Assembly: GCA_002498845.1 (NCBI GenBank)
Contig: DAJC01000051.1
Coordinates: forward strand, 1-64,000
Direction of reading: 5' to 3'
Source of the DNA: Thermoplasmatales archaeon UBA509
Lineage (GTDB): Archaea > Thermoplasmatota > Thermoplasmata > Thermoplasmatales > Thermoplasmataceae
DNA: 64,000 bases
Shown here piece by piece: positions 1 to 64,000 of this stretch; within the stretch, counting starts at the first letter, position 1; each line of letters begins with the position of its first letter. The translations under genes were made by a program, and so were the position numbers. The notes under the pieces were generated by a model. That model was not told the origin of the DNA and did no database searches. It saw only the letters and a list, made by a program, of their open reading frames with translations.

Positions 1-213
1 TCAGCACGGAGTGCATGGGAGCCTGACACCTGTCAACATACTTAGGTGTAAAAATTTACAGTAATTTCACAGAATTGCATGAAGCAATGCTTAAGTATTG
101 GAAACAGGGTTGATAAAGTCTACTTAGTATGTGCCTTAAAAAGGAACATTAACTGAAGGTGTTGGTTGTTTTATCATAGTATTTAACATTTAAGGAATGG
201 GTATTTTATACTG

Positions 214-387
214 ATGATTTGTAATCTTTTCAAGGCAAACGATGAAAGAAACGAGGTAAATGAAATTATAGCCAGAGCCAATAGGATACCTGTCTGGTCT
301 TTACCGACAGCCTTTTTGGCAATTATTGGCCTTGGTTATTTTTTCACGTTCTACGACATTTCGGATATCGGTTTGGCGATGCCTGCC
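214..387 (+). pseudogene. 5' fragment of an MFS transporter gene
   Basis: About 58 residues read as the cytoplasmic start and first membrane helix of a Thermoplasmatales-type MFS carrier. The stretch around RIPVWSLPTAFLAIIGLGYF followed by FTFYDISDIGLAMPA is the usual N-terminus of these sugar or metabolite carriers, just before helix 1 turns into the first loop. After about position 387 the frame stays open to 636 but reads the antisense of a dehydrogenase gene, so the remaining roughly 350 residues of carrier are absent. It cannot make a working transporter. The ATG at 214 follows an AT-rich stretch (tattttatac, near 203), so the fragment may keep its promoter. Confidence 0.75.
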
Positions 388-1127
388 TTTATCCGGCCCT
401 CCTTAAGTGCCCTGATGAGATCAGGGGTGTGCACAACCTCGGCACGTGAAGTGTTGATGAATATGCATCCCTGCTTCATGGCCTCAAACTGTTTCCTGGA
501 GATCATCTTTCTTGTATCATCGGTCAGGGGCACATGCAGCGAGATTATGTCCGCCGACGAAATGAGTTCATCCAGTGGAACATATGTAACTCCAAGATCA
601 TCCTCTGATTTCTCCGGAAGCCTTCTTGCGTCGTAATATATGACGCCGGCACCCATGATCACCAGTCTCTCCGCAAGCCTCTTTCCAATTGCACCCATTC
701 CGATGATTCCGAATATCTTCCCCTTCAGGTCACGGGAAGCGGTAAGCAGGGGCCAGTTGCCGCTCCTTATCTCTGAATCAAGAAATTTGAAGTCCTTCAG
801 GAAATAGAGAGCCATTCCAATGACATGCTCGGCCACGCTTTCCTTGTTGGATGTGGGAGAATTGCACAGCATAATGTTCCTTTTCTTAACCTCGTCCAGA
901 TCAACGTTGTCGTATCCTGTGCTTGCAATCTGCAGGAATTTCAGTGAGGGAAACTTATCCAGTTCTTCCCTTCCAATGTGGGTGAATGTTGTTGCAATGA
1001 GCACGTCGCTCTTATCGCCAGCGAAATCGAGGTCAGTCCTGATCTCAATCCCTGGCAGTATGCTTGATGCAGTTTTCCTGATATCCTCTATGGGGAGGAA
1101 TGGCGGCAGAATAGCTGTCACTTTCAT
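351..1127 (-). pseudogene. D-2-hydroxyacid dehydrogenase, 3' truncated
   Basis: Member of the D-isomer-specific 2-hydroxyacid dehydrogenase family (NAD-dependent reduction of 2-oxoacids). The N-terminal catalytic half and the Rossmann domain are present, with the dinucleotide loop GIIGMGAIGKRLAE near residue 140 and the family arginine in NTSRAEVV near 226. The protein stops at 258 residues, against about 310-330 for the family. After EGRIKAGIA the chain runs into seven residues that are antisense of an MFS gene and ends. The segment with the catalytic Glu (GxDVFxxEP) and His is lost, so the product is probably inactive. ATG at 1127 is the natural start. Confidence 0.8.
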
Positions 1128-1253
1128 GCATATACGATCTGTGGAAACTACTTAATCATGTTCTTGGGCAGTCAAGATCCCCAGGAGATACAGATTCAGC
1201 AGGATGCTATTCCCGAGAGTTTCCTGCCACGCAACCGAAGTGCAGCCCCTATC

Positions 1254-1865
1254 TTATGACGATGACCTCGCATCAGTTTTTCCTGCATGCAGGAATACCG
1301 CAATGCTGAGTACTACCAGTGTTATTATGGACAGATAGGACAGGATCCCTGTTATGAAGGCAAGATTGTTCTGGCCGCTTGCTTCATAAAGGATTGCAAT
1401 ATATGCAATGGAAACTATCCCTGCTAATGCCGATATGGCAGGTTCCGCGATTCTCCGCGCCCGAGATATTGGGAAGAAAGACATTGCAAATCCAGTTACC
1501 GGCATATATACCGATGTGATCATGAATGCCAGTAAAGTCAGGAGATCATTTGGAACCACCATTAGCGTGAGCCTAAGGATTGCCAGGAATGCTGCAAAAA
1601 GGATTACACTTGCGGCAACACTGCCATACAGGAACCTAAAATTCCGGCCGGCAATGAAAGACCCTGCGAAGGAAAAGACAACCACTCCGGCAATTATGCC
1701 CTCAAACAACGGAAGTAGTTGGTTGGTATAGCCGATGAGGTAGATGAATGATGATCCATAGGCCATGACAAATATTACGGAAACTGAGAAGGTAGTTGTT
1801 ATCCATATGACTGCAGGTATGGCCAGCCATCCCCAGATCCTGCTCCTTCCTGCTTTATCTGCCAT
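1254..1865 (-). CDS. multi-pass membrane protein, unknown function
   Basis: 203-residue protein with about six hydrophobic segments and few charges; I do not recognise a family. I chose the ATG at 1865 (MADKAGRSRIWGW) because AAGGAGG lies just upstream; a longer frame opens at 1958 but its extra residues are the antisense-like reading of the neighbour's tail. The start overlaps the last 11 bases of the upstream secreted phosphoesterase gene on the same strand, so the two are very likely co-transcribed and translationally coupled. That context suggests a membrane partner for the phosphoesterase, but this is inference only. Confidence 0.6.
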   Translation of the reverse strand: MADKAGRSRIWGWLAIPAVIWITTTFSVSVIFVMAYGSSFIYLIGYTNQLLPLFEGIIAGVVVFSFAGSFIAGRNFRFLYGSVAASVILFAAFLAILRLTLMVVPNDLLTLLAFMITSVYMPVTGFAMSFFPISRARRIAEPAISALAGIVSIAYIAILYEASGQNNLAFITGILSYLSIITLVVLSIAVFLHAGKTDARSSS

Positions 1866-3327
1866 TTTTACGCCTCCTTCTGTATACATACATGGAAAAT
1901 CCTGCAAGTGCAATCTCAAGTAGTGCCAGAAGTGAGTAATAGAGAGAACTTTCGTCAAAGGGAGTGAAGCCAGAATTTACCTTGTTGTAAATGCCTGAAT
2001 CAAGGGAGGAGAGATTCAGGTGTGACGATCCGTTCCGGGAATATGGAAGATTACCAAATGGAATCTGCGGAATCATTGGAAATATCCGGGAAAAGTTGAA
2101 GCCAGAAGTGTCAGTAACGGGACTGAAATGAATTGAAGCTGGCACCGGGAACCCTGATGATGCGTTAAACAGAACTGGATTCCTTGTGATATATTCTCCG
2201 CTGTTTGTCCTACTGAAATAGAAGAAATCAATTGGTATATTGGATACAGAGACCAGCTGGTTCAGTGCCGGAAGATTCCAGTTGTAGTCTATGAATGCCA
2301 GCAATGAAGTGTGTGTCATTTCAGTAGAGGAAATGTAGTCCTCCTTAGCAAACGGAGAGATAACAATGAGCGGTATCCGGAAACCAAGCTGCACACCATC
2401 CAGCACAGGAGGCGCTACCTGATCGTAATAACCGCCGAACTCGTCATAGGTTATGAAAATGGCTGTGGAATTCCACAGAGGACTTTTCTCGATGCTGTCA
2501 ACAACATAAAGAAGCCATTCCTCTCCATTCAGGATATTGTCAGGTGGACCCTGGCTATCACCTGTGCCCTGCGAGAAGAGATAGCTCACTGATGGCAGTG
2601 TGCCATTTGCAGATTCATTGAGAAACTGATCCCAGCTCTTCAGGTGACTGGAGTATGCTTCGTGGCCGTAGAGGTATTCCCAATCTGGGAAAGCAGAACG
2701 CGTATTGTTGATATAGAATCCCCATGATACATTGTACGCAGACAGTTCTCCAAATATGGACTGGGATATTGGCACATACGGTGGTGGACCGTAGTCATTG
2801 AAAACCGGCGAGTATCCGGCAAGGTAATACAGGTGATTTGGCGAGCTTTCCGAAATTTGCGGTGCATAATAGTTATCGGCAACGCCGTACTGTTCTGCAA
2901 AATCCCATTCTGGGGCCATCTGCGCCGCACCGTAATAGGTAAGGGACTGCGGACCGCTCCCGTTCAGGAAACCATTCATTTTCCCATGATTCCAGTCGAT
3001 GTGATACTGTACATAGCCCTCATTTGGATCTTTCGTTGTGAATACCCCTGCCGGTATCTCACTCAGTTTATGGAGAAGAGTCCTGTTGCCCAGCAGATTC
3101 AACGGAGTACTCAGGTTTGCCGAAAGGCTGGAATTCCGGGAATACCGGTCATATGGGTATATTCCGAAAAGGTTGTCGAAGCTGTGATTTTCCAGGAAAA
3201 TGTTGATGACATGCTTTATGGGTGTCATGGTTCCAGATGGCTGTGATCCGGCCTGAGCAGAAACCACAGGCATAAACATCACCACAACAATGGCAATGGT
3301 GACAATTACCGCAATGTATCTCTTCAC
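1855..3327 (-). CDS. secreted phosphoesterase (PF04185, phospholipase C / acid phosphatase type)
   Basis: 490 residues. The N-terminus is a signal peptide (MKRYIAVIVTIAIVVVMFMP, cleavage near VSAQA) and the C-terminus has one membrane helix followed by RRRRKNGR, so the catalytic domain should sit outside the cell, anchored by its tail. The hallmark IKHVINIFLENHSFDNLFG near residue 38 matches the PF04185 metal/phosphate motif (normally MMENRSFD), and ITYDEFGGYYDQVAPP near 295 is the second family motif. These enzymes cleave phosphomonoesters or phospholipids. Asn-X-Ser/Thr sites are frequent, as expected for a glycosylated extracellular archaeal protein. It heads a two-gene unit with the downstream membrane protein. 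Confidence 0.85.
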   Translation of the reverse strand: MKRYIAVIVTIAIVVVMFMPVVSAQAGSQPSGTMTPIKHVINIFLENHSFDNLFGIYPYDRYSRNSSLSANLSTPLNLLGNRTLLHKLSEIPAGVFTTKDPNEGYVQYHIDWNHGKMNGFLNGSGPQSLTYYGAAQMAPEWDFAEQYGVADNYYAPQISESSPNHLYYLAGYSPVFNDYGPPPYVPISQSIFGELSAYNVSWGFYINNTRSAFPDWEYLYGHEAYSSHLKSWDQFLNESANGTLPSVSYLFSQGTGDSQGPPDNILNGEEWLLYVVDSIEKSPLWNSTAIFITYDEFGGYYDQVAPPVLDGVQLGFRIPLIVISPFAKEDYISSTEMTHTSLLAFIDYNWNLPALNQLVSVSNIPIDFFYFSRTNSGEYITRNPVLFNASSGFPVPASIHFSPVTDTSGFNFSRIFPMIPQIPFGNLPYSRNGSSHLNLSSLDSGIYNKVNSGFTPFDESSLYYSLLALLEIALAGFSMYVYRRRRKNGR

Positions 3328-3505
3328 TGTCAGTGTTAAATCCCAGGATGATTATTTATTTTTGCAGGATTGAGTTGAGTATTATGATGGAAACATATTC
3401 TGCCAATGGAATGTGCGGACGTACAGAAATCCACCAGATTGCCCTGACCCAGAATTACCAGAAGGGTTTATATTCCCTGCAGTATCCGAGGAAAGAAGCG
3501 AAGCA

Positions 3506-4495
3506 ATGATCCCGTTTGTAAATGCACTGAATAAGAAGCCTCTTATCTTTTCCGTTGTTCCACTGAGGGATACAAGGACTGGAGAGAAGGCACATGATGA
3601 GCGGATATTGAGAAATCTCGATGCAAGGATCAAGGAATTTTCTGATGCGTTGAAAGGAAAGAAGCGTCTGAACGCTGTGAGCGTCCCAGAACTTGTTGAG
3701 GAAAACCATGAAGGGCGTCCCAGATACAACAGCGTTTATACAAGGAAACTTTCCAGTGGAATTGCCAGTAGCCTAGACATAGATGCAATTGTCAACAAGG
3801 TTGTTGTGCATCTTGAAAGCTATTCCGAACTCTCAGGGTGGATCCAGGAGACATATTCCCTTGGAATCAAGAACATGGTACTGGTTGGGGGGAACACAAG
3901 GCATCACAGATACCCTGGTCCCGCTGTGTCGGAGGCCAATGTTGCAGCGAAGCACGTTGCAACAATCAGCGGTCTGGATGACCTTACCATTGGAAATATC
4001 TGCCTTCCTGAACGGAGAAACGAGGCGAGAACAATGCTCTACAAGACCATGACTGGTGCGAGGTTCTTTACCACGCAGATGCTTTTTGACAGCCAGAGAA
4101 TAATTGAGCTTCTGCGGGAATACACTATGCTCTGCAGTGAGGCTGGAGTAGAACCCGCAACAGTTCTACTGAGTTTCGCCCCATTGAGAAGCGTATCAGA
4201 TCTTAATTTTTTGGATTTCCTGGGAGTTGATCTCCCCACAGGACCCAGGGAATATATCCTTGATTCGGGTATTCCATCGGAAGCACCGGAAAGGTCTATC
4301 CTCAATGCAGTTTCAATCTATTCTGACGTGGCAGATTCACTTGAAGGTCTGGATAATTCCGTTCAAGTCGGCGTGAACATAGAACAGCTGACCAAGACAA
4401 ATCTTCCATATTCACTGAGGCTTCTGGATCGGTTCCAGGAGATAATCGACATGAAGGGAGCTGAACTAAGGGAAGTACTGGACAGAAAGCTATAA
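3506..4495 (+). CDS. methylenetetrahydrofolate reductase-like protein
   Basis: About 329 residues from the ATG at 3506; the frame is open from a GTG at 3413, but the extra 31 residues (MRTYRNPPDCPD...) look unconserved and proline-rich. KPLIFSVVPLRD at the start and the segment IGNICLPERRNE...GARFFTTQMLFD near residue 180-220 match the MTHFR TIM barrel, where the corresponding family pattern is YPExH...AGAxFxxTQxxFD. The enzyme family reduces methylene-tetrahydrofolate to methyl-tetrahydrofolate using a flavin. The Glu-His motif is altered (ERRNE), so substrate or cofactor may differ, for example a modified folate. It is transcribed alone, divergent from the phosphoesterase gene. Confidence 0.6.
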   Translation: MIPFVNALNKKPLIFSVVPLRDTRTGEKAHDERILRNLDARIKEFSDALKGKKRLNAVSVPELVEENHEGRPRYNSVYTRKLSSGIASSLDIDAIVNKVVVHLESYSELSGWIQETYSLGIKNMVLVGGNTRHHRYPGPAVSEANVAAKHVATISGLDDLTIGNICLPERRNEARTMLYKTMTGARFFTTQMLFDSQRIIELLREYTMLCSEAGVEPATVLLSFAPLRSVSDLNFLDFLGVDLPTGPREYILDSGIPSEAPERSILNAVSIYSDVADSLEGLDNSVQVGVNIEQLTKTNLPYSLRLLDRFQEIIDMKGAELREVLDRKL

Positions 4496-4525
4496 ACCAT
4501 TATCCCAGAGGTTGGTTAGCCGGGA

Positions 4526-4793
4526 TCAGACAATCCTGCTGATCCTTGACATCTTAACCTTGATGTTTTCAAGCACTGAATGGGCACCTTTTCCCAGTTT
4601 AAGTATGCTTACACTGGAGTCATTTATGTCCATGGAGAAGCCAAGTTTTTCAGTGAGTACAGAAGCCCTGTGAAGAAACTTAAGTTGGCGCGCAGAACGA
4701 GGAATAACCTTCAGGATGTGCTTTATCTCATCCTCATTGAGCAGCCGTAGTGATATATGATTATTCGCTGTTTTGGGGACTCTCCGCCCCCAT
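4526..4793 (-). pseudogene. small unknown gene with a probable 1-base frameshift near its start
   Basis: The minus strand is open up to an in-frame stop at about 4808 and ends at TGA 4526. It encodes a plausible polypeptide of about 80 residues (NNHISLRLLNEDEIKHILKV, and ending VKMSRISRIV), but this frame has no ATG, GTG or TTG start. An ATG at 4793 lies one frame off: reading MGAESP, then dropping one base of the GGGG run at 4775-4778 (plus strand), joins the coding frame as PKTANNHIS. So it is either a frameshifted gene, a sequencing indel, or a gene with a non-standard start codon. I do not recognise the family. Confidence 0.5.
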
Positions 4794-4849
4794 ATCCCTA
4801 AGTCGCTTTCTCAGATATATGGAAGATAAGCGAGAACCATCTAGCTTTT

Positions 4850-5700
4850 CCGTGAAAGGCCATTAGTATCATGTAAGGAAATGAAACTGTGGAACGTTCA
4901 TATGGAAACAGCTTGATGAAAATAGGGCTAATATCAGAAAAGGTTCTAACCATGAAGCTCCATACATCAGATCGGATTACGGGGTTTATGGGATAGAGAA
5001 ACCGCTTGTTCCTGTGTATGGGGTTTTGCTGGCGTAAATCCCGTAATTGGAAGACACCCGGAATCTGGACAGAAAGGAGACATGTTAATGGAAATGATGT
5101 GTAAGGATCGTAAAGTCTGAACAGAAACTTCTCTGGAGGAGTGGAAAGAATGCAGGCAAAGACACGTTGATTAAATGATTGGACGTTCGTCATAAGGGAT
5201 GGTGGAATGAAATTCACGAACAAGGTTCACAACGCTGTTCAATTCGCCATCTCGCTCATACGGCTGTTCGAAGGGTATTTAAGCATTTTATTACCACTCC
5301 GCTCTCTATGTTCATTGTGTCAAGTATGCTGAAGGCTTCCAGATCATAGTGCTGATGTCATCATCGGCCCTGTCTCTTTGACCTTGAATGAAACCTGTTT
5401 CCCGGTTTCAATGTTGAACCAAAACGCTTTCCGACATCGAGATTTATTAAGTTACAGGGTAGCGTAGATGATGTCCTGCGTCATCTTATTGTGTCTCGAA
5501 ATGTGTTTCGGAAATGATATTTAACAGAGAGTGCTACAGATCTGCTTCACGAAGTCCCATGGAACGCTCCACGATCTCAGGTAACTCTCATGCAGGCCTT
5601 TCCTCACGAGAAATGGAACATGACAAGGTTTCCTGAAGACCACCGACGTTCCGGAACACTTGAATCCAGCGAGATTTTTTGCAATATCCTTTCAAAATAC
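4850..5700. other. decayed DNA, possible transposase remnants
   Basis: About 850 bases without an intact gene. Plus strand 4885-5037 is open for 50 codons and reads coherently (for example HEAPYIRSDYGVYGIEKPLV) before a stop. Minus strand around 5690-5523 reads a second short, natural-looking peptide (KDIAKNLAGFKCSGTSV, then HVPFLVRKGLHES). Both lack starts and have stops on each side. This is what old insertion-sequence or gene debris looks like; I could not assign a family. A 141-codon minus-strand frame at 4798-5223 exists, but its composition looks non-coding. Confidence 0.35.
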
Positions 5701-5938
5701 CTGAGTTATACTGAATCCTGAATGGCGCAAATTGTCAAAACATGTTCTGCCATTGGCTCACTTGCAGTCCTTTTATGAAAGGATGAACCAGTGTCGACCC
5801 GAATACCGGTTCAGAGGTATTACACAATATCTTTGTTTTTTTGTCAGGCCATTTTCAAGCTCCAAGGCCCATCAAAGTTCGTGGAACTTAAAAGGCATCC
5901 TTTCAATAATCTTTAAATATTGAATTTAAATAAAAGGA

Positions 5939-6025
5939 TACTAGGGGAGCTTCTGCTGAAGCTGAGAGGACCTTGCGGTCGACCCTTGGAACCTGATCCA
6001 GGTAATGCTGGCGGAGGGATGTTGA
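5939..6025 (+). promoter_or_regulatory. TPP (THI-box) riboswitch aptamer
   Basis: The sequence carries the THI-box in order: GGGGAGC at about 5944, CTGAGAGGA at 5962, then ACCCTTGGAACCTGATCC and GGTAATGCTGGCGGAGGGA ending at about 6020. These are the conserved thiamine-pyrophosphate binding strands. A TATA-like stretch (ctttaaatatt, near 5910) lies about 25-30 bases upstream. Downstream, a hairpin with arms ATAGC/GCTAT (6062-6081) is followed by a T6 run at 6089-6094, which could be the expression platform. The leader ends at the MFS start at 6126, so the switch should control the whole thiamine operon. TPP riboswitches are established in Thermoplasma. Confidence 0.93.
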
Positions 6026-6125
6026 TGTGTATCTTATATTTGGGACTTGAAATCGCTTTATATAGCAGCTTTGCAAGCTATGGAAATGTTTTTTGTTCTT
6101 GGATGTTCTGTGAGGGGACTTTGCG

Positions 6126-7364
6126 GTGATAAACGATCTTAATTCCGTCGACCCAGCTCTGTTCCATAATTACGGCGATCTCAGGAAGGCCCTTGATGGG
6201 ATGGCTTGGACCAGAACTCATTCACTTATGCTTGTTACAATGGTCACGAGCTTCTTTGTCTGGGGTATTTTACTTGTAGTTGCCCCACTAATAACTGAGT
6301 GGCCAGTAGTTCCCCGGGATTACACAAGTTACATTCTTCTGGCATCTCCAGCTGGCCTCCTGATTGGGAACTTACTTATGGGATTCCTTGCAGATAGGTT
6401 TGGCAGGAGGAATATCTTCATGGCAACCATGCTGATTGGGGCTATTGGAATATCCGGGATCATCTTCTCCGCTAACGCTGTCCAGATCATCATATCAATT
6501 ATTCTGGCCGAAATGGGATTCGGCGGTGAAGAAACCGTGTCACTGGTATTCATGGCAGAACTCTTCCCTGCAAGGTATCGCGGAAAGGTACTGATCCTTG
6601 TGTCAAACTCTGCAAACATCGGTGTGGCAGTCCTTTCAGGGGTATTTCTCTTGACTCCTGCCAATATTTACCTCCAGAAGCTTCTTTTCGGGATAATGGC
6701 GGTTGCTGGGCTTCTCATAGCCATTTACGCCAGAGTGAGGATACCGGAGAGCATCAGATGGAAGTATGTTTCCCGGTCAGTTGCAGCCATACCAAAAATC
6801 GATTCAAGGGGGATACTGAAATTCCTTGTCCTGCTCTCGTTCGCCATAACAATCGTTCTCACTTTCGCGCTGGTGACTTTTGTCATGGGACCATACAGAT
6901 TCCCTATGTACGTTAGCTTGATAGCATTTTCATCAGGCCTGGGGACGTCAGCAACAGGTATTCTCGCAATTTTCTTAATTGATATGGTATCTAGGAAACT
7001 TCTTGCACTTTTTGCATACACAGGAGGATTCTTGTCTATGACGCTCTTCATACCCTACCTGTTCTTCTCATCCTCCCTGATACTTTTTGTTGTGCTGGTA
7101 CTTATCAATTCGTTCTTCAGTGAACTGGGCTGGGCTTCCCGGGAACTCCTGCAGCCTGAACTTTTCGACACCGGATGGCGCGGCAGAGGCATCGCTTCCG
7201 TCCGCGGGATAGCTTACGGTCTGTATATCGCCTCGCTCTTTCTGCTGGTTAACTTTTCAACCTTGAATTACATGATATTTGCAACCATGATGTGGTCAAT
7301 AGGGTTTATCGGCTCCGTTGTATGGTTCATCAAGGGAAACGAAACAGGGAGGGCAAGCCTGTGA
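6126..7364 (+). CDS. MFS transporter, probable thiamine or thiamine-precursor uptake
   Basis: 412 residues with about 12 membrane helices and the MFS loop motif [11 protein letters not shown] near residue 85. The GTG start at 6126 is preceded by GAGGGG at about 6112. It is the first gene behind the TPP riboswitch and its stop overlaps the thiD start by one base (TGATG at 7362-7366), so regulation by thiamine pyrophosphate and a role in thiamine or precursor import are strong inferences. The substrate itself cannot be read from the sequence. The carrier belongs to the same broad class as the riboswitch-controlled carriers predicted in Thermoplasma. Confidence 0.8.
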
Positions 7365-8170
7365 TGAAAAGAGGACTTCCGGTAGTACTTACGGTAGCAG
7401 GCTCAGATTCCGGCGGAGGTGCCGGAGTACAGGCTGACCTGAAAACCATGACCGCACTTGGAGTATTTGGAACAACCGCTATCACCGCAGTTACCGCTCA
7501 GAATTCTGTTGAGGTATCAGGAATTTTTCCAATGAATCCAGATTTCGTGGAAAAGCAGATGGATGCTGTCCTTTCCGACATGGGGGCTGATGCTGCCAAG
7601 ACCGGCATGCTCTATTCCGGTGAGATAATAGATGCCGTATGTTCAAAATTCACCGAATACTCAGTAAAAAACGTGATAATAGACCCCGTTATGATGTCAA
7701 AGACAGGTGCGAGACTCCTGAATGAGAACGCCGTGGAGTCTCTTAAATCGAAACTTCTGGGAATTGCGTATCTCGTCACACCGAACATACCTGAAGCCGA
7801 GATGCTTTCCGGTTTGAGCATATCACGAGGAGACCATGCAAAAAAGGCTGCTGAGAAAATATTTGCGGATACGGGCTGCAGGGTCCTGATCAAGGGAGGG
7901 CATTCCACCGGGAGATACGTGAAAGATATCCTCTACGACGGTTCACGTTTCATGGAATTCGTGAAACTGAGGATAAATACAAAGAACACACACGGAACCG
8001 GAGACACTTACTCTTCCGCCATTGCCTCATTCCTTGCACTGGGCAATGATCTCGCGTCTTCCGTTACCATGGCGAGAGAATATCTCCAGGGTGCTATCAT
8101 TAACTCAGTGATCATGGGAAAGGGATTCGGTTCCCTGTATCATGGGTGGAGGAATAAAAATGGCAAATGA
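7364..8170 (+). CDS. thiD: hydroxymethylpyrimidine (phosphate) kinase
   Basis: 268 residues of the ribokinase-like ThiD family, which phosphorylates HMP and HMP-phosphate to HMP-pyrophosphate for thiamine synthesis. Seen: [19 protein letters not shown] at the N-terminus (substrate site), [16 protein letters not shown] near residue 105, and the ATP/anion-hole motif [18 protein letters not shown] near 210 with the catalytic Asp. Length is normal for a stand-alone ThiD; there is no ThiE or ThiN fusion. ATG at 7364 overlaps the carrier's stop, so translation is coupled. It is second in the TPP-riboswitch operon. Confidence 0.93.
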
Positions 8171-9215
8171 AGCTGGAAAAATAACCAAGGCTTACTTCGA
8201 AAAATACATACTGCCGAAAACCGGAGCAAAGAGAAACGAGGTCATAGTGCCGCCAAAAAGCGGCGTGGACACGGGAGTGATAAGAATTGCTCCGGGAAGA
8301 GTAATGGCCGTGACTACGGACCCATTCTCCATACATCCGTCTCTTGGATGGCATAAAGCCGCCTGGTTTGCATTTCATATCATAGCTTCCGATCTGTGTA
8401 CATCCGGCCTTCCACCGGAGTACCTGAGCGTGGACCTGAACCTGCCTGTTTCCATTAAGGACATGGAAATAAAAAAAATGTGGGACACAGTGCATGAGGA
8501 ATGCAGGAAATACGGAGTTGCTGTCGTCACAGGACATACTGCCAGATATGAAGGAACGAACTACCCTATGGTTGGAGGTGCCACAATGATAGGAACAGGG
8601 AATGAGGATGAATACATAACTTCTGCAATGTCGAGACCCGGTGATGCCGTCATAATAACCAAAACAGTGGCAATACAGGCAGCAGCCATGCTTACTGCAA
8701 TTTTCCCTCAGTACATTGAGAAAGAACTCGGTACTGGCGATTTCAAGAAACTGGATTCCATGTTCTACAGTATGACTACAGTAGATGAGTCTATGGAGGC
8801 GGCGAAATTCGGGCTTAGAAGCAGAGGCATAACATCCATGCATGATGCCACGGAGGGGGGCGTTCTTGGTGCTCTCTACGAGATAGCGGATGCCTCAGGA
8901 AACGGGATTCTCATTGAGAAGGAGAAGCTGCCCCTGTGGCCGGAGGTCTCCAGGGTATCAGAACTGTTCGGGATCAATCCATACAGATCAATAAGTGAAG
9001 GCACTCTCCTGATGACTGTTGTACCCGATAAGGCGGATGCTTTCGTAAAAAGGCTGAAGGCGAAGGGTACAGAAAGCGTAATTGCAGGATACATGAAAGA
9101 GGAGAATTTTGGAAAAAAAATTGAGGATTCCGGTATGCTGAAAGATATTGAACCACCAGGGCATGATGACTACTGGAAAGCGATAAATTATGGAGTTTCC
9201 AGGAGACTTAAATGA
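8160..9215 (+). CDS. HypE/PurM-superfamily (AIR synthase-related) protein in the thiamine operon
   Basis: 351 residues with the PurM fold: an N-terminal AIRS half (VDTGVIRIAPG near 33, MAVTTDPFSIHPS near 48, VTGHTARYEG near 122) and an AIRS_C half (HDATEGGVLGALYEIADAS near 225, ISEGTLLMTV near 280). These motifs resemble HypE-type ATP-using proteins more than classic ThiL. The C-terminal cysteine of true HypE (PRIC) is absent; the chain ends SRRLK. Placed between thiD and thiE, with ATG at 8160 inside the thiD 3' end and ATGA overlap to thiE, it most likely serves thiamine synthesis, for example as a thiamine-phosphate kinase substitute. That function is inference. Confidence 0.75.
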   Translation: MANEAGKITKAYFEKYILPKTGAKRNEVIVPPKSGVDTGVIRIAPGRVMAVTTDPFSIHPSLGWHKAAWFAFHIIASDLCTSGLPPEYLSVDLNLPVSIKDMEIKKMWDTVHEECRKYGVAVVTGHTARYEGTNYPMVGGATMIGTGNEDEYITSAMSRPGDAVIITKTVAIQAAAMLTAIFPQYIEKELGTGDFKKLDSMFYSMTTVDESMEAAKFGLRSRGITSMHDATEGGVLGALYEIADASGNGILIEKEKLPLWPEVSRVSELFGINPYRSISEGTLLMTVVPDKADAFVKRLKAKGTESVIAGYMKEENFGKKIEDSGMLKDIEPPGHDDYWKAINYGVSRRLK

Positions 9216-9847
9216 AACTTCAGGGACTTTACCTTCTTACGCCGGACTATTACGGCGAGGGATTCTTCAAGAAACTTCAGCTAGCGCTTGATGCCGGCAT
9301 AGACTTGCTACAGTACAGAGACAAGAACAATCCCTACAGCGTGAAGCTTGAGGTTTCCCGGAGAATCAGGCGCATCACTCTTGATTATGACGTCCCCCTC
9401 ATAGTAGACGATGATCCGATACTGGCTGGCGAATGCTATGCAGATGGTGTCCATGTCGGCAAGGATGACCCTTCCATAGCCGAGGTCAGGGACATTCTGG
9501 GAGACGTTATAATAGGGTACTCCACCTATGGCGATGTGCATCGCGCCCTGCAGGGTCAGAAAGACGGCGCTTCATATGTTGCTTTCGGTTCATTCTTCCC
9601 GACAACGTCAAAGGATGGGGCAGAGCTGTGTGATATTAGGGTTCTTGAGGAGGCAAAGAAAATCCTGAATATCCCCATATTTGCCATTGGCGGCATAAAT
9701 GAGCATAACGTCGGGCGGATTATGCAGTACGGCATCAGCGGCGTTGCAGTCATCTCAAGCATTTTCTCGTCAGCTGATCCTTTCAGCGCGTGCAGGAAAC
9801 TTCGAAGCGAGATAGAGAAATTCATCGTTTCGGGATTCAAATGCTGA
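9212..9847 (+). CDS. thiE: thiamine-phosphate synthase
   Basis: 211 residues of the ThiE TIM barrel, joining HMP-PP and thiazole phosphate to thiamine phosphate. Seen: LLQYRDKN near residue 33 (family pattern QxRxK), VPLIVDDDPILAGECYADGVHVG near 66-88, the pyrophosphate-binding segment FGSFFPTTSK near 127, and IPIFAIGGINEHNVGRI near 152. Start overlaps the upstream stop (ATGA at 9212). It is the last gene of the riboswitch-controlled operon; no thiC or thi4 lies here, so the precursors come from elsewhere or from uptake. Confidence 0.93.
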   Translation: MKLQGLYLLTPDYYGEGFFKKLQLALDAGIDLLQYRDKNNPYSVKLEVSRRIRRITLDYDVPLIVDDDPILAGECYADGVHVGKDDPSIAEVRDILGDVIIGYSTYGDVHRALQGQKDGASYVAFGSFFPTTSKDGAELCDIRVLEEAKKILNIPIFAIGGINEHNVGRIMQYGISGVAVISSIFSSADPFSACRKLRSEIEKFIVSGFKC

Positions 9848-9927
9848 AGGGAAAAAGATAAGGGTAATAAACACTGGAGTAAACTGAAGAGTTAGGCAGG
9901 AAAATAATGCAAGTATAAAACACCATA

Positions 9928-10233
9928 TTGGACGTGTTTGAATATCCTCAATTCACTTGGTGTGAGGCTGAGGTGTTTCATGCTTTATCAGGCAGAAGGA
10001 TGACGGCAGAAGAACTCTCCGTTAAAACTGTAATTCCTTACACAAGAGTTTACACGGTACTGAGGAAGTTGTTGCAACTGAATCTGGTACAGAGGATCGC
10101 AAGCAATTCGGCCATGTTTTCAATACATGAAAAAGAAGTTGTTATTAGTATACTGTGCGAAGAGAGCAAATACAGTATAAATGGCACAGAGGGCCATATA
10201 GCTAATTATCTGTATGAGATTCAGGGAAAGTAG
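9928..10233 (+). CDS. winged-helix DNA-binding regulator (TrmB-like)
   Basis: 101 residues with one winged helix-turn-helix: GRRMTAEELSVKTVIPYTRVYTVLRKLLQLNLVQRI fits helix-helix-recognition helix-wing of TrmB/MarR-type archaeal regulators (here described by positions 23-58). No ligand-binding domain follows. A TATA-like TATAAA sits at 9914-9919. The only in-frame early start is TTG at 9928. It lies just before the mercury genes on the same strand, with a separate promoter for those genes, so it may regulate them; this is a positional guess. Confidence 0.6.
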   Translation: MDVFEYPQFTWCEAEVFHALSGRRMTAEELSVKTVIPYTRVYTVLRKLLQLNLVQRIASNSAMFSIHEKEVVISILCEESKYSINGTEGHIANYLYEIQGK

Positions 10234-10382
10234 TAAAGTTCCAATGACCTTAAAGAGCCATGTCAACGTAACTTTATAGATTCACATAATTATATAAATT
10301 GCTTTAAGTCAATCTTCCTGTCATGAACGACTCAAAATTAGAATTAGATTATTTCTTAAATATGATTTAGGCAGTGATTTTC

Positions 10383-10415
10383 AAGTAAACTTTTTCTTAC
10401 TTTTCCAGTTATAAA
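10383..10415 (+). promoter_or_regulatory. promoter and candidate operator of the mercury genes
   Basis: TTATAAA at 10409-10415 lies about 27 bases before the ATG at 10437, the spacing of a leaderless archaeal transcript. Directly upstream is an inverted repeat AAGTAA-(8)-TTACTT at 10383-10402, covering the place where TFB would bind (BRE), so a bound repressor could block initiation. Confidence 0.45.
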
Positions 10416-10436
10416 CAACCCTGAAATAAGGTATGC

Positions 10437-10670
10437 ATGGCAGAAAAGAAAGTCACCATGAGAGTGTATGGAATGACCTGCGATGACTGCGTCAGAACTG
10501 TGAGCAATGGCCTTAATGATGCGGGAGCTACTGACGTGTCTATATCCCTGAAGGACGGCATTGCAATGCTCAAAATCGATGATGCAAAGATATCTCCGGA
10601 AAGTCTGGCCAAAATACCTGTATTTGGCGAAGAGTCCCATTACAAAGCACAGGTAAGGAAGGTTGAGTGA
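10437..10670 (+). CDS. HMA-domain metallochaperone (MerP/CopZ-like)
   Basis: 77 residues making one heavy-metal-associated domain with the metal-binding loop GMTCDDC at residues 13-19. HMA proteins of this size carry Hg(II) or Cu(I) to a partner. The stop overlaps the start of merA by 8 bases, so the likely partner is the mercuric reductase, which itself lacks the N-terminal HMA domain found in many MerA proteins. Together the two genes rebuild that domain arrangement as separate chains. There is no signal peptide, so it is cytoplasmic, unlike bacterial periplasmic MerP. Confidence 0.82.
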   Translation: MAEKKVTMRVYGMTCDDCVRTVSNGLNDAGATDVSISLKDGIAMLKIDDAKISPESLAKIPVFGEESHYKAQVRKVE

Positions 10671-12099
10671 GGACTTGCCCAAGGAATATGATCTTGTAAT
10701 CATAGGAAGAGGCGCAGCAGCATTCTCTGCAGCCATAAAGGCCAGTGAGATAACCAGGAATCAGGTCTCGGTTGCCATGATTGGTTTCGGGCCGTTGGGA
10801 GGCACATGCGTCAATGTAGGGTGTGTCCCATCCAAATATCTAATAGAAGCGGCAAAGGCAGCAAATACTCAGAGAGTTCCAAGGTATCCCGGAATTGAAT
10901 CACATGAGCCAGCGGTGAATTTTCAGGTGGTCATGGATTCTCTCAGGGAAGCTGTGCATGAGGAAAGAGAGAGCAAATATGCCAGGGTTGTGAGATCGTA
11001 TCCCAACATAGACGTGTACGACGGCAAAGCGCACTTCATTTCAAGAAACACTGTGCGCGTTGAATCCTCCGATGAAAGTGTTGATGTCTCTGGCTATAAC
11101 TTTATCGTAGCCACAGGTTCAAGAACAAGGATTCCTGAAATTGAAGGGCTTGAGGAAACAGGATATTTAACAAGTGACAGCATATGGAACTTGGATGCAC
11201 TGCCCGGTTCCCTTGGCGTCATAGGTGGAGGATTTGTGGGACTTGAAATTGGACAGGCACTCCACAGGCTTGGATCAGACGTCATCATAATCAAGCAGCA
11301 CGACACCATCGTTCCTGGCATTGAAGAGGAGCTTGGACATGAACTTATAACTGCCCTTAAGGATGACGGAATATCATTCCTGACAGGGAGATCTGTTTCA
11401 AGGGTCTACAAAGAAGGGAATAAAAAGGTCATAGAGGCTACTCACAAGGGTGGGATTGATACCATCAAGGTAGACGAGATACTCATATCATCCGGCAGAA
11501 TCCCAAATGTGGAAGGCCTTTCCCTGGAGGAAGCGGGTGTGAAGTATTCCCCAAGAGGCATATCCATCAGGAAGGATTTTTCCACTGACAATCCACTGAT
11601 CTATGCGGCAGGCGATGTTGTGGACCAGAAATACAGGCTCGAAACACTGGCTGCAAGAGAAGGCGCAACTGTGGCTTCCAACATCTTCAATAATGCAGAT
11701 AAAACCGTCAACCTGCAGGAAATACCATGGGCCGTGTTCACTGAGCCACAGTTTGCTTCGGTAGGCTTCACGGAGGATGAATACCGGAGGTTACATGGCA
11801 GTGCCACAAGCAGGACAATACCACTGAGCGCAGTTCCAAAGGCCAGAATATTACGCCAGGAACATGGTACCATAAAGATAGTTGTGGACCCTGCCAGCAA
11901 TAGGATAGTTGGTGTCCATGCAGTGAGTCCTTACGCCGCCGAGTTCATAATGGAGGGAGTTATTGCAGTTAAGCAGGGAATGACCTTCAACGACATAATA
12001 GAGAACAGCCACATATTTCCCACTGTGTCCGAAGGCATAAAACTGGCTGCACAGTCATTCACCAGAGACCTTTCCATGATGAGCTGCTGCATGGAATGA
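10663..12099 (+). CDS. merA: mercuric reductase
   Basis: 478 residues, a flavin disulfide reductase. Seen: FAD-binding IIGRGAAAFSAAIKA near residue 13, redox-active GGTCVNVGCVPSK near 44-56, NADPH-binding LGVIGGGFVGLEIGQAL near 184, IYAAGDV near 309, dimer-interface HIFPTVSEGIKLA near 452, and a C-terminal vicinal pair SCCME. The CC pair before the end is the feature that marks MerA among dihydrolipoamide-dehydrogenase relatives: it hands Hg(II) to the active site. The start is TTG at 10663 (or TTG at 10675), overlapping the HMA gene. Role: reduction of Hg(II) to Hg(0) with NADPH. Confidence 0.9.
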   Translation: MSEDLPKEYDLVIIGRGAAAFSAAIKASEITRNQVSVAMIGFGPLGGTCVNVGCVPSKYLIEAAKAANTQRVPRYPGIESHEPAVNFQVVMDSLREAVHEERESKYARVVRSYPNIDVYDGKAHFISRNTVRVESSDESVDVSGYNFIVATGSRTRIPEIEGLEETGYLTSDSIWNLDALPGSLGVIGGGFVGLEIGQALHRLGSDVIIIKQHDTIVPGIEEELGHELITALKDDGISFLTGRSVSRVYKEGNKKVIEATHKGGIDTIKVDEILISSGRIPNVEGLSLEEAGVKYSPRGISIRKDFSTDNPLIYAAGDVVDQKYRLETLAAREGATVASNIFNNADKTVNLQEIPWAVFTEPQFASVGFTEDEYRRLHGSATSRTIPLSAVPKARILRQEHGTIKIVVDPASNRIVGVHAVSPYAAEFIMEGVIAVKQGMTFNDIIENSHIFPTVSEGIKLAAQSFTRDLSMMSCCME

Positions 12100-12212
12100 T
12101 ATTATCACTATTTTCAACTTTTTTACAGTATTTATGCACATTATAAACAGAATTGCATTCCTTCTGGCGAATTCCGGCAAAATTTAATAATGTCCCCAGA
12201 GTCCCCCTCTGG

Positions 12213-13520
12213 ATGGAAGTTTATGGCTTGAAGGGCAGGACATGGCTACAGGTTATTTCTGCATACGCAGGATGGCTCATGGATGGATATACATCCATTG
12301 CATATGCACTTGTTGCAGTAACAATATCGTCGGTATTCTTCCCTTCGAAGGTCATAGGCATATACAGCCTTGTTGCAACATTCGGAGGCCTGGCTGTTGA
12401 GGAGCTCGCAAGGCCGGTTGGATCAGTCCTTCTGGGAAACTTTCTTGGAGACAGGCTTGGAAGGAAGAACATGCTAACCATCACAATTGTGGGTTTTTCC
12501 ATTTTCGCTGCATCTAAGGGCCTTCTTCCAACATTTACACAGGTTGGGATTTTCGCTCCCATACTGCTTTACATCATACTTTTCATAGAGGGTCTGTTCG
12601 CTGGAGCGGAGTATGGAGGTGGTACAGCGCTATCCATGGAGAGCGTTCCGGCAAAGAAAAGAGCCCCCATTGGCGCATTTGTGCAGAGCGGATTTGGCAC
12701 AGGTTTCTTCATAGTATCATTCGTCTTTGCCGGACTTTTTTCCTTTTATGGAAAGTCATCATTTGATGTAATTGGATGGAGAGTGCTCTTCTTTACCACC
12801 ATCATTCCCGGATTACTGACGCTGGTTATCAGAAGAATTACAAGGGAGACTGTTGTTTTCCAGGACATGCAGGCTAAGAAGGAAGTGGAGAAGGAGCCGG
12901 CAGTGAGCCTTTTTAAGGTTGGCGGTGCCCCTCTTATATTCGCACTTATACTGACCACAGGGCTCCTTTTCATAAATTCAATAACTTTTTCATTCTACCC
13001 CACTCTCCTGATCCTTCTTCATTCAACAATAAGCGGCACCACAGTTGGTGTTTACAATGCTTATATCAACCTGGTATCACTGTTTGGCGTATGGGTTGGG
13101 GGCATTATAGGATTGATAATAGTTGGAAGGAAGACATCCATGATCGTATATACTGTGATTTTTGTGGCCATAACCTATCCCATATCATACTTTGCATTCC
13201 ACGGAAGCGCATTTATGGATCTGGTTCTATTCAGCATACAGGCTTTCTTTGAAGCAATGATATTCTCAACACTTCCTGCATTCCTTTCGGAAACATTCAG
13301 CAAGAAATTCCGAACCACTGGCGTTGGGTTTGCATATAACGGTGGTGCAATACTTTCCGGATTCGCCATAAGCATAGTCCTCTATTCGGCTACCATAACC
13401 CGGAGCCTCTTCGCCTCATGGACGCTCTGGTTCTTCATTGCAGAGGCAATAATGCTTGCAGGGTTACTGCTTTCAAAGGAAACCTACAGGCATGGGAATC
13501 CTGACCTGATAAATGCATAG
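12213..13520 (+). CDS. MFS transporter (metabolite:H+ symporter-like)
   Basis: 435 residues with about 12 helices. GNFLGDRLGRKNMLT near residue 75 is the loop 2-3 MFS motif; GAEYGGGTALSMESVPAKKR near 130 resembles the metabolite:proton symporter group. I use ATG 12213 (MEVYGLKGRTW); an AT-rich element (aatttaataat, 12181) about 27 bases upstream fits a leaderless start, and the extra 20 residues from a TTG at 12153 look non-native. It follows merA after a T-rich gap and has its own promoter, so linkage to mercury is uncertain. Substrate unknown. Confidence 0.75.
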   Translation: MEVYGLKGRTWLQVISAYAGWLMDGYTSIAYALVAVTISSVFFPSKVIGIYSLVATFGGLAVEELARPVGSVLLGNFLGDRLGRKNMLTITIVGFSIFAASKGLLPTFTQVGIFAPILLYIILFIEGLFAGAEYGGGTALSMESVPAKKRAPIGAFVQSGFGTGFFIVSFVFAGLFSFYGKSSFDVIGWRVLFFTTIIPGLLTLVIRRITRETVVFQDMQAKKEVEKEPAVSLFKVGGAPLIFALILTTGLLFINSITFSFYPTLLILLHSTISGTTVGVYNAYINLVSLFGVWVGGIIGLIIVGRKTSMIVYTVIFVAITYPISYFAFHGSAFMDLVLFSIQAFFEAMIFSTLPAFLSETFSKKFRTTGVGFAYNGGAILSGFAISIVLYSATITRSLFASWTLWFFIAEAIMLAGLLLSKETYRHGNPDLINA

Positions 13521-13564
13521 TATATGTGTGATAGTAAATGCACCCGCAGCGTCCGGTTCATGGG

Positions 13565-15343
13565 TCATTTCTGAATGACTGCCACACCGTAGGATTCCAT
13601 GATAATCCCATTGCCCTCGTTTTCACAGTTTCTGCTGAACAGAATCCTGCCATGCATATCGGGAATGTTTACTTGTTTCTCAGAAAGGTTGAAGGCACAC
13701 TGAATAACACCCATTGGCGTATCCAAATATGTTGCAGTGACAAGTGCACCATCGATTCTAACCACAGGCCTGATTCCTTTCCCAAGTTTCATACTTCTCC
13801 GAATGGAAATCAGTTTCCGGTATTCCCCAAATATTTTCTGCCCCTTACTGGAATGAAGATCATGCCATGGGATTCTGGATTCCATAAATGCACGTGGATC
13901 TGATGGCGCAATATGATCCTCAACCCAATCAAGATAGTTGAATTCCTCTTTCCGTCCCTTGTCCACGGCACTGGCAAATGACCTGTCCGATGTGTCAATA
14001 AAGAACCAGAATGGAGAAATTGTTCCAAATTCCTCACCCATGAAGAGCATGGGGACATATGGTGAAAGTATGGCACCAGCTGCCATTGCCATGGAAGCGT
14101 CCATGCCAGCATATGATGTAGGCCTCTTGGATCCCGGCCTGTTTCCCACCTGGTCATGGTCCTGTGCAAAGACAACCAGCTGGTCATTTCTGTATCTCCT
14201 GTCCCTGTAGCCTCTGGTCCTGTGAAGAAAACAAGAATAGATACAGGAATAAACGAAACCATGACGGAATGCCTCTGCTACCTGTTCAGGCTCACCATAA
14301 TCCATATAATATCCCTGCTTCTCGCCGGTGGCGAGTGCGTGCACGGAGTGATGAAAATCGTCACACCACTGTGCATCAAGACCATATCCTCCCATTTCCG
14401 GTCCCTGAATTACCCTGGGATTGTTCATGTCACTTTCCCCTATTATGACTGGTCTTTTCCCTGTGCCGGCAAAATGCTTCTTTATGGTCCTGGTAAGCTC
14501 AGCCAGGAAATGCATGGGGGAATTGTCCACTATGCCGTGAATTGCGTCTAACCTGAGACCATCGAAGCCATATACGTCCAGCCAGAAAATGGCATTCTGT
14601 ATGAAGAAGGAACGAACATAGTCAGACCACTCACCATCAAAGTTCAGTGATGCGCCCCATGGTGTCATGTACCGGTTTGAGAAGAATGGTCCGAATGCTG
14701 CAAAAATGTTTCCTCTGGGCCCAATGTGGTTGTATACAACATCCAGTATTACAGAAAGATTCATGGAATGGCATCTTTCCACCAGTTCTCTCAGGTCACC
14801 GGGAGTGCCGTATGTGTTATGGACAGCATAGGGAAATACCCCGTCATAACCCCAGTTCCAGCGGCCCTCAAACTGCGAAACCGGCATGAGTTCAATTGCG
14901 CTTACACCGAGATCAGTAAGATGCTCAAGCCTTTCACCGATGCCAGCAAACGTGCCCTGGGGAGTAAACGTTCCGGTGTGCAGCTCGTAGATAATTGCAG
15001 ACGGCATGTGCAGATTCACGAATTCGGTATTTCCTGGAAGTGGGTATTGAATCACCCTCGAATGGCCGAAAACTCCATTGGGCTGATACCTGGAAGCCGG
15101 ATCAGGGAGTGGTGCTCCGCCATTAATGGAGATCACGTAATCAACTGTTTCGCCATTCCATGGCATATGAGCCTCCCAGATACCAAACTCGTCCTTTGAT
15201 GCAATAATTCTTCGTTTCCCGGGAATGAATTCCAGTCCAGTGGCAAAGGGTGCCCATGTCCTGAAGATCACTTCCGATCCCCTTATGATTGGACCAATAT
15301 CCCGGTATGTTATGCTGGGAAAATTTTTCTTCCACTCACTCAA
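13565..15343 (-). CDS. treZ: malto-oligosyltrehalose trehalohydrolase
   Basis: 592 residues from the TTG at 15343, a GH13 enzyme that releases trehalose from the end of malto-oligosyl-trehalose. Seen: N-terminal beta-sandwich (FRTWAPFATGLEFIPG), ILDVVYNHIGPRGN, nucleophile motif GLRLDAIHGIVDNSPMHFL, acid/base in IIGESDMNNPRV, and FAQDHDQVGNRPGSKR, which is typical of TreZ. The TTG start overlaps the treY stop by 8 bases (TTGAGTGA); the frame opens further at 15388, but those residues are only treY antiframe. It is the last gene of the seven-gene operon. Confidence 0.92.
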   Translation of the reverse strand: MSEWKKNFPSITYRDIGPIIRGSEVIFRTWAPFATGLEFIPGKRRIIASKDEFGIWEAHMPWNGETVDYVISINGGAPLPDPASRYQPNGVFGHSRVIQYPLPGNTEFVNLHMPSAIIYELHTGTFTPQGTFAGIGERLEHLTDLGVSAIELMPVSQFEGRWNWGYDGVFPYAVHNTYGTPGDLRELVERCHSMNLSVILDVVYNHIGPRGNIFAAFGPFFSNRYMTPWGASLNFDGEWSDYVRSFFIQNAIFWLDVYGFDGLRLDAIHGIVDNSPMHFLAELTRTIKKHFAGTGKRPVIIGESDMNNPRVIQGPEMGGYGLDAQWCDDFHHSVHALATGEKQGYYMDYGEPEQVAEAFRHGFVYSCIYSCFLHRTRGYRDRRYRNDQLVVFAQDHDQVGNRPGSKRPTSYAGMDASMAMAAGAILSPYVPMLFMGEEFGTISPFWFFIDTSDRSFASAVDKGRKEEFNYLDWVEDHIAPSDPRAFMESRIPWHDLHSSKGQKIFGEYRKLISIRRSMKLGKGIRPVVRIDGALVTATYLDTPMGVIQCAFNLSEKQVNIPDMHGRILFSRNCENEGNGIIMESYGVAVIQK

Positions 15344-17891
15344 GTCCGCCCACCCTCCGCAGAATAACGGCCGGTATATTATCCACAAGGTGCCGTATTT
15401 TTAACTCCCCAGATAGGACTACAGTGCGACCCGACAGGAGATCAATATATTCTCCCTGGAATCCGGAGGGAAGAACTATGCGTGCATCTTCAAGCCTGTT
15501 TGGATCAAGTGCATTGGTTTCTGAGGTAATTTTTGAAAATAACCTGAGGCATACAACTATGATCAGTTCATTCTCACTGACCACATAATACGGAAGAATG
15601 GATTCACTGTGATCTCCCGACGCCTGTAGTGCTTCCATTTTCCCGTTGTCAATCACATGGGCAAGTTCCCTTCTGATCGTTGAAAGCACTGCAACCATCC
15701 TGGACTTCAGCCATGGGAAATCGCATTCTTCCAATGATTTCAGCGGCATTGAAGCTGTTTTTTCAAAATTTTTAACAAGTCTGTTAAAATTCACCTTTTC
15801 CCTGTTGTCAGGGTCCGTGAAATGAACGTTGATGCTCTCGGTTCCCTGGAAAAGTGCAGGCACACCAGGAAGCATGAATCTAAGAACAAGCATTGAAATT
15901 GAATTATAATGCCCCAGATCCCTGCATTTCCTTGCCATTTTCGTTCCCATCTCCCAGTTTCCAGATTCCATAAGGTCCATTATGATCCTGGCAAGTTCCA
16001 GGGCATTGTTCTCATATTCCACATCCGGGTTCTTCCATGATGTTGAAAGCATGGATTCCCTCATTGCCTTGATGATCTGTGCATCCAGCTCCTTCATGTA
16101 GTCTGTGTAATAATCTGCTGATCCATAGGAAGCCAGAACAAGCTGCAGGATGTAGTAAAGGTGCTCTTCTGCCATATTGCCTATTCTGGAACGCGTATCT
16201 TCACGGGACTGAAGATCTTCCAGGATTCTGAAGAAAAGGTCAGGGTATTCTGAAATGACGAGACCTGAATTTCTCAGGTCCTCTCCAAATTTTGTATCGT
16301 GGGTTGATCCCTCATTGAGAGAAAATGGCAGGTTCTCCCTCTTCCTTATGAATTCAATGAATCCTTCCCAGTCTGGAATATCTGCCTCCGGAGTCCAGCC
16401 CACCTCATTCATGAAAATTAACGGATTGTAGGAAAAGAAAAGCCTGTCCTCAAGATTTTTTGCCATGAGGGCCCCGGAGTACTGTTGAATTCTCAAAACG
16501 GGGCGTATGCACTGGTTACACTTATGGGAAACGTGATCTGAAAGTACCCGTGCAATGGACTCGTCACTGCCACCTTCAGAGTTCAACAGGTGTTGGGCGA
16601 TTTCAGTGGTATCATCGGCCGTGGAATATGTGCGGTATTTGTCAAATGATGTCAGGATGTTAACCACAGCTTCCCGTATTTCAGAATAACTGTATTCGTA
16701 CCCATGTTCCAGTACAAGGGAATTATAAAGTGGCCAGGAAAGGTTGTCAACATCACCTGAAAATTCCTGCATGATGAAGTCACGCTTGTAGCTCAGTAAA
16801 ACCTCAGAGATGTTGCCGTATTCAGGCAGACTGGAATGGAATCGATCCTGAAGCTTGCCATATCCTCCGTCATCTGCATACAGTGCATTGATCATCCCCA
16901 GAAAATCATAGCCTGTGGTGCCATGGATTTCGATTGATTTCGGAACTCTCTCTCCAGGAATGAGCACTTTCTCTGCCAGAATAATCTTGTCTGGCAGTTC
17001 ATTCCTCAGATATCTTACATAACCTGAAGGATCGTAGAGGCCATCCAGATGATCGATCCTGATGCCTGTCACACAAGATGATCTGGAAAGTTCAATGATC
17101 TTTCTGTGTGTGAACCTGATGACATTCATGTCCTGCGATCTGACGGCAATCAGGCCATTCACGGAAAAAAAACGCCTGTAATTTATACGCTTTGATGCAT
17201 ACAGCCAGAACACCGGCCTCAGTGGAATATCCCTGATGATTTCTTCCAGAGTTTGAATGCTGCTGATCTCAATATCCGGAAGTGGATTGCTAATCTCCTC
17301 TGACCGGCTTTCCATACCATTCTTCTGACTGGTGTTACCGGTTATTTCCGGCATTTTTCGAAGGGGGATATCCAGGGATCCAGCATGCAGGACAGGGATT
17401 GACCCGGGCGTTATGCTTACCCTGTGCTGATTCACCAGAGAAATGAGGTTCTGAGGGAGAAATGGAAAAACTACAGAATCACTTGGAGAGAATGGATTCC
17501 TGAATGTGTCGAAAAGCCATCTGAATTTTCGCGTTCCATCAATGAAAGCTGCTTGCACATAGGGATTTTCGGGGCTGTATGCCATATGGTTTGGGACTGT
17601 ATCCAGCAATATGCCGAGACCCAGAGATGAGCAGGTGGAGCAGAAATTTCTGAAGGCGCTTTCACCTCCAAGTTCAGGATTAACCTGGCCAAAATCGGTA
17701 ACATCATAGCAGTGGTTGCTGCCTGATACTGCCCTCATTATGGGTGAAAGATACACATGTGATACGCCAAGGGACCTCAGGTAGGGCAGGACCTTCTCAG
17801 CTTCATCCAATGAAAAATCCCTGTTGAGCTGAATCCTGTACACAAGCCGCATATTGCTTTCCGTCACTGGATCAGCCTTCCTGAAATGCAT
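15336..17891 (-). CDS. treY: malto-oligosyltrehalose synthase
   Basis: 851 residues, GH13; converts the reducing end of malto-oligosaccharides into an alpha,alpha-1,1-linked trehalosyl end. Seen: YRIQLNRDFSLDEAEKVLPYL (family start), LGVSHVYLSPIMRAVSGSNHCYDV, nucleophile motif GIRIDHLDGLYDPSGY near residue 285, acid/base ILAEKVLIPGE near 310, STHDTKFGEDLRNSG near 530. Length is longer than bacterial TreY (about 720) and similar to some archaeal ones. ATG 17852 (MRLVYRIQL) is a possible alternative start. It sits 30 bases after treX and overlaps treZ, its pathway partner. Confidence 0.92.
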   Translation of the reverse strand: MHFRKADPVTESNMRLVYRIQLNRDFSLDEAEKVLPYLRSLGVSHVYLSPIMRAVSGSNHCYDVTDFGQVNPELGGESAFRNFCSTCSSLGLGILLDTVPNHMAYSPENPYVQAAFIDGTRKFRWLFDTFRNPFSPSDSVVFPFLPQNLISLVNQHRVSITPGSIPVLHAGSLDIPLRKMPEITGNTSQKNGMESRSEEISNPLPDIEISSIQTLEEIIRDIPLRPVFWLYASKRINYRRFFSVNGLIAVRSQDMNVIRFTHRKIIELSRSSCVTGIRIDHLDGLYDPSGYVRYLRNELPDKIILAEKVLIPGERVPKSIEIHGTTGYDFLGMINALYADDGGYGKLQDRFHSSLPEYGNISEVLLSYKRDFIMQEFSGDVDNLSWPLYNSLVLEHGYEYSYSEIREAVVNILTSFDKYRTYSTADDTTEIAQHLLNSEGGSDESIARVLSDHVSHKCNQCIRPVLRIQQYSGALMAKNLEDRLFFSYNPLIFMNEVGWTPEADIPDWEGFIEFIRKRENLPFSLNEGSTHDTKFGEDLRNSGLVISEYPDLFFRILEDLQSREDTRSRIGNMAEEHLYYILQLVLASYGSADYYTDYMKELDAQIIKAMRESMLSTSWKNPDVEYENNALELARIIMDLMESGNWEMGTKMARKCRDLGHYNSISMLVLRFMLPGVPALFQGTESINVHFTDPDNREKVNFNRLVKNFEKTASMPLKSLEECDFPWLKSRMVAVLSTIRRELAHVIDNGKMEALQASGDHSESILPYYVVSENELIIVVCLRLFSKITSETNALDPNRLEDARIVLPSGFQGEYIDLLSGRTVVLSGELKIRHLVDNIPAVILRRVGGLE

Positions 17892-17921
17892 ATTTTACGG
17901 CAAATTCCAGCAGTTGCTGTA

Positions 17922-20045
17922 TCATAGAATCTCCTGTATGACAGCAGCTGCGTCAAAGTTCAGCAGATAATTTCTGCCCGGGAGTTTCTGGGGTAGCCCG
18001 TCTACAGATGGTACATTTGTATCGGCATATATCTCCCATCCTTTTTCACTTTCTGGAAGAATGAAGTTGACCGGGCTACTTGATGAGTTGAAGATCAGCA
18101 GAAGATCCCCACCAGTGACAATATCGTCCCTGTAGGATATTTCTCTTGTCTCGCGTCCTGAAAGCCTTATCATAAGGGCGTGAAGCGATGGATCGTTCCA
18201 GATGGCGGCCGTCATGTCCCTACCCTCAGGGGTCATCCACTGTATTTCTGCCCTACCAGTTGCTGGATTTGGGGTGCTCCGAAAGAAATTTCTCCTCCTC
18301 AGCACAGGATTTGACCTCCTCAGGTGAATCATATGGCGCGTGAATTTAAGAAGGGAAGTCCTTTCCATGTCTAGATTCCAGTTATACCAGCTGATCTCGT
18401 TGTCCTGACAGTATGCATTGTTGTTTCCCCTCTGTGTCCTGCCAATCTCATCACCACCCAGCAGCATTGGTACCCCCTGTGAAACAAGCATTGTAAAGAT
18501 GAAATTTTTCATTCTGCGGAACCTCCTTCCCAGGATCTCCTGGCTGTCAGTTTCCCCTTCCACCCCGAAGTTATAGCTGTAATTCTCGTCCGTTCCACCC
18601 TGGAAAAGCTCTCCGTTTGCCTCATTGTGTTTACTGTTGTATGAAACAAGGTCATACAGCGTAAATCCGTCGTGGGACGTTACAAAGTTTATGCTCGAGT
18701 GCGGTCTCCTTCCATCCTCCTCATACAGATCGGGCGAACCTGATATTCTTGTTGCAAACTCTGCGAGAGTTCCGTCATCGCCCCTCCACATCCTCCTGAT
18801 CAGATCCCTGTACTTACCATTCCATTCCGCCCACTTAGGAGGGAAATTTCCAACCTGATATCCACCTGGTCCCACGTCCCAGGGCTCGGCTATGAGTTTC
18901 ATTGTTGAAATTACCGGATCCTGGTGTATCGTGGCCAGAAATGGTGATAGCATATTCACGTTGTAAAGCTCACGAGCCAGAGTTGATGCCAGATCAAATC
19001 TGAAGCCGTCCACCTGCATATCTGTAGCCCAGTACCTCAGGCTGTCCATTATGAGCTGAAGAACCTGTGGATTCCTTGCATTCAGGCTGTTTCCTGTTCC
19101 CGTGAAATCAGAGTAAAACCGGGGACTATCAGGATCAAGAATGTAATATGTGGTATTGTCTAGTCCCCTGAAGCTCAAAGTGGGGCCAAGATGATTCCCC
19201 TCTGCTGTATGATTGTAAACCACGTCCAGGATGACCTCAATCCCGTTCTCATGAAATTTCCTGACCATGTCCTTGAATTCCCGTACCTGAGTCCCGGGGG
19301 GACCGGAAGAGTAGCGTATATCCGGAGCGAAAAATCCAATGGTGTTATATCCCCAGTAATTCACAAGTCCAGAATCAACCAGCATCTTCTCATCCACATG
19401 ATGGTGCACAGGAAGGAGCTCCACCGAAGTTATGCCAAGATCCTTCAGGTATCGGATCATGGGTTCGGATGCAAGTCCGGAGTAAGTCCCTCTGATCTTT
19501 TCATCAACCTGAGGATTTGTGATTGTGGCTCCCCTTACATGGGTTTCACATATGATAGTCCTGTTCCAGGGATGCCTGGGCTTTTCAACTCCTCCCCAGT
19601 CGTAGCTGGAGTCAACAACGATTGATTTTGGCACATACTTCTCATCAGGTGCTGCATCGATCTTGAGGTCTTTTTCCTGGGAATTTATGTCGTATGAAAA
19701 AATGCTGTCATTCCATTTTACAACACCACTCAGGGCCTTTGCATACGGATCAATTAGAAGCTTACTCTTATTGAACCTCTGCCCATTCTCCGGATCATAT
19801 GGTCCATCCGCTCGATAGGCGTACAGCTGCCCGGGTTTGATGCCAGACACAAAACAGTGCCACACATGTGCATCCTGCTCCTGTAACCTTATGGTTTCCA
19901 CAGCTTCGCCGTCTTCCCTGTCATAGAGTTCCAGAAAGACAGCACTGGCATTTTCTGAATAAATGGCGAAATTCACTCCCCCATCAACTGTGGTGGCACC
20001 AAGGGGGTATTCGCTCCCCCTCCTTACTCTTTCAACATTTTCCAC
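17922..20045 (-). CDS. treX: glycogen debranching enzyme, isoamylase type
   Basis: 707 residues, GH13_11. A CBM48 sandwich (GATTVDGGVNFAIYSENASAV) precedes the barrel. Catalytic motifs: VILDVVYNHTAEGN, GFRFDLASTLAREL (nucleophile), LIAEPWDVGPGGYQVGNFP (acid/base), INFVTSHDGFTLYDLVSYN. The enzyme cuts alpha-1,6 branches and so supplies linear chains to TreY/TreZ. The start is GTG at 20045, 30 bases after the maltokinase gene. Its place directly before treY-treZ gives the standard TreX-TreY-TreZ order; glgX would be an equally valid name on sequence alone. Confidence 0.92.
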   Translation of the reverse strand: MENVERVRRGSEYPLGATTVDGGVNFAIYSENASAVFLELYDREDGEAVETIRLQEQDAHVWHCFVSGIKPGQLYAYRADGPYDPENGQRFNKSKLLIDPYAKALSGVVKWNDSIFSYDINSQEKDLKIDAAPDEKYVPKSIVVDSSYDWGGVEKPRHPWNRTIICETHVRGATITNPQVDEKIRGTYSGLASEPMIRYLKDLGITSVELLPVHHHVDEKMLVDSGLVNYWGYNTIGFFAPDIRYSSGPPGTQVREFKDMVRKFHENGIEVILDVVYNHTAEGNHLGPTLSFRGLDNTTYYILDPDSPRFYSDFTGTGNSLNARNPQVLQLIMDSLRYWATDMQVDGFRFDLASTLARELYNVNMLSPFLATIHQDPVISTMKLIAEPWDVGPGGYQVGNFPPKWAEWNGKYRDLIRRMWRGDDGTLAEFATRISGSPDLYEEDGRRPHSSINFVTSHDGFTLYDLVSYNSKHNEANGELFQGGTDENYSYNFGVEGETDSQEILGRRFRRMKNFIFTMLVSQGVPMLLGGDEIGRTQRGNNNAYCQDNEISWYNWNLDMERTSLLKFTRHMIHLRRSNPVLRRRNFFRSTPNPATGRAEIQWMTPEGRDMTAAIWNDPSLHALMIRLSGRETREISYRDDIVTGGDLLLIFNSSSSPVNFILPESEKGWEIYADTNVPSVDGLPQKLPGRNYLLNFDAAAVIQEIL

Positions 20046-20075
20046 AATATATCTACCTCATCTGCTGCACGGCAA

Positions 20076-21515
20076 TCACATGAAGCTGCCGCTTCCACTC
20101 AGCGTCTCAACAAGGGCCCGGGCCGGTATGATTATCCAGTCTGGCCGGTTGTTCATCTCATAGTTTGCCTCGTATACTGCTTTCTCAACCTCATAATAGG
20201 CTGCAGTTTTCATGAAGTCCCGGAAGTCCCTTGGAATGGTGGGGAGATCACTGGATTTCTGGAAATACGCCTTAAGGAAAACATCACGCAGTTTCAGGGA
20301 AATTTTTCTAGTTTCACTGGCCAGTAAAGTATCAGATTTTGAGTAAAAACTTAAAGCGTAGTCTATTGAGCGTGTCATGCCAGCAACATCCTTCAGGACA
20401 CATCCGAGGGATGATCGCTCCGTTTCGCCCCTGAGTGGTTCACCTTCGAAGTCTATAATTATGGGTCCACGTGTTGTCCTGAGTATCTGCCCCAGGTGAA
20501 GATCACCGTGAAACCTGATCTTCTCCACCTCATACAGGGGAGAGAAGTCGAAGTTGTCGACAAAATTTCTGATAAGATCGTAAAAATCAATGCTGTCGTA
20601 TATTCTTCCATTGATTGAAAGAGAAATGGATGTCCTGCGCATTGCAGATGCAAGATCCATGTATCTCCGTTTAATCCGGGTTATGTCACCTGATGTGAAG
20701 AGTTCATGGCCGAAGCCCGGATCATCTATGCTGAAAAGTGCCCTGTGCATTTCTGCAACCGTTACTGCAAGCTCTGTGGCAGCTGAGGTCATTTCCTCAA
20801 TTATATCTTCAACCACAGCCTTTCTGCCATGGGTGAATCTGCCAATCAGATCCTTACTCAGTTCAAGAAAATAGCGCCAGTAATCGCCATCATTCTGGAC
20901 ATTTTCCTGTATGGAAACCACGGAAAGCAGAGGTTCCGGTTCATGGATCAGCTGTGCAATTGGTCTGGGTATATTTCTAAAGTTCGTTTTTGTATAGAGC
21001 TTGACCGGAACCGTAAAGTCAGGATTATGGGGTGATATGGGCCGGCGAAACACCTTGCATATGTATCTTTCTCCCACGGTAAATGAGGAATTTGACTGCT
21101 CCACGTTAAGTGGCGTTATGACGGGATGCGCTGTCATATATGACTGGAATTCTTCTGCATATGGACCCTGAATCACAATTCGACCGTTTGAGCCAGAAAC
21201 AGCGCCATCCGTAGCTAGGAGTGACATGAATGAGGATATGCTTCCGTTCTCCACTGCATCCCCAAACTGGGATGAATCGAAGGCAGATGGAGTTATGACA
21301 ATGGTCGATCCGCCTGATGTTATGCTAATGTCAACAATTACGATGGCAGATTCGCTGTCCCCTATAGTTTCCGGAACTGCATCCACAAGGCGGGCATCCA
21401 CAATGGAATCAGACTTGAACGGAAACCACCTCTTGGTCTTCAGCTGTGCAAGCAGCCCAATGAGCGTAGATCTGTCAAGGACAGATGAAAGATGAACAGT
21501 ATTATGCAGTGACAT
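20076..21515 (-). CDS. mak: maltokinase
   Basis: 479 residues; ATP-dependent phosphorylation of maltose to maltose-1-phosphate, the substrate of GlgE. Seen: ERYICKVFRRPISPHNPD near residue 185 (ATP-side lysine), the aminoglycoside-kinase-like catalytic loop FHGDLHLGQIL near 365, and IIDFEGEPLRGE near 382, all typical of Mak/Pep2. ATG at 21515 is preceded by GGAGG and overlaps the end of treS by 14 bases. In many bacteria TreS and Mak are fused or form a complex; here they are separate but translationally coupled, which supports the same partnership. Confidence 0.9.
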   Translation of the reverse strand: MSLHNTVHLSSVLDRSTLIGLLAQLKTKRWFPFKSDSIVDARLVDAVPETIGDSESAIVIVDISITSGGSTIVITPSAFDSSQFGDAVENGSISSFMSLLATDGAVSGSNGRIVIQGPYAEEFQSYMTAHPVITPLNVEQSNSSFTVGERYICKVFRRPISPHNPDFTVPVKLYTKTNFRNIPRPIAQLIHEPEPLLSVVSIQENVQNDGDYWRYFLELSKDLIGRFTHGRKAVVEDIIEEMTSAATELAVTVAEMHRALFSIDDPGFGHELFTSGDITRIKRRYMDLASAMRRTSISLSINGRIYDSIDFYDLIRNFVDNFDFSPLYEVEKIRFHGDLHLGQILRTTRGPIIIDFEGEPLRGETERSSLGCVLKDVAGMTRSIDYALSFYSKSDTLLASETRKISLKLRDVFLKAYFQKSSDLPTIPRDFRDFMKTAAYYEVEKAVYEANYEMNNRPDWIIIPARALVETLSGSGSFM

Positions 21516-23157
21516 TTGGTGCCTCCATGATAAGCCAGAAATAGGAATGCCTGGGCATTGTGAAGAAGTATGGCAGCTCACCTATATCCGGGAACCTCAC
21601 AGAACTTATTGTCTCCCGGAGATGCCATCCGTTGAATTCTGAAAGGTCAAGTCTGGTGAACCCTGGCTTCCTTCCAAGGTTGTATACGCATAGCATTTGT
21701 TGTCCCTGGTATTCCCTTATGAATGCCAGTATCTGCTTGTCCTCGGACTTGAGAAACCTTATTGATCCACGCCCCAGCACCTGCGAATTCTGCTTCCTCA
21801 CAATGATCATGCGCCTGAACCAGTTCAGGAAGGATGTTGGGAGCCGTGACATGGAATCCACGTTGAAGCTTTCATAATGATAATTAGGATTTGTTATTAC
21901 CGGCGAGTAAAGTGCCTCGGAATCTGCCCTTGAAAAACCGGCATTCCGGTCATAAGACCACTGCATTGGTGTTCTCACGCCGTTCCTGTCCCCTAGATAT
22001 ACATTATCTCCCATGTTGATCTCATCACCATAATAGAATATTGGAGACCCAGGGAGGCTCATGATGAGAGCATGCAGAAGCTCAAGCACGTATCTGTCGT
22101 TGTCCACAAGCGGCGCTAGTCTTCTCCTTATTCCAAGGTTAAGCCTCATCTTTGGGAGTTTTGCATATTCCTTGAACATGAGGTCTCTTTCTTCATCCGT
22201 GACCATTTCTAGAGTGAGTTCATCATGATTTCTGAGGAAAAGCCCCCAATCACATTTCTCCGGTATGGGCAGGGTTTGCTTTATTATATTTACAATAGGG
22301 AAGGCATCCTCCTGTGCAAGTGCAATGAATATTCTTGGCATGAGCGGGAAGTTGAAATTCATATGGAATTCATCCTGGTTCCCGAAGTATGCCTTTGCAT
22401 CAACAGGCCACTGGTTTGCCTCGGCCAGGAGAATGCAGCCCGGATAATCCCTGTCAATCATCTTCCTGATCTCCTTGAAGTATTCATGCGTTTCAGGAAG
22501 ATTTTCACAGCTTGTCCCCTCCCTCTCGAAGAGATAGGGCACTGCGTCGCACCTGAATCCGTCAAGCCCTTTGTCAAGCCAGTATCTTATTACGTTCATC
22601 ATCTCCTGGCGGACTTCCGGGTTATCATAGTTGAGGTCAGGCTGGTGGCTGTAGAACCTGTGCCAGTAATACTGCTTGGAAACAGGATCCCAGGCCCAGT
22701 TTGATGTCTCAGTGTCTACGAATATGATCCGGACACCTTTGTATTTCTCCGGATCATCAGACCAGACAAACCAGTCCCTTTTAGGATTGTCCCTGCTTGA
22801 CCTGGCTTCCCTGAACCACTGGTTCTGGTCCGATACATGGTTAAGGACCAGATCCGCAATAACCCTGATACCCCGGGCATGAGCCTCCGAGACAAAGCGC
22901 TCGAAATCCTCAACAGTTCCATAGTCAGGTAGTATGGAATAGTAGTCGCTGATATCGTATCCATCATCCTTCAGGGGAGATTTGTAGAATGGAAGGAGCC
23001 ATATGCAATCAATCCCGATGCTCTTGATATAGTCAAGCCTCATTGTGAGCCCGTTGAAGTCCCCAATGCCGTCATCGTTGGAATCAAAGAAACTTCTCAC
23101 GGGCACCTCATAGAATGAGGCGTCCCTGAACCAGAGTTCGTCGTCACTGCTCAGCAT
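21502..23157 (-). CDS. treS: trehalose synthase (maltose alpha-D-glucosyltransferase)
   Basis: 551 residues, GH13_16; interconverts trehalose and maltose. Seen: LWFRDASFYEVPVRSFFDSN at the N-terminus, LNHVSDQNQWF near 105, nucleophile D204 in FRCDAVPYLF, acid/base E246 in LLAEANQW, RNHDELTLEM near 309 and RTPMQWSYDRNAGFSRAD near 395, which together are diagnostic for TreS rather than alpha-glucosidase. There is no C-terminal maltokinase fusion; the kinase is the next gene. The gene begins one base after the glgE stop. Confidence 0.93.
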   Translation of the reverse strand: MLSSDDELWFRDASFYEVPVRSFFDSNDDGIGDFNGLTMRLDYIKSIGIDCIWLLPFYKSPLKDDGYDISDYYSILPDYGTVEDFERFVSEAHARGIRVIADLVLNHVSDQNQWFREARSSRDNPKRDWFVWSDDPEKYKGVRIIFVDTETSNWAWDPVSKQYYWHRFYSHQPDLNYDNPEVRQEMMNVIRYWLDKGLDGFRCDAVPYLFEREGTSCENLPETHEYFKEIRKMIDRDYPGCILLAEANQWPVDAKAYFGNQDEFHMNFNFPLMPRIFIALAQEDAFPIVNIIKQTLPIPEKCDWGLFLRNHDELTLEMVTDEERDLMFKEYAKLPKMRLNLGIRRRLAPLVDNDRYVLELLHALIMSLPGSPIFYYGDEINMGDNVYLGDRNGVRTPMQWSYDRNAGFSRADSEALYSPVITNPNYHYESFNVDSMSRLPTSFLNWFRRMIIVRKQNSQVLGRGSIRFLKSEDKQILAFIREYQGQQMLCVYNLGRKPGFTRLDLSEFNGWHLRETISSVRFPDIGELPYFFTMPRHSYFWLIMEAPNVTA

Positions 23158-23158
23158 T

Positions 23159-25081
23159 CTACTCCCTCACAAGTATGTGGGCAGGCCTGTATTCAGGCAC
23201 CAGTCTTACGTAGTTATACTCATTATGCCAGCAGTATTTCTCTCCTGTCATCATGTCCATTACATCGTATCCTGCACAGTCTGAGGATCTCACCCAGTCC
23301 GGGGGTACCTGCACAGTTGCTTCACACGTTTCATACGGATTTATGTTCACCACAACCATAACAGATGGATATCCGGGATAGTAGCGGTAATATGCAAGTA
23401 TGCTCGGATTGCTCGAGTTCAGGAATTTCACATTTCCATGAAGGTGGAAATTCACGACATTCTTTCTTATCTTGTTAAGAAGTGAAATAATGTCCCTGAT
23501 GTTGCCGTCGGCAAGCCAGTCCCGCTGCTTTATTTCATATTTCTCCGCATCCATGTATTCCTCCCTGCCGGGTATGCCCTCATTCTCACAGAGCTCGTAT
23601 CCGCTGTATATGCCCCAGAGCGGAGAGAGCGTTGCCGCCAGCACTGCACGCATCATGAATGCGGGCCGTCCGCCTCTTTGCAGAACGAATGGCAGGATGT
23701 CAGGTGTGTTTGTGAACAGCATTGGCCAGAAAAATGAGGAAATCTCCGGCCTGTTGATTTCATTGAAATATTCCCTGATCTCCCAGTCAAAATTTCTCCA
23801 GGTGAAGTAGGTGTAGGACTGCTGGAATCCTATCCTGGAAAGTTTGTACATAACGGACGGCTTGGTGAATGCCTCCGCCAGGAATACTGCATCCGGGTGC
23901 TTCTCCCTGATACTGGATATGATCCATTTCCAGAACGGAAGCGGTTTCGTATGCGGGTTATCAACCCTGAAGATTCTTATGCCCTGTGAAATCCAGAATT
24001 CAAAGATACCCAGCATCTCCTTCCACAGGTTTTCCCTGTCCTCCGTGTCAAAGTTCAGCGGGTATATGTCGAAGTACTTCTTGGGAGGATTCTCTGCGTA
24101 CCTGATACTCCCGTCCGGGCGATGGTAGAACCACTCCGGATGATCCTTAACATATGGATGATCTGGAGAACACTGCAGGGCGATGTCCATGGCAATCTTC
24201 AGTCCATGTTTTCCGGCTGCCGATACCATTTCCCTGAAATCCGACATGGTTCCCAGTTCAGGATTGATGGACTTATGACCTCCCAGGGCACTGCCTATTG
24301 CCCAGGGACTGCCCGGATCATCCTTTCCGGCAGGAATTATGCCGTTCTTCCCGCGCCTGCTTGTCTGGCCGATTGGATGCACCGGTGTCAGGTAGATCAC
24401 GTCGAATCCCATGGCTGCAATATCCGGCATCCTCCTTATGACATCCCTGAAGGTGCCATGTTTCCCCGGTACATCTGATTGCGATCTCGGGAACAGTTCA
24501 TACCATGAAGAGAAGTATGCGGCCTCGGGAAATGCCTCAAGTTTCATTATGCCTGATCTTGCACTGTTGCTTCTTGGCCAGTACTTTTCAAGAAGGTGAT
24601 AGTTATCTCTTATGATCGAGATGGCACCTTCAGCCGATGATCCTGCAGATGAGATGATCTTCTCAAGAGCCTTCCGGTCCCTTCCCCTGGCCCTGGCCAT
24701 TCCAGCCCTGATGCTTTCCATGCCAGCAGCAATATCTGCATCAACATCCTCGCCTGCATTCTTCCATGCTGTCGTATCACGGAGCCAGGTGCGCAGGTCA
24801 TCATACCAGGCTGTGATCCTGAACCTGTAAGTTCCAGTCTTTGCAATGGGGAACCAGCCCGTGAAGGTATCTTCCGCGGCAGGAGTAAGGTTCTCACTCT
24901 TCCACGTCCTTGATCCGGGCGCAAGATAATCCACCTGAGCACCAATGATCCTTGTGCCATGTGAATATGCCCTGCAGGAGACCTGCTGCATGAGCCCTGC
25001 ACATCCCTTGGCGGGGGTGAGACTATCCTCAACTGCCGGCCTGATATCCTCAATAATTATTTCCTGTTCATCTGTTTTCAT
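23159..25081 (-). CDS. glgE: alpha-1,4-glucan:maltose-1-phosphate maltosyltransferase
   Basis: 640 residues, GH13_3. It transfers maltosyl units from maltose-1-phosphate to growing alpha-1,4-glucan. An N-terminal sandwich domain with a helical insert (to about residue 170) precedes the barrel. Diagnostic motifs: nucleophile D374 in FRVDNPHTKPLPFW, acid/base E403 in LAEAFTKPSVMY, and YTYFTWRN near 424; the 29-residue spacing between the two catalytic residues is the same as in characterised bacterial GlgE. The start overlaps the glgB end by 14 bases. GlgE was described mainly from actinobacteria, so its presence in an archaeal operon is notable. Confidence 0.93.
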   Translation of the reverse strand: MKTDEQEIIIEDIRPAVEDSLTPAKGCAGLMQQVSCRAYSHGTRIIGAQVDYLAPGSRTWKSENLTPAAEDTFTGWFPIAKTGTYRFRITAWYDDLRTWLRDTTAWKNAGEDVDADIAAGMESIRAGMARARGRDRKALEKIISSAGSSAEGAISIIRDNYHLLEKYWPRSNSARSGIMKLEAFPEAAYFSSWYELFPRSQSDVPGKHGTFRDVIRRMPDIAAMGFDVIYLTPVHPIGQTSRRGKNGIIPAGKDDPGSPWAIGSALGGHKSINPELGTMSDFREMVSAAGKHGLKIAMDIALQCSPDHPYVKDHPEWFYHRPDGSIRYAENPPKKYFDIYPLNFDTEDRENLWKEMLGIFEFWISQGIRIFRVDNPHTKPLPFWKWIISSIREKHPDAVFLAEAFTKPSVMYKLSRIGFQQSYTYFTWRNFDWEIREYFNEINRPEISSFFWPMLFTNTPDILPFVLQRGGRPAFMMRAVLAATLSPLWGIYSGYELCENEGIPGREEYMDAEKYEIKQRDWLADGNIRDIISLLNKIRKNVVNFHLHGNVKFLNSSNPSILAYYRYYPGYPSVMVVVNINPYETCEATVQVPPDWVRSSDCAGYDVMDMMTGEKYCWHNEYNYVRLVPEYRPAHILVRE

Positions 25082-27260
25082 TCAAATCACCTGCTCCATT
25101 CTGAAGTATCACGCATCCCAGTGGAGGCAGTGTCATTTCAACTGAATTCTCCTGCCCATGCAGCGGTATGCCCTGAGATTCTATCTTCCCGAGATTGCCT
25201 GCACCGGATCCGCCGTAAAGGGTGGAATCCGAGTTGAAGATCTCCCTGTAGGTTCCGCTTCCGGGAACGCCAATCCTGTACCCATGCCTGGTGACAGGCG
25301 TGAAATTGAAAACGAATATGGTGTTGCTGGATCCCCTGCAGGATTGCCTCATAAATGAAATGACCGTATTCTCGCTGTCCTTGAAATCGATCCACCTGAA
25401 GCATTCCTGCCTGAAATCTGATGTTCCGAGTGCGTTTCTGCCATATATTGCATTCAGGTCATGCAGTAGCAGCATGATGCCCGACTGAACAGCATCATCT
25501 GCTTCAATGGGAAGGAAAGATGCGTAATCCCACTCACCTTCCATGGCAGTCTCATTTCCCATGAACAGCAGCTTTTTACCCGGGAATGAGAACATGTAGG
25601 ACAGGAGCAGTCTTATGTTGGCATGCTTCTGCCATGAATCTCCCGGCATCTTGCTGTACAGGGAACCCTTGCCATGGACAACCTCGTCGTGGGATATGGG
25701 CAGTACAAACCTCTCAGAGAAAGCGTACCACAGGGAGAATGTGAGATTGTCCATGCGGTATTTCCTGTACAGTGGATCGGTGGAGAAGAAATCCAGTGTG
25801 TCGTGCATCCAGCCCATGTTCCACTTCATGTCAAATCCAAGCCCACCAGATGACGCCTGGCCCGTAACATTGGGCCACGAAGTGGATTCCTCGGCAATCA
25901 TGAGCGCACCTGGAAACCTGGCATGAACCGTTTCATTCACCTTCCGGAGGAATCCTATTGCCTCCAGGTTCTGGTTTCCGCCATAGGCATTGGGTATCCA
26001 TTCCCCCGACTTTCTTGAATAGTCAAGGTAGAGCATTGATGATACAGCGTCGATCCTTATCCCGTCCGCATGAAACATGTCCAGCCAGTAGACCGCATTG
26101 GATACGAGGAAGCTTATCACTCCTCCGCTGCCATAATTGAATATGTATGTACCCCAGTCCGGGTGGCGGCCCCTTCGCGGATCGGGATCCTCAAAGAGGT
26201 GGGTACCGTCAAATTCGGCAAGCCCGTAGGCATCCTCGGGAAAGTGGGCCGGCACCCAGTCAAGGATCACACCAATCCCCCTGGAATGCATGTAGTTGAT
26301 GAAGAAGCGGAAATCATCAGGATCTCCATACCGTGAGGTGGGAGCATAATAGTTTATGACCTGGTACCCCCAAGAACCGTCAAATGGGTGTTCCATCACT
26401 GGCAGCAGTTCAACATGGGTGAAGCCCATTTTTGCCATATGGTCAGCTATGAGTGGTGCAAGTTCACGGTAATTGAGGTAGCCCCCATCACTGTCCCGTG
26501 CCCAGGATCCAAGGTGCACCTCATATATTGACAGTGGACTTTCAGATGCAGAAACATTTGCACGCCTCTCCATCCATGAACGGTCCTTCCACCTGAAGGC
26601 GGGACTGTGGACAATTGATGCTGTGTGGGGACGCAGCTCTGACATGGATGCAAATGGATCGGTTTTCTCGAGCACGGTACCCTGCTGTGTCCTTATTGCA
26701 AATTTGTAGACCTCCCCATCCATGCATTCCGGGATGAATATCTCCCAGATACCAGAATCCCTGACATTGATCATGGGGTGCTCGCCACTGTTCCAGTGGT
26801 TGAAATTCCCAATTACTGAAACGGCTCTGGCATTTGGTGCCCATACAACAAACCTTGTCCCGCTTGCTTCAGGATATTTCATTGGATGGGATCCGAAAAC
26901 GCGATAGGCCATGTAGTCATCACCCTTCTTGAAGAGGTACGCTTCAAGCTCAGTAAGCAGGGGTGGAAATGCATATGGATCATGTGAACATGAAACATAT
27001 CCACTGCTGTCCCTCCAACATATCATGTAAAGCCTGCCGGCGGCGGTCGGGATCGTCCCACCGTAAAGATCCTTCTCGATTTTCCTTGCCTCTATCCTGT
27101 TCCCGGCATATTCCATCCAGGCTTCAGTTGATCTGGGAAGGAAGAACCTTACCTCGGTGCCATCCCCTGAAGGATGTGGCCCGAGAATTCTTTCCGGGTG
27201 GCTGCTGCTGAAACTAAGAATATTCTCAGCCTCTTTCCCGAAGTTTCTTTCCGTCTCCAT
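25068..27260 (-). CDS. glgB: 1,4-alpha-glucan branching enzyme (GH13)
   Basis: 730 residues, GH13_9; introduces alpha-1,6 branches. Two N-terminal sandwich regions are visible, the second a CBM48 (TRFVVWAPNARAVSVIGNFN near 140). Barrel motifs: VILDWVPAHFPEDAYGL, nucleophile GIRIDAVSSMLYLDYSRK, acid/base MIAEESTSWPNVTG, LPISHDEVVHGKGSLYSKM. It is the first gene of the operon. In the GlgE pathway GlgB branches the linear polymer made by GlgE. Most archaea that have a branching enzyme use the unrelated GH57 type, so this GH13 form supports acquisition together with glgE. Confidence 0.93.
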   Translation of the reverse strand: METERNFGKEAENILSFSSSHPERILGPHPSGDGTEVRFFLPRSTEAWMEYAGNRIEARKIEKDLYGGTIPTAAGRLYMICWRDSSGYVSCSHDPYAFPPLLTELEAYLFKKGDDYMAYRVFGSHPMKYPEASGTRFVVWAPNARAVSVIGNFNHWNSGEHPMINVRDSGIWEIFIPECMDGEVYKFAIRTQQGTVLEKTDPFASMSELRPHTASIVHSPAFRWKDRSWMERRANVSASESPLSIYEVHLGSWARDSDGGYLNYRELAPLIADHMAKMGFTHVELLPVMEHPFDGSWGYQVINYYAPTSRYGDPDDFRFFINYMHSRGIGVILDWVPAHFPEDAYGLAEFDGTHLFEDPDPRRGRHPDWGTYIFNYGSGGVISFLVSNAVYWLDMFHADGIRIDAVSSMLYLDYSRKSGEWIPNAYGGNQNLEAIGFLRKVNETVHARFPGALMIAEESTSWPNVTGQASSGGLGFDMKWNMGWMHDTLDFFSTDPLYRKYRMDNLTFSLWYAFSERFVLPISHDEVVHGKGSLYSKMPGDSWQKHANIRLLLSYMFSFPGKKLLFMGNETAMEGEWDYASFLPIEADDAVQSGIMLLLHDLNAIYGRNALGTSDFRQECFRWIDFKDSENTVISFMRQSCRGSSNTIFVFNFTPVTRHGYRIGVPGSGTYREIFNSDSTLYGGSGAGNLGKIESQGIPLHGQENSVEMTLPPLGCVILQNGAGDLNENR

Positions 27261-27261
27261 T

Positions 27262-27292
27262 CATATTTAATAAGGGTTTATCATATTTATAA
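27262..27292 (-). promoter_or_regulatory. promoter of the glucan/trehalose operon
   Basis: On the minus strand TTATAAA (complement of 27286-27292) stands about 29 bases before the glgB ATG at 27260, with a further AT-rich stretch (attaaatatga) against the start codon. The spacing fits a leaderless or almost leaderless transcript. No other good promoter was seen between the seven tightly packed genes. Confidence 0.5.
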
Positions 27293-27351
27293 CTTGACCG
27301 CTCAGGTCCAGATTATGGGGCGTATTTATATCGGTGCGAGTCAGTATGGCT

Positions 27352-28350
27352 TCATCCCTTCCTTGCAGCCTCGCTGAAGTTCCTTATCCTGTCCATTCTT
27401 TTCTCCGTGATCCGGCTGATTCTGCGTTCATACCTCATCATCTGCTTCTGCGACATGGGCCTGAGTGGGCGCATGAGGGTTGATTCCTTCTTAATGGCTG
27501 AAATAAAAGAATCAGAGCTTGGAATGTGCCGCAACACTTCCCTGTCAACGGTACCCTGAAGGCGGGAGGTCAGGAACAGTATGAAGAAAGGGATTGCAGC
27601 AATCATGATCACGGATGCTGCAGTTACTGAAAGAATAAGCAGGTCATAGGAAGCGGGAACAATGGTCAGTAAAATTGAAGCTGCCAGGAGGATATCGACA
27701 GCCACGGCAACATACAGTGCACCAAGAATAATGATCTTTCTGGCAGTACCATACTTCCTCGAATAATACGCATCAAGCATTGCTGCGTCGATTTCATCTG
27801 CATCAAGCTGCTGGATCGCCTCCTGATTCAACATCACGTGCCAGCTTTTGCCCTTGGATGTTTCGGCATATGAACGGAATATCCTCTTGCGAGAGATATA
27901 GACATCATGGTCTCCTGCATCGCCAACCAGGCCTTGAAGCCTGTCGGTGTATTCCTGGCTGTAATCATCGGGATTCAGGATGGCGGGCTTACCCATCCTG
28001 TAAAGCAAAAACGCGGGAACAGCAAAGATCACAGTGTCAACCGGAACAAAGGAAATGAGCCTGCCCACAGCGTTATGGGCGGAAAGAATATACACAACGG
28101 GTCCCAGGAACGCATAGACCAGTACCGAGACAATTGTGAAGATCCTCAATTTAAATTGCCTGATCCTCTGTGTACTGCCAAATCTCAGGAACACATAGGC
28201 GATAATAACAGAGAGGGGCATGACAAGTATCAGCCCTTCCAGCTCAGAAATCCTGCCGGACTGTATAAGCACTGGAATCAGGAATACTGCCAGGTAAACA
28301 AGGGAGAACGATAAAAATGAAACAAGAAAGCGCCGTGTTGCCGTTTTCAT
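27352..28350 (-). CDS. membrane protein resembling M48 (Ste24/HtpX) peptidase, zinc motif lost
   Basis: 332 residues with about six membrane segments in two blocks (residues 10-120 and 200-265) around a soluble part. The soluble part DADEIDAAMLDAYYSR lines up with the M48 segment whose usual form is LxxDELxAVLAHELGHI: the acidic lead-in is kept but the HExxH zinc motif is replaced by LDAYY. No second HExxH occurs. I therefore read it as a catalytically dead M48-type membrane protein; the assignment is by eye. Start ATG 28350 rather than 28365, since the longer form runs into the IS end. A tatta element lies directly in front. Confidence 0.5.
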   Translation of the reverse strand: MKTATRRFLVSFLSFSLVYLAVFLIPVLIQSGRISELEGLILVMPLSVIIAYVFLRFGSTQRIRQFKLRIFTIVSVLVYAFLGPVVYILSAHNAVGRLISFVPVDTVIFAVPAFLLYRMGKPAILNPDDYSQEYTDRLQGLVGDAGDHDVYISRKRIFRSYAETSKGKSWHVMLNQEAIQQLDADEIDAAMLDAYYSRKYGTARKIIILGALYVAVAVDILLAASILLTIVPASYDLLILSVTAASVIMIAAIPFFILFLTSRLQGTVDREVLRHIPSSDSFISAIKKESTLMRPLRPMSQKQMMRYERRISRITEKRMDRIRNFSEAARKG

Positions 28351-28355
28351 GTTAT

Positions 28356-29615
28356 AATATGTCAACTACTCCACCCTGACGGTTGGGGCTTGCTGCTGTC
28401 CTCTGCCATGCCCGTAGGCACGGTTTCACTGAAACGCAACGATTGGCTGGTTGACAGCAGCCTGAAGTACTCAGATTTACCGAGTACCTCAATGTTCCTT
28501 GATGCATTAAGATCAGCATGAATTTCAAGGTTGCACCGTTTGCAGTGGAATACTGATCCATGCCTGTTATTCCTGTCCCTGTATCCACACCTTGAGCATG
28601 TCTGCGATGTGAATCTTGGGTCTATATATACAACTGTTTTATTCAAATCCTCTGCCTTGTATTCCATGAACCGCTGCAACTGAAATGGAGACCATGATCC
28701 AAGTTTGTTGTTGAATCTCCTTCCATTACCATTTCTCATGCTCGATGCATTCAGGTCTTCAAGTGCAAACACATCATGGGGAAGATTGACTATCTGTTTT
28801 GATATTGTATGATTGGTGTCAAGCACGAACCGTCTCTCTCGCCCACTCAAATTCTTTAGTTTTCTATGAGCAGAACGAGTGCCTGAGTGCTGCAATCTCT
28901 TCTTGTTGTAGCGGTATCTTCCCTTAACTTCCCTCAGATGCTTTGAATTGAAGAATGTGTTATCTGACAGCACTGCTATGTTCCTTATGCCTCTGTCTAT
29001 ACCTATTACCTTTACATCCTCGTTCACAACTTTATTTTCAACTTTATTATCTACCTCCACCTGAACCATCATAAACATTCTTTTCCTGTGTTCATCAATG
29101 ACAACCTGTGCATTGGTGTATTGTCCCCTGTATTTGTCTATTAAGGGGGAATTTGCTACGGGGAATGATAATCTCCCTTTTACTGTTGCCAATGATAGGA
29201 TGCGTGTGTCAGGGTAGAACTTGAAGGTTCTTCTGTCATATCTGATTGTGATTGACTTTCTATGTATGGGCGTTTTAAATTTTGTCTGCTTCAATGATTC
29301 AGATGCTGTATCTCTTGCCGTCTGTACCAAAGCGGATGGAAGGGTTGGTATCTTTCCCCTTACCTCACTGTATGTTCCCCTGTTCAACCTGTTCCTGTTG
29401 AATGTTTTTTCAGAAAACCCGTAGTCCAGAACTATTTGACATGCTTCCCTGAACTGCCTTCCCGTTTCCAGAAGGGAAGGATCGTATGGAAGTTTCAGTT
29501 TAATAGTCCTGAACATTGTTCAGTAAATTGCCTGATTGTTTATTAGTGTTTCGTTGAGGGAAGTCCGTGTATCTCCAGGCTATGGCATTGGAGTTTTACT
29601 GCTTCCCTCAAACTC
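28356..29615 (-). mobile_element. IS200/IS605-type element carrying only tnpB
   Basis: One tnpB gene (28362-29516, minus) with no tnpA beside it. In front of the gene there is a subterminal hairpin: a perfect 10-bp inverted repeat TTGAGGGAAG (29554-29563) and CTTCCCTCAA (29602-29611), with a second inner pair CTCCA/TGGAG. The other end, past tnpB, reads AAGCCCCAACCGTCAGGG followed by TGGAGTAGTTGAC (minus strand), the style of IS605 right ends, where the tnpB stop lies within the last bases. Exact ends are not certain. Without TnpA it would need a transposase in trans. Confidence 0.75.
28362..29516 (-). CDS. tnpB: TnpB, RNA-guided nuclease of IS605-type elements
   Basis: 384 residues. N-terminal helix-turn-helix/WED-type part (FRTIKLKLPYDPSLLETGRQ), then the split RuvC domain: VIGIDRGIRNIAV near 185 with the first Asp, FALEDLNASSMRNG near 260 with the Glu, a zinc finger CSRCGYRDRNNRHG...CKRC near 312-335, and EIHADLNASRNIEVLG with the last Asp. 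All three catalytic acids and four zinc cysteines are present, so the protein looks intact. TnpB proteins cut DNA guided by a right-end (omega) RNA that overlaps the gene's 3' end; that RNA would read into the flank at about 28355, just before the M48-like gene. Confidence 0.92.
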   Translation of the reverse strand: MFRTIKLKLPYDPSLLETGRQFREACQIVLDYGFSEKTFNRNRLNRGTYSEVRGKIPTLPSALVQTARDTASESLKQTKFKTPIHRKSITIRYDRRTFKFYPDTRILSLATVKGRLSFPVANSPLIDKYRGQYTNAQVVIDEHRKRMFMMVQVEVDNKVENKVVNEDVKVIGIDRGIRNIAVLSDNTFFNSKHLREVKGRYRYNKKRLQHSGTRSAHRKLKNLSGRERRFVLDTNHTISKQIVNLPHDVFALEDLNASSMRNGNGRRFNNKLGSWSPFQLQRFMEYKAEDLNKTVVYIDPRFTSQTCSRCGYRDRNNRHGSVFHCKRCNLEIHADLNASRNIEVLGKSEYFRLLSTSQSLRFSETVPTGMAEDSSKPQPSGWSS

Positions 29616-29680
29616 CTAACATTCTCATATGACAGTAAAATATTTAATTTCTGCGATCAATAAGGATTTGCGAGGTTTCC

Positions 29681-29710
29681 ATCCAGTGGATTTACGGTAA
29701 TATTAAATTT
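29681..29710 (+). promoter_or_regulatory. promoter and palindrome before the Lrp-type gene
   Basis: A TATA-like element (taatattaaattt, 29698-29710) lies about 27 bases before ATG 29731, giving a leaderless transcript. Upstream is a short palindrome ATCCAGTGGAT at 29681-29691 next to the BRE position, a possible autoregulatory site for the Lrp-type protein. Confidence 0.35.
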
Positions 29711-29730
29711 CACTAATATATCCTTTCACC

Positions 29731-30165
29731 ATGAAGCCTTTCAAGCTCGATCAGCTGGACATGGACATTATTGATCTCATGGAGGAGGACTGTTCACTGA
29801 CCTACAACGAGGTTGCTGAAAAGACAGGCAAGAATCTGTGGACGGTACGGGACAGGATGATACTCCTGAAGCAGAGAGGCATTATCAAATCATGCAGGGC
29901 AGATATTGATTATGGAAAGCTTGGTCTCGGGTGCAAGGCCATGATAGGCTTCAATGTCCCGCCAGAGAGGATTGATGAATTCATTACGCTGGTCAGGAAG
30001 GAGAAACGCATAAAGAAATTCATTATCACAACCGGATCAAGAAGGTTTCACATACAGATGGTGGGTGAGGAATGTGGTGAGGTCAGGAACTACGCCAGGA
30101 AGATCCTTCCGGATTTCGGGATTTATGATATCGATTTTGAGGTCGTCCTGGATGAAATTCCTTAG
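29731..30165 (+). CDS. Lrp/AsnC-family transcriptional regulator
   Basis: 144 residues. N-terminal helix-turn-helix (LDQLDMDIIDLMEEDCSLTY then NEVAEKTGKNLWTVRDRMILL) begins with the L-D-xx-D-xxI-L pattern of Lrp proteins; the rest is a RAM-like alpha/beta effector domain (CKAMIGFNVPPERIDEFI; KKFIITTGSRRFHIQMVG). Lrp proteins form dimers to octamers and respond to small metabolites, often amino acids. The gene stands alone after the IS element. A hairpin with arms TGCCAT/ATGGCA at 30200-30214 follows the stop and may be a terminator. Confidence 0.88.
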   Translation: MKPFKLDQLDMDIIDLMEEDCSLTYNEVAEKTGKNLWTVRDRMILLKQRGIIKSCRADIDYGKLGLGCKAMIGFNVPPERIDEFITLVRKEKRIKKFIITTGSRRFHIQMVGEECGEVRNYARKILPDFGIYDIDFEVVLDEIP

Positions 30166-30199
30166 GCAGGAACGGCTGAACTGACACAGACCTGAGCGG

Positions 30200-30214
30200 T
30201 GCCATGAAATGGCA
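30200..30214 (+). terminator. short hairpin after the Lrp gene
   Basis: TGCCAT-GAA-ATGGCA, a perfect 6-bp stem with a 3-base loop, followed by TTTC. It lies 35 bases after the Lrp stop and about 90 before the next start. A terminator is likely, but the T run is weak and an operator is also possible. Confidence 0.3.
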
Positions 30215-30303
30215 TTTCAACTTCCACAAGTTTTGCTTAAATCATGCCGGTATTCCAATTTATTGCCAGCATCCGTTAAGTAGAAAGGCCTGATAATTCG
30301 GCC

Positions 30304-31026
30304 ATGACCAATGAGATGGATGAAATAGAGAGATTTGCAAAATCCACGCTTGGTGCAATGCCTGAGGTGGTTAAACTCCTGGGCAATCACAACGTGGAAA
30401 TGGCCAAGGAGCAGTTCAGGGAAAACATGACCCTTTACCTGGGCAGGACAAAACTCCCGAAGAAGATCCTGGCACTTACGGCACTTTCGGTGTCCCTGGC
30501 AAATGGCCAGTCAGATTCCGCGATGATACATTTCAAGCTCGCCCAGAAGTTTGAAGCCAGCATGCTGGAGGTCCTTGACTCAATCAAGGCGGCAAAGATG
30601 GCGTTAATGTCCTCCACCATGGCGCTGATGGGGACAATACAGCCAGTTGTGGAGAAGTTCACGGGACCGTCGCACAGGAGTGCAGAGATCGAGAAGATCC
30701 TGAATCATGTGAAATCGGAATCAGGCATGGATTTTCTTCCCGAGAACCTGAGTTCTCTTGCATCTGTTTCATTCAACCTGCTGGAGGAGCATCTCAAGGA
30801 GAAAGCGGAGCTGATGTCACCATTCGAGGTCGAACAGAAATATCTATTCCTCATGGCCTTTGCAGTGAGCATTTCCATAAGGTACGAGGAATGCGCTCGT
30901 GTTTACCTGACGCAGTTTTTCCTCAACGGTGGCAGGAAGGAGGAGATGGAGGACACGCTGTTCCTCACCAGGTTCATAACCGGGAACAAAGCACTGACAT
31001 CCTCAATGGAGATTCTCAAGTGGTAA
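30304..31026 (+). CDS. AhpD/carboxymuconolactone decarboxylase-like protein without CxxC
   Basis: 240 all-helical residues in two similar halves. The first half, LPKKILALTALSVSLANGQS and on to FEASMLEVLDSIKAAKMALM, follows the CMD/AhpD pattern (LxxKxxELIAxAxAxANxCxxCxxxH), but the CxxC pair is replaced by GQSDSA. The second half (VEQKYLFLMAFAVSIS...EECARVYLTQFFLNGG) repeats the pattern with a single Cys. So it has the AhpD fold but not the peroxidase disulfide centre, and its activity is unknown. A promoter-like aatttatt lies near 30256. It may be cotranscribed with the TDT channel 44 bases downstream. Confidence 0.55.
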   Translation: MTNEMDEIERFAKSTLGAMPEVVKLLGNHNVEMAKEQFRENMTLYLGRTKLPKKILALTALSVSLANGQSDSAMIHFKLAQKFEASMLEVLDSIKAAKMALMSSTMALMGTIQPVVEKFTGPSHRSAEIEKILNHVKSESGMDFLPENLSSLASVSFNLLEEHLKEKAELMSPFEVEQKYLFLMAFAVSISIRYEECARVYLTQFFLNGGRKEEMEDTLFLTRFITGNKALTSSMEILKW

Positions 31027-31069
31027 ATCCATGGAGTTTTGGAGTTCATAAAGGAGTTATGATCATATC

Positions 31070-32137
31070 ATGAGAAAAAGCACTCTTAATCTATTTGGAT
31101 CAGAATGGTTTGGCATTGCAATTTCAACACTGGCCCTGGCACAGGTTTATATTCTGGCCTCCGGTGAATCAGGCAGCATAGCCCTCAGATACGTGGCTGA
31201 AGCCTTTTTAATACTTGGAATTTCAATCTTCCTGGTAATATTTGTAATATGGGTATACAGGGGATTCGCCATGAAGGACCGTGTATTTTCCCACTGGAAC
31301 AATCTTACCCGGCTCAGTTTCACCGCCCTTATTCCCATCATAGGATTCGTCGGGAATTACCAGCTCATCTACTTCTTCGGGCTTTCCACGACTACAGCGG
31401 CACTTTCAGCAGTGGACTTCTACGCTAATTACATACTTGCGCTGGGACTTGGCGTGCTGCTGGGTTACAGGCTATACACCAAGGAGATAAATCCAAGGGA
31501 AATGAATTATGCAATTGTGATACCACCACTGGCAATAGGCACCAGCGTCTTCCTTGCCGGCACACTTATGAAGTTCTACGAAGGGGTGGAGGCGCAGACA
31601 ATGTACTTCCTGGTTCTCATGGGCCTCGGAATATTCTTCTTCCTGTTCGTATTCATCGGATCACTGGCACTTGCGGGCCATGTCTCAACAAAGGTTCATG
31701 AAACTCTGCCCACAACCATGCTGCCTGTCGGAATTGCAAGCCTCATAATCATCAACCTGTTTTCGCTGGCAGGCTTCGGGAAGATAGATGATCTTTTCAT
31801 CGCAGGGTCATCCGTGGAATGGCTTTCAGTTCTTCTTTGGGGCTTCGAAGTCTGGAATTTCCTTGTTGTGCTGATACTCATATTCACGCACCCGGTCAGG
31901 GGAACGCTCGGTGTCTGGGCCTACGGTTTCCCCCTGGGGCTTTTTGCAACATCAACCATAAGGATTCTCGGATTTACCCACTTTTACGCACTTCTATGGG
32001 CCTTTGTTACCATAGCAGTAATCCTGAACGTTCTGTGGGTGTACGCCTGGATAAACACTGGGATGTTCCTCACAAACATGTTCAGGAAGGAGGAAAGTGA
32101 GAAGCGGGCTGTTCCGGGACATCATTCCGGGGAGTGA
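31070..32137 (+). CDS. TDT/SLAC1-family membrane transporter (PF03595)
   Basis: 355 residues with about ten membrane helices of even length. The first helix segment (FGSEWFGIAISTLALAQVY) and FSHWNNLTRLSFTALIPIIGF match the tellurite-resistance/dicarboxylate transporter (TehA, Mae1, SLAC1, Ssu1) family, in which F(P)xxWFA and HxxxxxFFxxxP-like patterns mark helices 1 and 2. Members export or conduct anions such as sulfite, malate, chloride or nitrate. It ends 3 bases from the end of the convergent arsB gene. Substrate cannot be read from the sequence. Confidence 0.75.
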   Translation: MRKSTLNLFGSEWFGIAISTLALAQVYILASGESGSIALRYVAEAFLILGISIFLVIFVIWVYRGFAMKDRVFSHWNNLTRLSFTALIPIIGFVGNYQLIYFFGLSTTTAALSAVDFYANYILALGLGVLLGYRLYTKEINPREMNYAIVIPPLAIGTSVFLAGTLMKFYEGVEAQTMYFLVLMGLGIFFFLFVFIGSLALAGHVSTKVHETLPTTMLPVGIASLIIINLFSLAGFGKIDDLFIAGSSVEWLSVLLWGFEVWNFLVVLILIFTHPVRGTLGVWAYGFPLGLFATSTIRILGFTHFYALLWAFVTIAVILNVLWVYAWINTGMFLTNMFRKEESEKRAVPGHHSGE

Positions 32138-32140
32138 CAG

Positions 32141-33424
32141 TCAGAGGAGGTAAAGGGAGAGTAGCGTGAAGGTCAGTACGGGAAGTGCGATTGTGAATCC
32201 CACCTTCATGTAATACCCATACCCAATTTTTATACCATTCTTGCGGTCCAGCGTATGGAGCCACAGGAGCGTGGCAAGTGACCCTATTGGTGTGAATTTG
32301 GGACCTATATCATTTCCTATCACGTTTGTATAGATGAGATAGTTCGCATTGTGAATAGATGAAATGGAAAGGGCACCGAGCATCACCGAGGGCATGTTGT
32401 TCATGCCTGATGCCAGAAAGGCGAAGAAATACCCTGAGAATACATATGGTAGGGGACCTGGCATTGAGACAATGTGCGCAAGAAGCAATACCATCAAATC
32501 CGTGAGGCCATTCAGGCCTAACCCGTAGACTACGAGGTACATGCCGAAGGAGAAAATGACGATCTGCCAGGGGGCTTCCCTTATGATCCTCGTGGTATTG
32601 ATATCTCTGCCGTACCTTGCCACAACCATAACAAAGGCTGCCACGCCCACGGATATGAAGGCTATGGGAACATCATAGATGCCCCCCACGGAATAAAGTA
32701 TTATCAGGACAACTATTACCGGAATGCTTATTTTTGCTATGATGGGAGAGAGTATGGCCTCACGTGGATTTCCCAGATTCCCTGTGACATACCGTGATAT
32801 GACAGCCTTCCGGTAGTACAGGTAAAGAATCCCAAGTGAAGCTGCCACCGATACAAGATCAGGGAGAATCATCACATGTGCGTACTCAAGGAAGGTGATG
32901 TGAAAATAGGTGGCGCTGACTATATTGACAAGATTGCTGACAACGAGCGGCAGCGATGCAGAATCTGCAATGAAGCCCGTGGCCATTATGAATGGAAGAA
33001 TGTACCTTCTTTCAACGTTCATGTTCACAAGCATCTCATACACTATTGGCGTGAGTATCAGGGCTGTTCCATCGTTGGCAAATATTGCCGATATTCCAGA
33101 GCCCAGGATTATTATGAAAAGGAAGAGCAGGTTTCCGTGGCCCCCGGCCATGCGTGCAATCCTGAGGGCCGCATACCTGAAGACACCTGCCTCGTCAAGA
33201 ACCAGCGATATGAGTATTATTGCAATGAATGTGAAGGTCGCATTCCATACAATGTCCCATACTGCTATCACGCTGGAAAAATTTATCATTCCCAGTGCAT
33301 AGCTGGCGGCGGCACCGATCAATGCCGAGTACCCAATTCCGAAATTTCTTGGCCTCCTTATGACAAGAAGCAACGTCCCGGCGAAAATTGCCGCTGAAAT
33401 ATAGAAACGATATGAAAGAATCAT
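32141..33424 (-). CDS. arsB: arsenite efflux permease
   Basis: 427 residues with about 11-12 helices, ArsB/NhaD (ion transporter) superfamily. Seen: FIAIILISLVLDEAGVFRYAA near residue 67, the re-entrant region SGISAIFANDGTALILTPIV near 107, SASLPLVVSNLVNIVSATYF near 152 and NVIGNDIGPKFTPIGSLATL near 375. These follow the conserved ArsB sequence closely. No arsA-type ATPase lies nearby, so efflux would be driven by the proton gradient. It is divergent from the dsrE-fmdE-arsR genes, and palindromes in the shared promoter region suggest ArsR control. Confidence 0.88.
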   Translation of the reverse strand: MILSYRFYISAAIFAGTLLLVIRRPRNFGIGYSALIGAAASYALGMINFSSVIAVWDIVWNATFTFIAIILISLVLDEAGVFRYAALRIARMAGGHGNLLFLFIIILGSGISAIFANDGTALILTPIVYEMLVNMNVERRYILPFIMATGFIADSASLPLVVSNLVNIVSATYFHITFLEYAHVMILPDLVSVAASLGILYLYYRKAVISRYVTGNLGNPREAILSPIIAKISIPVIVVLIILYSVGGIYDVPIAFISVGVAAFVMVVARYGRDINTTRIIREAPWQIVIFSFGMYLVVYGLGLNGLTDLMVLLLAHIVSMPGPLPYVFSGYFFAFLASGMNNMPSVMLGALSISSIHNANYLIYTNVIGNDIGPKFTPIGSLATLLWLHTLDRKNGIKIGYGYYMKVGFTIALPVLTFTLLSLYLL

Positions 33425-33459
33425 TGAAACAACCGAATTCAGTTGGTAAGGGTATCTTC

Positions 33460-33555
33460 GTATATTAAAATATACTAATATATATTGAGCTTAGTTTACA
33501 TAAATAGCGTATTTCAGGTGCTCACAATGTTTAATTAGTATATTCGCATATGCTA
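33460..33555. promoter_or_regulatory. divergent ars promoter region with two palindromes
   Basis: Between arsB (start 33424, minus) and the dsrE-like gene (start 33569, plus) are GTATATT-AA-AATATAC at 33460-33475 and TAGTATAT-TCGC-ATATGCTA at 33536-33555 (one mismatch in the arms). Each overlaps the AT-rich stretch where the TATA box of the nearer gene should be: the second is centred about 24 bases before ATG 33569. They share the core TATAT/ATATA and are good candidates for binding by the ArsR encoded 1 kb away, which would block both promoters without arsenite. Confidence 0.55.
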
Positions 33556-33568
33556 ATGGGAAATATAC

Positions 33569-33928
33569 ATGGCTGGAAAAATAGCAATAGTCATAAACTC
33601 AGGACTGGATCAGCGCGCAAAGGTAATGTCAGGGCTTCATGTTGCCAAGAGGATTCATGATGCAAGGAAGGAGAATGGCATAGACAGGGTTGAAGTTTTC
33701 CTATTCACCGGCGGCGTCCGGTCTCTTGAAAGGGGCCAGGATAATGGTGAGGTGATTGATGCGATCAAGGAGCTCCGCGACGCGGGAATCACCCTTGAGG
33801 CCTGCTCAAACCAGGTTAAGAACTGGGATATGGAGGATATATTCTCCAGCAATGGAATAGATCTGGAATTCGCCAGAGATGCCTTCTCAAGGTATGCCGT
33901 CGATGGATACACCGTCATATCCTTCTGA
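33569..33928 (+). CDS. DsrE/DsrF-like protein in the ars locus
   Basis: 119 residues, alpha/beta DsrE fold: KIAIVINSGLDQRAKVMSGL, VEVFLFTGGVRSLERG, LEACSNQVKNWDME and a C-terminal DGYTVISF strand. The cysteine in EACSNQ is at the place of the active cysteine that carries sulfur in DsrE/TusD proteins. Such proteins bind or pass persulfide sulfur. It is the first gene of a plus-strand unit with an FmdE-like gene and arsR, all under the palindrome-containing promoter, so a role in handling arsenic-thiol or sulfur chemistry is plausible but not shown. Confidence 0.7.
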   Translation: MAGKIAIVINSGLDQRAKVMSGLHVAKRIHDARKENGIDRVEVFLFTGGVRSLERGQDNGEVIDAIKELRDAGITLEACSNQVKNWDMEDIFSSNGIDLEFARDAFSRYAVDGYTVISF

Positions 33929-33942
33929 CGGTGGCGGGATAA

Positions 33943-34557
33943 ATGTTCACAGGAAAGAATCTTCCGGTTTTCAGCGTACTTGACACGGAATCAAGCCATG
34001 GAAGGTATTCCCATTCAACGAAGGAGATAACCTTCGATGACCTGGTGAAGTTCCACGGGCATGCGTGTGATGGCCTTTATCGCGGGACATATGCACTTTC
34101 GGTCGGGCTTGCTGCGCTGTTCCCTGACGGTATCATCGATCGCACCGACCTAAGGGCAATTTCACGGAACAGCCCATGCCTTGGAGACGCTGCCTCGTAT
34201 CTCACGGGAGCGAGGGTCAGGTTCGGTACCCAGGATGTGATGAGAGAGCCTGGAGTCTGGTATATCCTGCAGAAAATCTCGACTGGGGAGGCCGTGGAAG
34301 TAGCTGAGGACCACGGTTTTTTCCCGGCAGAGATATCTGATGCCGAGACCTCGCTGGTTTCCGCCCCAAGGGAAGCATTGCCTCGACGGGTGGATCAGCT
34401 TAAGGACATGCAAGACAGCTGGGTGAAGAATATCCTCCTCAAGACGAGACCCGGAGATCATTATCATGTCAAAAGGATTGATCACAAATGGAAGGAAGTA
34501 CCATATACAAACAAGGGAATAAGGACTGATATTATATTTAAGGATGTGATTCGGTAA
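33943..34557 (+). CDS. FmdE-domain protein in the ars locus
   Basis: 204 residues. The segment VKFHGHACDGLYRGTYALSV near residue 35 matches the FmdE (tungsten formylmethanofuran dehydrogenase subunit E) motif FHGHxCPGL, and NSPCLGDAASYLTGARVRFG near 75 matches the second FmdE cysteine region. The proline after the first Cys is Asp here. The C-terminal 90 residues have no zinc ribbon. Stand-alone FmdE proteins are found in non-methanogens and their function is not settled. It lies between the dsrE-like gene (14 bases) and arsR (1 base), so it very likely belongs to the arsenic response. Confidence 0.65.
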   Translation: MFTGKNLPVFSVLDTESSHGRYSHSTKEITFDDLVKFHGHACDGLYRGTYALSVGLAALFPDGIIDRTDLRAISRNSPCLGDAASYLTGARVRFGTQDVMREPGVWYILQKISTGEAVEVAEDHGFFPAEISDAETSLVSAPREALPRRVDQLKDMQDSWVKNILLKTRPGDHYHVKRIDHKWKEVPYTNKGIRTDIIFKDVIR

Positions 34558-34558
34558 C

Positions 34559-34906
34559 ATGATGCATCCACAGTTTCGTTCTGAGATTACGAGGATAGCC
34601 GAGATATGCAAGGTCCTCGGTGACCCCAACAGGCTGCACATCCTTTCACTCTTAAGCCATCAGGAACTCTGTGTTTGCGAAATAACCTCAATACTGGATA
34701 TATCGCAGTCTAACGCCTCCCAGCACCTGGCCAGGCTTAGATCTGTTGGCCTGGTAAAGGAGAGGAGAAATGCCCAGTGGGTATATTACTCCCTGAACCC
34801 GGAAACGTTCCCCCTGATTACTGAACTTCTTGGATCTCTTCCTGATGTGTCACATGAATTGAAAGAAATAGAGGACCTGCCAGATCATCCAAGATGCAAA
34901 ATCTGA
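34559..34906 (+). CDS. arsR: ArsR-family transcriptional repressor
   Basis: 115 residues, winged helix: CKVLGDPNRLHILSLLSHQE, then ELCVCEITSILDISQSNASQ and HLARLRSVGLVKERRNAQWV. The ELCVCE box at the start of the DNA-binding region is the classic As(III)/Sb(III) site of ArsR. A third cysteine near the C-terminus (PRCKI) may complete a three-thiolate site. It starts right after the fmdE-like stop, so it is co-transcribed with the genes it probably controls. The neighbouring palindromes are its likely operators. Confidence 0.88.
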   Translation: MMHPQFRSEITRIAEICKVLGDPNRLHILSLLSHQELCVCEITSILDISQSNASQHLARLRSVGLVKERRNAQWVYYSLNPETFPLITELLGSLPDVSHELKEIEDLPDHPRCKI

Positions 34907-34931
34907 TTCTTAAAATTGAAGCGTGGGAGAA

Positions 34932-35381
34932 TTACTTCTTGCCCACTTTCCCCAGACCCTTCAGTATATTAATTGCCACTGCGAGACCAGCTTCCACCTC
35001 TGGATCCTTGAGTTCTCCAAGCAGGCTGAATGTTCCGTGGATCCTTGGCTCCCTTGAAAGGCGTCCTGAGGAGATGCCATCAAGAAGCCCAACCACTCCA
35101 TCCACAACATCGGGATCAGATACCCTGGACAGTATCTCTAGAAGCGAATTCAGGATAGCTGCCACACCATTCAACATGTCATCTGTGAGCACACCACGCA
35201 GGTTTGCAACCAGGTATGCGAGTCCCTGAAGTGATTCAGCCATCCCGGTCTCCTCAAGTGTTCTCACCCATTCCACTGACCTTGATATTGTTCCCAGGTT
35301 ATCAACCAGGGATTCGACCGCCTTCATTGATGCCGGATCTTCCAGCTTCCTGTTCAGGATCTGAATTATGTCATTGCTCAT
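34932..35381 (-). CDS. DUF1641 protein
   Basis: 149 residues, mostly helical, with repeated LxxLxxL segments (VESLVDNLGTISRSVEW, LQGLAYLVANLRGVLTDDML, GTFSLLGELKDPEVEAGLAV) typical of DUF1641 proteins. The start codon overlaps the stop of the upstream sulfide:quinone oxidoreductase-like gene (35378-35381). DUF1641 proteins are commonly encoded next to SQR-type or formate-dehydrogenase-type enzymes, and may be a membrane or subunit adaptor. The function is not known. Confidence 0.8.
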   Translation of the reverse strand: MSNDIIQILNRKLEDPASMKAVESLVDNLGTISRSVEWVRTLEETGMAESLQGLAYLVANLRGVLTDDMLNGVAAILNSLLEILSRVSDPDVVDGVVGLLDGISSGRLSREPRIHGTFSLLGELKDPEVEAGLAVAINILKGLGKVGKK

Positions 35382-36535
35382 TGTACCACCCCGTTCAGGA
35401 CCGGTTTGGCAGTCATATTCCAGTACACGTTGTTGTAGATCAGCTTAAGCCAGTAGAATGAGTAACTCTCAGGCATGAATACAGGTTTCTGGGTATAACT
35501 TGATGATATCATTGAAGCCTTGCCCATTCCAGTAAGCATGAGCGCCCCTCCGCTGCCATCATATGTTGCGACAGGTTCTTCTCCCGTGACGGATTGAACA
35601 ATCCTGTCAGAGACCACTATGGCCTGCGCGTCGGCAACGGATCCTGCCTTGGACACCTGCAGGTTGGTTGCATCCCCTATTGCATAAGCATTTTTGTAAC
35701 CCTTGACGTTAAGGGTGTAGCCGTCAACCTGGACCCAGCCCATCTGATCGGCCACTCCTGAAGTTTCCAAAAGCTTGTTTCCCCTGTGCGGCGGGACTAT
35801 TAATGCCAGATCATACGCAATCCTCTCATCCTTCTGCGATACCAATTCCTTTGCTGCCACATCCACCGATTTTAACTGGAATCCAAGATTGCTTTTTATT
35901 CCCTTCTCTCCGAACATCCTGAGGGCTATTTCCGAGATTCCCTGGTCAGGGAAAGCCATTGGCATGGGGTACATATATTCAATCTCAACCTTGTCCCTTA
36001 TTCCTCTGCGCGTGAAGTAGTCGTTCAGCATGAACACAGCCTCAAGAGGTGCAGGGGTGCATTTGTAGGGCATTGAGGAGACTCCAACAACAATGCGTCC
36101 CGACTTGAATTCGTTGATCTTCTTCCTGAGTTCCACCGCTGACTCCAGGCTGTAGAAGTTGTTTGTTCCCTGCTTGAGACCCGGTACGGCATCATAATCA
36201 TACCTTGCTCCGGTTGCAATGACCAGGAAGTCATAATTTATGCTCTGCCTGTCTGTTCTTATGGTTCTGTTCTTCAGGTCAAGGGCCGTGGCAAATTCAG
36301 ATACAAGAGTGACCCCCTCTACCAGCATTCTCGTTTCAGGCTTGTATGTTGATGCTGGCGTCATCATGTCGAATGGAATTTCAAGGAATCCCGGCTGATA
36401 ATAATGACGCTGGCTTCCCTCAACAAGAATTATCTTAACGTCTCCGGCCTTAACCTGCTCCCTCAACCTATAGGCAAGATGGTTCGCTGTGCTGACTCCA
36501 CCACTGCCTCCGCCAACAATTGCTATTGTCTTCAT
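35378..36535 (-). CDS. sulfide:quinone oxidoreductase-like flavoprotein
   Basis: 385 residues of the FCSD/SQR/NDH-2 family. Seen: FAD-binding VGGGSGGVSTANHLAYRL at the start, YYQPGFLEIPFD near 45, VIATGARYDYDAVPGL near 105, MPYKCTPAPLEAVFML near 155 and AIGDATNLQVSKAGSVADAQ near 295 (second FAD motif). The cysteine in YKCTPAP fits the central SQR cysteine, but the second redox cysteine near residue 340-350 is missing, so the catalytic disulfide arrangement may differ. The expected reaction is sulfide oxidation with electrons to the quinone pool. Coupled with DUF1641. Confidence 0.75.
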   Translation of the reverse strand: MKTIAIVGGGSGGVSTANHLAYRLREQVKAGDVKIILVEGSQRHYYQPGFLEIPFDMMTPASTYKPETRMLVEGVTLVSEFATALDLKNRTIRTDRQSINYDFLVIATGARYDYDAVPGLKQGTNNFYSLESAVELRKKINEFKSGRIVVGVSSMPYKCTPAPLEAVFMLNDYFTRRGIRDKVEIEYMYPMPMAFPDQGISEIALRMFGEKGIKSNLGFQLKSVDVAAKELVSQKDERIAYDLALIVPPHRGNKLLETSGVADQMGWVQVDGYTLNVKGYKNAYAIGDATNLQVSKAGSVADAQAIVVSDRIVQSVTGEEPVATYDGSGGALMLTGMGKASMISSSYTQKPVFMPESYSFYWLKLIYNNVYWNMTAKPVLNGVVQ

Positions 36536-36661
36536 TAAATTTCAATGGGGTGATGAAATAATAACTGTACTATGAAATTCTTGGTAAAAAAATAAAATAG
36601 GGCACAAAATTTGGGTAAAAATCCAGGACCTTCATTAATTTACCATGGGTGTGAATGGTTT

Positions 36662-37483
36662 TCATCCGCCATGCTTGAATGCAGGGTAAATAAGCATTCC
36701 ACCATCCACCACAAGGGTTGTGCCCGTAATGTATGATGCCATGTCGCTCACCAGGAATGTCACAGCCTGGGCAATATCCGACGTCTCTCCCATCCTGGGC
36801 ATTGCAATCTTTGTGAGAAGGTCCCTGTAGGTCTCCGGATTTCCCCACACATCCTTATTTATGGGCGTCTTTATTGCACCTGGTGCAACGGCAACTACCC
36901 TGATGCCGGATTCGGACACTTCCTGGGCAAGGGTCTTGGTGAACATGGATAGGCCTGCCTTGGCACTGCCGTATGCTGTATAGCCGGACCATGGCACAAA
37001 TTCATGCACAGACGTTATGTTGATTATTACCCCATGTCCTGCTTTTTTCATCCTTTTCACGGCCTCCCTGGCACAGTAATACGGGCCCATCAGGTTAATG
37101 GCAATGACCCTTTCCCAGTCATCGGGATTGTCGTCACCACATAGTTCCCTTTTTCCATCAATTCCGGCATTGTTCACCAGGATGTCTATGGTTCCGAGCT
37201 TGGTATCTATGCTGGAGAATATGGCTTCCACATCGGACCTGTTTGAAACATCACCGCCAAATACTGCTGCCCTGCCACCATTGTTGTTGATTTCTGCTGC
37301 CAGCTGTTCTGCCTGCAGTTTCTCGGAGTGATAATGAATCGCGACTGCTGCACCAGCTCTTGCCAGGTATTTCGCGATTTCCATTCCCAGGCCTGAGCTT
37401 GATCCTGTGACCAGTGCAATCCTTCCCTTGAGGTCTATGTTTATGCCAGTGCCATAAGACACTTTGCTTTTGTCATCAGCCAT
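36662..37483 (-). CDS. short-chain dehydrogenase/reductase (glucose 1-dehydrogenase-like)
   Basis: 273 residues, classical SDR: cofactor loop TGSSSGLGMEIAKYL near residue 26, NNAGIDGK near 105, catalytic Ser in NITSVHEFVPW near 155 and YTAYGSAKAG (YxxxK) near 167, PGAIKTPIN near 202, and the C-terminal VSDMASYITGTTLVVDGGM. The pattern is that of NAD(P)-dependent sugar or polyol dehydrogenases, with glucose 1-dehydrogenase the closest in feel. The N-terminus has about 17 extra residues. It stands alone on the minus strand; substrate is not certain. Confidence 0.85.
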   Translation of the reverse strand: MADDKSKVSYGTGINIDLKGRIALVTGSSSGLGMEIAKYLARAGAAVAIHYHSEKLQAEQLAAEINNNGGRAAVFGGDVSNRSDVEAIFSSIDTKLGTIDILVNNAGIDGKRELCGDDNPDDWERVIAINLMGPYYCAREAVKRMKKAGHGVIINITSVHEFVPWSGYTAYGSAKAGLSMFTKTLAQEVSESGIRVVAVAPGAIKTPINKDVWGNPETYRDLLTKIAMPRMGETSDIAQAVTFLVSDMASYITGTTLVVDGGMLIYPAFKHGG

Positions 37484-37567
37484 GAAAAGCCATGGCTTTA
37501 TTCAAAATAAGATTAACTGAATGCACCCAATCTGAGCCACAGCCGTTTGAAATATGCGGATATCCTC

Positions 37568-38767
37568 TCATTTCCGTGGCTCAGCAAACAGCTCCCTGTC
37601 ATATGTGCGGCCCGTAATTATCACGGTCAGTCCGGCAATAACTGCAACCGAGAATGCATAGATATAGGAATAGGCCGGGTCTACAAAATAGAGGAATCCC
37701 ATGATTATGTTGGCAGCGAATAGACCAGCGCTCCTGGAGGCAGTAAGCCAGCCCATTCCCTGTCCTATGTTCTCAGAAACCTTTGAGATTATTGTTGGCT
37801 CAAACACTTCGGTAAAGCCGGTTCCAAGGCCAATCACAATTGTGGACGTATAGAATGAGACCAATGGGAGTTTTCCAATAAGGGAAACGGCGTAGAGCAA
37901 TGCACCCATGCCGGCAAGGATATAGCCAAGCAGTCCAAGTGGAAGAGCCTCACGTTTCAGCCTAACGCGCGACATGAGGAATCCTACAGATGCGGATACC
38001 GCCAGGAAAATCGTATAAGTTAATGCACCCAGCAGAATATCTGATGTTACTATGGCTACAGTAAGCACCAGGAAACCCATACTGTAATACCCGAAACCGA
38101 AGAGTGCGGATGAAATAATTACGCCGCTGAAGAACGCCCTGTGTTCTTTTTTCCCATTGACGGATGCTGCACCACCGACGACTCCGGACTTTACCCTGAT
38201 CAGCATCAGTGTTGATACAATAATGGGAATGATCGTGACAATGAATACAGTCCGGAACGGGAAACCAAGGGAGATCATTGAAATGAAGACAAATGTGGCC
38301 AGTATCCCGCCGCCGACATCGAGGCCGTGGAGCAGGCCATACGCCCTCGACCTGTTGCCTTCAGCAACGGATTCACTCATAAGTGTTCTTCTTGCCGGGG
38401 ATCTGAAATTCCTTGCCCACCAGCCACCTGCAAAGATGGCAACTGCCTCATACACAGTGCCCGCGAATCCCGTGAACGATAATATTGGAATCAGGGAATT
38501 TCCAATTATGGCCATTTTTCTGCTTCCGAATCTGGATGCCAGCCTTCCGCCATAATATGCAAAAATTGATCCGATGCCATAGTTAAGGGCTTCAGCAATT
38601 CCATAATAATACACGGGCGCCTTGAGGATAAGCACAATAAAGAGCGGAAAGCCAACGATCACTGCCTGGTACCCGAAATCGGCGAAAAACGCTGATAATG
38701 AAATGTACCAGACATTTACCGGTAAAGCTCTACCTTCAGAGTTAGGCATTTTATCAACTCCTGACAT
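37568..38767 (-). CDS. MFS transporter
   Basis: 399 residues with about 12 helices. YYGGRLASRFGSRKMAIIGN near residue 75 is the MFS loop motif, and NFRSPARRTLMSESVAEGNR and AYGLLHGLDVGGG near 125-150 resemble archaeal drug/metabolite exporters. ATG 38749 (MPNSEGRALP) is an alternative start. No neighbour points to a substrate. Confidence 0.78.
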   Translation of the reverse strand: MSGVDKMPNSEGRALPVNVWYISLSAFFADFGYQAVIVGFPLFIVLILKAPVYYYGIAEALNYGIGSIFAYYGGRLASRFGSRKMAIIGNSLIPILSFTGFAGTVYEAVAIFAGGWWARNFRSPARRTLMSESVAEGNRSRAYGLLHGLDVGGGILATFVFISMISLGFPFRTVFIVTIIPIIVSTLMLIRVKSGVVGGAASVNGKKEHRAFFSGVIISSALFGFGYYSMGFLVLTVAIVTSDILLGALTYTIFLAVSASVGFLMSRVRLKREALPLGLLGYILAGMGALLYAVSLIGKLPLVSFYTSTIVIGLGTGFTEVFEPTIISKVSENIGQGMGWLTASRSAGLFAANIIMGFLYFVDPAYSYIYAFSVAVIAGLTVIITGRTYDRELFAEPRK

Positions 38768-39074
38768 GGCCCCATACCTTCTTCACATATCCACCAGGCA
38801 CCAACATACTCGCTAACAGCTGCATGATGCAGGATCACAAGCTGATGCAGTGGAACCATATGCAGCATATTCAACGGCATGATTCCAGGGTACCTCCATT
38901 GGGGCATTTTCTCCTGAAAGGCATGCCTGCAGTCATGTCAATAGCAAATTGTACTTTATCCTTTAGATTCAATATCCTGGCATGACTTGGCCTGCCTGTA
39001 GTGTGCCTGGACCGAAAATGCGCATTTAATGAACTGGAAACCAAGCCTATAATACGTTGAAGAGATATGATTCC

Positions 39075-40028
39075 ATGGCAAACACTGAGAAAATCGACAT
39101 ATTCAACCACATTTATCCGGAGAGATACTTCAACTTCTTTTCCAAACGCCCTGCAATGATGGAGGAACAGGCAACAAGGTTACCGGAACTTGTGAACATG
39201 AAGGACAGAATCAGGGTCATGGACAGGCTGCACATAAGCAGGGAGATTATTTCCCTGGCCCTTCCCGATATTGATGATCTTGAGGTCAGCGCGGAAAAAT
39301 CGATTGAGGTCATGAGGGCAGCCAACGACGGCATGCACGAGACCGCAAACCAGAGCGAGGGGAGATTCCTTGCAATTGGAACAGTATCACTCGCAGATCC
39401 GGATGCAGCCATAGCCGAAGCCACAAGATGCATCAGGGAACTGAGGATGCCGGGTATCCAGATTGTTTCCAATGTCCATGGCGAACCCCTGGGTTCACCG
39501 AGGCTTGAACCCTTCTACAGCGCAATGGAGGATTTGGGGAAACCTGTCTGGATTCATCCGACATTCATGAGGCAGGCTTATCCATGGCTGAGAGAATACA
39601 ATACCGGCATTATGGTGGGATGGGACTTTGATACAACGCTGGCATTGATACATCTCGTTGGATCCGGCGTTACTGCGAGGCACAGGAAACTGAAATTCGT
39701 AATACATCATCTTGGATCTCTTGTGCCATTGCTCGGCGGAAGGATTTCAACATTCCTGGACAATAACAACCCGGGCAAGAAACAGGAAGAGAATTCTAAA
39801 TCCCTTGCATACCTAAAATCATTCTATGTTGACACGGCTGAGGGGATGGCATTGCCATGGTTGCGAAGTGCGCTGGAGTTCTTCGGTACTGACCACATCA
39901 TGTTCGGGACTGATTTTCCGTGGGGGGATTCCGACCAGATAATAAGGAACATAGAATCACTCGATATCAGTGAGGATGATAAGAAGGAAATCTTCAGCGG
40001 GAACGCGAAGAAGATCCTTGGCCTCTGA
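39075..40028 (+). CDS. amidohydrolase_2-type TIM-barrel enzyme (ACMSD/decarboxylase-like)
   Basis: 317 residues. Metal-site pieces of the PF04909 family are seen: IFNHIYPERYF at residue 7, VWIHPTFM near 160, FVIHHLGSLVPLLGGRI near 205 and FGTDFPWGD near 280. The first motif, normally HxH, is FxH here, so one metal ligand is missing or replaced. Family members are metal-dependent decarboxylases or hydrolases of aromatic or lactone compounds. ATG 39075 is chosen because a TATA-like ctataata stands about 26 bases upstream. The gene is monocistronic. Confidence 0.75.
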   Translation: MANTEKIDIFNHIYPERYFNFFSKRPAMMEEQATRLPELVNMKDRIRVMDRLHISREIISLALPDIDDLEVSAEKSIEVMRAANDGMHETANQSEGRFLAIGTVSLADPDAAIAEATRCIRELRMPGIQIVSNVHGEPLGSPRLEPFYSAMEDLGKPVWIHPTFMRQAYPWLREYNTGIMVGWDFDTTLALIHLVGSGVTARHRKLKFVIHHLGSLVPLLGGRISTFLDNNNPGKKQEENSKSLAYLKSFYVDTAEGMALPWLRSALEFFGTDHIMFGTDFPWGDSDQIIRNIESLDISEDDKKEIFSGNAKKILGL

Positions 40029-40174
40029 CCTGGAACTTCCTCCTGTTATCTTCCAGGATCTTTGCGACCACATTTACTGTTAGACCATATTTTCAAAAAA
40101 TCTGCCGTCTCCGACAGATCCGGGGTTCCTGGATAAACAGGGAAAAATTAATTGAAGCCTAAGGATACACACAT

Positions 40175-40666
40175 ATGGATATCCTCTTTCTGGTAATACT
40201 GTGGATACACGCCTTTACAGCCCTTTTCTTCGTGGGTGGTTCCTTTTTCATATGGATTGTGGTCTGGCCTGCCACATTCAGGATTTCGGATGACGAGAAG
40301 GTCAGGACAAAGATCCTCGGCCATATCGGTAGGATATTCGGAACTGCAACAGATATCTCAGTTGGAATACTTATTGTGACGGGACTTTACCTGGGCTATG
40401 AATATCTTCCCACACTGTCAGATCTCACCACTACTACCGGGGGAGAGCTTCTTCTCGCAAAGGGAATCATTGTTGTCATAATGCTTGTGCTGATGTACGC
40501 CAATAACATTTATCACGGAAAGAAACTTGTCAGGCTCTCACAGGAGGGGAAGTTTGACGAGATGAAAAGAATCAGGCGCATCACGCATATGGCATCATTC
40601 ATAACTCTTGGCCTGATGGTTGTCATAGTGCTCATTGCATTCACGCTGCCCTTTTACTATCCCTGA
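40175..40666 (+). CDS. CopD-like four-helix membrane protein
   Basis: 163 residues with four membrane helices. ILWIHAFTALFFVGGSFFIW at the N-terminus, LGHIGRIFGTATDISVGILI in the middle and ITHMASFITLGLMVVIVLIA at the end carry the histidines (H13, H50, H137 roughly) seen in CopD/DUF2269-type proteins, which may bind haem or copper. The start ATG is about 28 bases after a TATA-like aaaattaatt. Function unknown. Confidence 0.6.
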   Translation: MDILFLVILWIHAFTALFFVGGSFFIWIVVWPATFRISDDEKVRTKILGHIGRIFGTATDISVGILIVTGLYLGYEYLPTLSDLTTTTGGELLLAKGIIVVIMLVLMYANNIYHGKKLVRLSQEGKFDEMKRIRRITHMASFITLGLMVVIVLIAFTLPFYYP

Positions 40667-40795
40667 TGGCAAAAATGGCGCATCTTGAGGCTCCCTCTTA
40701 CGTTACGACAGTTTTGATGCTGTTCAGCATGTAATATCATCTGGGATGTGTGGACGTGGCAAATTTCATTACACAGTGTTTGCTGATCATGTGGA

Positions 40796-42145
40796 ATGAA
40801 TATAGCCTTCAGCCGTGGTACGCTTATCCTGAACGAAGTTCAGGGAAATGTTCCCCCATACATTGTGTACGATGACCGGATTGGGGCATACCGCACCGAG
40901 GCTTTCAGGTATTCACAGGTCGTGAAAAAGTTTCCAGATGCAAGGGATGATGTCTTCAGCTCCTCATCTGTAAATGTCAGGCACAGTGAAACCCTGAGAC
41001 CCTACCAGAAAAAAGCTGTGGATCTCTGGGCAGCTAACCAGAATGCAGGGGTTGTTGTTCTTCCAACTGCAGCAGGAAAAACTCATATAGGGATTGAGGC
41101 AATTGCGCGCCTTTCCACAACAACACTTGTGGTTGCACCCACAATTGAACTTGTCCAGCAATGGAGGGACAAGCTTTCCAGGACATTCGGCGTAAAAGTT
41201 GGGCAGATTGGTGGAGGAGAGAAGGATATAGAGGATATTTCAGTTAGCACATATGATTCCGCCTACCTGATGGCAGAATCCCTGGGAAACAGATTCAGGT
41301 TCCTGCTTGTGGACGAGGTGCATCATCTTGCATCGGAACGTTATCTGGAAATAGCGAAAATGTACGCTTCCCCTTACAGGATGGGATTGACCGCGACATA
41401 CGAAAGAACGGACATGCTGCACGAGAATCTGGAGGAGGTGATGGGTGGAAAGATCTTTGAACTGGGATATGAGGAACTTACGGAGTACCTCTCAGATTAT
41501 GATATAATAAGGATACCCGTAGATCTTGAACCAGAGGAGGAGGAAGAATATGAAAGGAACCGGAATATATTCATCAGTTATCTCAGGCGCCATCGCATAA
41601 CGCTCAGGGGTCCGTGGGATTTTGAAAAGTTCATCCTCTCTTCGTGGAATCCTGAGGGCCGGGAGGCACTTCTTGCCTGGCGAACGGCCAGGGAAATTGC
41701 ATTCAACGCCCGGGTTAAGGTCGATACGGTCAGGTATGTCCTTTCAAAGCACAGGAACCAGAAGACCATCATCTTTTCAGAGGATACTGACACAGCCTAC
41801 ATGATATCCAAGGAGTTCCTGATTCCATGCATAACGTATCTGACTCCCGGGCCGGAGCGGAAGGAATATCTGGAAATGTTCAAAGCAGGGAGGGTTACGG
41901 CACTGGCCACTTCCAGGGTTCTTGACGAAGGTATAGACGTGCCGGATGCCAGCGTTGGGATTGTCCTGAGCGGATCAGGCAGCACCCGGCAGTTCAGGCA
42001 GAGGCTCGGAAGATTGCTCCGCCCATCCGGTGAAAAACATTCTGTGCTATACGAGATCGTTGCCAAGGGCACTTCAGAGTATGGAACTTCCAAAAGGAGG
42101 CGAAAAGGTGTTCCCAGTTCAACTGATGACAGTTCGCAAAAGTAA
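40796..42145 (+). CDS. xpb: XPB/Rad25-type DNA helicase
   Basis: 449 residues, superfamily 2. Short N-terminal damage-recognition-like domain (to about 60), then LRPYQKKAVDLW, Walker A LPTAAGKTHIG near 87, VAPTIELVQQW, Walker B LLVDEVHHL near 170, GLTATYERTDM near 197, and in the second RecA domain TIIFSEDTD, ATSRVLDEGIDVPDAS and RQFRQRLGRLLRP. Archaeal XPB unwinds or translocates on DNA in nucleotide excision repair and works with the Bax1 nuclease, encoded directly downstream with a 38-base overlap. Confidence 0.92.
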   Translation: MNIAFSRGTLILNEVQGNVPPYIVYDDRIGAYRTEAFRYSQVVKKFPDARDDVFSSSSVNVRHSETLRPYQKKAVDLWAANQNAGVVVLPTAAGKTHIGIEAIARLSTTTLVVAPTIELVQQWRDKLSRTFGVKVGQIGGGEKDIEDISVSTYDSAYLMAESLGNRFRFLLVDEVHHLASERYLEIAKMYASPYRMGLTATYERTDMLHENLEEVMGGKIFELGYEELTEYLSDYDIIRIPVDLEPEEEEEYERNRNIFISYLRRHRITLRGPWDFEKFILSSWNPEGREALLAWRTAREIAFNARVKVDTVRYVLSKHRNQKTIIFSEDTDTAYMISKEFLIPCITYLTPGPERKEYLEMFKAGRVTALATSRVLDEGIDVPDASVGIVLSGSGSTRQFRQRLGRLLRPSGEKHSVLYEIVAKGTSEYGTSKRRRKGVPSSTDDSSQK

Positions 42146-43436
42146 GAACGGTGTGGTGAGGTCCGTATTTCTGACCAGCGAGAACAGCAATTATGCCACG
42201 TCCGTTATTGATCTGTTTCACAAATCCCTTGGAAAAAGAAGAAAGGAAATCGAGAATGAGATAAAGCTCCTGGAGCTGAAGTCACAGAACCCCAAGATTG
42301 TCAGGGGGCTGGCACTTCTCATGTTCAGACTGTCCCGGTTGGATCCTCCCTCGTTCCTGGATCCGATGAAGGTGAGAAAAGCAATCTTCTCCAGTGCCAG
42401 AACACCACCGGTTGCTCCAGAGGAAAGAGACGACCTCATTGCCCGGATTGCTGCTGAGATGGATGTTTCCCCCAGTGAGATCTCAAAGGCAATGTATGCA
42501 GACAAGGAGGATGAGCAGATCCTTGTTTCGGTGCCGGATATCACGCCAGATGATCTGTCGGCAAGATACAATCTTGAGCAGGTTGAAACCGTGATGCTCA
42601 AGACATCCTCAATCGTCATCACAACAACAATGAACCATGCAAGATTTGAGAGGCGCATTCGGAGCCTAGGCCTGCTTTACAGGATCAGTGATGAGAACGG
42701 AATTTACAGGATCGAAGTCAGCGGGCCACTGTCCATCATTGAGCACAGCGACAGGTACGGATCACGGATTGCCATGTTGATGAGATATCTCTTCCATTAT
42801 TCCGACTGGCAGGTGCAGGCCACCGTGAAGCTCAAGAACGGCGACGAGAAATCGGACTACTCATATTTCCTTGACGATGCTGCGGTAGAACTCCTGACAT
42901 CACGTGAACCCACCCATGAATCGGGGAAAGATCGTATACTGTCTGAAACCCCGTCTCCCATAAAGGTCGCAGGCAAAGCCATCTTTCCGGATTATTCCGT
43001 TGCAATCAATGATACAACAGTATCAATATTCATCACACGCCCCAATTACTTCGGTGAGGATCAGGCAATGGTAACAGGAATTGCCAGGGAAGGCCATCAG
43101 GCTGAGCTGTTCTGCATACTGGAGAAGGGAGAGAAGTGCCCTCCAGGTGCCCACTGCTTCAGGGATGAGCTGGACCGGCATGCAGTGGTGGACTACCTGA
43201 AAGCCAGGCTTACGAAGCGTGAGGTCCCAGCAAAACCCGCAGAAAGGCCAGAAGAGAAGCCTACCCACGTGAATCAGGATGTACCTGAGAAAGTCCTGCA
43301 GCACCTGCATTCACTGTACCCGGATTCCCAGGCCATGGTTGACTACCTTGAATTCATGGGCTTCGACCCTTCCGAGGCACTGCAGAAGGCAGGGTTCACC
43401 ATAAAGTGGAAAGGGCTGCGCATAATTGTTGAATGA
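42108..43436 (+). CDS. bax1: Bax1 nuclease, XPB partner (DUF790)
   Basis: 442 residues. The start is GTG at 42108 (VFPVQLMTVRKSKNGVVRSV), which matches the typical DUF790 beginning and has AAGGAGG at 42094-42100; the frame is open further to 42030 but that part is XPB antiframe. C-terminal nuclease region: SPIKVAGKAIFPDYSVAINDT, with the Asp of the PD-like motif, and VSIFITRPNYFGE. Bax1 is an endonuclease that cuts at the XPB-made bubble in archaeal repair. The GTG lies inside the 3' end of xpb, so the two are translationally coupled. Confidence 0.9.
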   Translation: MFPVQLMTVRKSKNGVVRSVFLTSENSNYATSVIDLFHKSLGKRRKEIENEIKLLELKSQNPKIVRGLALLMFRLSRLDPPSFLDPMKVRKAIFSSARTPPVAPEERDDLIARIAAEMDVSPSEISKAMYADKEDEQILVSVPDITPDDLSARYNLEQVETVMLKTSSIVITTTMNHARFERRIRSLGLLYRISDENGIYRIEVSGPLSIIEHSDRYGSRIAMLMRYLFHYSDWQVQATVKLKNGDEKSDYSYFLDDAAVELLTSREPTHESGKDRILSETPSPIKVAGKAIFPDYSVAINDTTVSIFITRPNYFGEDQAMVTGIAREGHQAELFCILEKGEKCPPGAHCFRDELDRHAVVDYLKARLTKREVPAKPAERPEEKPTHVNQDVPEKVLQHLHSLYPDSQAMVDYLEFMGFDPSEALQKAGFTIKWKGLRIIVE

Positions 43437-43495
43437 GAATAGGTGCAGTTAACGAAACACGCTTTCTTAAGTACTGTCTTTGACATTATCATGGC

Positions 43496-45139
43496 ATGAG
43501 GTTTGACTTTTCGCGTATATTCCTGAGCAGCAACGTGAACTTTTATTCGGACGATGGACCCATGCAGAGGGTACTTGAGTTTCTGAAATACAGAGGAAGA
43601 GATGAACTGAGCTCCCTTGGAAAATATGTATCCAGTGAAATGGTGGAAGAAGCCATGTTCATTGATCATTATTCCAAGCCTGTCCTGCAGACGTGGGATG
43701 TGCTTGACGAAAGGATGGATGGCGTATGGATATCGCCGTCACATGTGCATGTGATAGATCGGCTTCAGTCATTCGGTGTGATTTCCAGGCCCATACTGGA
43801 GAAGGACCTCATGCATCACTTCATTTCCGGGTACCTCATTTCCGATTCCGGGCTTTTCTGCACCCTGACACTGACAATGCAGACAGCCTATGCACTGCAA
43901 AAATATGGCAATGACCATGTCAGGAATACCTATCTGAACAGGTTCATTTCCCATGAAAACCCCTGGCTTGGCGCAACATACTACACTGAAATACAGGGAG
44001 GCAGTGATCTTGGTGCCAACAGAACCGTTGCTGTTCCCGATGGAGATGCGTGGAGAATAACCGGATCAGACAAGTATTTTGCAAGCAACTCCGGCCTGGC
44101 AGATGCTTCAGTGGTGACAGCCAGAATCCAGGGGGCACCACAGGGTGCCAAGGGAATATCCACATTCTTTGTCCCAGCCCTGGATTCCAACGGAAACCCA
44201 AACTACAGGATACGCAGGCTGAAGGACAAGCTTGGCACAATTGCCGTTCCCACAGGCGAGGTGGAACTGGATCATTCGGAAGGGTACCTTCTTGGTGACC
44301 TGCAGACTGGCATATACATCGCAATGGAAATTCTCACAGTTTCAAGGATAGATGATGCAATCGCAGCTGTTGGCATTGCCAGGAAAGCACTCTGGGAAGC
44401 TTACAGATATGCCCAGAAACGGGAAGCCTTCGGAAAGGCACTGAGCAATCACCCGCTGGTGCAGAGGGATCTTGTTGAAATGGAGGCGGAAGTCGAGGCA
44501 TCCATGGCAATCTCCATCCTTTCAGCCAGCCTTTTCTCCGGCGTATGGGATGTCAGGCCACCTTATTCAAGGGAATATCATTTTGCAAGGACACTTTCAC
44601 ACATGGCAAAGAACCTTGCCTCATGGTCCAGTGATTATGTAACAAGATACGCTATGGAACTTCTTGGAGGCAAGGGATTCCTGCATGAATTTCCCATTGA
44701 GAAGTTCCACAGGGATTCAATTGTAACATCCATATGGGAGGGAACAAGCAATATACAGGCCCTGGATCTTCTTGAGGTGCTCCTGAAGAAGGAGATGCTG
44801 AAGGATCTCCGGGAGTACCTGTCAAAGTTGCTTGAGGAAATAAGCGATAAGGGCATCCGATCCACAATGGACGATATGGTCAGGGATTCATTCAGCAGAG
44901 CCGCAAATTACCTCTCTTCAGAACAGAGGGAGTTTTATGCAAAGGATGTACTTGATCTGCTGGCAACCACAACCGCGTCAGTGCTGCTGTACGCAGTGGC
45001 ATTCAAGACAGGCGATACAGGCATGAGGATGATTGCTACAGTCTACAGGTGGAAGCACTTTGACCCGGAACGAAAGGAACCGGAAATCTATAAATTCGCA
45101 CTGAAGCACATGGAATGGATGGCACACAGTTCCCCATAA
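43496..45139 (+). CDS. acyl-CoA dehydrogenase family protein (AidB-like)
   Basis: 547 residues, longer than ordinary acyl-CoA dehydrogenases (about 380), in the AidB subfamily range. Seen: GATYYTEIQGGSDLGANRTV near 170 (FAD site), TFFVPALDSNGNP, RRLKDKLGTIAVPTGEVELD near 240, AYRYAQKREAFGKALSNHPL near 305 and IWEGTSNIQALDLLEV near 410, the C-terminal FAD/acyl signature. About 120 residues follow that AidB-type proteins use in tetramer or DNA contacts. It follows bax1 by 60 bases on the same strand, so a DNA-damage link is possible, but lipid oxidation is equally possible. Confidence 0.82.
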   Translation: MRFDFSRIFLSSNVNFYSDDGPMQRVLEFLKYRGRDELSSLGKYVSSEMVEEAMFIDHYSKPVLQTWDVLDERMDGVWISPSHVHVIDRLQSFGVISRPILEKDLMHHFISGYLISDSGLFCTLTLTMQTAYALQKYGNDHVRNTYLNRFISHENPWLGATYYTEIQGGSDLGANRTVAVPDGDAWRITGSDKYFASNSGLADASVVTARIQGAPQGAKGISTFFVPALDSNGNPNYRIRRLKDKLGTIAVPTGEVELDHSEGYLLGDLQTGIYIAMEILTVSRIDDAIAAVGIARKALWEAYRYAQKREAFGKALSNHPLVQRDLVEMEAEVEASMAISILSASLFSGVWDVRPPYSREYHFARTLSHMAKNLASWSSDYVTRYAMELLGGKGFLHEFPIEKFHRDSIVTSIWEGTSNIQALDLLEVLLKKEMLKDLREYLSKLLEEISDKGIRSTMDDMVRDSFSRAANYLSSEQREFYAKDVLDLLATTTASVLLYAVAFKTGDTGMRMIATVYRWKHFDPERKEPEIYKFALKHMEWMAHSSP

Positions 45140-45267
45140 AAGGATGATTGCTGGGGGTCATGCCGAGTATGCTGCCCCTGATTCCATGCATTCATGTCTC
45201 CATTACATTTCGGCATGGCGGTCCCCAGGACGCAATAGGTTTTTAGTCATCAAGCAGTTTTCTTTCC

Positions 45268-46353
45268 ATGGAACTCAAGCTCTACAATATCAGGATACCT
45301 TTCCTGTACCCGTTCACGACAAGTTTTGGAACTGAATCCGCCAGGGATGCCATCATACTTGAGCTCATTGATGGCGATATCACGGCATATTCTGAATGCG
45401 TCACGTCAACAAATCCCGATTACGGCTACGAGGACAACCAGACCTCCACTCACCTCATTAGGGATGTCTTCAGCCCCATGATGAAGGATCTCCCCACGCC
45501 TCAGGAATTCAATTCAAGGGCAAGGAAAATCAAGGGAGACAACATGGCACGTGCAGCACTGGAAATGCTCCTGTGGGATTATCACTCCAAAATTTCTGGA
45601 AAACCTCTGGACAAATTCATGGGTGGCTCCAAGGAACATATTGAGGTGGGCCTTTCCGTGGGAATGGATGCCATGGATAAAATGGCCGGCAGGATAGATG
45701 ATGCCCTGAAGATGGGGTACAAGAGAATCAAGGTAAAGATTGAAAAGGGGCGGGAGAAGGAGATACTTGGGGGCATAAGGGACAGGTTCCCGGATATTGT
45801 CCTCACAGCGGATGCCAACAGCTCATACACAATGAAGGATATGGATCTGCTGCTATCCATAGACCGGTATGAACTGCAATACCTTGAGCAGCCGCTGAAT
45901 TTCGATGATCTTATCTACCATTCACGGCTGGCCAGGGAGATGTCAACACCAATATGCCTTGACGAATCCATAACATCACCTGAAAAGGCGGAGAAGGCCA
46001 TGGAAATTGGTGCATGCAGTGTCATAAACATCAAGCCCGGAAGAATAGGCGGCCTGACTGATTCACTTGAGGTTGCACGGATCTGCAGGGAGCATGGCGG
46101 CCACGTGTGGGTTGGAGGCATGCTTGAGACCGGAATCGGCAGGAGCTTCAATGTGGCCATGGCGTGCAACAGTAATGTGGACTATCCCGGAGATACAGCA
46201 CCAAATTCAAGGTATTTCAAAAAAGACATTGTTACGAATACATTCAAAATGGACAGGGGCCGCATAAAGCCTAACACAAAACCCGGCATTGGGGTGGAAA
46301 TCGATTTTCAGGAATTCACAAGAAGGATGGAATCCGCCATCCGGATATTCTAG
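45268..46353 (+). CDS. enolase-superfamily OSBS / N-succinylamino acid racemase-like enzyme
   Basis: 361 residues, muconate-lactonizing subgroup. Seen: capping domain start IRIPFLYPFTTSFGTE, acid/base KVKIEKG near 153-159, metal ligands in TADANSSY (Asp), YLEQPL (Glu) and CLDESI (Asp) near 178-230, second catalytic lysine in NIKPGRIGGL near 254, then VGGMLETGIGRSFNVAMA near 280, the segment shared by o-succinylbenzoate synthase and N-succinylamino acid racemase. Menaquinone synthesis (MenC) is therefore one option, amino acid racemisation the other; no other men genes are in the window. Confidence 0.8.
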   Translation: MELKLYNIRIPFLYPFTTSFGTESARDAIILELIDGDITAYSECVTSTNPDYGYEDNQTSTHLIRDVFSPMMKDLPTPQEFNSRARKIKGDNMARAALEMLLWDYHSKISGKPLDKFMGGSKEHIEVGLSVGMDAMDKMAGRIDDALKMGYKRIKVKIEKGREKEILGGIRDRFPDIVLTADANSSYTMKDMDLLLSIDRYELQYLEQPLNFDDLIYHSRLAREMSTPICLDESITSPEKAEKAMEIGACSVINIKPGRIGGLTDSLEVARICREHGGHVWVGGMLETGIGRSFNVAMACNSNVDYPGDTAPNSRYFKKDIVTNTFKMDRGRIKPNTKPGIGVEIDFQEFTRRMESAIRIF

Positions 46354-46385
46354 GATTGATCACTGCCAGTGGATGCACTTCCGTA

Positions 46386-47090
46386 TCAGAACTGCGTGAA
46401 ATCCTCTGGTTTGTTCTTAATTTTTCTGTCATATTCATCCCTGTCAATGCGGCGGTACAGCCTTATTAGTAGGTAGATAACAGGCACTGCGGCAATCCAA
46501 AGCATCAGGGGATATTCAATATTGTAGGGACTGGCGTAAATCCTGGGCATGTATATTTCTGTTGATTCAAATGTGCCGGCAATTGCCAGTTCAAGTACCA
46601 CAAACAGGTACATGTAGACAACCTTCATGATATTGGAGTGAAGAATCTGTCCCCTCTTTGCAAGGAGATAGATGAGGTAGATGCTTGTGCTTGTGGCCAC
46701 AGCATATGAGGGCAGTTCCAGCCATGTGTGCGGAAGTATGGCAAGGCTGAAAAAGACCACAAGTCCCGATGTATGGAGACTTGTCCCCTCAATTGATATT
46801 ATTATGGATGTCTCGATGCTTGAAAGAAGGAAGAAAAGCTGCCCAATGACCGGAATGAATTCAATGGTGGCAACCAGAAGATTGTGGGGGAAAATTTCCA
46901 GAATCATGTCAGGCAGGCTGAGTGTGACAATGGATTGTTGCTCATTCTTGAAGGCACTTAGCAGTACCTGATTATGAATCGAGAGGGAAGATATGGCAAT
47001 GAATATGCCAATCTCCACCAGGAAAACAACCAGGAACAGACGCCTCAGCTGAAGAACCCCGTTCCTGATGAAGAAACCGTCTCCCTTCAT
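46386..47090 (-). CDS. SpoIIM-like (DUF95) membrane protein
   Basis: 234 residues with about five membrane helices. IFPHNLLVATIEFIPVIGQL near 67 and LAILPHTWLELPSYAVAT near 115 carry the paired PHxxxE/P motifs of the SpoIIM/DUF95 family. In archaea these proteins are common and uncharacterised; in Bacillus SpoIIM takes part in engulfment. Monocistronic, with an AT-rich stretch before the start. No functional hint from neighbours. Confidence 0.75.
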   Translation of the reverse strand: MKGDGFFIRNGVLQLRRLFLVVFLVEIGIFIAISSLSIHNQVLLSAFKNEQQSIVTLSLPDMILEIFPHNLLVATIEFIPVIGQLFFLLSSIETSIIISIEGTSLHTSGLVVFFSLAILPHTWLELPSYAVATSTSIYLIYLLAKRGQILHSNIMKVVYMYLFVVLELAIAGTFESTEIYMPRIYASPYNIEYPLMLWIAAVPVIYLLIRLYRRIDRDEYDRKIKNKPEDFTQF

Positions 47091-47350
47091 TATGGGTTAT
47101 TTCAATCATGGTTGTTATATTTTCCTTAATTCAATGGATGAAAAGTGCAGCATTTATGATTACACTGTAAAATAGACACAGTGCCATGACCCGATCTCTC
47201 CTGACACACAGATTATAATTGCAAAACTCATAAACAGGAGAACTTATCCAGCGACAATATTCACAGGGAGAATCTAACTGGATGCCGTAATTAACTCAAG
47301 AGAAAGCACGAATGCGGCTCCCATGATTACATTGTTCTGTTCAACAAAGG

Positions 47351-47357
47351 TTATATA
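47351..47357 (+). promoter_or_regulatory. TATA box of a leaderless gene
   Basis: TTATATA ends 22 bases before the ATG at 47380, with its centre at about -26, so the transcript should begin at or next to the start codon. There is no ribosome binding site. Confidence 0.55.
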
Positions 47358-47379
47358 CTGTGCATCGCTATATATACTT

Positions 47380-47655
47380 ATGGCAGACGTAGTAGTTGTT
47401 CACAGCTGGAACGATGACCAGAAGGACAAGGTAATGGAATTTGCGAATAAGGTAACCACAATGGCAAAGAACAAACAGCTCCCAAAGGGACTCAAGCTTC
47501 TCGGCATAGATCTTGGACAGGGACAGAATATGGCAGTATGCAAGTGGGAGGCTGATTCATTGAATCATCTTATGGAGGTTGCTAAATCTCTTGGACCCAC
47601 CTGGGACATAAAAGCTTTTGAGGTTAAGCCGGCATACAAGCACGGTCTCTTCTAA
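47380..47655 (+). CDS. small conserved-looking protein, unknown function
   Basis: 91 residues beginning MADVVVVHSWNDDQKDKVME. The layout strand-helix-strand-strand-helix-strand (KLLGIDLGQGQNMAVCKWE, LNHLMEVAKSLG, IKAFEVKP) suggests a ferredoxin-like alpha/beta-barrel dimer of the DUF3303/DUF4242 kind, but I cannot name a family with confidence. I chose ATG 47380 over 47323 because of the TATA box at 47351 in leaderless spacing. Lys-rich, no membrane segment. Its 3' end overlaps the convergent gmhA gene by 4 bases. Confidence 0.65.
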   Translation: MADVVVVHSWNDDQKDKVMEFANKVTTMAKNKQLPKGLKLLGIDLGQGQNMAVCKWEADSLNHLMEVAKSLGPTWDIKAFEVKPAYKHGLF

Positions 47656-48239
47656 TTCTTTTTACCATCATTTTCTTTTACTATCATCCTGTCTATTTCC
47701 AGGCATATCATGTGAATTATGGCTATGTGCATCTCCTGTATTATGGGAGTGTCATCAGATTCCACATTCACAACCTCGCTGCATAGAGACTTGATTTTTC
47801 CCCCAGATTTTCCCGTCATGGCGATGGTGTATGCCCCCAGCTTCCTGGCGGCGTTGATTCCGTTAATTACATTTGGCGAATTTCCTGAAGTTGTTATGCC
47901 AATAACAATATCGCCGGACTTTACCAGAGCGTCCACCTGCCTGGAGAAAATCTCATCATAACTGTAGTCGTTTGCTATTGCCGTAACGGATGAAACGTTT
48001 GTATTGAGGCATAGGGCGGCCAGCGGTCTTCTTTCAAAGGAGAAGTGACCTGTCAATTCTGCAACAAAATGCTGGGCGTCTGCGGCTGAACCTCCGTTTC
48101 CAAATGTCACAAGCTTTCCCCTCTTTTCAATGGAATCAACAATTCTACTGGCGATTCTTCTGATCTGTCCGGGGTTGATCTTAGATCTCGCTTCCATGCC
48201 TGCCTTGATATATTCTTCAAGTGAGAAGTCCTGATACAT
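47652..48239 (-). CDS. gmhA: sedoheptulose-7-phosphate isomerase (SIS domain)
   Basis: 195 residues, SIS-domain phosphosugar isomerase. KLVTFGNGGSAADAQHFVAE near residue 40 and IGITTSGNSPNVINGI near 108 are the phosphosugar-binding loops, and TPIIQEMHIAIIH near 165 carries the catalytic Gln-Glu-x-x-His region of GmhA. The reaction is sedoheptulose-7-phosphate to glycero-manno-heptose-7-phosphate, the entry step to heptose sugars. This fits a heptose-containing surface glycan made by the glycosyltransferases that follow, though no hldE or gmhB was seen here. A related SIS activity cannot be excluded. Confidence 0.82.
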   Translation of the reverse strand: MYQDFSLEEYIKAGMEARSKINPGQIRRIASRIVDSIEKRGKLVTFGNGGSAADAQHFVAELTGHFSFERRPLAALCLNTNVSSVTAIANDYSYDEIFSRQVDALVKSGDIVIGITTSGNSPNVINGINAARKLGAYTIAMTGKSGGKIKSLCSEVVNVESDDTPIIQEMHIAIIHMICLEIDRMIVKENDGKKN

Positions 48240-48533
48240 GAACTGGCATTGTTAGCCACTATTATAATGATCCATTGATAACAGAAATTGATTCCTTCGC
48301 CAAGCAGTCAATTGTAAGGAGAATGTGCTACCTGAATAATTCCAGATCCCATTGAAATTACCCAACATAAAAGGGATGTAAAAATCGTTTAAACCGGCTA
48401 CTCACAGAAGCTACTCCTGATTTCAGCAATAGCCTGCTCTGATAACATTCTGCTTTCCAACGGGGCCGGAACCTTTCCGGAAAGCACTGAAGGGCTATTT
48501 AATTTTACCGCTTAAGACAAAAATATGGAGTGA

Positions 48534-48683
48534 TTAATCCTTATCTTCATTCTTTTTCTTGAATCCTTTTGAAAAGCCTTTCCCGAAGCCCTTGACCACG
48601 TCTGCTCCTTTTTTGGCGACGTCTCCCACAACTTCTCCGGACTTCTCTGCTACACCTTTCTTTTTGTTTTTATCCTCGTCCAT
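48534..48683 (-). CDS. 49-residue lysine/glycine-rich small protein
   Basis: Open from ATG 48683 to TAA 48534: begins MDEDKNKKKGVAEKSGEVV, then regular glycine-spaced KGxDVVKGFGKGFSKGF and a charged tail KKKNEDKD. It is about 30% Lys, with Gly at 3-4 residue spacing, like an amphipathic helix that could lie on membrane or nucleic acid. Upstream on the minus strand gatatataac resembles a TATA box and AGAGGG precedes the ATG. I do not recognise a family; the biased but ordered composition and clean start support a real gene. Confidence 0.5.
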   Translation of the reverse strand: MDEDKNKKKGVAEKSGEVVGDVAKKGADVVKGFGKGFSKGFKKKNEDKD

Positions 48684-48825
48684 AGATATGCCCTCTGTTA
48701 GCTATGGAGTGCATTGTTATATATCTTTACAAAATGTATAAAAGACATTTCTTAAGGTACTGCACACTGAACTTCGATACATATATCATCGACAGTTAAA
48801 ATAGGGTGGATTACTTTAATTCAGT

Positions 48826-49752
48826 GTGGAAACCAGGACCCCGCCAGATATTCCAGATTATGAGGATCGGGATTTTGTCATTGAAGACGCCGAGGCAGAC
48901 ATGGAATTCAGGATAATCCATGAACTCCTTCCGCCATTTTCCCGGTGGACTGTTGATCTCGGGTGTGGGTATGGAAGATTATCCGCTGCTCTTTCCAGGA
49001 AATCCGGGAAACTCATACTTGTGGACTACTCAATGACCGGCATGAAAAGGGCCAGACAGAAGATGCTTGATGATGGGATATCAGCTTCCTTCCTGCTTGC
49101 TGACATTTCACACCTGCCGTTCAGATCTGACAGCATTGACACCATAGCAATGTTCAGGGTATTCCATCACTTTAATGATCCTGCCCTGGCAATTCGGGAA
49201 ATAGTGCGCTGCATGAGACCCTCTGGACATATTGTATTCAATTATAATTCCTCAGACAATGCATCAATGATGCTGTTCTGGCTGAAGCACAGAATCAATG
49301 GAGGAAACAACCATCAGAAATTCCCGTTTCCACTGATGCCTGGCACGCTTAGGGCCAATCCGGAGGACGATAAAAGGCCCATATATTTTCAGACCCATTC
49401 AACACTGAGGTCATTGATGAAGCAGAATGGCCTTGTGCAGTCTCATGGAAACTTTCATTCAGGAATGCTTGGAAAGGTTGCATTTAAAAACGGTTTCTTT
49501 CAGGATGCTGTCCGTGATCTGCAGACGCGCATGCTGGACAAGTGGCCCTCCAGATTTCTCTTCCCCAACAATTATGTGCTCTGCAGAAAGGAAGGACGCA
49601 ATAACGGCACACAGTTTCATAATTTGGAGGATTTGCTTGCCTGTCCTGTGTGCTCCGAAACTATTTTCATTGAAGGTGACTCCATGGAGTGCGCAAATGG
49701 GCACAGATTTACCATTTCAGACGGAATTTACGATTTCAGGAACCCATCGTAA
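48826..49752 (+). CDS. SAM methyltransferase with C-terminal Trm112-like zinc domain
   Basis: 308 residues. Class I methyltransferase: WTVDLGCGYGRLSAALSRK near 42 (SAM site), LILVDYSMTGM, DGISASFLLADISHLPF, FRVFHHFNDPALAIREIVRC. The last 40 residues form a separate small domain, LEDLLACPVCSETIFIEGDS then MECANGHRFTISDGIYDF, with CxxC...CxxGH as in Trm112-like/YcaR zinc domains usually found as separate activator proteins or at the N-terminus of RlmA-type enzymes. GTG start at 48826. First of three methyltransferase genes in a row. Target unknown, likely glycan or polyprenyl compound by context. Confidence 0.75.
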   Translation: METRTPPDIPDYEDRDFVIEDAEADMEFRIIHELLPPFSRWTVDLGCGYGRLSAALSRKSGKLILVDYSMTGMKRARQKMLDDGISASFLLADISHLPFRSDSIDTIAMFRVFHHFNDPALAIREIVRCMRPSGHIVFNYNSSDNASMMLFWLKHRINGGNNHQKFPFPLMPGTLRANPEDDKRPIYFQTHSTLRSLMKQNGLVQSHGNFHSGMLGKVAFKNGFFQDAVRDLQTRMLDKWPSRFLFPNNYVLCRKEGRNNGTQFHNLEDLLACPVCSETIFIEGDSMECANGHRFTISDGIYDFRNPS

Positions 49753-49825
49753 TATTCATCTGATGGACTGCTGGTTGGCACTGGGGCACTGGAACATGGA
49801 AGTATCATGATAAACTGCTTCGGTT

Positions 49826-50713
49826 GTGAAGTCACAGCAGCATATTATTCGAATAATGAACATTGCATTAATATACGAATTTAAGAATTTGATTCAGAAA
49901 ATGCTAGGAAAAGATAAGGAAGCGTATTATAAGATGCTGGATCAGGTCTTTTCCCGGGCTTCGGCACTATATGATGAGAGGATACTGTCCAATTTTGTAA
50001 ACGTCAGTATCAGAAACATTGAGATGTCCATACTGCTTTCATATTCATTCAGGGGGTGTGTTGCACTTGAAATTGGACAGGGCACCGGGGAGGAATCCTC
50101 GCGCTATATCAAGGCAACGGGCAACAGGCTGGATGCTGTTGATGTGTCAGGCGGCATGGTGGACTATTCCCGGATGAAAATGACACGGCTGGGATATGGT
50201 GAACTGTATAATGCCATACAATTGCCAGCTTCAGATATTGCCCATCTCAATAAGATCTATGACATTGTTTACAGCTTCAATGGTCTTATAAATACAGAAC
50301 CTGATTTAACTGATCTGAAGGACGGGATTAACAAAATAACAAAACCAGGCTCAGTCATCATACTGTCCTTCCGCAACAGTTCCTGCCTTGGGGAGAATCT
50401 CATCAGGCTGGTCAGCAACAGGCCTGATCTGGGAAGGGATCGCACACTGGCTAGCGTGGATGTCCAGGTTGCCGGAGACAGCGTACCCTCCATATATTAC
50501 TCCCTGGATGACGCTGCAAAGTTTATTCCAGAGACTTTCAGGATTACTGGAATATATGGACTGGCTGTGCTTTTTCCACCTTATCTTGCCGGGGTTGTGA
50601 AATCAGGGATAGCAAAAAGGATCATATCTGCCACGGAAAGGGCCATCTGCTTTCTGCCTTTCTTCAGGACGCATGGAGATGAGATTCTAATTGTTGCAAG
50701 AAGATATGCGTGA
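49826..50713 (+). CDS. SAM-dependent methyltransferase
   Basis: 295 residues with a class I SAM site VALEIGQGTGEESSRYIKA near 78 and VDVSGGMVDYSRMKM near 103; then IYDIVYSFNGLI and KPGSVIILSFRN, the later methyltransferase strands. The C-terminal part (PETFRITGIYGLAVLFPPYL) is hydrophobic and may sit on membrane. GTG at 49826; ATG 49856 is possible. The gene overlaps the next methyltransferase by 8 bases. The acceptor cannot be read from sequence. Confidence 0.7.
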   Translation: MKSQQHIIRIMNIALIYEFKNLIQKMLGKDKEAYYKMLDQVFSRASALYDERILSNFVNVSIRNIEMSILLSYSFRGCVALEIGQGTGEESSRYIKATGNRLDAVDVSGGMVDYSRMKMTRLGYGELYNAIQLPASDIAHLNKIYDIVYSFNGLINTEPDLTDLKDGINKITKPGSVIILSFRNSSCLGENLIRLVSNRPDLGRDRTLASVDVQVAGDSVPSIYYSLDDAAKFIPETFRITGIYGLAVLFPPYLAGVVKSGIAKRIISATERAICFLPFFRTHGDEILIVARRYA

Positions 50714-51773
50714 AATCAAGATTGTCCTGCCTCCACCGGACCTGACTGAGATCAGTGCTAATTTCACCATTGACCGTGGAAGAGTATCGGTGATCCTCAC
50801 GGAAAGCAGACGCAGAATCCTGAGAAGGGGGATTGAACCCATAATAGACGGGAAAACATACAGAGCAGCTAAATGTGACCTGGGAAAAACTACTGAAGCA
50901 TTTCTCAGGAAGTACGGAAGAGAACACATGGACAGGTACTTCACAGGCAGGAAAAGAATTGCGTATATGCTGACTCCCGTAACGGAAGAACACACAACTG
51001 CCATTTGGGAAAATACCTATGCGGAATCGCATTCATTCCAGTACGCCGAAAGGATTCAGGGAGATAAGGTGCAGATGCACCTGAGGACTGTGGCCTCAGA
51101 TTGTCTCAGGAAATTCATGGCAGATGGAGTATCCATTCTGGAAGTGGGCTGCTCAAACGGCTATGAAATGAGCCTGGCGAAAAAAGGATTTTCAGGAACA
51201 AGCTGCGTATGCGCTGATGTATCGCCGGAAGCCATTGAATTTGCGAAGCAACATTCCCCTGCAGGGACGTATGACAGATTTGTGGAAGTGAGTGGAAACT
51301 GGAATGAGTCCATCGGTTCCTTCCATATCATCTACAGCACATTTGGTGCCGCCGATACATCGTCATTTCATGAGATCGCCAGCTTTGTAGGAAACAACCT
51401 CAAAAGGAATGGATTGTTCATTGGCACGGCGCTTAACAGGTTTGCAGCCTGGGACCTGGTTCTTTCAGCCATAACAGGGAAGAGAGGCTATGCCAGGAAT
51501 CGACTGTCGGGAATCATCCCTGCAGGTGATAGCAGGTACCCAGTTACGGTATATGCAAGAAGTGTGAAAGAAATAAGTTCCAACGGTATTCTTCATCCTG
51601 TGGCATTCCGAGGCTTATCCATGCTGTTTGCGCCCTATAATTACAGGCGAATAAACAGAATACTGATCAAGATACCATTCATGAGGAAGCTTGACGAGAT
51701 TCTTTCTGGAATCTTTCCCTTAAGCTTGCTGTGCGAATACATCCTCTTTGTCCTGAGTCCGGCTACAGGATAA
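50706..51773 (+). CDS. SAM-dependent methyltransferase
   Basis: 355 residues from ATG 50706 (MREIKIVLPPPDLTEI), overlapping the previous stop. An N-terminal domain of about 100 residues ends in TEEHTTAIWENTYAESHSF, followed by the SAM site SILEVGCSNGYEMSLAKKG near 142, CVCADVSPEAIEFAKQH and FHIIYSTFGAADTSSFHEI. Similar in layout to its neighbour, so the two may act in sequence on the same substrate. A longer start (TTG 50691) is possible. Target unknown. Confidence 0.7.
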   Translation: MREIKIVLPPPDLTEISANFTIDRGRVSVILTESRRRILRRGIEPIIDGKTYRAAKCDLGKTTEAFLRKYGREHMDRYFTGRKRIAYMLTPVTEEHTTAIWENTYAESHSFQYAERIQGDKVQMHLRTVASDCLRKFMADGVSILEVGCSNGYEMSLAKKGFSGTSCVCADVSPEAIEFAKQHSPAGTYDRFVEVSGNWNESIGSFHIIYSTFGAADTSSFHEIASFVGNNLKRNGLFIGTALNRFAAWDLVLSAITGKRGYARNRLSGIIPAGDSRYPVTVYARSVKEISSNGILHPVAFRGLSMLFAPYNYRRINRILIKIPFMRKLDEILSGIFPLSLLCEYILFVLSPATG

Positions 51774-51776
51774 ATT

Positions 51777-52622
51777 TTACCAGTTGCTCAGATCCCTGCC
51801 TTTAACCCTTAATAAAAATGCCCCCAAAAGAGAGAATATTTCAACAATGGATGCCATGAACAGAATAGCCAGACTTCCGGGGTAATCATTGTTGAAATTT
51901 CTGATTGCCGCAATGGTCTCAAGTGGATTAAGAGATGAGATTGAGAATGAGGCGTGCTCCCCAAGCTGCTTTCTGGACTGCATATGCCCGAAGTTAACAC
52001 GGATTCTCTGCCTCAGAAGTTCCTTCGTTGAGCCTGGCACTGTGTTGTGAACAACCACATCCCTGCAGTACCTTATCTTTCCTCCTGCAACCACAGCCCT
52101 GTGGCAGAGATATTCATCATCGTTTACAATATCGCTGCTGGGTATGATGAAGCGATGCCTGACCACCTGGAATTCGCCACCGCAGAAGAACTGGTTTCTG
52201 GATTCCTTCATGGCAACATAAGAATCATGAAAATGCCACATGACCTCTCCTAACTTCGATGCTAGGCTGCTCCCATGAAACGGTTCTATTCTGGGAAATG
52301 CAAGCTCGTAACTGTCACCAAGGCACTGGATCATCCTACTCACCACAGAATCATCAAACCTTGTATCTGCGGATATGAGGAATATATGGCCATCACGGAT
52401 GTTTTGAATTGCCCTGTTGTATGAGGAGGACTTCCCCATTTTCCTCTGTTCATAGAGTATCTTAATATTCCTGTGGTCTAAGCTCTCAGCATCAATATCT
52501 GTATGGACGCCTCCAATGGCCATGGTGGTTTCATCAAACACATCAGAAAGGGCCTTTTCCATTGCATATTCAACATCCGCGGGCCTTGCATAGCTGAAGA
52601 ACACCGCATTCCTAAGCGTCAT
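51777..52622 (-). CDS. family 2 glycosyltransferase
   Basis: 281 residues, GT-A fold: NIKILYEQRKMGKSSSYNRA near 53 (family signature E(Q)xxxGK(P/S)xAxN), IFLISADTRFDDSVVSRMI near 80 (DxD-like), then FCGGEFQVVRHRFI, NDDEYLCHRAVVAGGKIRYC near 168 and LRQRIRVNFGHMQS near 205 (QxxRW-type). One or two C-terminal membrane helices (LAILFMASIVEIFSLLGAFL). It overlaps the upstream nucleotidyltransferase-fold gene by 11 bases, so the two form a unit. Acceptor and donor not known. Confidence 0.8.
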   Translation of the reverse strand: MTLRNAVFFSYARPADVEYAMEKALSDVFDETTMAIGGVHTDIDAESLDHRNIKILYEQRKMGKSSSYNRAIQNIRDGHIFLISADTRFDDSVVSRMIQCLGDSYELAFPRIEPFHGSSLASKLGEVMWHFHDSYVAMKESRNQFFCGGEFQVVRHRFIIPSSDIVNDDEYLCHRAVVAGGKIRYCRDVVVHNTVPGSTKELLRQRIRVNFGHMQSRKQLGEHASFSISSLNPLETIAAIRNFNNDYPGSLAILFMASIVEIFSLLGAFLLRVKGRDLSNW

Positions 52623-53259
52623 GATGCTGCTCCGCCTCCCTGATGTGCTTATACTTCAATGAATCTAGAAAGAAATGATGCAGTCCCATCTTTGCCTCAA
52701 AACATTCCTGCGATTTGCCAGACGCCTTAAGGTGGTGGTTTGTCATTCTGGTTTTCGCCTGCTGATATGTGCCAACAAGCACGTATGCAACAAAGTTCAG
52801 TAGCTTCAGGGCCGCTGATGAATCGGTATCCCTGGCAGGAACTTCCTGATTCCCAGCATCATGCTGCCTGGTCAGGGGCGAAAGCTGGAGCAGTTCTCCA
52901 TAATATTGCGATCCAAGTACGGGTATGACTCTAGTAGCGTCCCTTGCTGTAAGCTGGTCAAGGGATTCACTGAACAGGTCATGCGCAAAACTGCGATCCA
53001 TGCTCAGGGAAAGGCAAATTTCTTTGAAGCCACGCAGGCGACGAACAATGAGGGCATAGGAAAGCGTCAGCCACAGGCAATCCTGATTTGCTATTATGAA
53101 AATATCAATGTCATCTTCACTTCTGGGATCATAAGAAACTGATCCTGAGATACCTGCGAAAGAAACAAGTCTTCTGGGAAGGTTCAATATAAAGGCGCTC
53201 CCGGAAGCGACCTTGGCTGTTTTTATGTTCCTGTTCAGTGAGGTCTCTGTGACTTCCAT
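52612..53259 (-). CDS. nucleotidyltransferase-fold protein
   Basis: 215 residues. VSFAGISGSVSYDPRSEDDI near 32 followed by DIFIIAN carries the GS and DxD motifs of Pol-beta-type nucleotidyltransferases: GS then two carboxylates spaced for metal binding. The rest is helical and resembles no family I recognise. It overlaps the glycosyltransferase gene by 11 bases and likely helps make or move its donor, or regulates it. Minimal nucleotidyltransferases also occur as toxins (MNT/HEPN), but no HEPN partner is here. Confidence 0.65.
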   Translation of the reverse strand: MEVTETSLNRNIKTAKVASGSAFILNLPRRLVSFAGISGSVSYDPRSEDDIDIFIIANQDCLWLTLSYALIVRRLRGFKEICLSLSMDRSFAHDLFSESLDQLTARDATRVIPVLGSQYYGELLQLSPLTRQHDAGNQEVPARDTDSSAALKLLNFVAYVLVGTYQQAKTRMTNHHLKASGKSQECFEAKMGLHHFFLDSLKYKHIREAEQHHDA

Positions 53260-53283
53260 CTTTCACCACTATCTTTTTCATCT

Positions 53284-53724
53284 CTACTTCCTGTGAAGAG
53301 CAAATGCAACGCCAGATGTTACAATATAAAAGGCAAACAGGACATCATAAAGCCCGGGAATGTATGGCAGTGAGCCCTTGAATTTGGAGAAACCAAAAAG
53401 GTATGTTGCAAAGGATGAAGCAGAGGTGAATCCTACCATAGAATAGGTGGCAATGTCTGCAATAAGGAAAACTGCAAGCAGCGCTGTCCCAACAGCGGCA
53501 ATTGTTGAATTCCTGCCTGTTGGCCTGGCGAATATTATCCCGGCCCCGATTATATCCACGATGCCTGTTATGAGGAGACCGTACCAGTGTATGAAGTATG
53601 GTTTGACAACTCCAAAATCCGTCTGCAGATTCTTGTCTGTGAACAGTATGGTAATTGTGATTACAAAGTCAATGAGAAGCAATATTCCCACAGCATACAC
53701 AATTTTATTGACACTTGCTGTCAT
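53284..53724 (-). CDS. four-helix membrane protein, unknown
   Basis: 146 residues with four membrane helices (YAVGILLLIDFVITITILF; WYGLLITGIVDIIGAGIIFA; TIAAVGTALLAVFLIADIAT; LYDVLFAFYIVTSGVAFALH). No motif that I can name; DoxX-like size. It starts behind an AT-rich region (aattataatattaaaatatt) that also serves the divergent glycosyltransferase gene. Confidence 0.6.
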   Translation of the reverse strand: MTASVNKIVYAVGILLLIDFVITITILFTDKNLQTDFGVVKPYFIHWYGLLITGIVDIIGAGIIFARPTGRNSTIAAVGTALLAVFLIADIATYSMVGFTSASSFATYLFGFSKFKGSLPYIPGLYDVLFAFYIVTSGVAFALHRK

Positions 53725-53810
53725 TATACAATCATTACGTAATTATAATATTAAAATATTACTACACAAAAGTATTGTAGTTATTCTTAATAATATTAAC
53801 AGAAACCAGT

Positions 53811-54809
53811 ATGAAAAGTGATGAACTATGCCTCCCTTCCACGTCGTCCGAGCCTGGAGCAACCCTCCCCGATACAAGGATCCTTTCCATTGCCATAGTG
53901 ACGCACAACAGGGAGGTAAAGCTCCGGAAACTGATCAAATCAATACTGGAATCGCAGCAGATTGTTTCCAGGCTGTCAGAGATCGTAATAGTTGATGATT
54001 CCCCGCGCAGGACAGAACTCGGTTCTGATTTTCCAGGCGTCATTGATTATGTGTGGGTGCCTGATCGTATATTTATAACCAGGGCGAAGAATATTGCATG
54101 GAGAAGGACAACAGCACCACTTATCCTGTTCATAGATGATGATAACATTGTCAACAGCGATTCTGTACTGCACCTTCTGGATATAATGCAGGAATATCCG
54201 GGAATTGGTGCAGTGATGCCTTCAGTGGCTTATCTCAACCATCCGTCACGCATATGGGTTTATTCAGCGCCATTTCGTCAGGGCAGATGGTCCATGAACC
54301 TTATGGGAAGAAATACAATTGAAAATGTGATTCCGGATAAGGATCTGCTGGATACGGATGCTCTTCCCAATGCTTTCATTATAAGACGGTCGGTCCTGAT
54401 CTCCATACGGGGATTTGATGAGGAATTCATTTACAACAATTCATGTGATTTATGCCAGAGGATCAAGGAATACGGGTTTGAAGTGTACGCATCCACAATG
54501 TCAAGATTCTACCACGATGTCCCTCCTCCTGACCGGAAGGGGTACTGGGCGGATCATGTTGCTGCTGACATTAAAAGAGCATTTCCTGAATCCAGAGACT
54601 GGACTCTTCTGATGAGAAAGTTGCATGGGATTAACAGTATTCGATCTCCATTACTTTACCTGCATTTCATAATCTGGGTGCTTCAGGTTGATCTGGGCAT
54701 GCTGTTGATGAGGCTCTCTTCAAGAGAATTCATCAGGATCAATTTCAGCTTCCTGAAAGGTTTTATTTTCGGAGTAAAAATGAAGGTCTCCAAATTTTAC
54801 AGAACATAG
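53811..54809 (+). CDS. family 2 glycosyltransferase (rhamnosyltransferase-like)
   Basis: 332 residues. SIAIVTHNREVKLRKLIKSI near 26, EIVIVDDSPRRTE near 58, FITRAKNIAWRRTTAPLILF near 90 and IDDDNIVNSDS (DxD) near 111; then LPNAFIIRRSVLISIRGFDE near 187 and NSCDLCQRIKEYGFEVYAST. This is the GT2 layout of enzymes adding rhamnose or similar sugars to polyprenyl-linked glycans. The C-terminus has an amphipathic or membrane segment. It has its own AT-rich promoter. Donor unknown. Confidence 0.82.
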   Translation: MKSDELCLPSTSSEPGATLPDTRILSIAIVTHNREVKLRKLIKSILESQQIVSRLSEIVIVDDSPRRTELGSDFPGVIDYVWVPDRIFITRAKNIAWRRTTAPLILFIDDDNIVNSDSVLHLLDIMQEYPGIGAVMPSVAYLNHPSRIWVYSAPFRQGRWSMNLMGRNTIENVIPDKDLLDTDALPNAFIIRRSVLISIRGFDEEFIYNNSCDLCQRIKEYGFEVYASTMSRFYHDVPPPDRKGYWADHVAADIKRAFPESRDWTLLMRKLHGINSIRSPLLYLHFIIWVLQVDLGMLLMRLSSREFIRINFSFLKGFIFGVKMKVSKFYRT

Positions 54810-55064
54810 AATGCAGATTGTGGCATAATACACGAAACAGGGTAACCCATACCATAATTTCCGGTCATCTGTTTTTCCTGCGGCAATACACAGAAGCACA
54901 TATTCCTGCACTGGAAAGATCGTGCCGTATATTGTGGCTTAGTCGGACTGTCTGAGAGGAAAATACTCAGAAACTCCTAAGGACAGCGGCCGCAAACACA
55001 ACAGAATTCTGCACTATTTTGCACAGAACAGTTAATATATTGCAACTTAGTCTGATCAGTGATA

Positions 55065-55805
55065 ATGTCATATTCCATCTGCATAACGAACTTCAATGAT
55101 CGACCTTACTTGGAGAAGTCGCTTCAGAGTATCACCGACTTTGCTGGAAGGATAGATGCAGAGGTTGTTGTGGTGGACAGCAACAGCACTGATGGATCTC
55201 AGGAAATTATTGATGATTACCTTCGGAGAGGGCTCATTCAAAGGGTGATAAGTACGCGGTGCTCAAGAGGAAGAGGAAGGGATATTGCATTCCGAAACTC
55301 CCATGGTGATATTGTTCTGGCCAGTATTGACACTGACGTGGTTTACAGTGTGCCTGGACTTTTGCAGTTTGTTGCCGAATACATGAGCAAGAGAATGGGA
55401 AAGCTCTTCGCAGTATACGGAGCAATGATTGGGACAAGATCGTGTATAGAGAAAATAGGGGGCTGGAAAGACCTTGACAGGCATGAGGACAATGAGATAT
55501 CCATGCGGGCCATGATGGCGGGCCTTTATGATCAGGACATGTCAATCAATGTGGTCATGGAGCACCTTTCGGAACTACGAAAGCTGACACTAATGGAATC
55601 CATGAAACTAACTTATACTGATTACAGGGACTGGTACAGGATCGGGCTGAAGCTCAGGAATACCCCGGCAGATGCCCTGATGAAACCACATGTTCTGCTG
55701 TCCTACCTTTCAGCCAGAATTCGCGGTGTTATGCCATCACCCGTTTTTGACAAGTACATTGCAGAGTTGAAGGGGGAAGGCGCTGGGAATGCCGGCCGCA
55801 GATGA
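55065..55805 (+). CDS. family 2 glycosyltransferase
   Basis: 246 residues. SYSICITNFNDRPYLEKSLQ at the start, EVVVVDSNSTDGSQEIIDDY near 33, RGRGRDIAFRNSHGDIVLAS near 70 and IDTDVVYSVPG (DxD) near 90, then GGWKDLDRHEDNEISMRAMM near 136. GT-A fold, family 2. ATG 55065 chosen; GTG 55059 is in frame two codons before. A TATA-like gttaatatat lies near 55031. Its 3' end overlaps the following membrane protein gene by 17 bases, so they form one unit. Confidence 0.82.
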   Translation: MSYSICITNFNDRPYLEKSLQSITDFAGRIDAEVVVVDSNSTDGSQEIIDDYLRRGLIQRVISTRCSRGRGRDIAFRNSHGDIVLASIDTDVVYSVPGLLQFVAEYMSKRMGKLFAVYGAMIGTRSCIEKIGGWKDLDRHEDNEISMRAMMAGLYDQDMSINVVMEHLSELRKLTLMESMKLTYTDYRDWYRIGLKLRNTPADALMKPHVLLSYLSARIRGVMPSPVFDKYIAELKGEGAGNAGRR

Positions 55806-56472
55806 TTCAGGGCAATCACTGAAGAAGGGTTTTGCAGCCCGGAGTTTCAGGCTCATTCCGTTACTGCTGCTTCTTGCAACCATAGGTTACATTGGTGCAA
55901 GATTGTTTGAATCAAGGGCAAATCAATTCGGTATCAACATTTCATATGCCGGCGGAATTCCTGTTGCTGTTGGAGGAATCTACTTTTTCACATTTCTGAG
56001 CATTGCTGCCTCACTTGCTGTATCGCGCATCAGAAAATTTCCACTTTTCGCCACTTTCACCATAGGGCTGGTGTCGGGCCTGGCATTCTATGAATGCACA
56101 TATGCTGTCATTTTTGCAGTATTTGCCAGGAATTTGGGTTTGCTTATCCCGGAAGCAAGTCTTCCTGCTTCAGGTTGGGCAGGCTATGGTACCTGGTTCA
56201 TGCTGGAATTACTTGTGATATGCCTCAGTTATCCGATCTGGAAGATGCTGCGTTTGACCAGGGAAGGGCTGCTTCTCGTAATGTTGTATCTTGTTGCAAT
56301 GGTTGTCTGGATGCTCATTTACAATTTTCAGTATCCGCCTTTTATCAATTCAGTAGGAGTGTACTCTGTCAATACGATTGCCGAAGTTACCGGAACTCTC
56401 ATTCTTCCAGTTAGTTACAGGAATCCTGAAGGGAATGGAGCATCGGATAATTTCCAGACAATGTCCGCCTGA
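55789..56472 (+). CDS. multi-pass membrane protein, unknown
   Basis: 227 residues with about six membrane helices, among them LIPLLLLLATIGYIGARLF, YFFTFLSIAASLAVSRIRKF, WFMLELLVICLSYPIWKMLR and LLVMLYLVAMVVWMLIYNFQ. No motif recognised. Overlap with the glycosyltransferase upstream suggests the two act together, for example presenting a lipid-linked glycan at the membrane. Confidence 0.6.
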   Translation: MPAADDSGQSLKKGFAARSFRLIPLLLLLATIGYIGARLFESRANQFGINISYAGGIPVAVGGIYFFTFLSIAASLAVSRIRKFPLFATFTIGLVSGLAFYECTYAVIFAVFARNLGLLIPEASLPASGWAGYGTWFMLELLVICLSYPIWKMLRLTREGLLLVMLYLVAMVVWMLIYNFQYPPFINSVGVYSVNTIAEVTGTLILPVSYRNPEGNGASDNFQTMSA

Positions 56473-56593
56473 AAGGTCGCCGGGAACTGATTTGTGCCAT
56501 GGTATGTTGTATTTATGTTACACACATAAATTTATGGAAAAATTGTATGTTCACTGGAAAATTTCTTATATGAATGACATTTGATCTTTTTCA

Positions 56594-57520
56594 TTGGAAC
56601 TTTCAGACATAGATAAAAAATTTGACATGCAGAGTGTCATCTGGATTGGGGCAGACCTCAATCTGTTCTCATTTCCTGAGAGTTATACGGAGCCTGTACC
56701 AATTTTTCTGGACTTCAGGAACAGTTTTCACAGGGCCACAATGGTTATTGACAGAAGTGTGTCAATGAAAGACATCCAGATGCTGAAGTTCCAGTATGAA
56801 GTGAAGCAATCTGGCTCCTTATACACAATTTCAAGGGATATCCCCGAGAGTGCACTGGTAAGGAGAATACACGATCTGGTAAACACACATGGTGCCTCAA
56901 TTGTTGCAATTTATCTGGAGAAGAAGCTATTGAAGATAAAGATCAAGTTCCATCACAGTGTTGACAGGGAGATTTCTGATCATCTGCTTTCCATGGCTCT
57001 CCAGTATGAGGATTTCCATATTGAGTATCTTGGCCCTTCTGCCGGCATAAAGGAGGATCTTCTTGAGCTGGACAGGATGTTTTCCCTTACGTCACTTTCT
57101 TTTTCCATAGATGAAGATACTTCAACCCAGAATACGCTGGCAAGGTTCCCTGCAGGTACTGTGTTTGAACTTCAGAATAAAGCAGGCAATCACATGGCGA
57201 TCCTCGCATATCCTGATGAGATGACTGATGTGCCTCAGGGTGTTATAGAGATATCCAGAGAAGATTCCATATACGAAACTGAATATTCTCATCCAGCCCT
57301 TGATATGATTAGATCAGAAGCATATGCCCAGGGAGTTGTGCGCTATAACTATTTTGGCAAAATGAAAGATGGTAGGCTCAAGGTCAGGATTCTTCTTCTC
57401 AAGAGCCACCTTACCGCGTATCTTTCCATACTGGAAAAGATCAGGAGAGAAAAAGACCAGTGGAACATAGTCCTTGATGATGTGAGCAGTGTCACTGATT
57501 CAACATTTTCGAATTTTTGA
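56594..57520 (+). CDS. unknown cytoplasmic protein, possibly regulatory
   Basis: 308 residues, no membrane segment. The first part (IWIGADLNLFSFPESYTEPV, MVIDRSVSMKDIQMLKFQYE) looks like alternating strands, the centre KKLLKIKIKFHHSVDREISD is strand-helix, and residues 180-240 (LARFPAGTVFELQNKAG) could be a small sensor-like domain. I see no helix-turn-helix at the C-terminus. A TATA-like TTATATG at 56566 stands about 26 bases before the TTG at 56594, fitting a leaderless TTG start. Family not recognised. Confidence 0.6.
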   Translation: MELSDIDKKFDMQSVIWIGADLNLFSFPESYTEPVPIFLDFRNSFHRATMVIDRSVSMKDIQMLKFQYEVKQSGSLYTISRDIPESALVRRIHDLVNTHGASIVAIYLEKKLLKIKIKFHHSVDREISDHLLSMALQYEDFHIEYLGPSAGIKEDLLELDRMFSLTSLSFSIDEDTSTQNTLARFPAGTVFELQNKAGNHMAILAYPDEMTDVPQGVIEISREDSIYETEYSHPALDMIRSEAYAQGVVRYNYFGKMKDGRLKVRILLLKSHLTAYLSILEKIRREKDQWNIVLDDVSSVTDSTFSNF

Positions 57521-57782
57521 TTTTTTCCGCATTAAAGGACATTGAAATTGGCCCCTATATCAGTAAACCGATCAGGAAAACCGCTGATCCTGCGATGTTG
57601 ATGAACCATGAAGGTCTTGTGCGCAGCAAGGGCTTGAAAATTAAGGTAAGAAACTTCTTCATGAGAAGGTTATGATTGAAAGCTTCTATTCACTTCATCC
57701 GAAAGGAAATCCGCATGAGGCCAGATATGCCTCGGCCCTACACGGCCGCATAACAGAATTTCCAGTCTAAGTGCGGAATTTC

Positions 57783-57789
57783 TATATAA
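57783..57789 (+). promoter_or_regulatory. TATA box before a leaderless TTG start
   Basis: TATATAA at 57783-57789, centre about 25 bases before the TTG at 57811. No ribosome binding site lies between, so the transcript probably starts at the TTG. Confidence 0.5.
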
Positions 57790-57810
57790 GCAAATTCACA
57801 TTTCCCTCAG

Positions 57811-59715
57811 TTGAAATCGCTTTCCGGACACCGTTTGCAGTTAAGCATTCTGATGATAGCTGCAGTCGCATATGCTGTTGTATATTCTGTATTTGCTTAC
57901 ATGCGATATATCAGCTACAATTCCTATGTGTTTGATCTGGGAGTCAGTTCACAGCTTCTATACGGCGTTATGCATGGCGGAAATCTTAACTTTGGAAACC
58001 TGGTTGCCAATAAGCTGATCTATGTTCCAATAGGTGTGCTATACGGAATTCACCCGTATCCACCTGCTCTTGAATATGCACAGGCAGCATGGCTGGCTTT
58101 TGGTTCAGTGCCGCTTTACTTCATAGCTTTCAGAAGGCTTGAAAACAAAAATTATGCTCTGGCCGTAGCTCTATCATATCTGTTCTTCTACCCACTTGCT
58201 GGCGATTACTGGTTTGATTTTCACTTCATGGCATTATTTCCCACATTTCTCCTGCTCTCATTTGCCTTCAGGGAGAGCAACCGGATCAGACTGTCGCTGG
58301 CAGCAGCAGTTCTGGCCGCCATGACGGACTTTATGTCACCACTCATAATTGCATTCTACGGAATTTATATAATTCTGGACCACAGGAAACGAAAGGCTAT
58401 CAGTGACGATAATGAAGGAATCTTCCGGATTGATTCCGGTCTCTATCTAATTTTAATTGGAATCGTGTTTTTCGGGATCATTGTGGCGTACTATGGATAC
58501 GGATATTTCTTCCTTTACGCCTCTGGTGCCATTACCGTGCCTTCACCATTTTCCACAGGAGCTTCGTTCATGGCCAGGAGCACATATTTCTTCTGGCTGC
58601 TTCTCCCTGTGTTATTCCTTTGCCTGCTTTCACCTGAGAGCATGATTATGATTATTCCATACGTTGGCTTTGCCCTGGCAAACCAGTATACCCCATATGT
58701 GAGTACCATGTACTACCAGTACCCGGCACTTACTGCACCTGTTATATTCTATTCCCTGGTTCTGGGCATAGAAAGGATCTCAAAATCAGGTTCCGTGAAG
58801 TGGAAGAGGTCCATAAAGAAATTCGGAAAAATTTCCTATGCAATTCTGACATTTATTGTAATACTGGCTATCCTTTTTACGCCTCTTGGTAATCTTGCCA
58901 GCAATAATTACCTGAATCCGTCGCTATCACATGTACTGACTGGCCAGAGCGCAAGCTACGAGGCCGCCAACCTCCTGCAGTATCATTCCTATGATGCCAA
59001 CGTATCAAGGATAATTTCTCTTGTCCCCATGGGATCGTCTGTGCTCATACAGAACAATATGCCGCAGCTCACCAGCGGATATAACTGGACCATTCCAGAT
59101 TATCTCAATGTCAGCAGCCGGCACCTGCCCGAGTACGTGGTGGCTGATCCTTATAACAGGGCTTATTATACAACATACTTCTCCACAAATTATCACCTGA
59201 ATATGGCATATGACGTAAATTATTTCCTTGAAAGCGGAATGTATGGAATTTTTGCTGAAGCTGACGGAGTAATGCTTCTTAAAGAAGGCTATAACGGTCG
59301 GCCGATTCTCTGGATTCCACTTCGTTCCATGCCGGTAGATATTTCTGTTACTTCCGAGCCTTCAGGCATGCAAACATTGAATTATTCCAATATAAATTAC
59401 AACAGCCTGCTGTTTCTGCCTGAAGGAAATACGCAGGTGACCATTAACATATCTGGTTCCGGTGCCGGTAAGTTTCACCTTGAGTCCATTAACCTCACAT
59501 GGCGCTTCAGCTATTTTTCAACCGATCACTATGTCAACATTTCTTCAGGGAACTATTCATTACACGATGGTAGCTATATTTTCCAGACAGACATCCCTTA
59601 CTCACCTGCACCCATCTTCAAGGTTGCCTTGAGGTATGAAAGTTCTTCCACCTATCCTGTATCTATAAAAATGCAGCTGCAACAACTTACCTACAATATT
59701 ACAGGCAGAAACTAA
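57811..59715 (+). CDS. DUF2079 membrane protein (GT-C-like)
   Basis: 634 residues. About nine to ten membrane helices in the first 370 residues, then a soluble C-terminal domain of about 260 residues facing outward, rich in N-x-S/T sites. YNSYVFDLGVSSQLLYGVMH near 36 and the acidic WFDFHFMALFP near 133 match DUF2079, related in layout to membrane glycosyltransferases that use lipid-linked sugars (GT-C). TTG 57811 is the likely start from the TATA spacing. Placed at the end of the glycosyltransferase region, it may transfer sugars on the outer face of the membrane. Confidence 0.75.
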   Translation: MKSLSGHRLQLSILMIAAVAYAVVYSVFAYMRYISYNSYVFDLGVSSQLLYGVMHGGNLNFGNLVANKLIYVPIGVLYGIHPYPPALEYAQAAWLAFGSVPLYFIAFRRLENKNYALAVALSYLFFYPLAGDYWFDFHFMALFPTFLLLSFAFRESNRIRLSLAAAVLAAMTDFMSPLIIAFYGIYIILDHRKRKAISDDNEGIFRIDSGLYLILIGIVFFGIIVAYYGYGYFFLYASGAITVPSPFSTGASFMARSTYFFWLLLPVLFLCLLSPESMIMIIPYVGFALANQYTPYVSTMYYQYPALTAPVIFYSLVLGIERISKSGSVKWKRSIKKFGKISYAILTFIVILAILFTPLGNLASNNYLNPSLSHVLTGQSASYEAANLLQYHSYDANVSRIISLVPMGSSVLIQNNMPQLTSGYNWTIPDYLNVSSRHLPEYVVADPYNRAYYTTYFSTNYHLNMAYDVNYFLESGMYGIFAEADGVMLLKEGYNGRPILWIPLRSMPVDISVTSEPSGMQTLNYSNINYNSLLFLPEGNTQVTINISGSGAGKFHLESINLTWRFSYFSTDHYVNISSGNYSLHDGSYIFQTDIPYSPAPIFKVALRYESSSTYPVSIKMQLQQLTYNITGRN

Positions 59716-59791
59716 CCATCACTGATTATTTTCCAATTTACCGAAATTTTATACTAAAATATTTTTTATATGATATTCATAACCATTCATA

Positions 59792-60460
59792 ATGACAGAG
59801 GAGGAGAAACAGAAGCTCAGTCTTACAGCTACTGCGTACAGGTACGTTTTTGATGGAATAATGAACGGGAGATACAGGGCAGGCCAGTCAATCAGCCCTG
59901 ATACACTGGCTTCAAATCTCAACATGAGCAAAACACCAATAAGAGAAGCTTTGCTCCAGCTTGAAACCGAGGGTCTGATCGTCAGGAACGGGAGATTCTA
60001 CAATATAATATATCTCGATGAAAATGAAGTTATAGAACTGTACGAGGTAAGGGCTATACTGGAGGCAGAAGCATCCGCAATGGCAGCAGCAAGAATGACT
60101 GATGATATTCGCAAGGAATTGAGGGAAACTCTCAGAATAATAAAGAAGATGAGTTCGACCGAAAACCCAGACCCAATAATGCTGGCTGATCTCAATGGAA
60201 AACTTCATTCAATGATTGCAGCGGCAAGCGGCAACAGGTACATTGTTGAATACACCAGCAACATACGGCTAAAGCTGAAAGTGGTCAGAACTACATTGTT
60301 CAGCAGCTTCGACAGAAGGGAAGTTGAGCTTAAGGAGCACGAGAAAGTAATAGAAGCAGTCCTTTCCGGAAACCAGGCAACGGCCAGAAGGAGCATGTGG
60401 GAACACGAGATGGAAGTCCTTGAATACCTCAAGGCTTCGGTACTGAACAAGATTTATTGA
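59792..60460 (+). CDS. GntR-family transcriptional regulator (FCD type)
   Basis: 222 residues. Winged helix: YVFDGIMNGRYRAGQSISPD, LASNLNMSKTPIREALLQLE, TEGLIVRN - the standard GntR pattern. The C-terminal helical FCD domain (ELYEVRAILEAEASAMAAA; LNGKLHSMIAAASGNRYIVE; EHEKVIEAVLSGNQATARRS) carries the metal-binding His/Asp positions. FadR-type GntR proteins sense organic acids. They are common in bacteria and rare in archaea, which may mean acquisition. Its last bases overlap the convergent nfeD-like gene. Confidence 0.87.
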   Translation: MTEEEKQKLSLTATAYRYVFDGIMNGRYRAGQSISPDTLASNLNMSKTPIREALLQLETEGLIVRNGRFYNIIYLDENEVIELYEVRAILEAEASAMAAARMTDDIRKELRETLRIIKKMSSTENPDPIMLADLNGKLHSMIAAASGNRYIVEYTSNIRLKLKVVRTTLFSSFDRREVELKEHEKVIEAVLSGNQATARRSMWEHEMEVLEYLKASVLNKIY

Positions 60461-60828
60461 TTGCTGTCAGCTTTCTGGTCTTCAACACCCTTCTCTTCCT
60501 TCGATTGACCAGGGGCCTCATACTGCACTTTTTCCACAAGAAGCGTCAAGTTATTCACATTTTTAACAATTACCTCGTCGCCCACGTTCAGATCGCCTGC
60601 GCCTATGTTCTCTGCTCGCCAGAACTGAGAACTGACCTTTACTTCCGTGTAGTTTGGGGTCTTTGCTGATACTTTTCCTTTCTGGCCCACCATGGATGTT
60701 GCTCCCGTCAGGGGTTTTCTGCCGAATGGGTACCGCAATAAAAGTCGAGTGATCCATGCACCAAGGGCAAATCCAATTATAAGAAAGATCACTATGTATA
60801 AAATCAGGGTCGATTCGGAATATAACAT
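60454..60828 (-). CDS. short NfeD-like protein
   Basis: 124 residues: an N-terminal membrane helix (STLILYIVIFLIIGFALGAW), then an OB-fold (MVGQKGKVSAKTPNYTEVKV, SSQFWRAENIGAGDLNVGDE, VIVKNVNNLTLLVEKVQ) with the GxxGxVxxxL...GxxWxA pattern of the NfeD C-terminal domain, and an acidic Gln-rich tail. The usual partner, a stomatin/SPFH protein, is not adjacent; instead the PH-like zinc-ribbon gene is 15 bases upstream on the same strand. Confidence 0.72.
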   Translation of the reverse strand: MLYSESTLILYIVIFLIIGFALGAWITRLLLRYPFGRKPLTGATSMVGQKGKVSAKTPNYTEVKVSSQFWRAENIGAGDLNVGDEVIVKNVNNLTLLVEKVQYEAPGQSKEEKGVEDQKADSNQ

Positions 60829-60843
60829 AAATACTTCACTTCG

Positions 60844-61512
60844 TCATTTCTTTTTTGAATTTACCTTTTTCCCACAATTAGGGCAGTACTTATCATCTGG
60901 AGAGAGTTCATGCCCGCAGTACTCGCACTTGAGCTCCAGGCTCTTCATGGTATCCAGGGCTGGTGCTTCCTGAATGACTTCCTCGTTGCCTGTTTCGCTC
61001 TCAATATGTGTGGGAGCCGACTTCTGATCCTTTGGAGGTGTGGTGCCAAAATATGCCATTCCTATGTTCTGCTTTGTTGAACGGGCATTGGCCATCTCAA
61101 CCTGCTTCCTGTACTCTTCCTCGGATTTTCTCTTCTCTGCTTCTTCCTGATGCTTTCTTGCGTCGCTTATCCATCTCTTGATCTCATCATCCCACTTTGA
61201 AGGATCTTTCAACGCAAATTCATACCTCTTATCCTGTCCATCCTTTTCGAATTCTATAGTGAGAAATTTATTTGTGAACAGCTTTAGCTTTGGAACCGCT
61301 GAAGATACATTCTTCAACTCAAAAAGGCGTACATCCATGTATATCTTTGGAGGGGCTGCCCTGATGAGACCTCTCTTTCCCTTGATTTCGTATATTATAC
61401 GTTTATCGGTAAGATAAAGAGTGCCGTCCTGAATTTCGGCTTCTCCTTCCCTTAGGACGCATTCCTCCTTCATGAGTTCGTGTTCATCCACTTCATATAT
61501 TGGCATTGACAT
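60844..61512 (-). CDS. PH-like domain protein with coiled coil and C-terminal zinc ribbon
   Basis: 222 residues. Residues 15-105 (EAEIQDGTLYLTDKRIIYEI...FTNKFLTIEFEKDGQDKRYE) resemble a GRAM/bacterial PH domain with its typical LTDKRI strand. Then a charged coiled coil (ISDARKHQEEAEKRKSEEEY), a flexible linker, and a zinc ribbon CEYCGHELSPDDKYCPNCGK at the end. It is followed by the NfeD-like gene. This layout suggests a membrane-edge adaptor that bridges lipid and protein partners. No catalytic motif is seen. Confidence 0.65.
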   Translation of the reverse strand: MSMPIYEVDEHELMKEECVLREGEAEIQDGTLYLTDKRIIYEIKGKRGLIRAAPPKIYMDVRLFELKNVSSAVPKLKLFTNKFLTIEFEKDGQDKRYEFALKDPSKWDDEIKRWISDARKHQEEAEKRKSEEEYRKQVEMANARSTKQNIGMAYFGTTPPKDQKSAPTHIESETGNEEVIQEAPALDTMKSLELKCEYCGHELSPDDKYCPNCGKKVNSKKK

Positions 61513-62232
61513 TTTGTATATCGAGGTAGAATTATTAACCTTTTTGAGTCAATGACTTTTAATCTATCAACAGTCTTTCTTCCATAGAGATTATGCATTG
61601 ATTTTCATAAGTCTCTCATTCTTTGTAGTTTTATGAATACTCCTTGTTGTACAAAATATTTAAGTAACCCGTAGCTCGGGCTGGTTCTCCTCAGTTGCTC
61701 TTGGGATTGATTCTCATTTTTGTTATTCTTGCATTATGCTTCTAGATAAGAAATAACCATTACCATATCTTCCATGCACATTGTGAATAATATCCGAGGG
61801 TCTAGATATACAGATATTTAAATCAGGGCACAAAGATGGCGGGAGATCCTGGAGTTAGTGGGTAAATTGAAAGGATATCAAGAAGATAATTGGCGGTAAA
61901 GCTGGTTGAAGGTTATTTGTTCACCCATGTTACTAACGTTAATCACACTGGCTTATTGTTCCATTGCCATTTTAGCTCCCCCTTGTTAACATCTCATAGA
62001 GTTTTGCTCGCGAGATCTAATCCCAGAATCGTTTCCCATGTCACTCAATCGAAGCATATGATTTCAACATTTTAAGAAAAATGGTCATTCTCGGCACACG
62101 AATCCTGATTATTTGGGCAATTACAAAGGTAGATAGATGAAATTCATAAATAGCCAGATCTTACGCTAACGAACATCGTATGAAGATAGAAATTGCCATA
62201 AATATTATATCTAGTTTCGCGCTGAATTATCC
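61513..62232. other. long intergenic region
   Basis: About 720 bases with no gene I can support. It holds a small hairpin CCCG-TAGCT-CGGG at about 61669 after a TATA-like atttaagta, and at about 61812 gatatttaaatc followed 20 bases later by ATG GCG GGA GAT, a nine-codon frame (MAGDPGVSG) that ends in TAA. A 61-codon frame at 61890 has no good promoter and unlikely composition. The AT content rises here and into the permease, unlike the operons upstream. The final bases hold the permease promoter. Confidence 0.5.
62198..62210 (+). promoter_or_regulatory. promoter of the permease gene
   Basis: ATAAATATTATAT is centred about 29 bases before ATG 62233, giving a leaderless start for the frameshifted permease. 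Retention of a good promoter argues against long-dead status. Confidence 0.45.
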
Positions 62233-63728
62233 ATGGTTGTAAGTCAATCACCCGTTGGTGGTAATCAACTTAGTAAAGGCTCTGTTAGCTTCATAGGTTT
62301 GTTGGGATTGACATTGGCCGGCGTTCTGGCCATCATCGGTCCAATTGAAATAGCGGCATTTATCGGTGATACAGGTCCAGCGGCAATTTGGCCTATAATT
62401 CTTGGATACGTCCTTTTTGTCTTGGTATCTTTTCCAATATTAGAGTATACGAGAATAGCACCTTTTGCTGGAGGATACTACGGTTTGGCAGAACTGGGTT
62501 TTGGAAAGGCCTTCGGAAAATTCACCTCCTTGGCGAACTATTCTTTTTACAATTTTTGGCAAACAGCCAATGCTTTTTTATAGCTTGGCTGGCAGTTGAC
62601 ACTATTTACATCCTATATGGCATCCTATTGCCTATCTGGACATGGTTTCTCATTGCCTTTATTACCATAATTATAACTTATGTGATGACTATCCAGAAGG
62701 CTAGGAATCTTAGTAAAATTATTACCTATGCTATTCTAGGTACTCTTGTAATAGTAGTTGGTTTTATTGTATATATTGTCTTAAGAACTCCATACAACTC
62801 CACTTTCTATCTGAATCCTGGAAATAGTTTTGGAGGATTTGGGGGTATAGCCCTAGCAACAGCGGTTCTTGGATTTTACCTTTTTACAGGCTATGGAGCC
62901 GCACTGTTCTATGCCGAGGAGGGGGTACAATCTAGGAAGAACATGTGGAAGGCAGTTTATATCGGGCTCACTATTTCGGCCTTTATCATAGCACTTGCTG
63001 CTTATTCGGAAGTCGCATCTGTTCCAATTTCTGATCTTGCTACAGTTGGAAGTTCGTCAATTCCTCAACTTGCAACTTGGATTTATTTCATACCGGCTAA
63101 GGCATTACTAATCCTGAATATGATCATACTGGTGGTTTCTTTAATAGCTTTTGGTGCAGGTGGAGGGTCACAGGCAAGACTTATGTGGGCTATGACTAGA
63201 GACAATTTCATTAAAAGCAAGTGGTTGAACACGATTCATGATACTAGGAAAACCCCATCTAACGCTGCGTCTTTTGATGGATTACTTGCTGGTTTAACAG
63301 TCTTTCTGGTTGCTGTTTTAATGGTTCATTTTTATGGATACAACGCAAACACTGTTGCAGATTGCTTTTTTGTAGCTGGGACGGCTTCCACAATATTGTG
63401 GTATTTTCATCATTTCGTGCCTGAATTTGGACTTTTTACATTTCTTGGAAAGCACAAGGAGATTAAATTCTCCAAAGTGCGCCGTTATACCTCAGGGCTG
63501 ATAATCCCAATAGCAGGCGGTGCTTTGTTTGTATACACATTCTATCTAGGAATAATCAGCGATCTGGTCGAACCATACTTGGCGTTCGTTATAGTTGCAC
63601 TTTTGATCATAATTGTTATTATTGGGTATACAATATATAAATATCATAAGGGTGAACTTGGTGAAAGCACAGTAAACTATATGGTAGCCGAAACTGGAAA
63701 CACAGAATATATTGTAAAGAAACAATAA
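62233..63728 (+). pseudogene. APC-family amino-acid permease, frame broken by one base
   Basis: Two overlapping frames together make a complete permease of about 498 residues. The first (62233-62583) covers helices 1-3: SKGSVSFIGLLGLTLAGVLA, FAGGYYGLAELGFGKAFGKF, ending QTANAFL and TAG. The second continues without loss as IAWLAVDTIYILYGILLPIW to 63728, helices 4-12, with GGGSQARLMWAMTRDN near residue 310, typical of the APC family. The switch lies in T6 followed by A at 62574-62580; one extra T, or a -1 ribosomal slip at T_TTT_TTA, restores the frame. It is therefore a recent pseudogene, a sequencing indel, or a programmed frameshift. Confidence 0.8.
62574..62583 (+). other. candidate -1 slippery site before a stop codon
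   Basis: In the upstream frame the codons are GC[T TTT TTA] TAG: the heptamer T_TTT_TTA fits X_XXY_YYZ exactly and is followed at once by a stop. A -1 slip continues with ATA GCT TGG, the permease frame. No strong stem was recognised in the following bases. Confidence 0.4.
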
Positions 63729-63731
63729 AAT

Positions 63732-63754
63732 CAGGCATTAAACTGCCTGTTTTT
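63732..63754 (+). terminator. hairpin and T run after the permease
   Basis: CAGGCA-(6)-TGCCTG followed by TTTTT, starting four bases after the permease stop. It looks like an intrinsic terminator; archaeal termination depends mainly on the T run. Confidence 0.6.
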
Positions 63755-63890
63755 ACATTTAATTTTCTAATACAATTAGAGTACTTGCCTACATTCGAAC
63801 TCCATCTCTACATTAAGGTTGAACACGTAAAGATCTTTGTTTTGAACTGCTGTGTTGAACAAATATATAAATGGAATTTAGCCGGTTCTG

Positions 63891-64000
63891 CTAATGTTTC
63901 CCCTCCTGCAGATCTTTCTCCTCCATCTTTGACAGCTCCACCTCCCACTGGAAAACCTTTGCACTGTTCTCCTTGAGATACTCAACAACAAGGCTGCTCT
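63891..64000 (-). CDS. 3' end of an unidentified gene, cut by the window
   Basis: The minus strand is open from the window edge to TAG at 63891 and reads a natural charged C-terminus: VVEYLKENSAKVFQWEVELS then KMEEKDLQEGKH. It looks like the end of a helical protein or coiled coil. Too short to assign; the 63785-63976 plus-strand frame overlapping it is not convincing. Confidence 0.5.
   Translation of the reverse strand, partial: SSLVVEYLKENSAKVFQWEVELSKMEEKDLQEGKH

Follow-up and report, generated by a model that had tools for sequence, protein, structure and literature searches.

A Thermoplasmatota gene cluster with a predicted route from trehalose to glucan and back

The window analysed here, a stretch of 64,000 nucleotides from a Thermoplasmatota archaeon related to Thermoplasma, raises the question of why genes for building alpha-glucan from trehalose and genes for recovering trehalose from glucan should lie side by side, and of where the trehalose would come from. 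The initial annotation had read the locus as an operon of seven packed genes, and the ORFs, their coordinates (Table 1), and the family and structure matches all agree with the identities given. All seven prove to be genuine, uninterrupted genes that lie close together and keep their catalytic motifs; they are transcribed leftwards and follow one another in the order glgB-glgE-treS-mak-treX-treY-treZ. With all seven ORFs typed, the operon itself holds no glycogen synthase or ADP-glucose enzyme, as had been stated.

Table 1. Features of the cluster (13565-27260 of the window), with profile scores and cut-offs in bits
Feature	Position	Strand	Match or location
glgB	25068..27260	-	NCBIfam NF003811, 917 (cut-off 741)
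glgE	23159..25081	-	PF11896, 98 (cut-off 25); PF21702, 62 (cut-off 27)
treS	21502..23157	-	TIGR02456, 914 (cut-off 678)
mak	20076..21581	-	TIGR02457, 177 (below cut-off, 375)
treX (glgX)	17922..20045	-	TIGR02100, 965 (cut-off 641)
treY	15336..17891	-	TIGR02401, 566 (cut-off 499)
treZ	13565..15388	-	TIGR02402, 588 (cut-off 539)
TATA-like box	27285..27292	-	centre about 28 bases upstream of the glgB ATG

GlgB is of the GH13 type, as claimed, with CBM48, GH13 and GlgB_N domains, catalytic residues D404/E457/D525 and a match to the solved GlgB 3k1d (E 8e-213). GlgE, predicted to be a maltosyltransferase of GH13 subfamily 3, carries both GlgE-specific Pfam domains (N/S and C-terminal), all NCBIfam models remaining below cut-off, and its residues 8-637 align with the solved GlgE 4u2y (E 3e-168), the S. 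coelicolor enzyme, whose numbering was used to transfer residue positions to the window. The nucleophile D374, the acid/base E403, D461 and the phosphate-site residues N331/Y336/N375 are kept, and with K334 as the twelfth position all 12 active-site positions are present in the window, in line with the initial annotation's statement on catalytic and diagnostic residues. Across 32 aligned archaeal rows 11 of these positions are invariant, while the remaining one holds Y in 29 rows and F in three; 11 of the 12 derive from a residue list in an excerpt of PMC4663749. Use of maltose 1-phosphate as donor is predicted for this GlgE. TreS is a stand-alone trehalose synthase/maltose glucosylmutase of 551 aa (catalytic D204/E246/D312) that matches the solved trehalose synthase 5x7u with E 4e-243. 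By profile and structure matches Mak is the weakest identity among the seven: the putative maltokinase, of up to 501 aa with an uncertain start (ATG at 21515 is possible), gives no Pfam match, yet among solved structures it comes closest to maltokinases (E from 3e-25 to 8e-21; 4o7o at 3e-25 and 5jy7 at 6e-24) with glucosamine kinase weaker at 6e-10, and the kinase motifs HGDLHLGQ and DFEGEP are kept. TreX, a debranching enzyme of 707 aa (catalytic D351/E387/D459), scores 813 bits against the solved GlgX 7u39 and 810 bits against 2vnc, the Sulfolobus TreX, and because these scores are near equal the names TreX and GlgX are indistinguishable here. TreY, a maltooligosyltrehalose synthase of 851 aa (catalytic D280/E307/D532), and TreZ, a maltooligosyltrehalose trehalohydrolase of up to 607 aa (catalytic D281/E318/D412) whose true start is probably downstream of the first TTG, have as their best solved relatives 1iv8 (E 4e-84) and 1eh9 (E 7e-134), both Sulfolobus enzymes.

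Counted from glgB to treZ with the longest starts, the intergenic gaps are -14, 1, -80, 30, 30 and -53 bases, the -80 and -53 overlaps arising because start codons were probably chosen too far upstream. The junction upstream of glgB is the sole one with a TATA-like box, which reads TTATAAAT in the window and GTATAAAT at the equivalent site in the nearest genome, G001, and in G003; a TATA-to-ATG spacing of about 28 bases is the pattern of leaderless archaeal transcripts. A simple scan of the same strand from 13.4 to 27.4 kb returned four TATA-like matches, two upstream of glgB and two within treY, and none at the internal junctions. Packing and promoter position thus support the prediction of one seven-gene unit; co-transcription, like the enzyme activities and the direction of flux, we infer from sequence. 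Little was learned from repeats near a TnpB gene.

Gene content beyond the operon was taken from G001, a member of the window's genus, and not from the window's own assembly, and we infer that the two match in content. The initial annotation had suggested searching for otsA, treT and glgA/glgC. The outcomes of these checks were ordinary. Among 16 genomes of the family OtsA is present in all and OtsB in 15, and OtsA recurs in each of the 28 family genomes searched for it. G001 carries an OtsA-OtsB pair, OtsB scoring above its NCBIfam cut-off and OtsA below its two (469 versus 634 and 423 versus 565 bits) and above the Pfam cut-off, and this pair would supply the trehalose that the GlgE pathway needs in G001. 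TreT exceeded its cut-off in none of the 16, and we rejected it as the family's trehalose source, the four weak PF21269 matches all lying inside OtsA frames. GlgC was above cut-off in none of the 16, with weak nucleotidyltransferase matches in 15, while PF08323 (GT5) passed the Pfam cut-off at 32-47 bits in six, the G001 match being a GT4-type protein (TIGR02095, 59 versus a cut-off of 328 bits). A classical pathway of GT5 GlgA plus GlgC was therefore not recognised by these profiles in G001. GlgP likewise gave no match in any of the 16, G001 included. GH15 proteins occur in all 16, and G001 has a trehalase-like one with a TREH_N domain (406 versus an NCBIfam cut-off of 820 bits; above the Pfam cut-off) as well as a separate glucan locus of GT4, GH57, GH133-type and GH15 genes, the best NCBIfam match of the GT4 being TIGR02149 (143 versus 302 bits). 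OtsA-OtsB, the trehalase-like GH15 and the separate glucan locus appear to resolve most of the puzzle of the missing enzymes. The question of trehalose origin arises anew in two sister families, whose GlgE genomes mostly have TreY and gave no OtsA match (0 of 8); a loop there would need another trehalose or glucan source for priming.

GlgE was found in 25 of 389 sampled Thermoplasmatota genomes, 13 of 38 PF11896 matches not being counted as GlgE because they were only partial and weak (E between 8e-9 and 3e-4; frames 634-1902 aa long). This extends a known archaeal pathway to more Thermoplasmatota; the initial annotation had noted that GlgE was established in actinobacteria, and excerpts of PMC6355812 and PMC11046441 already report archaeal GlgE for Thermoplasmatales. 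The order glgB-glgE-treS-mak on one strand recurs in 22 of 32 GlgE genomes. A locus shared by glgE and treY is seen in 15, spread over three families, with treY on the opposite strand in 13 and collinear in two, both of the window's genus; in six treY lies elsewhere or on a different contig, and from 11 a TreY above cut-off is absent. Three genomes of the genus besides the window keep the collinear order, G001 on one contig and G002 and G003 on two contigs each. The same-strand arrangement is not unique to archaea either, two of 46 sampled bacterial loci having treY on the glgE strand. Packing and promoter position speak for the claim that both routes share a transcript in the window; among the 32 GlgE genomes the collinear arrangement was seen in its genus alone.

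In the GlgE tree (68 of 79 rows, 11 dropped for length) 29 of 32 archaeal rows, the window among them, form one clade with support 100/100, and a recent donor of the window's GlgE among the sampled bacteria was rejected on this basis; most sampled archaeal GlgE is one lineage and not a recent bacterial acquisition. The other three archaeal rows (G371, G136 and G124) group with bacterial sequences, as if acquired by independent transfers. The tree had been expected to point to a donor lineage, and it holds no close bacterial donor of the archaeal clade among its bacterial rows, which come from peptide-pattern matches and contain no Actinobacteria. A quick 45-row TreY tree, which placed the window beside 16 Thermoplasmatota loci and 28 proteins chosen from 120 listed matches and omitted the TreY of G009, G012, G348, G139, G260 and G263, groups the genus TreY with that of G016 and metagenome proteins, which is compatible with the GlgE tree; with no outstanding donor in it, the idea that the genus took its TreY from outside was dropped.

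We consider it likely that the cluster is a trehalose-to-glucan-and-back module, in which trehalose from OtsAB is stored as GlgE glucan and returned by TreXYZ. OtsA-OtsB, encoded elsewhere in the genome, would make trehalose, TreS would convert it to maltose, Mak would phosphorylate maltose with ATP to maltose 1-phosphate, and GlgE would transfer the maltosyl units onto alpha-1,4-glucan for branching by GlgB. In the return direction TreX would debranch the glucan, TreY would convert chain ends to trehalosyl units and TreZ would free trehalose. Since GlgP is lacking in the nearest genome, TreXYZ and GH15, GH57 and GH133-type hydrolases likely mobilise the glucan, and since both arms running together would waste one ATP per disaccharide, control would have to act on enzymes or substrates. 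Trehalose return is not obligate, given the 11 GlgE genomes without TreY above cut-off, and the GT4 of the second G001 locus may also make glucan, so that GlgE is not necessarily the chief synthase. The original interpretation is partly supported: the gene identities, catalytic residues, GH13-type GlgB, packing and storage-and-return logic hold up, and the case for an archaeal GlgE as something new and for a shared transcript as a general feature is weakened. A bolder version, that the glucan is primarily a reservoir of trehalose and not of glucose, filled by GlgE and emptied by TreXYZ from one promoter in a cell without GlgP or a clear GlgA, strikes us as distinctly unlikely; if true, it would describe a reversible compatible-solute buffer at a cost of one ATP per trehalose.

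Three other readings bear on this proposal. The seven-gene order may be a local rearrangement without functional meaning, a treYZ pair that is on the opposite strand in relatives having come to lie on the glgE strand in one genus. Collinearity was indeed seen only in the window's genus, treY runs against glgE in the remaining 13 genomes where the two are linked, and sharp recombination-like breakpoints relative to G001 cross the operon (near 18.3, 21.0 and 22.3 kb, with a further breakpoint near 40.5 kb). The order is nevertheless kept in the further genus genomes, and glgE-treY linkage reaches three families and the two bacterial loci, which leaves this reading doubtful. The glucan could alternatively serve, by analogy, in an osmo- or acid-stress buffer, as an osmotically inert trehalose reserve for which co-transcription would ready both enzyme sets while salt or growth sets the flux. 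We regard this as rather unlikely. In its favour, trehalose protected P. aeruginosa from osmotic stress and the GlgE glucan protected it from desiccation (excerpt of PMC8084333), and the linkage in 15 of 32 genomes would fit; the 11 GlgE genomes with no TreY above cut-off speak against it.

Improbable, in our judgement, is a one-way line as proposed for Pseudomonas, in which linear glucan produced by GT4 or some other synthase is turned into trehalose by TreYZ, after which TreS, Mak, GlgE and GlgB build the mature branched polymer. Such flux is shown in an excerpt of PMC8084333, and the G001 GT4 adjoins GH57, GH133-type and GH15 genes in a locus resembling the separate GT4/GH133/GH57 cluster described for P. 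torridus in part of PMC11046441; against it, that GT4 is far below its cut-off and in a separate locus, and OtsA offers a direct trehalose source throughout the family genomes searched. Returning to the trehalose-to-glucan-and-back module, the glgE-treY neighbourhood persists in three families despite rearrangement, and its recurrence is a testable sign of exchange between trehalose and glucan pools.

Compared with known systems, the cluster has the identical four enzymes and active-site residues of the actinobacterial GlgE pathway (Streptomyces, Mycobacterium), while archaeal GlgE forms its own deep clade relative to the sampled bacteria in a tree without actinobacterial rows. Sulfolobus TreXYZ is an archaeal glucan-to-trehalose route like the window's, and a GlgE set is not known in Sulfolobus. 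For S. acidocaldarius the TreXYZ route is described in part of PMC8158581, and a characterised GlgA in part of PMC11046441. Closer relatives with a published GlgE pathway are Picrophilus torridus, Acidiplasma cupricumulans and Cuniculiplasma divulgatum, archaea of the taxonomic order inferred for the window, which have a putative GlgE and TreS (with Mak named for the first two) and are reported to lack glycogen synthase; the excerpts of PMC11046441 and PMC6355812 describe no same-strand downstream treXYZ, which is present in the window. P. aeruginosa resembles the window in having GlgE and TreYZ sets close together and differs in having two predicted operons, glgA, malQ, an orphan glgP, a TreS-Pep2 fusion and no otsAB. 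There, mutants and NMR showed the corresponding enzyme sets to work in opposite directions, one converting glucan to trehalose and the other trehalose to glucan (excerpt of PMC8084333).

The initial annotation had described a tightly packed operon, and the cluster is indeed a run of seven minus-strand open reading frames whose six junctions, longest starts taken, measure −14, 1, −80, 30, 30 and −53 bases. Five of the seven proteins exceed NCBIfam curated cut-offs. GlgE matches PF11896 and PF21702, both above cut-off, with no NCBIfam model above cut-off, and a solved GlgE can be aligned with it over almost the full length; Mak is under the NCBIfam cut-off and without a Pfam match, its nearest solved relatives being maltokinases. 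As checked on the sequences, the GH13 members keep their catalytic residues, at the catalytic triad positions, and Mak keeps its kinase motifs. The GlgE catalytic residues claimed at the outset are in place, judged by the active-site list in PMC4663749.

Coordinates of features in the window and in loci of compared genomes
Feature	Position	Strand	Remarks
GlgB, GlgE, TreS, Mak, TreX, TreY, TreZ (transcription order)	13565-27260	minus	seven ORFs
337-aa protein, membrane protein by eye	27352-28365	minus (operon's strand)	upstream of glgB, 91-base gap
TnpB-family gene	28362-29516	minus	directly upstream of 337-aa gene
TPP riboswitch	5933-6036		73 bits vs gathering score 54
MFS transporter gene and thiamine-type genes	6126-9847		riboswitch just upstream
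Second alpha-glucan locus: GH57, GT4, GH133-type debranching enzyme, GH15	L153:5612-11948 (G001 998-1014 kb)		nearest genome
GH57 + DUF3536 protein	L139:14279-16720		G375, sister family; between treZ and treY

A TATA-like box ends 24 bases ahead of the glgB ATG (centre about 28 bases ahead) and is also present in G001, the nearest genome compared, and in the relative G003; a simple pattern scan finds none at the internal junctions. On this pattern evidence the whole cluster would fit one leaderless transcript. The 337-residue protein has no Pfam or NCBIfam family match and is 57–58% identical to its genus counterparts; of its two neighbours, glgB reaches 83% and the other gene 94–95%. The TnpB-family gene has no matching DNA in the compared stretches of G001, G002 and G003.

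The window and G001 have 52% of sampled 31-letter words in common, and the best named GlgE match, at 87% identity, is from a Candidatus Thermoplasmatota archaeon MAG; genome-content statements refer to G001 and other relatives as stand-ins for the window's own genome. Measured in 500-base pieces, identity to G001 is 98.6–100% between 0.4 kb and about 18.3 kb and, short stretches excepted, 94.6–100% from 40.5 kb on. It is 72–92% over 18300–40500, where the TnpB stretch is unalignable and an island of 99–100% lies at about 21.0–22.3 kb. Identity edges are sharp and fall inside treX, mak and treS, with reading frames unbroken. In the glgE-glgB part, the window, G001 and G003 are roughly equidistant, and at 30–40 kb G001 and G003 are nearer to each other than either is to the window. 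Such a mosaic looks like homologous recombination between strains; a chimeric assembly may also have produced it.

PF11896 matches occur in 14 of 41 relatives and in 38 members of a phylum-wide sample of 389 genomes, 25 of these 38 counting as full GlgE after 13 weak, partial matches were left out. Loci were compared in 32 GlgE genomes (14 + 18). The one-strand order glgB-glgE-treS-mak is found in 22, including loci in which a contig end truncates a gene or a frame is broken (e.g., G012); a contig end falls inside this set in two (G025, G260), glgB is divergent from glgE-treS-mak in five (G375, G215, G282, G360, G184), and the remaining three (G371, G124, G136) are those with bacterial-type GlgE. 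TreY is encoded within the glgE locus in 15 of the 32 and elsewhere or on another contig in six (G006, G024, G016, G139, G260, G263), while in 11 none above cut-off was found. The proposed same-strand union of both routes holds in G001, in G003 (spread over two contigs) and in G002, a member of the window's genus with the same order over two contigs, left out of the 32 as only its last 71 GlgE residues are available; it fails in 13 of the 32, where treY is opposite to glgE (in pieces in G012). Since treY is linked in 15 genomes but collinear only in the window's genus, the seven-gene collinear unit is seen in one genus only, whereas the proximity of glgE to treY extends further and probably dates back a long way. 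No GlgE or TreY above cut-off is found in G004 (95% complete). G005 carries treY-treZ at contig ends; its loci L158 and L159, on separate contigs, are each a treY-treZ/transporter/oxidoreductase stretch (TreY 68% and 56% identical to the window's), reflecting a strain mixture or a duplication.

Enzymes of carbon entry and exit were searched in 16 family genomes, 14 with and two without GlgE. OtsA, which the initial annotation had named alongside TreT, GlgA and GlgC, is found in all 16 and amounts to ordinary trehalose entry; OtsB is found in 15 and GH15 in 16. TreT above cut-off is found in none of the 16, nor is GlgP. The glgA/glgC search gave GlgC above cut-off in none of the 16 (weak matches in 15) and PF08323 in six, all above the Pfam cut-off at only 32–47 bits, the G001 copy being a GT4-type protein in a locus separate from the operon. 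In G001, OtsB is above its NCBIfam cut-off, the best OtsA models score 469 and 423 bits against cut-offs of 634 and 565, and a GH15 protein that also has an N-terminal trehalase domain reaches 406 bits against 820 for archaeal trehalase. The GT4 of the second alpha-glucan locus matches TIGR02149 best, under cut-off, and this locus resembles the GT4/GH133/GH57 cluster described for P. torridus in PMC11046441. Because OtsAB, the trehalase-like GH15 and the GT4 locus are found in G001, the cell, by homology, has ordinary trehalose entry, a probable trehalose exit and perhaps a second glucan synthase; with such entry and exit, most of the strangeness of an operon without other glycogen enzymes is gone, and the question first raised is answered. 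OtsA was also sought in a further 21 genomes and matched in 13, namely G124 and the 12 that belong to the window's family; no match was found in the other eight, GlgE genomes from two sister families (G348, G371, G136, G375, G215, G282, G360, G184), six of which have TreY above cut-off.

From the observed sequences, gene order, residues and gene content of relatives, a scheme may be drawn in which OtsAB-made trehalose would be stored as GlgE glucan, at one ATP per disaccharide, and TreXYZ would return glucan to trehalose. With no GlgP found, TreX would itself have to act as a transferase, as Sulfolobus TreX can (PMC8158581), or be helped by other hydrolases.

In a 68-row GlgE tree, 29 of the 32 archaeal rows, the window's included, form one clade (100/100 support), and G136, G371 and G124 branch among bacteria, likely as separate transfers. 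The donor lineage sought by the initial annotation did not emerge, no close bacterial donor being present in this sample. Two of 46 bacterial GlgE loci, many shortened by contig ends, contain a TreY match, both on the strand of glgE: treZ-treY-glgE-treS-mak in Geomonas azotofigens and treZ-glgE-treS-mak-glgB-treY in Sunxiuqinia indica. Thus, the combination is not unique to archaea. Nor is an archaeal GlgE pathway new, as PMC6355812 and PMC11046441 make clear; among the matches listed, no published description of a collinear archaeal seven-gene unit was found, and Figure 7 of PMC11046441 might show one. Genomes that carry a GlgE set together with a TreYZ set have been published for P. aeruginosa (PMC8084333), Leptospirillum ferriphilum (PMC4769503) and Defluviicoccus (PMC9041414).
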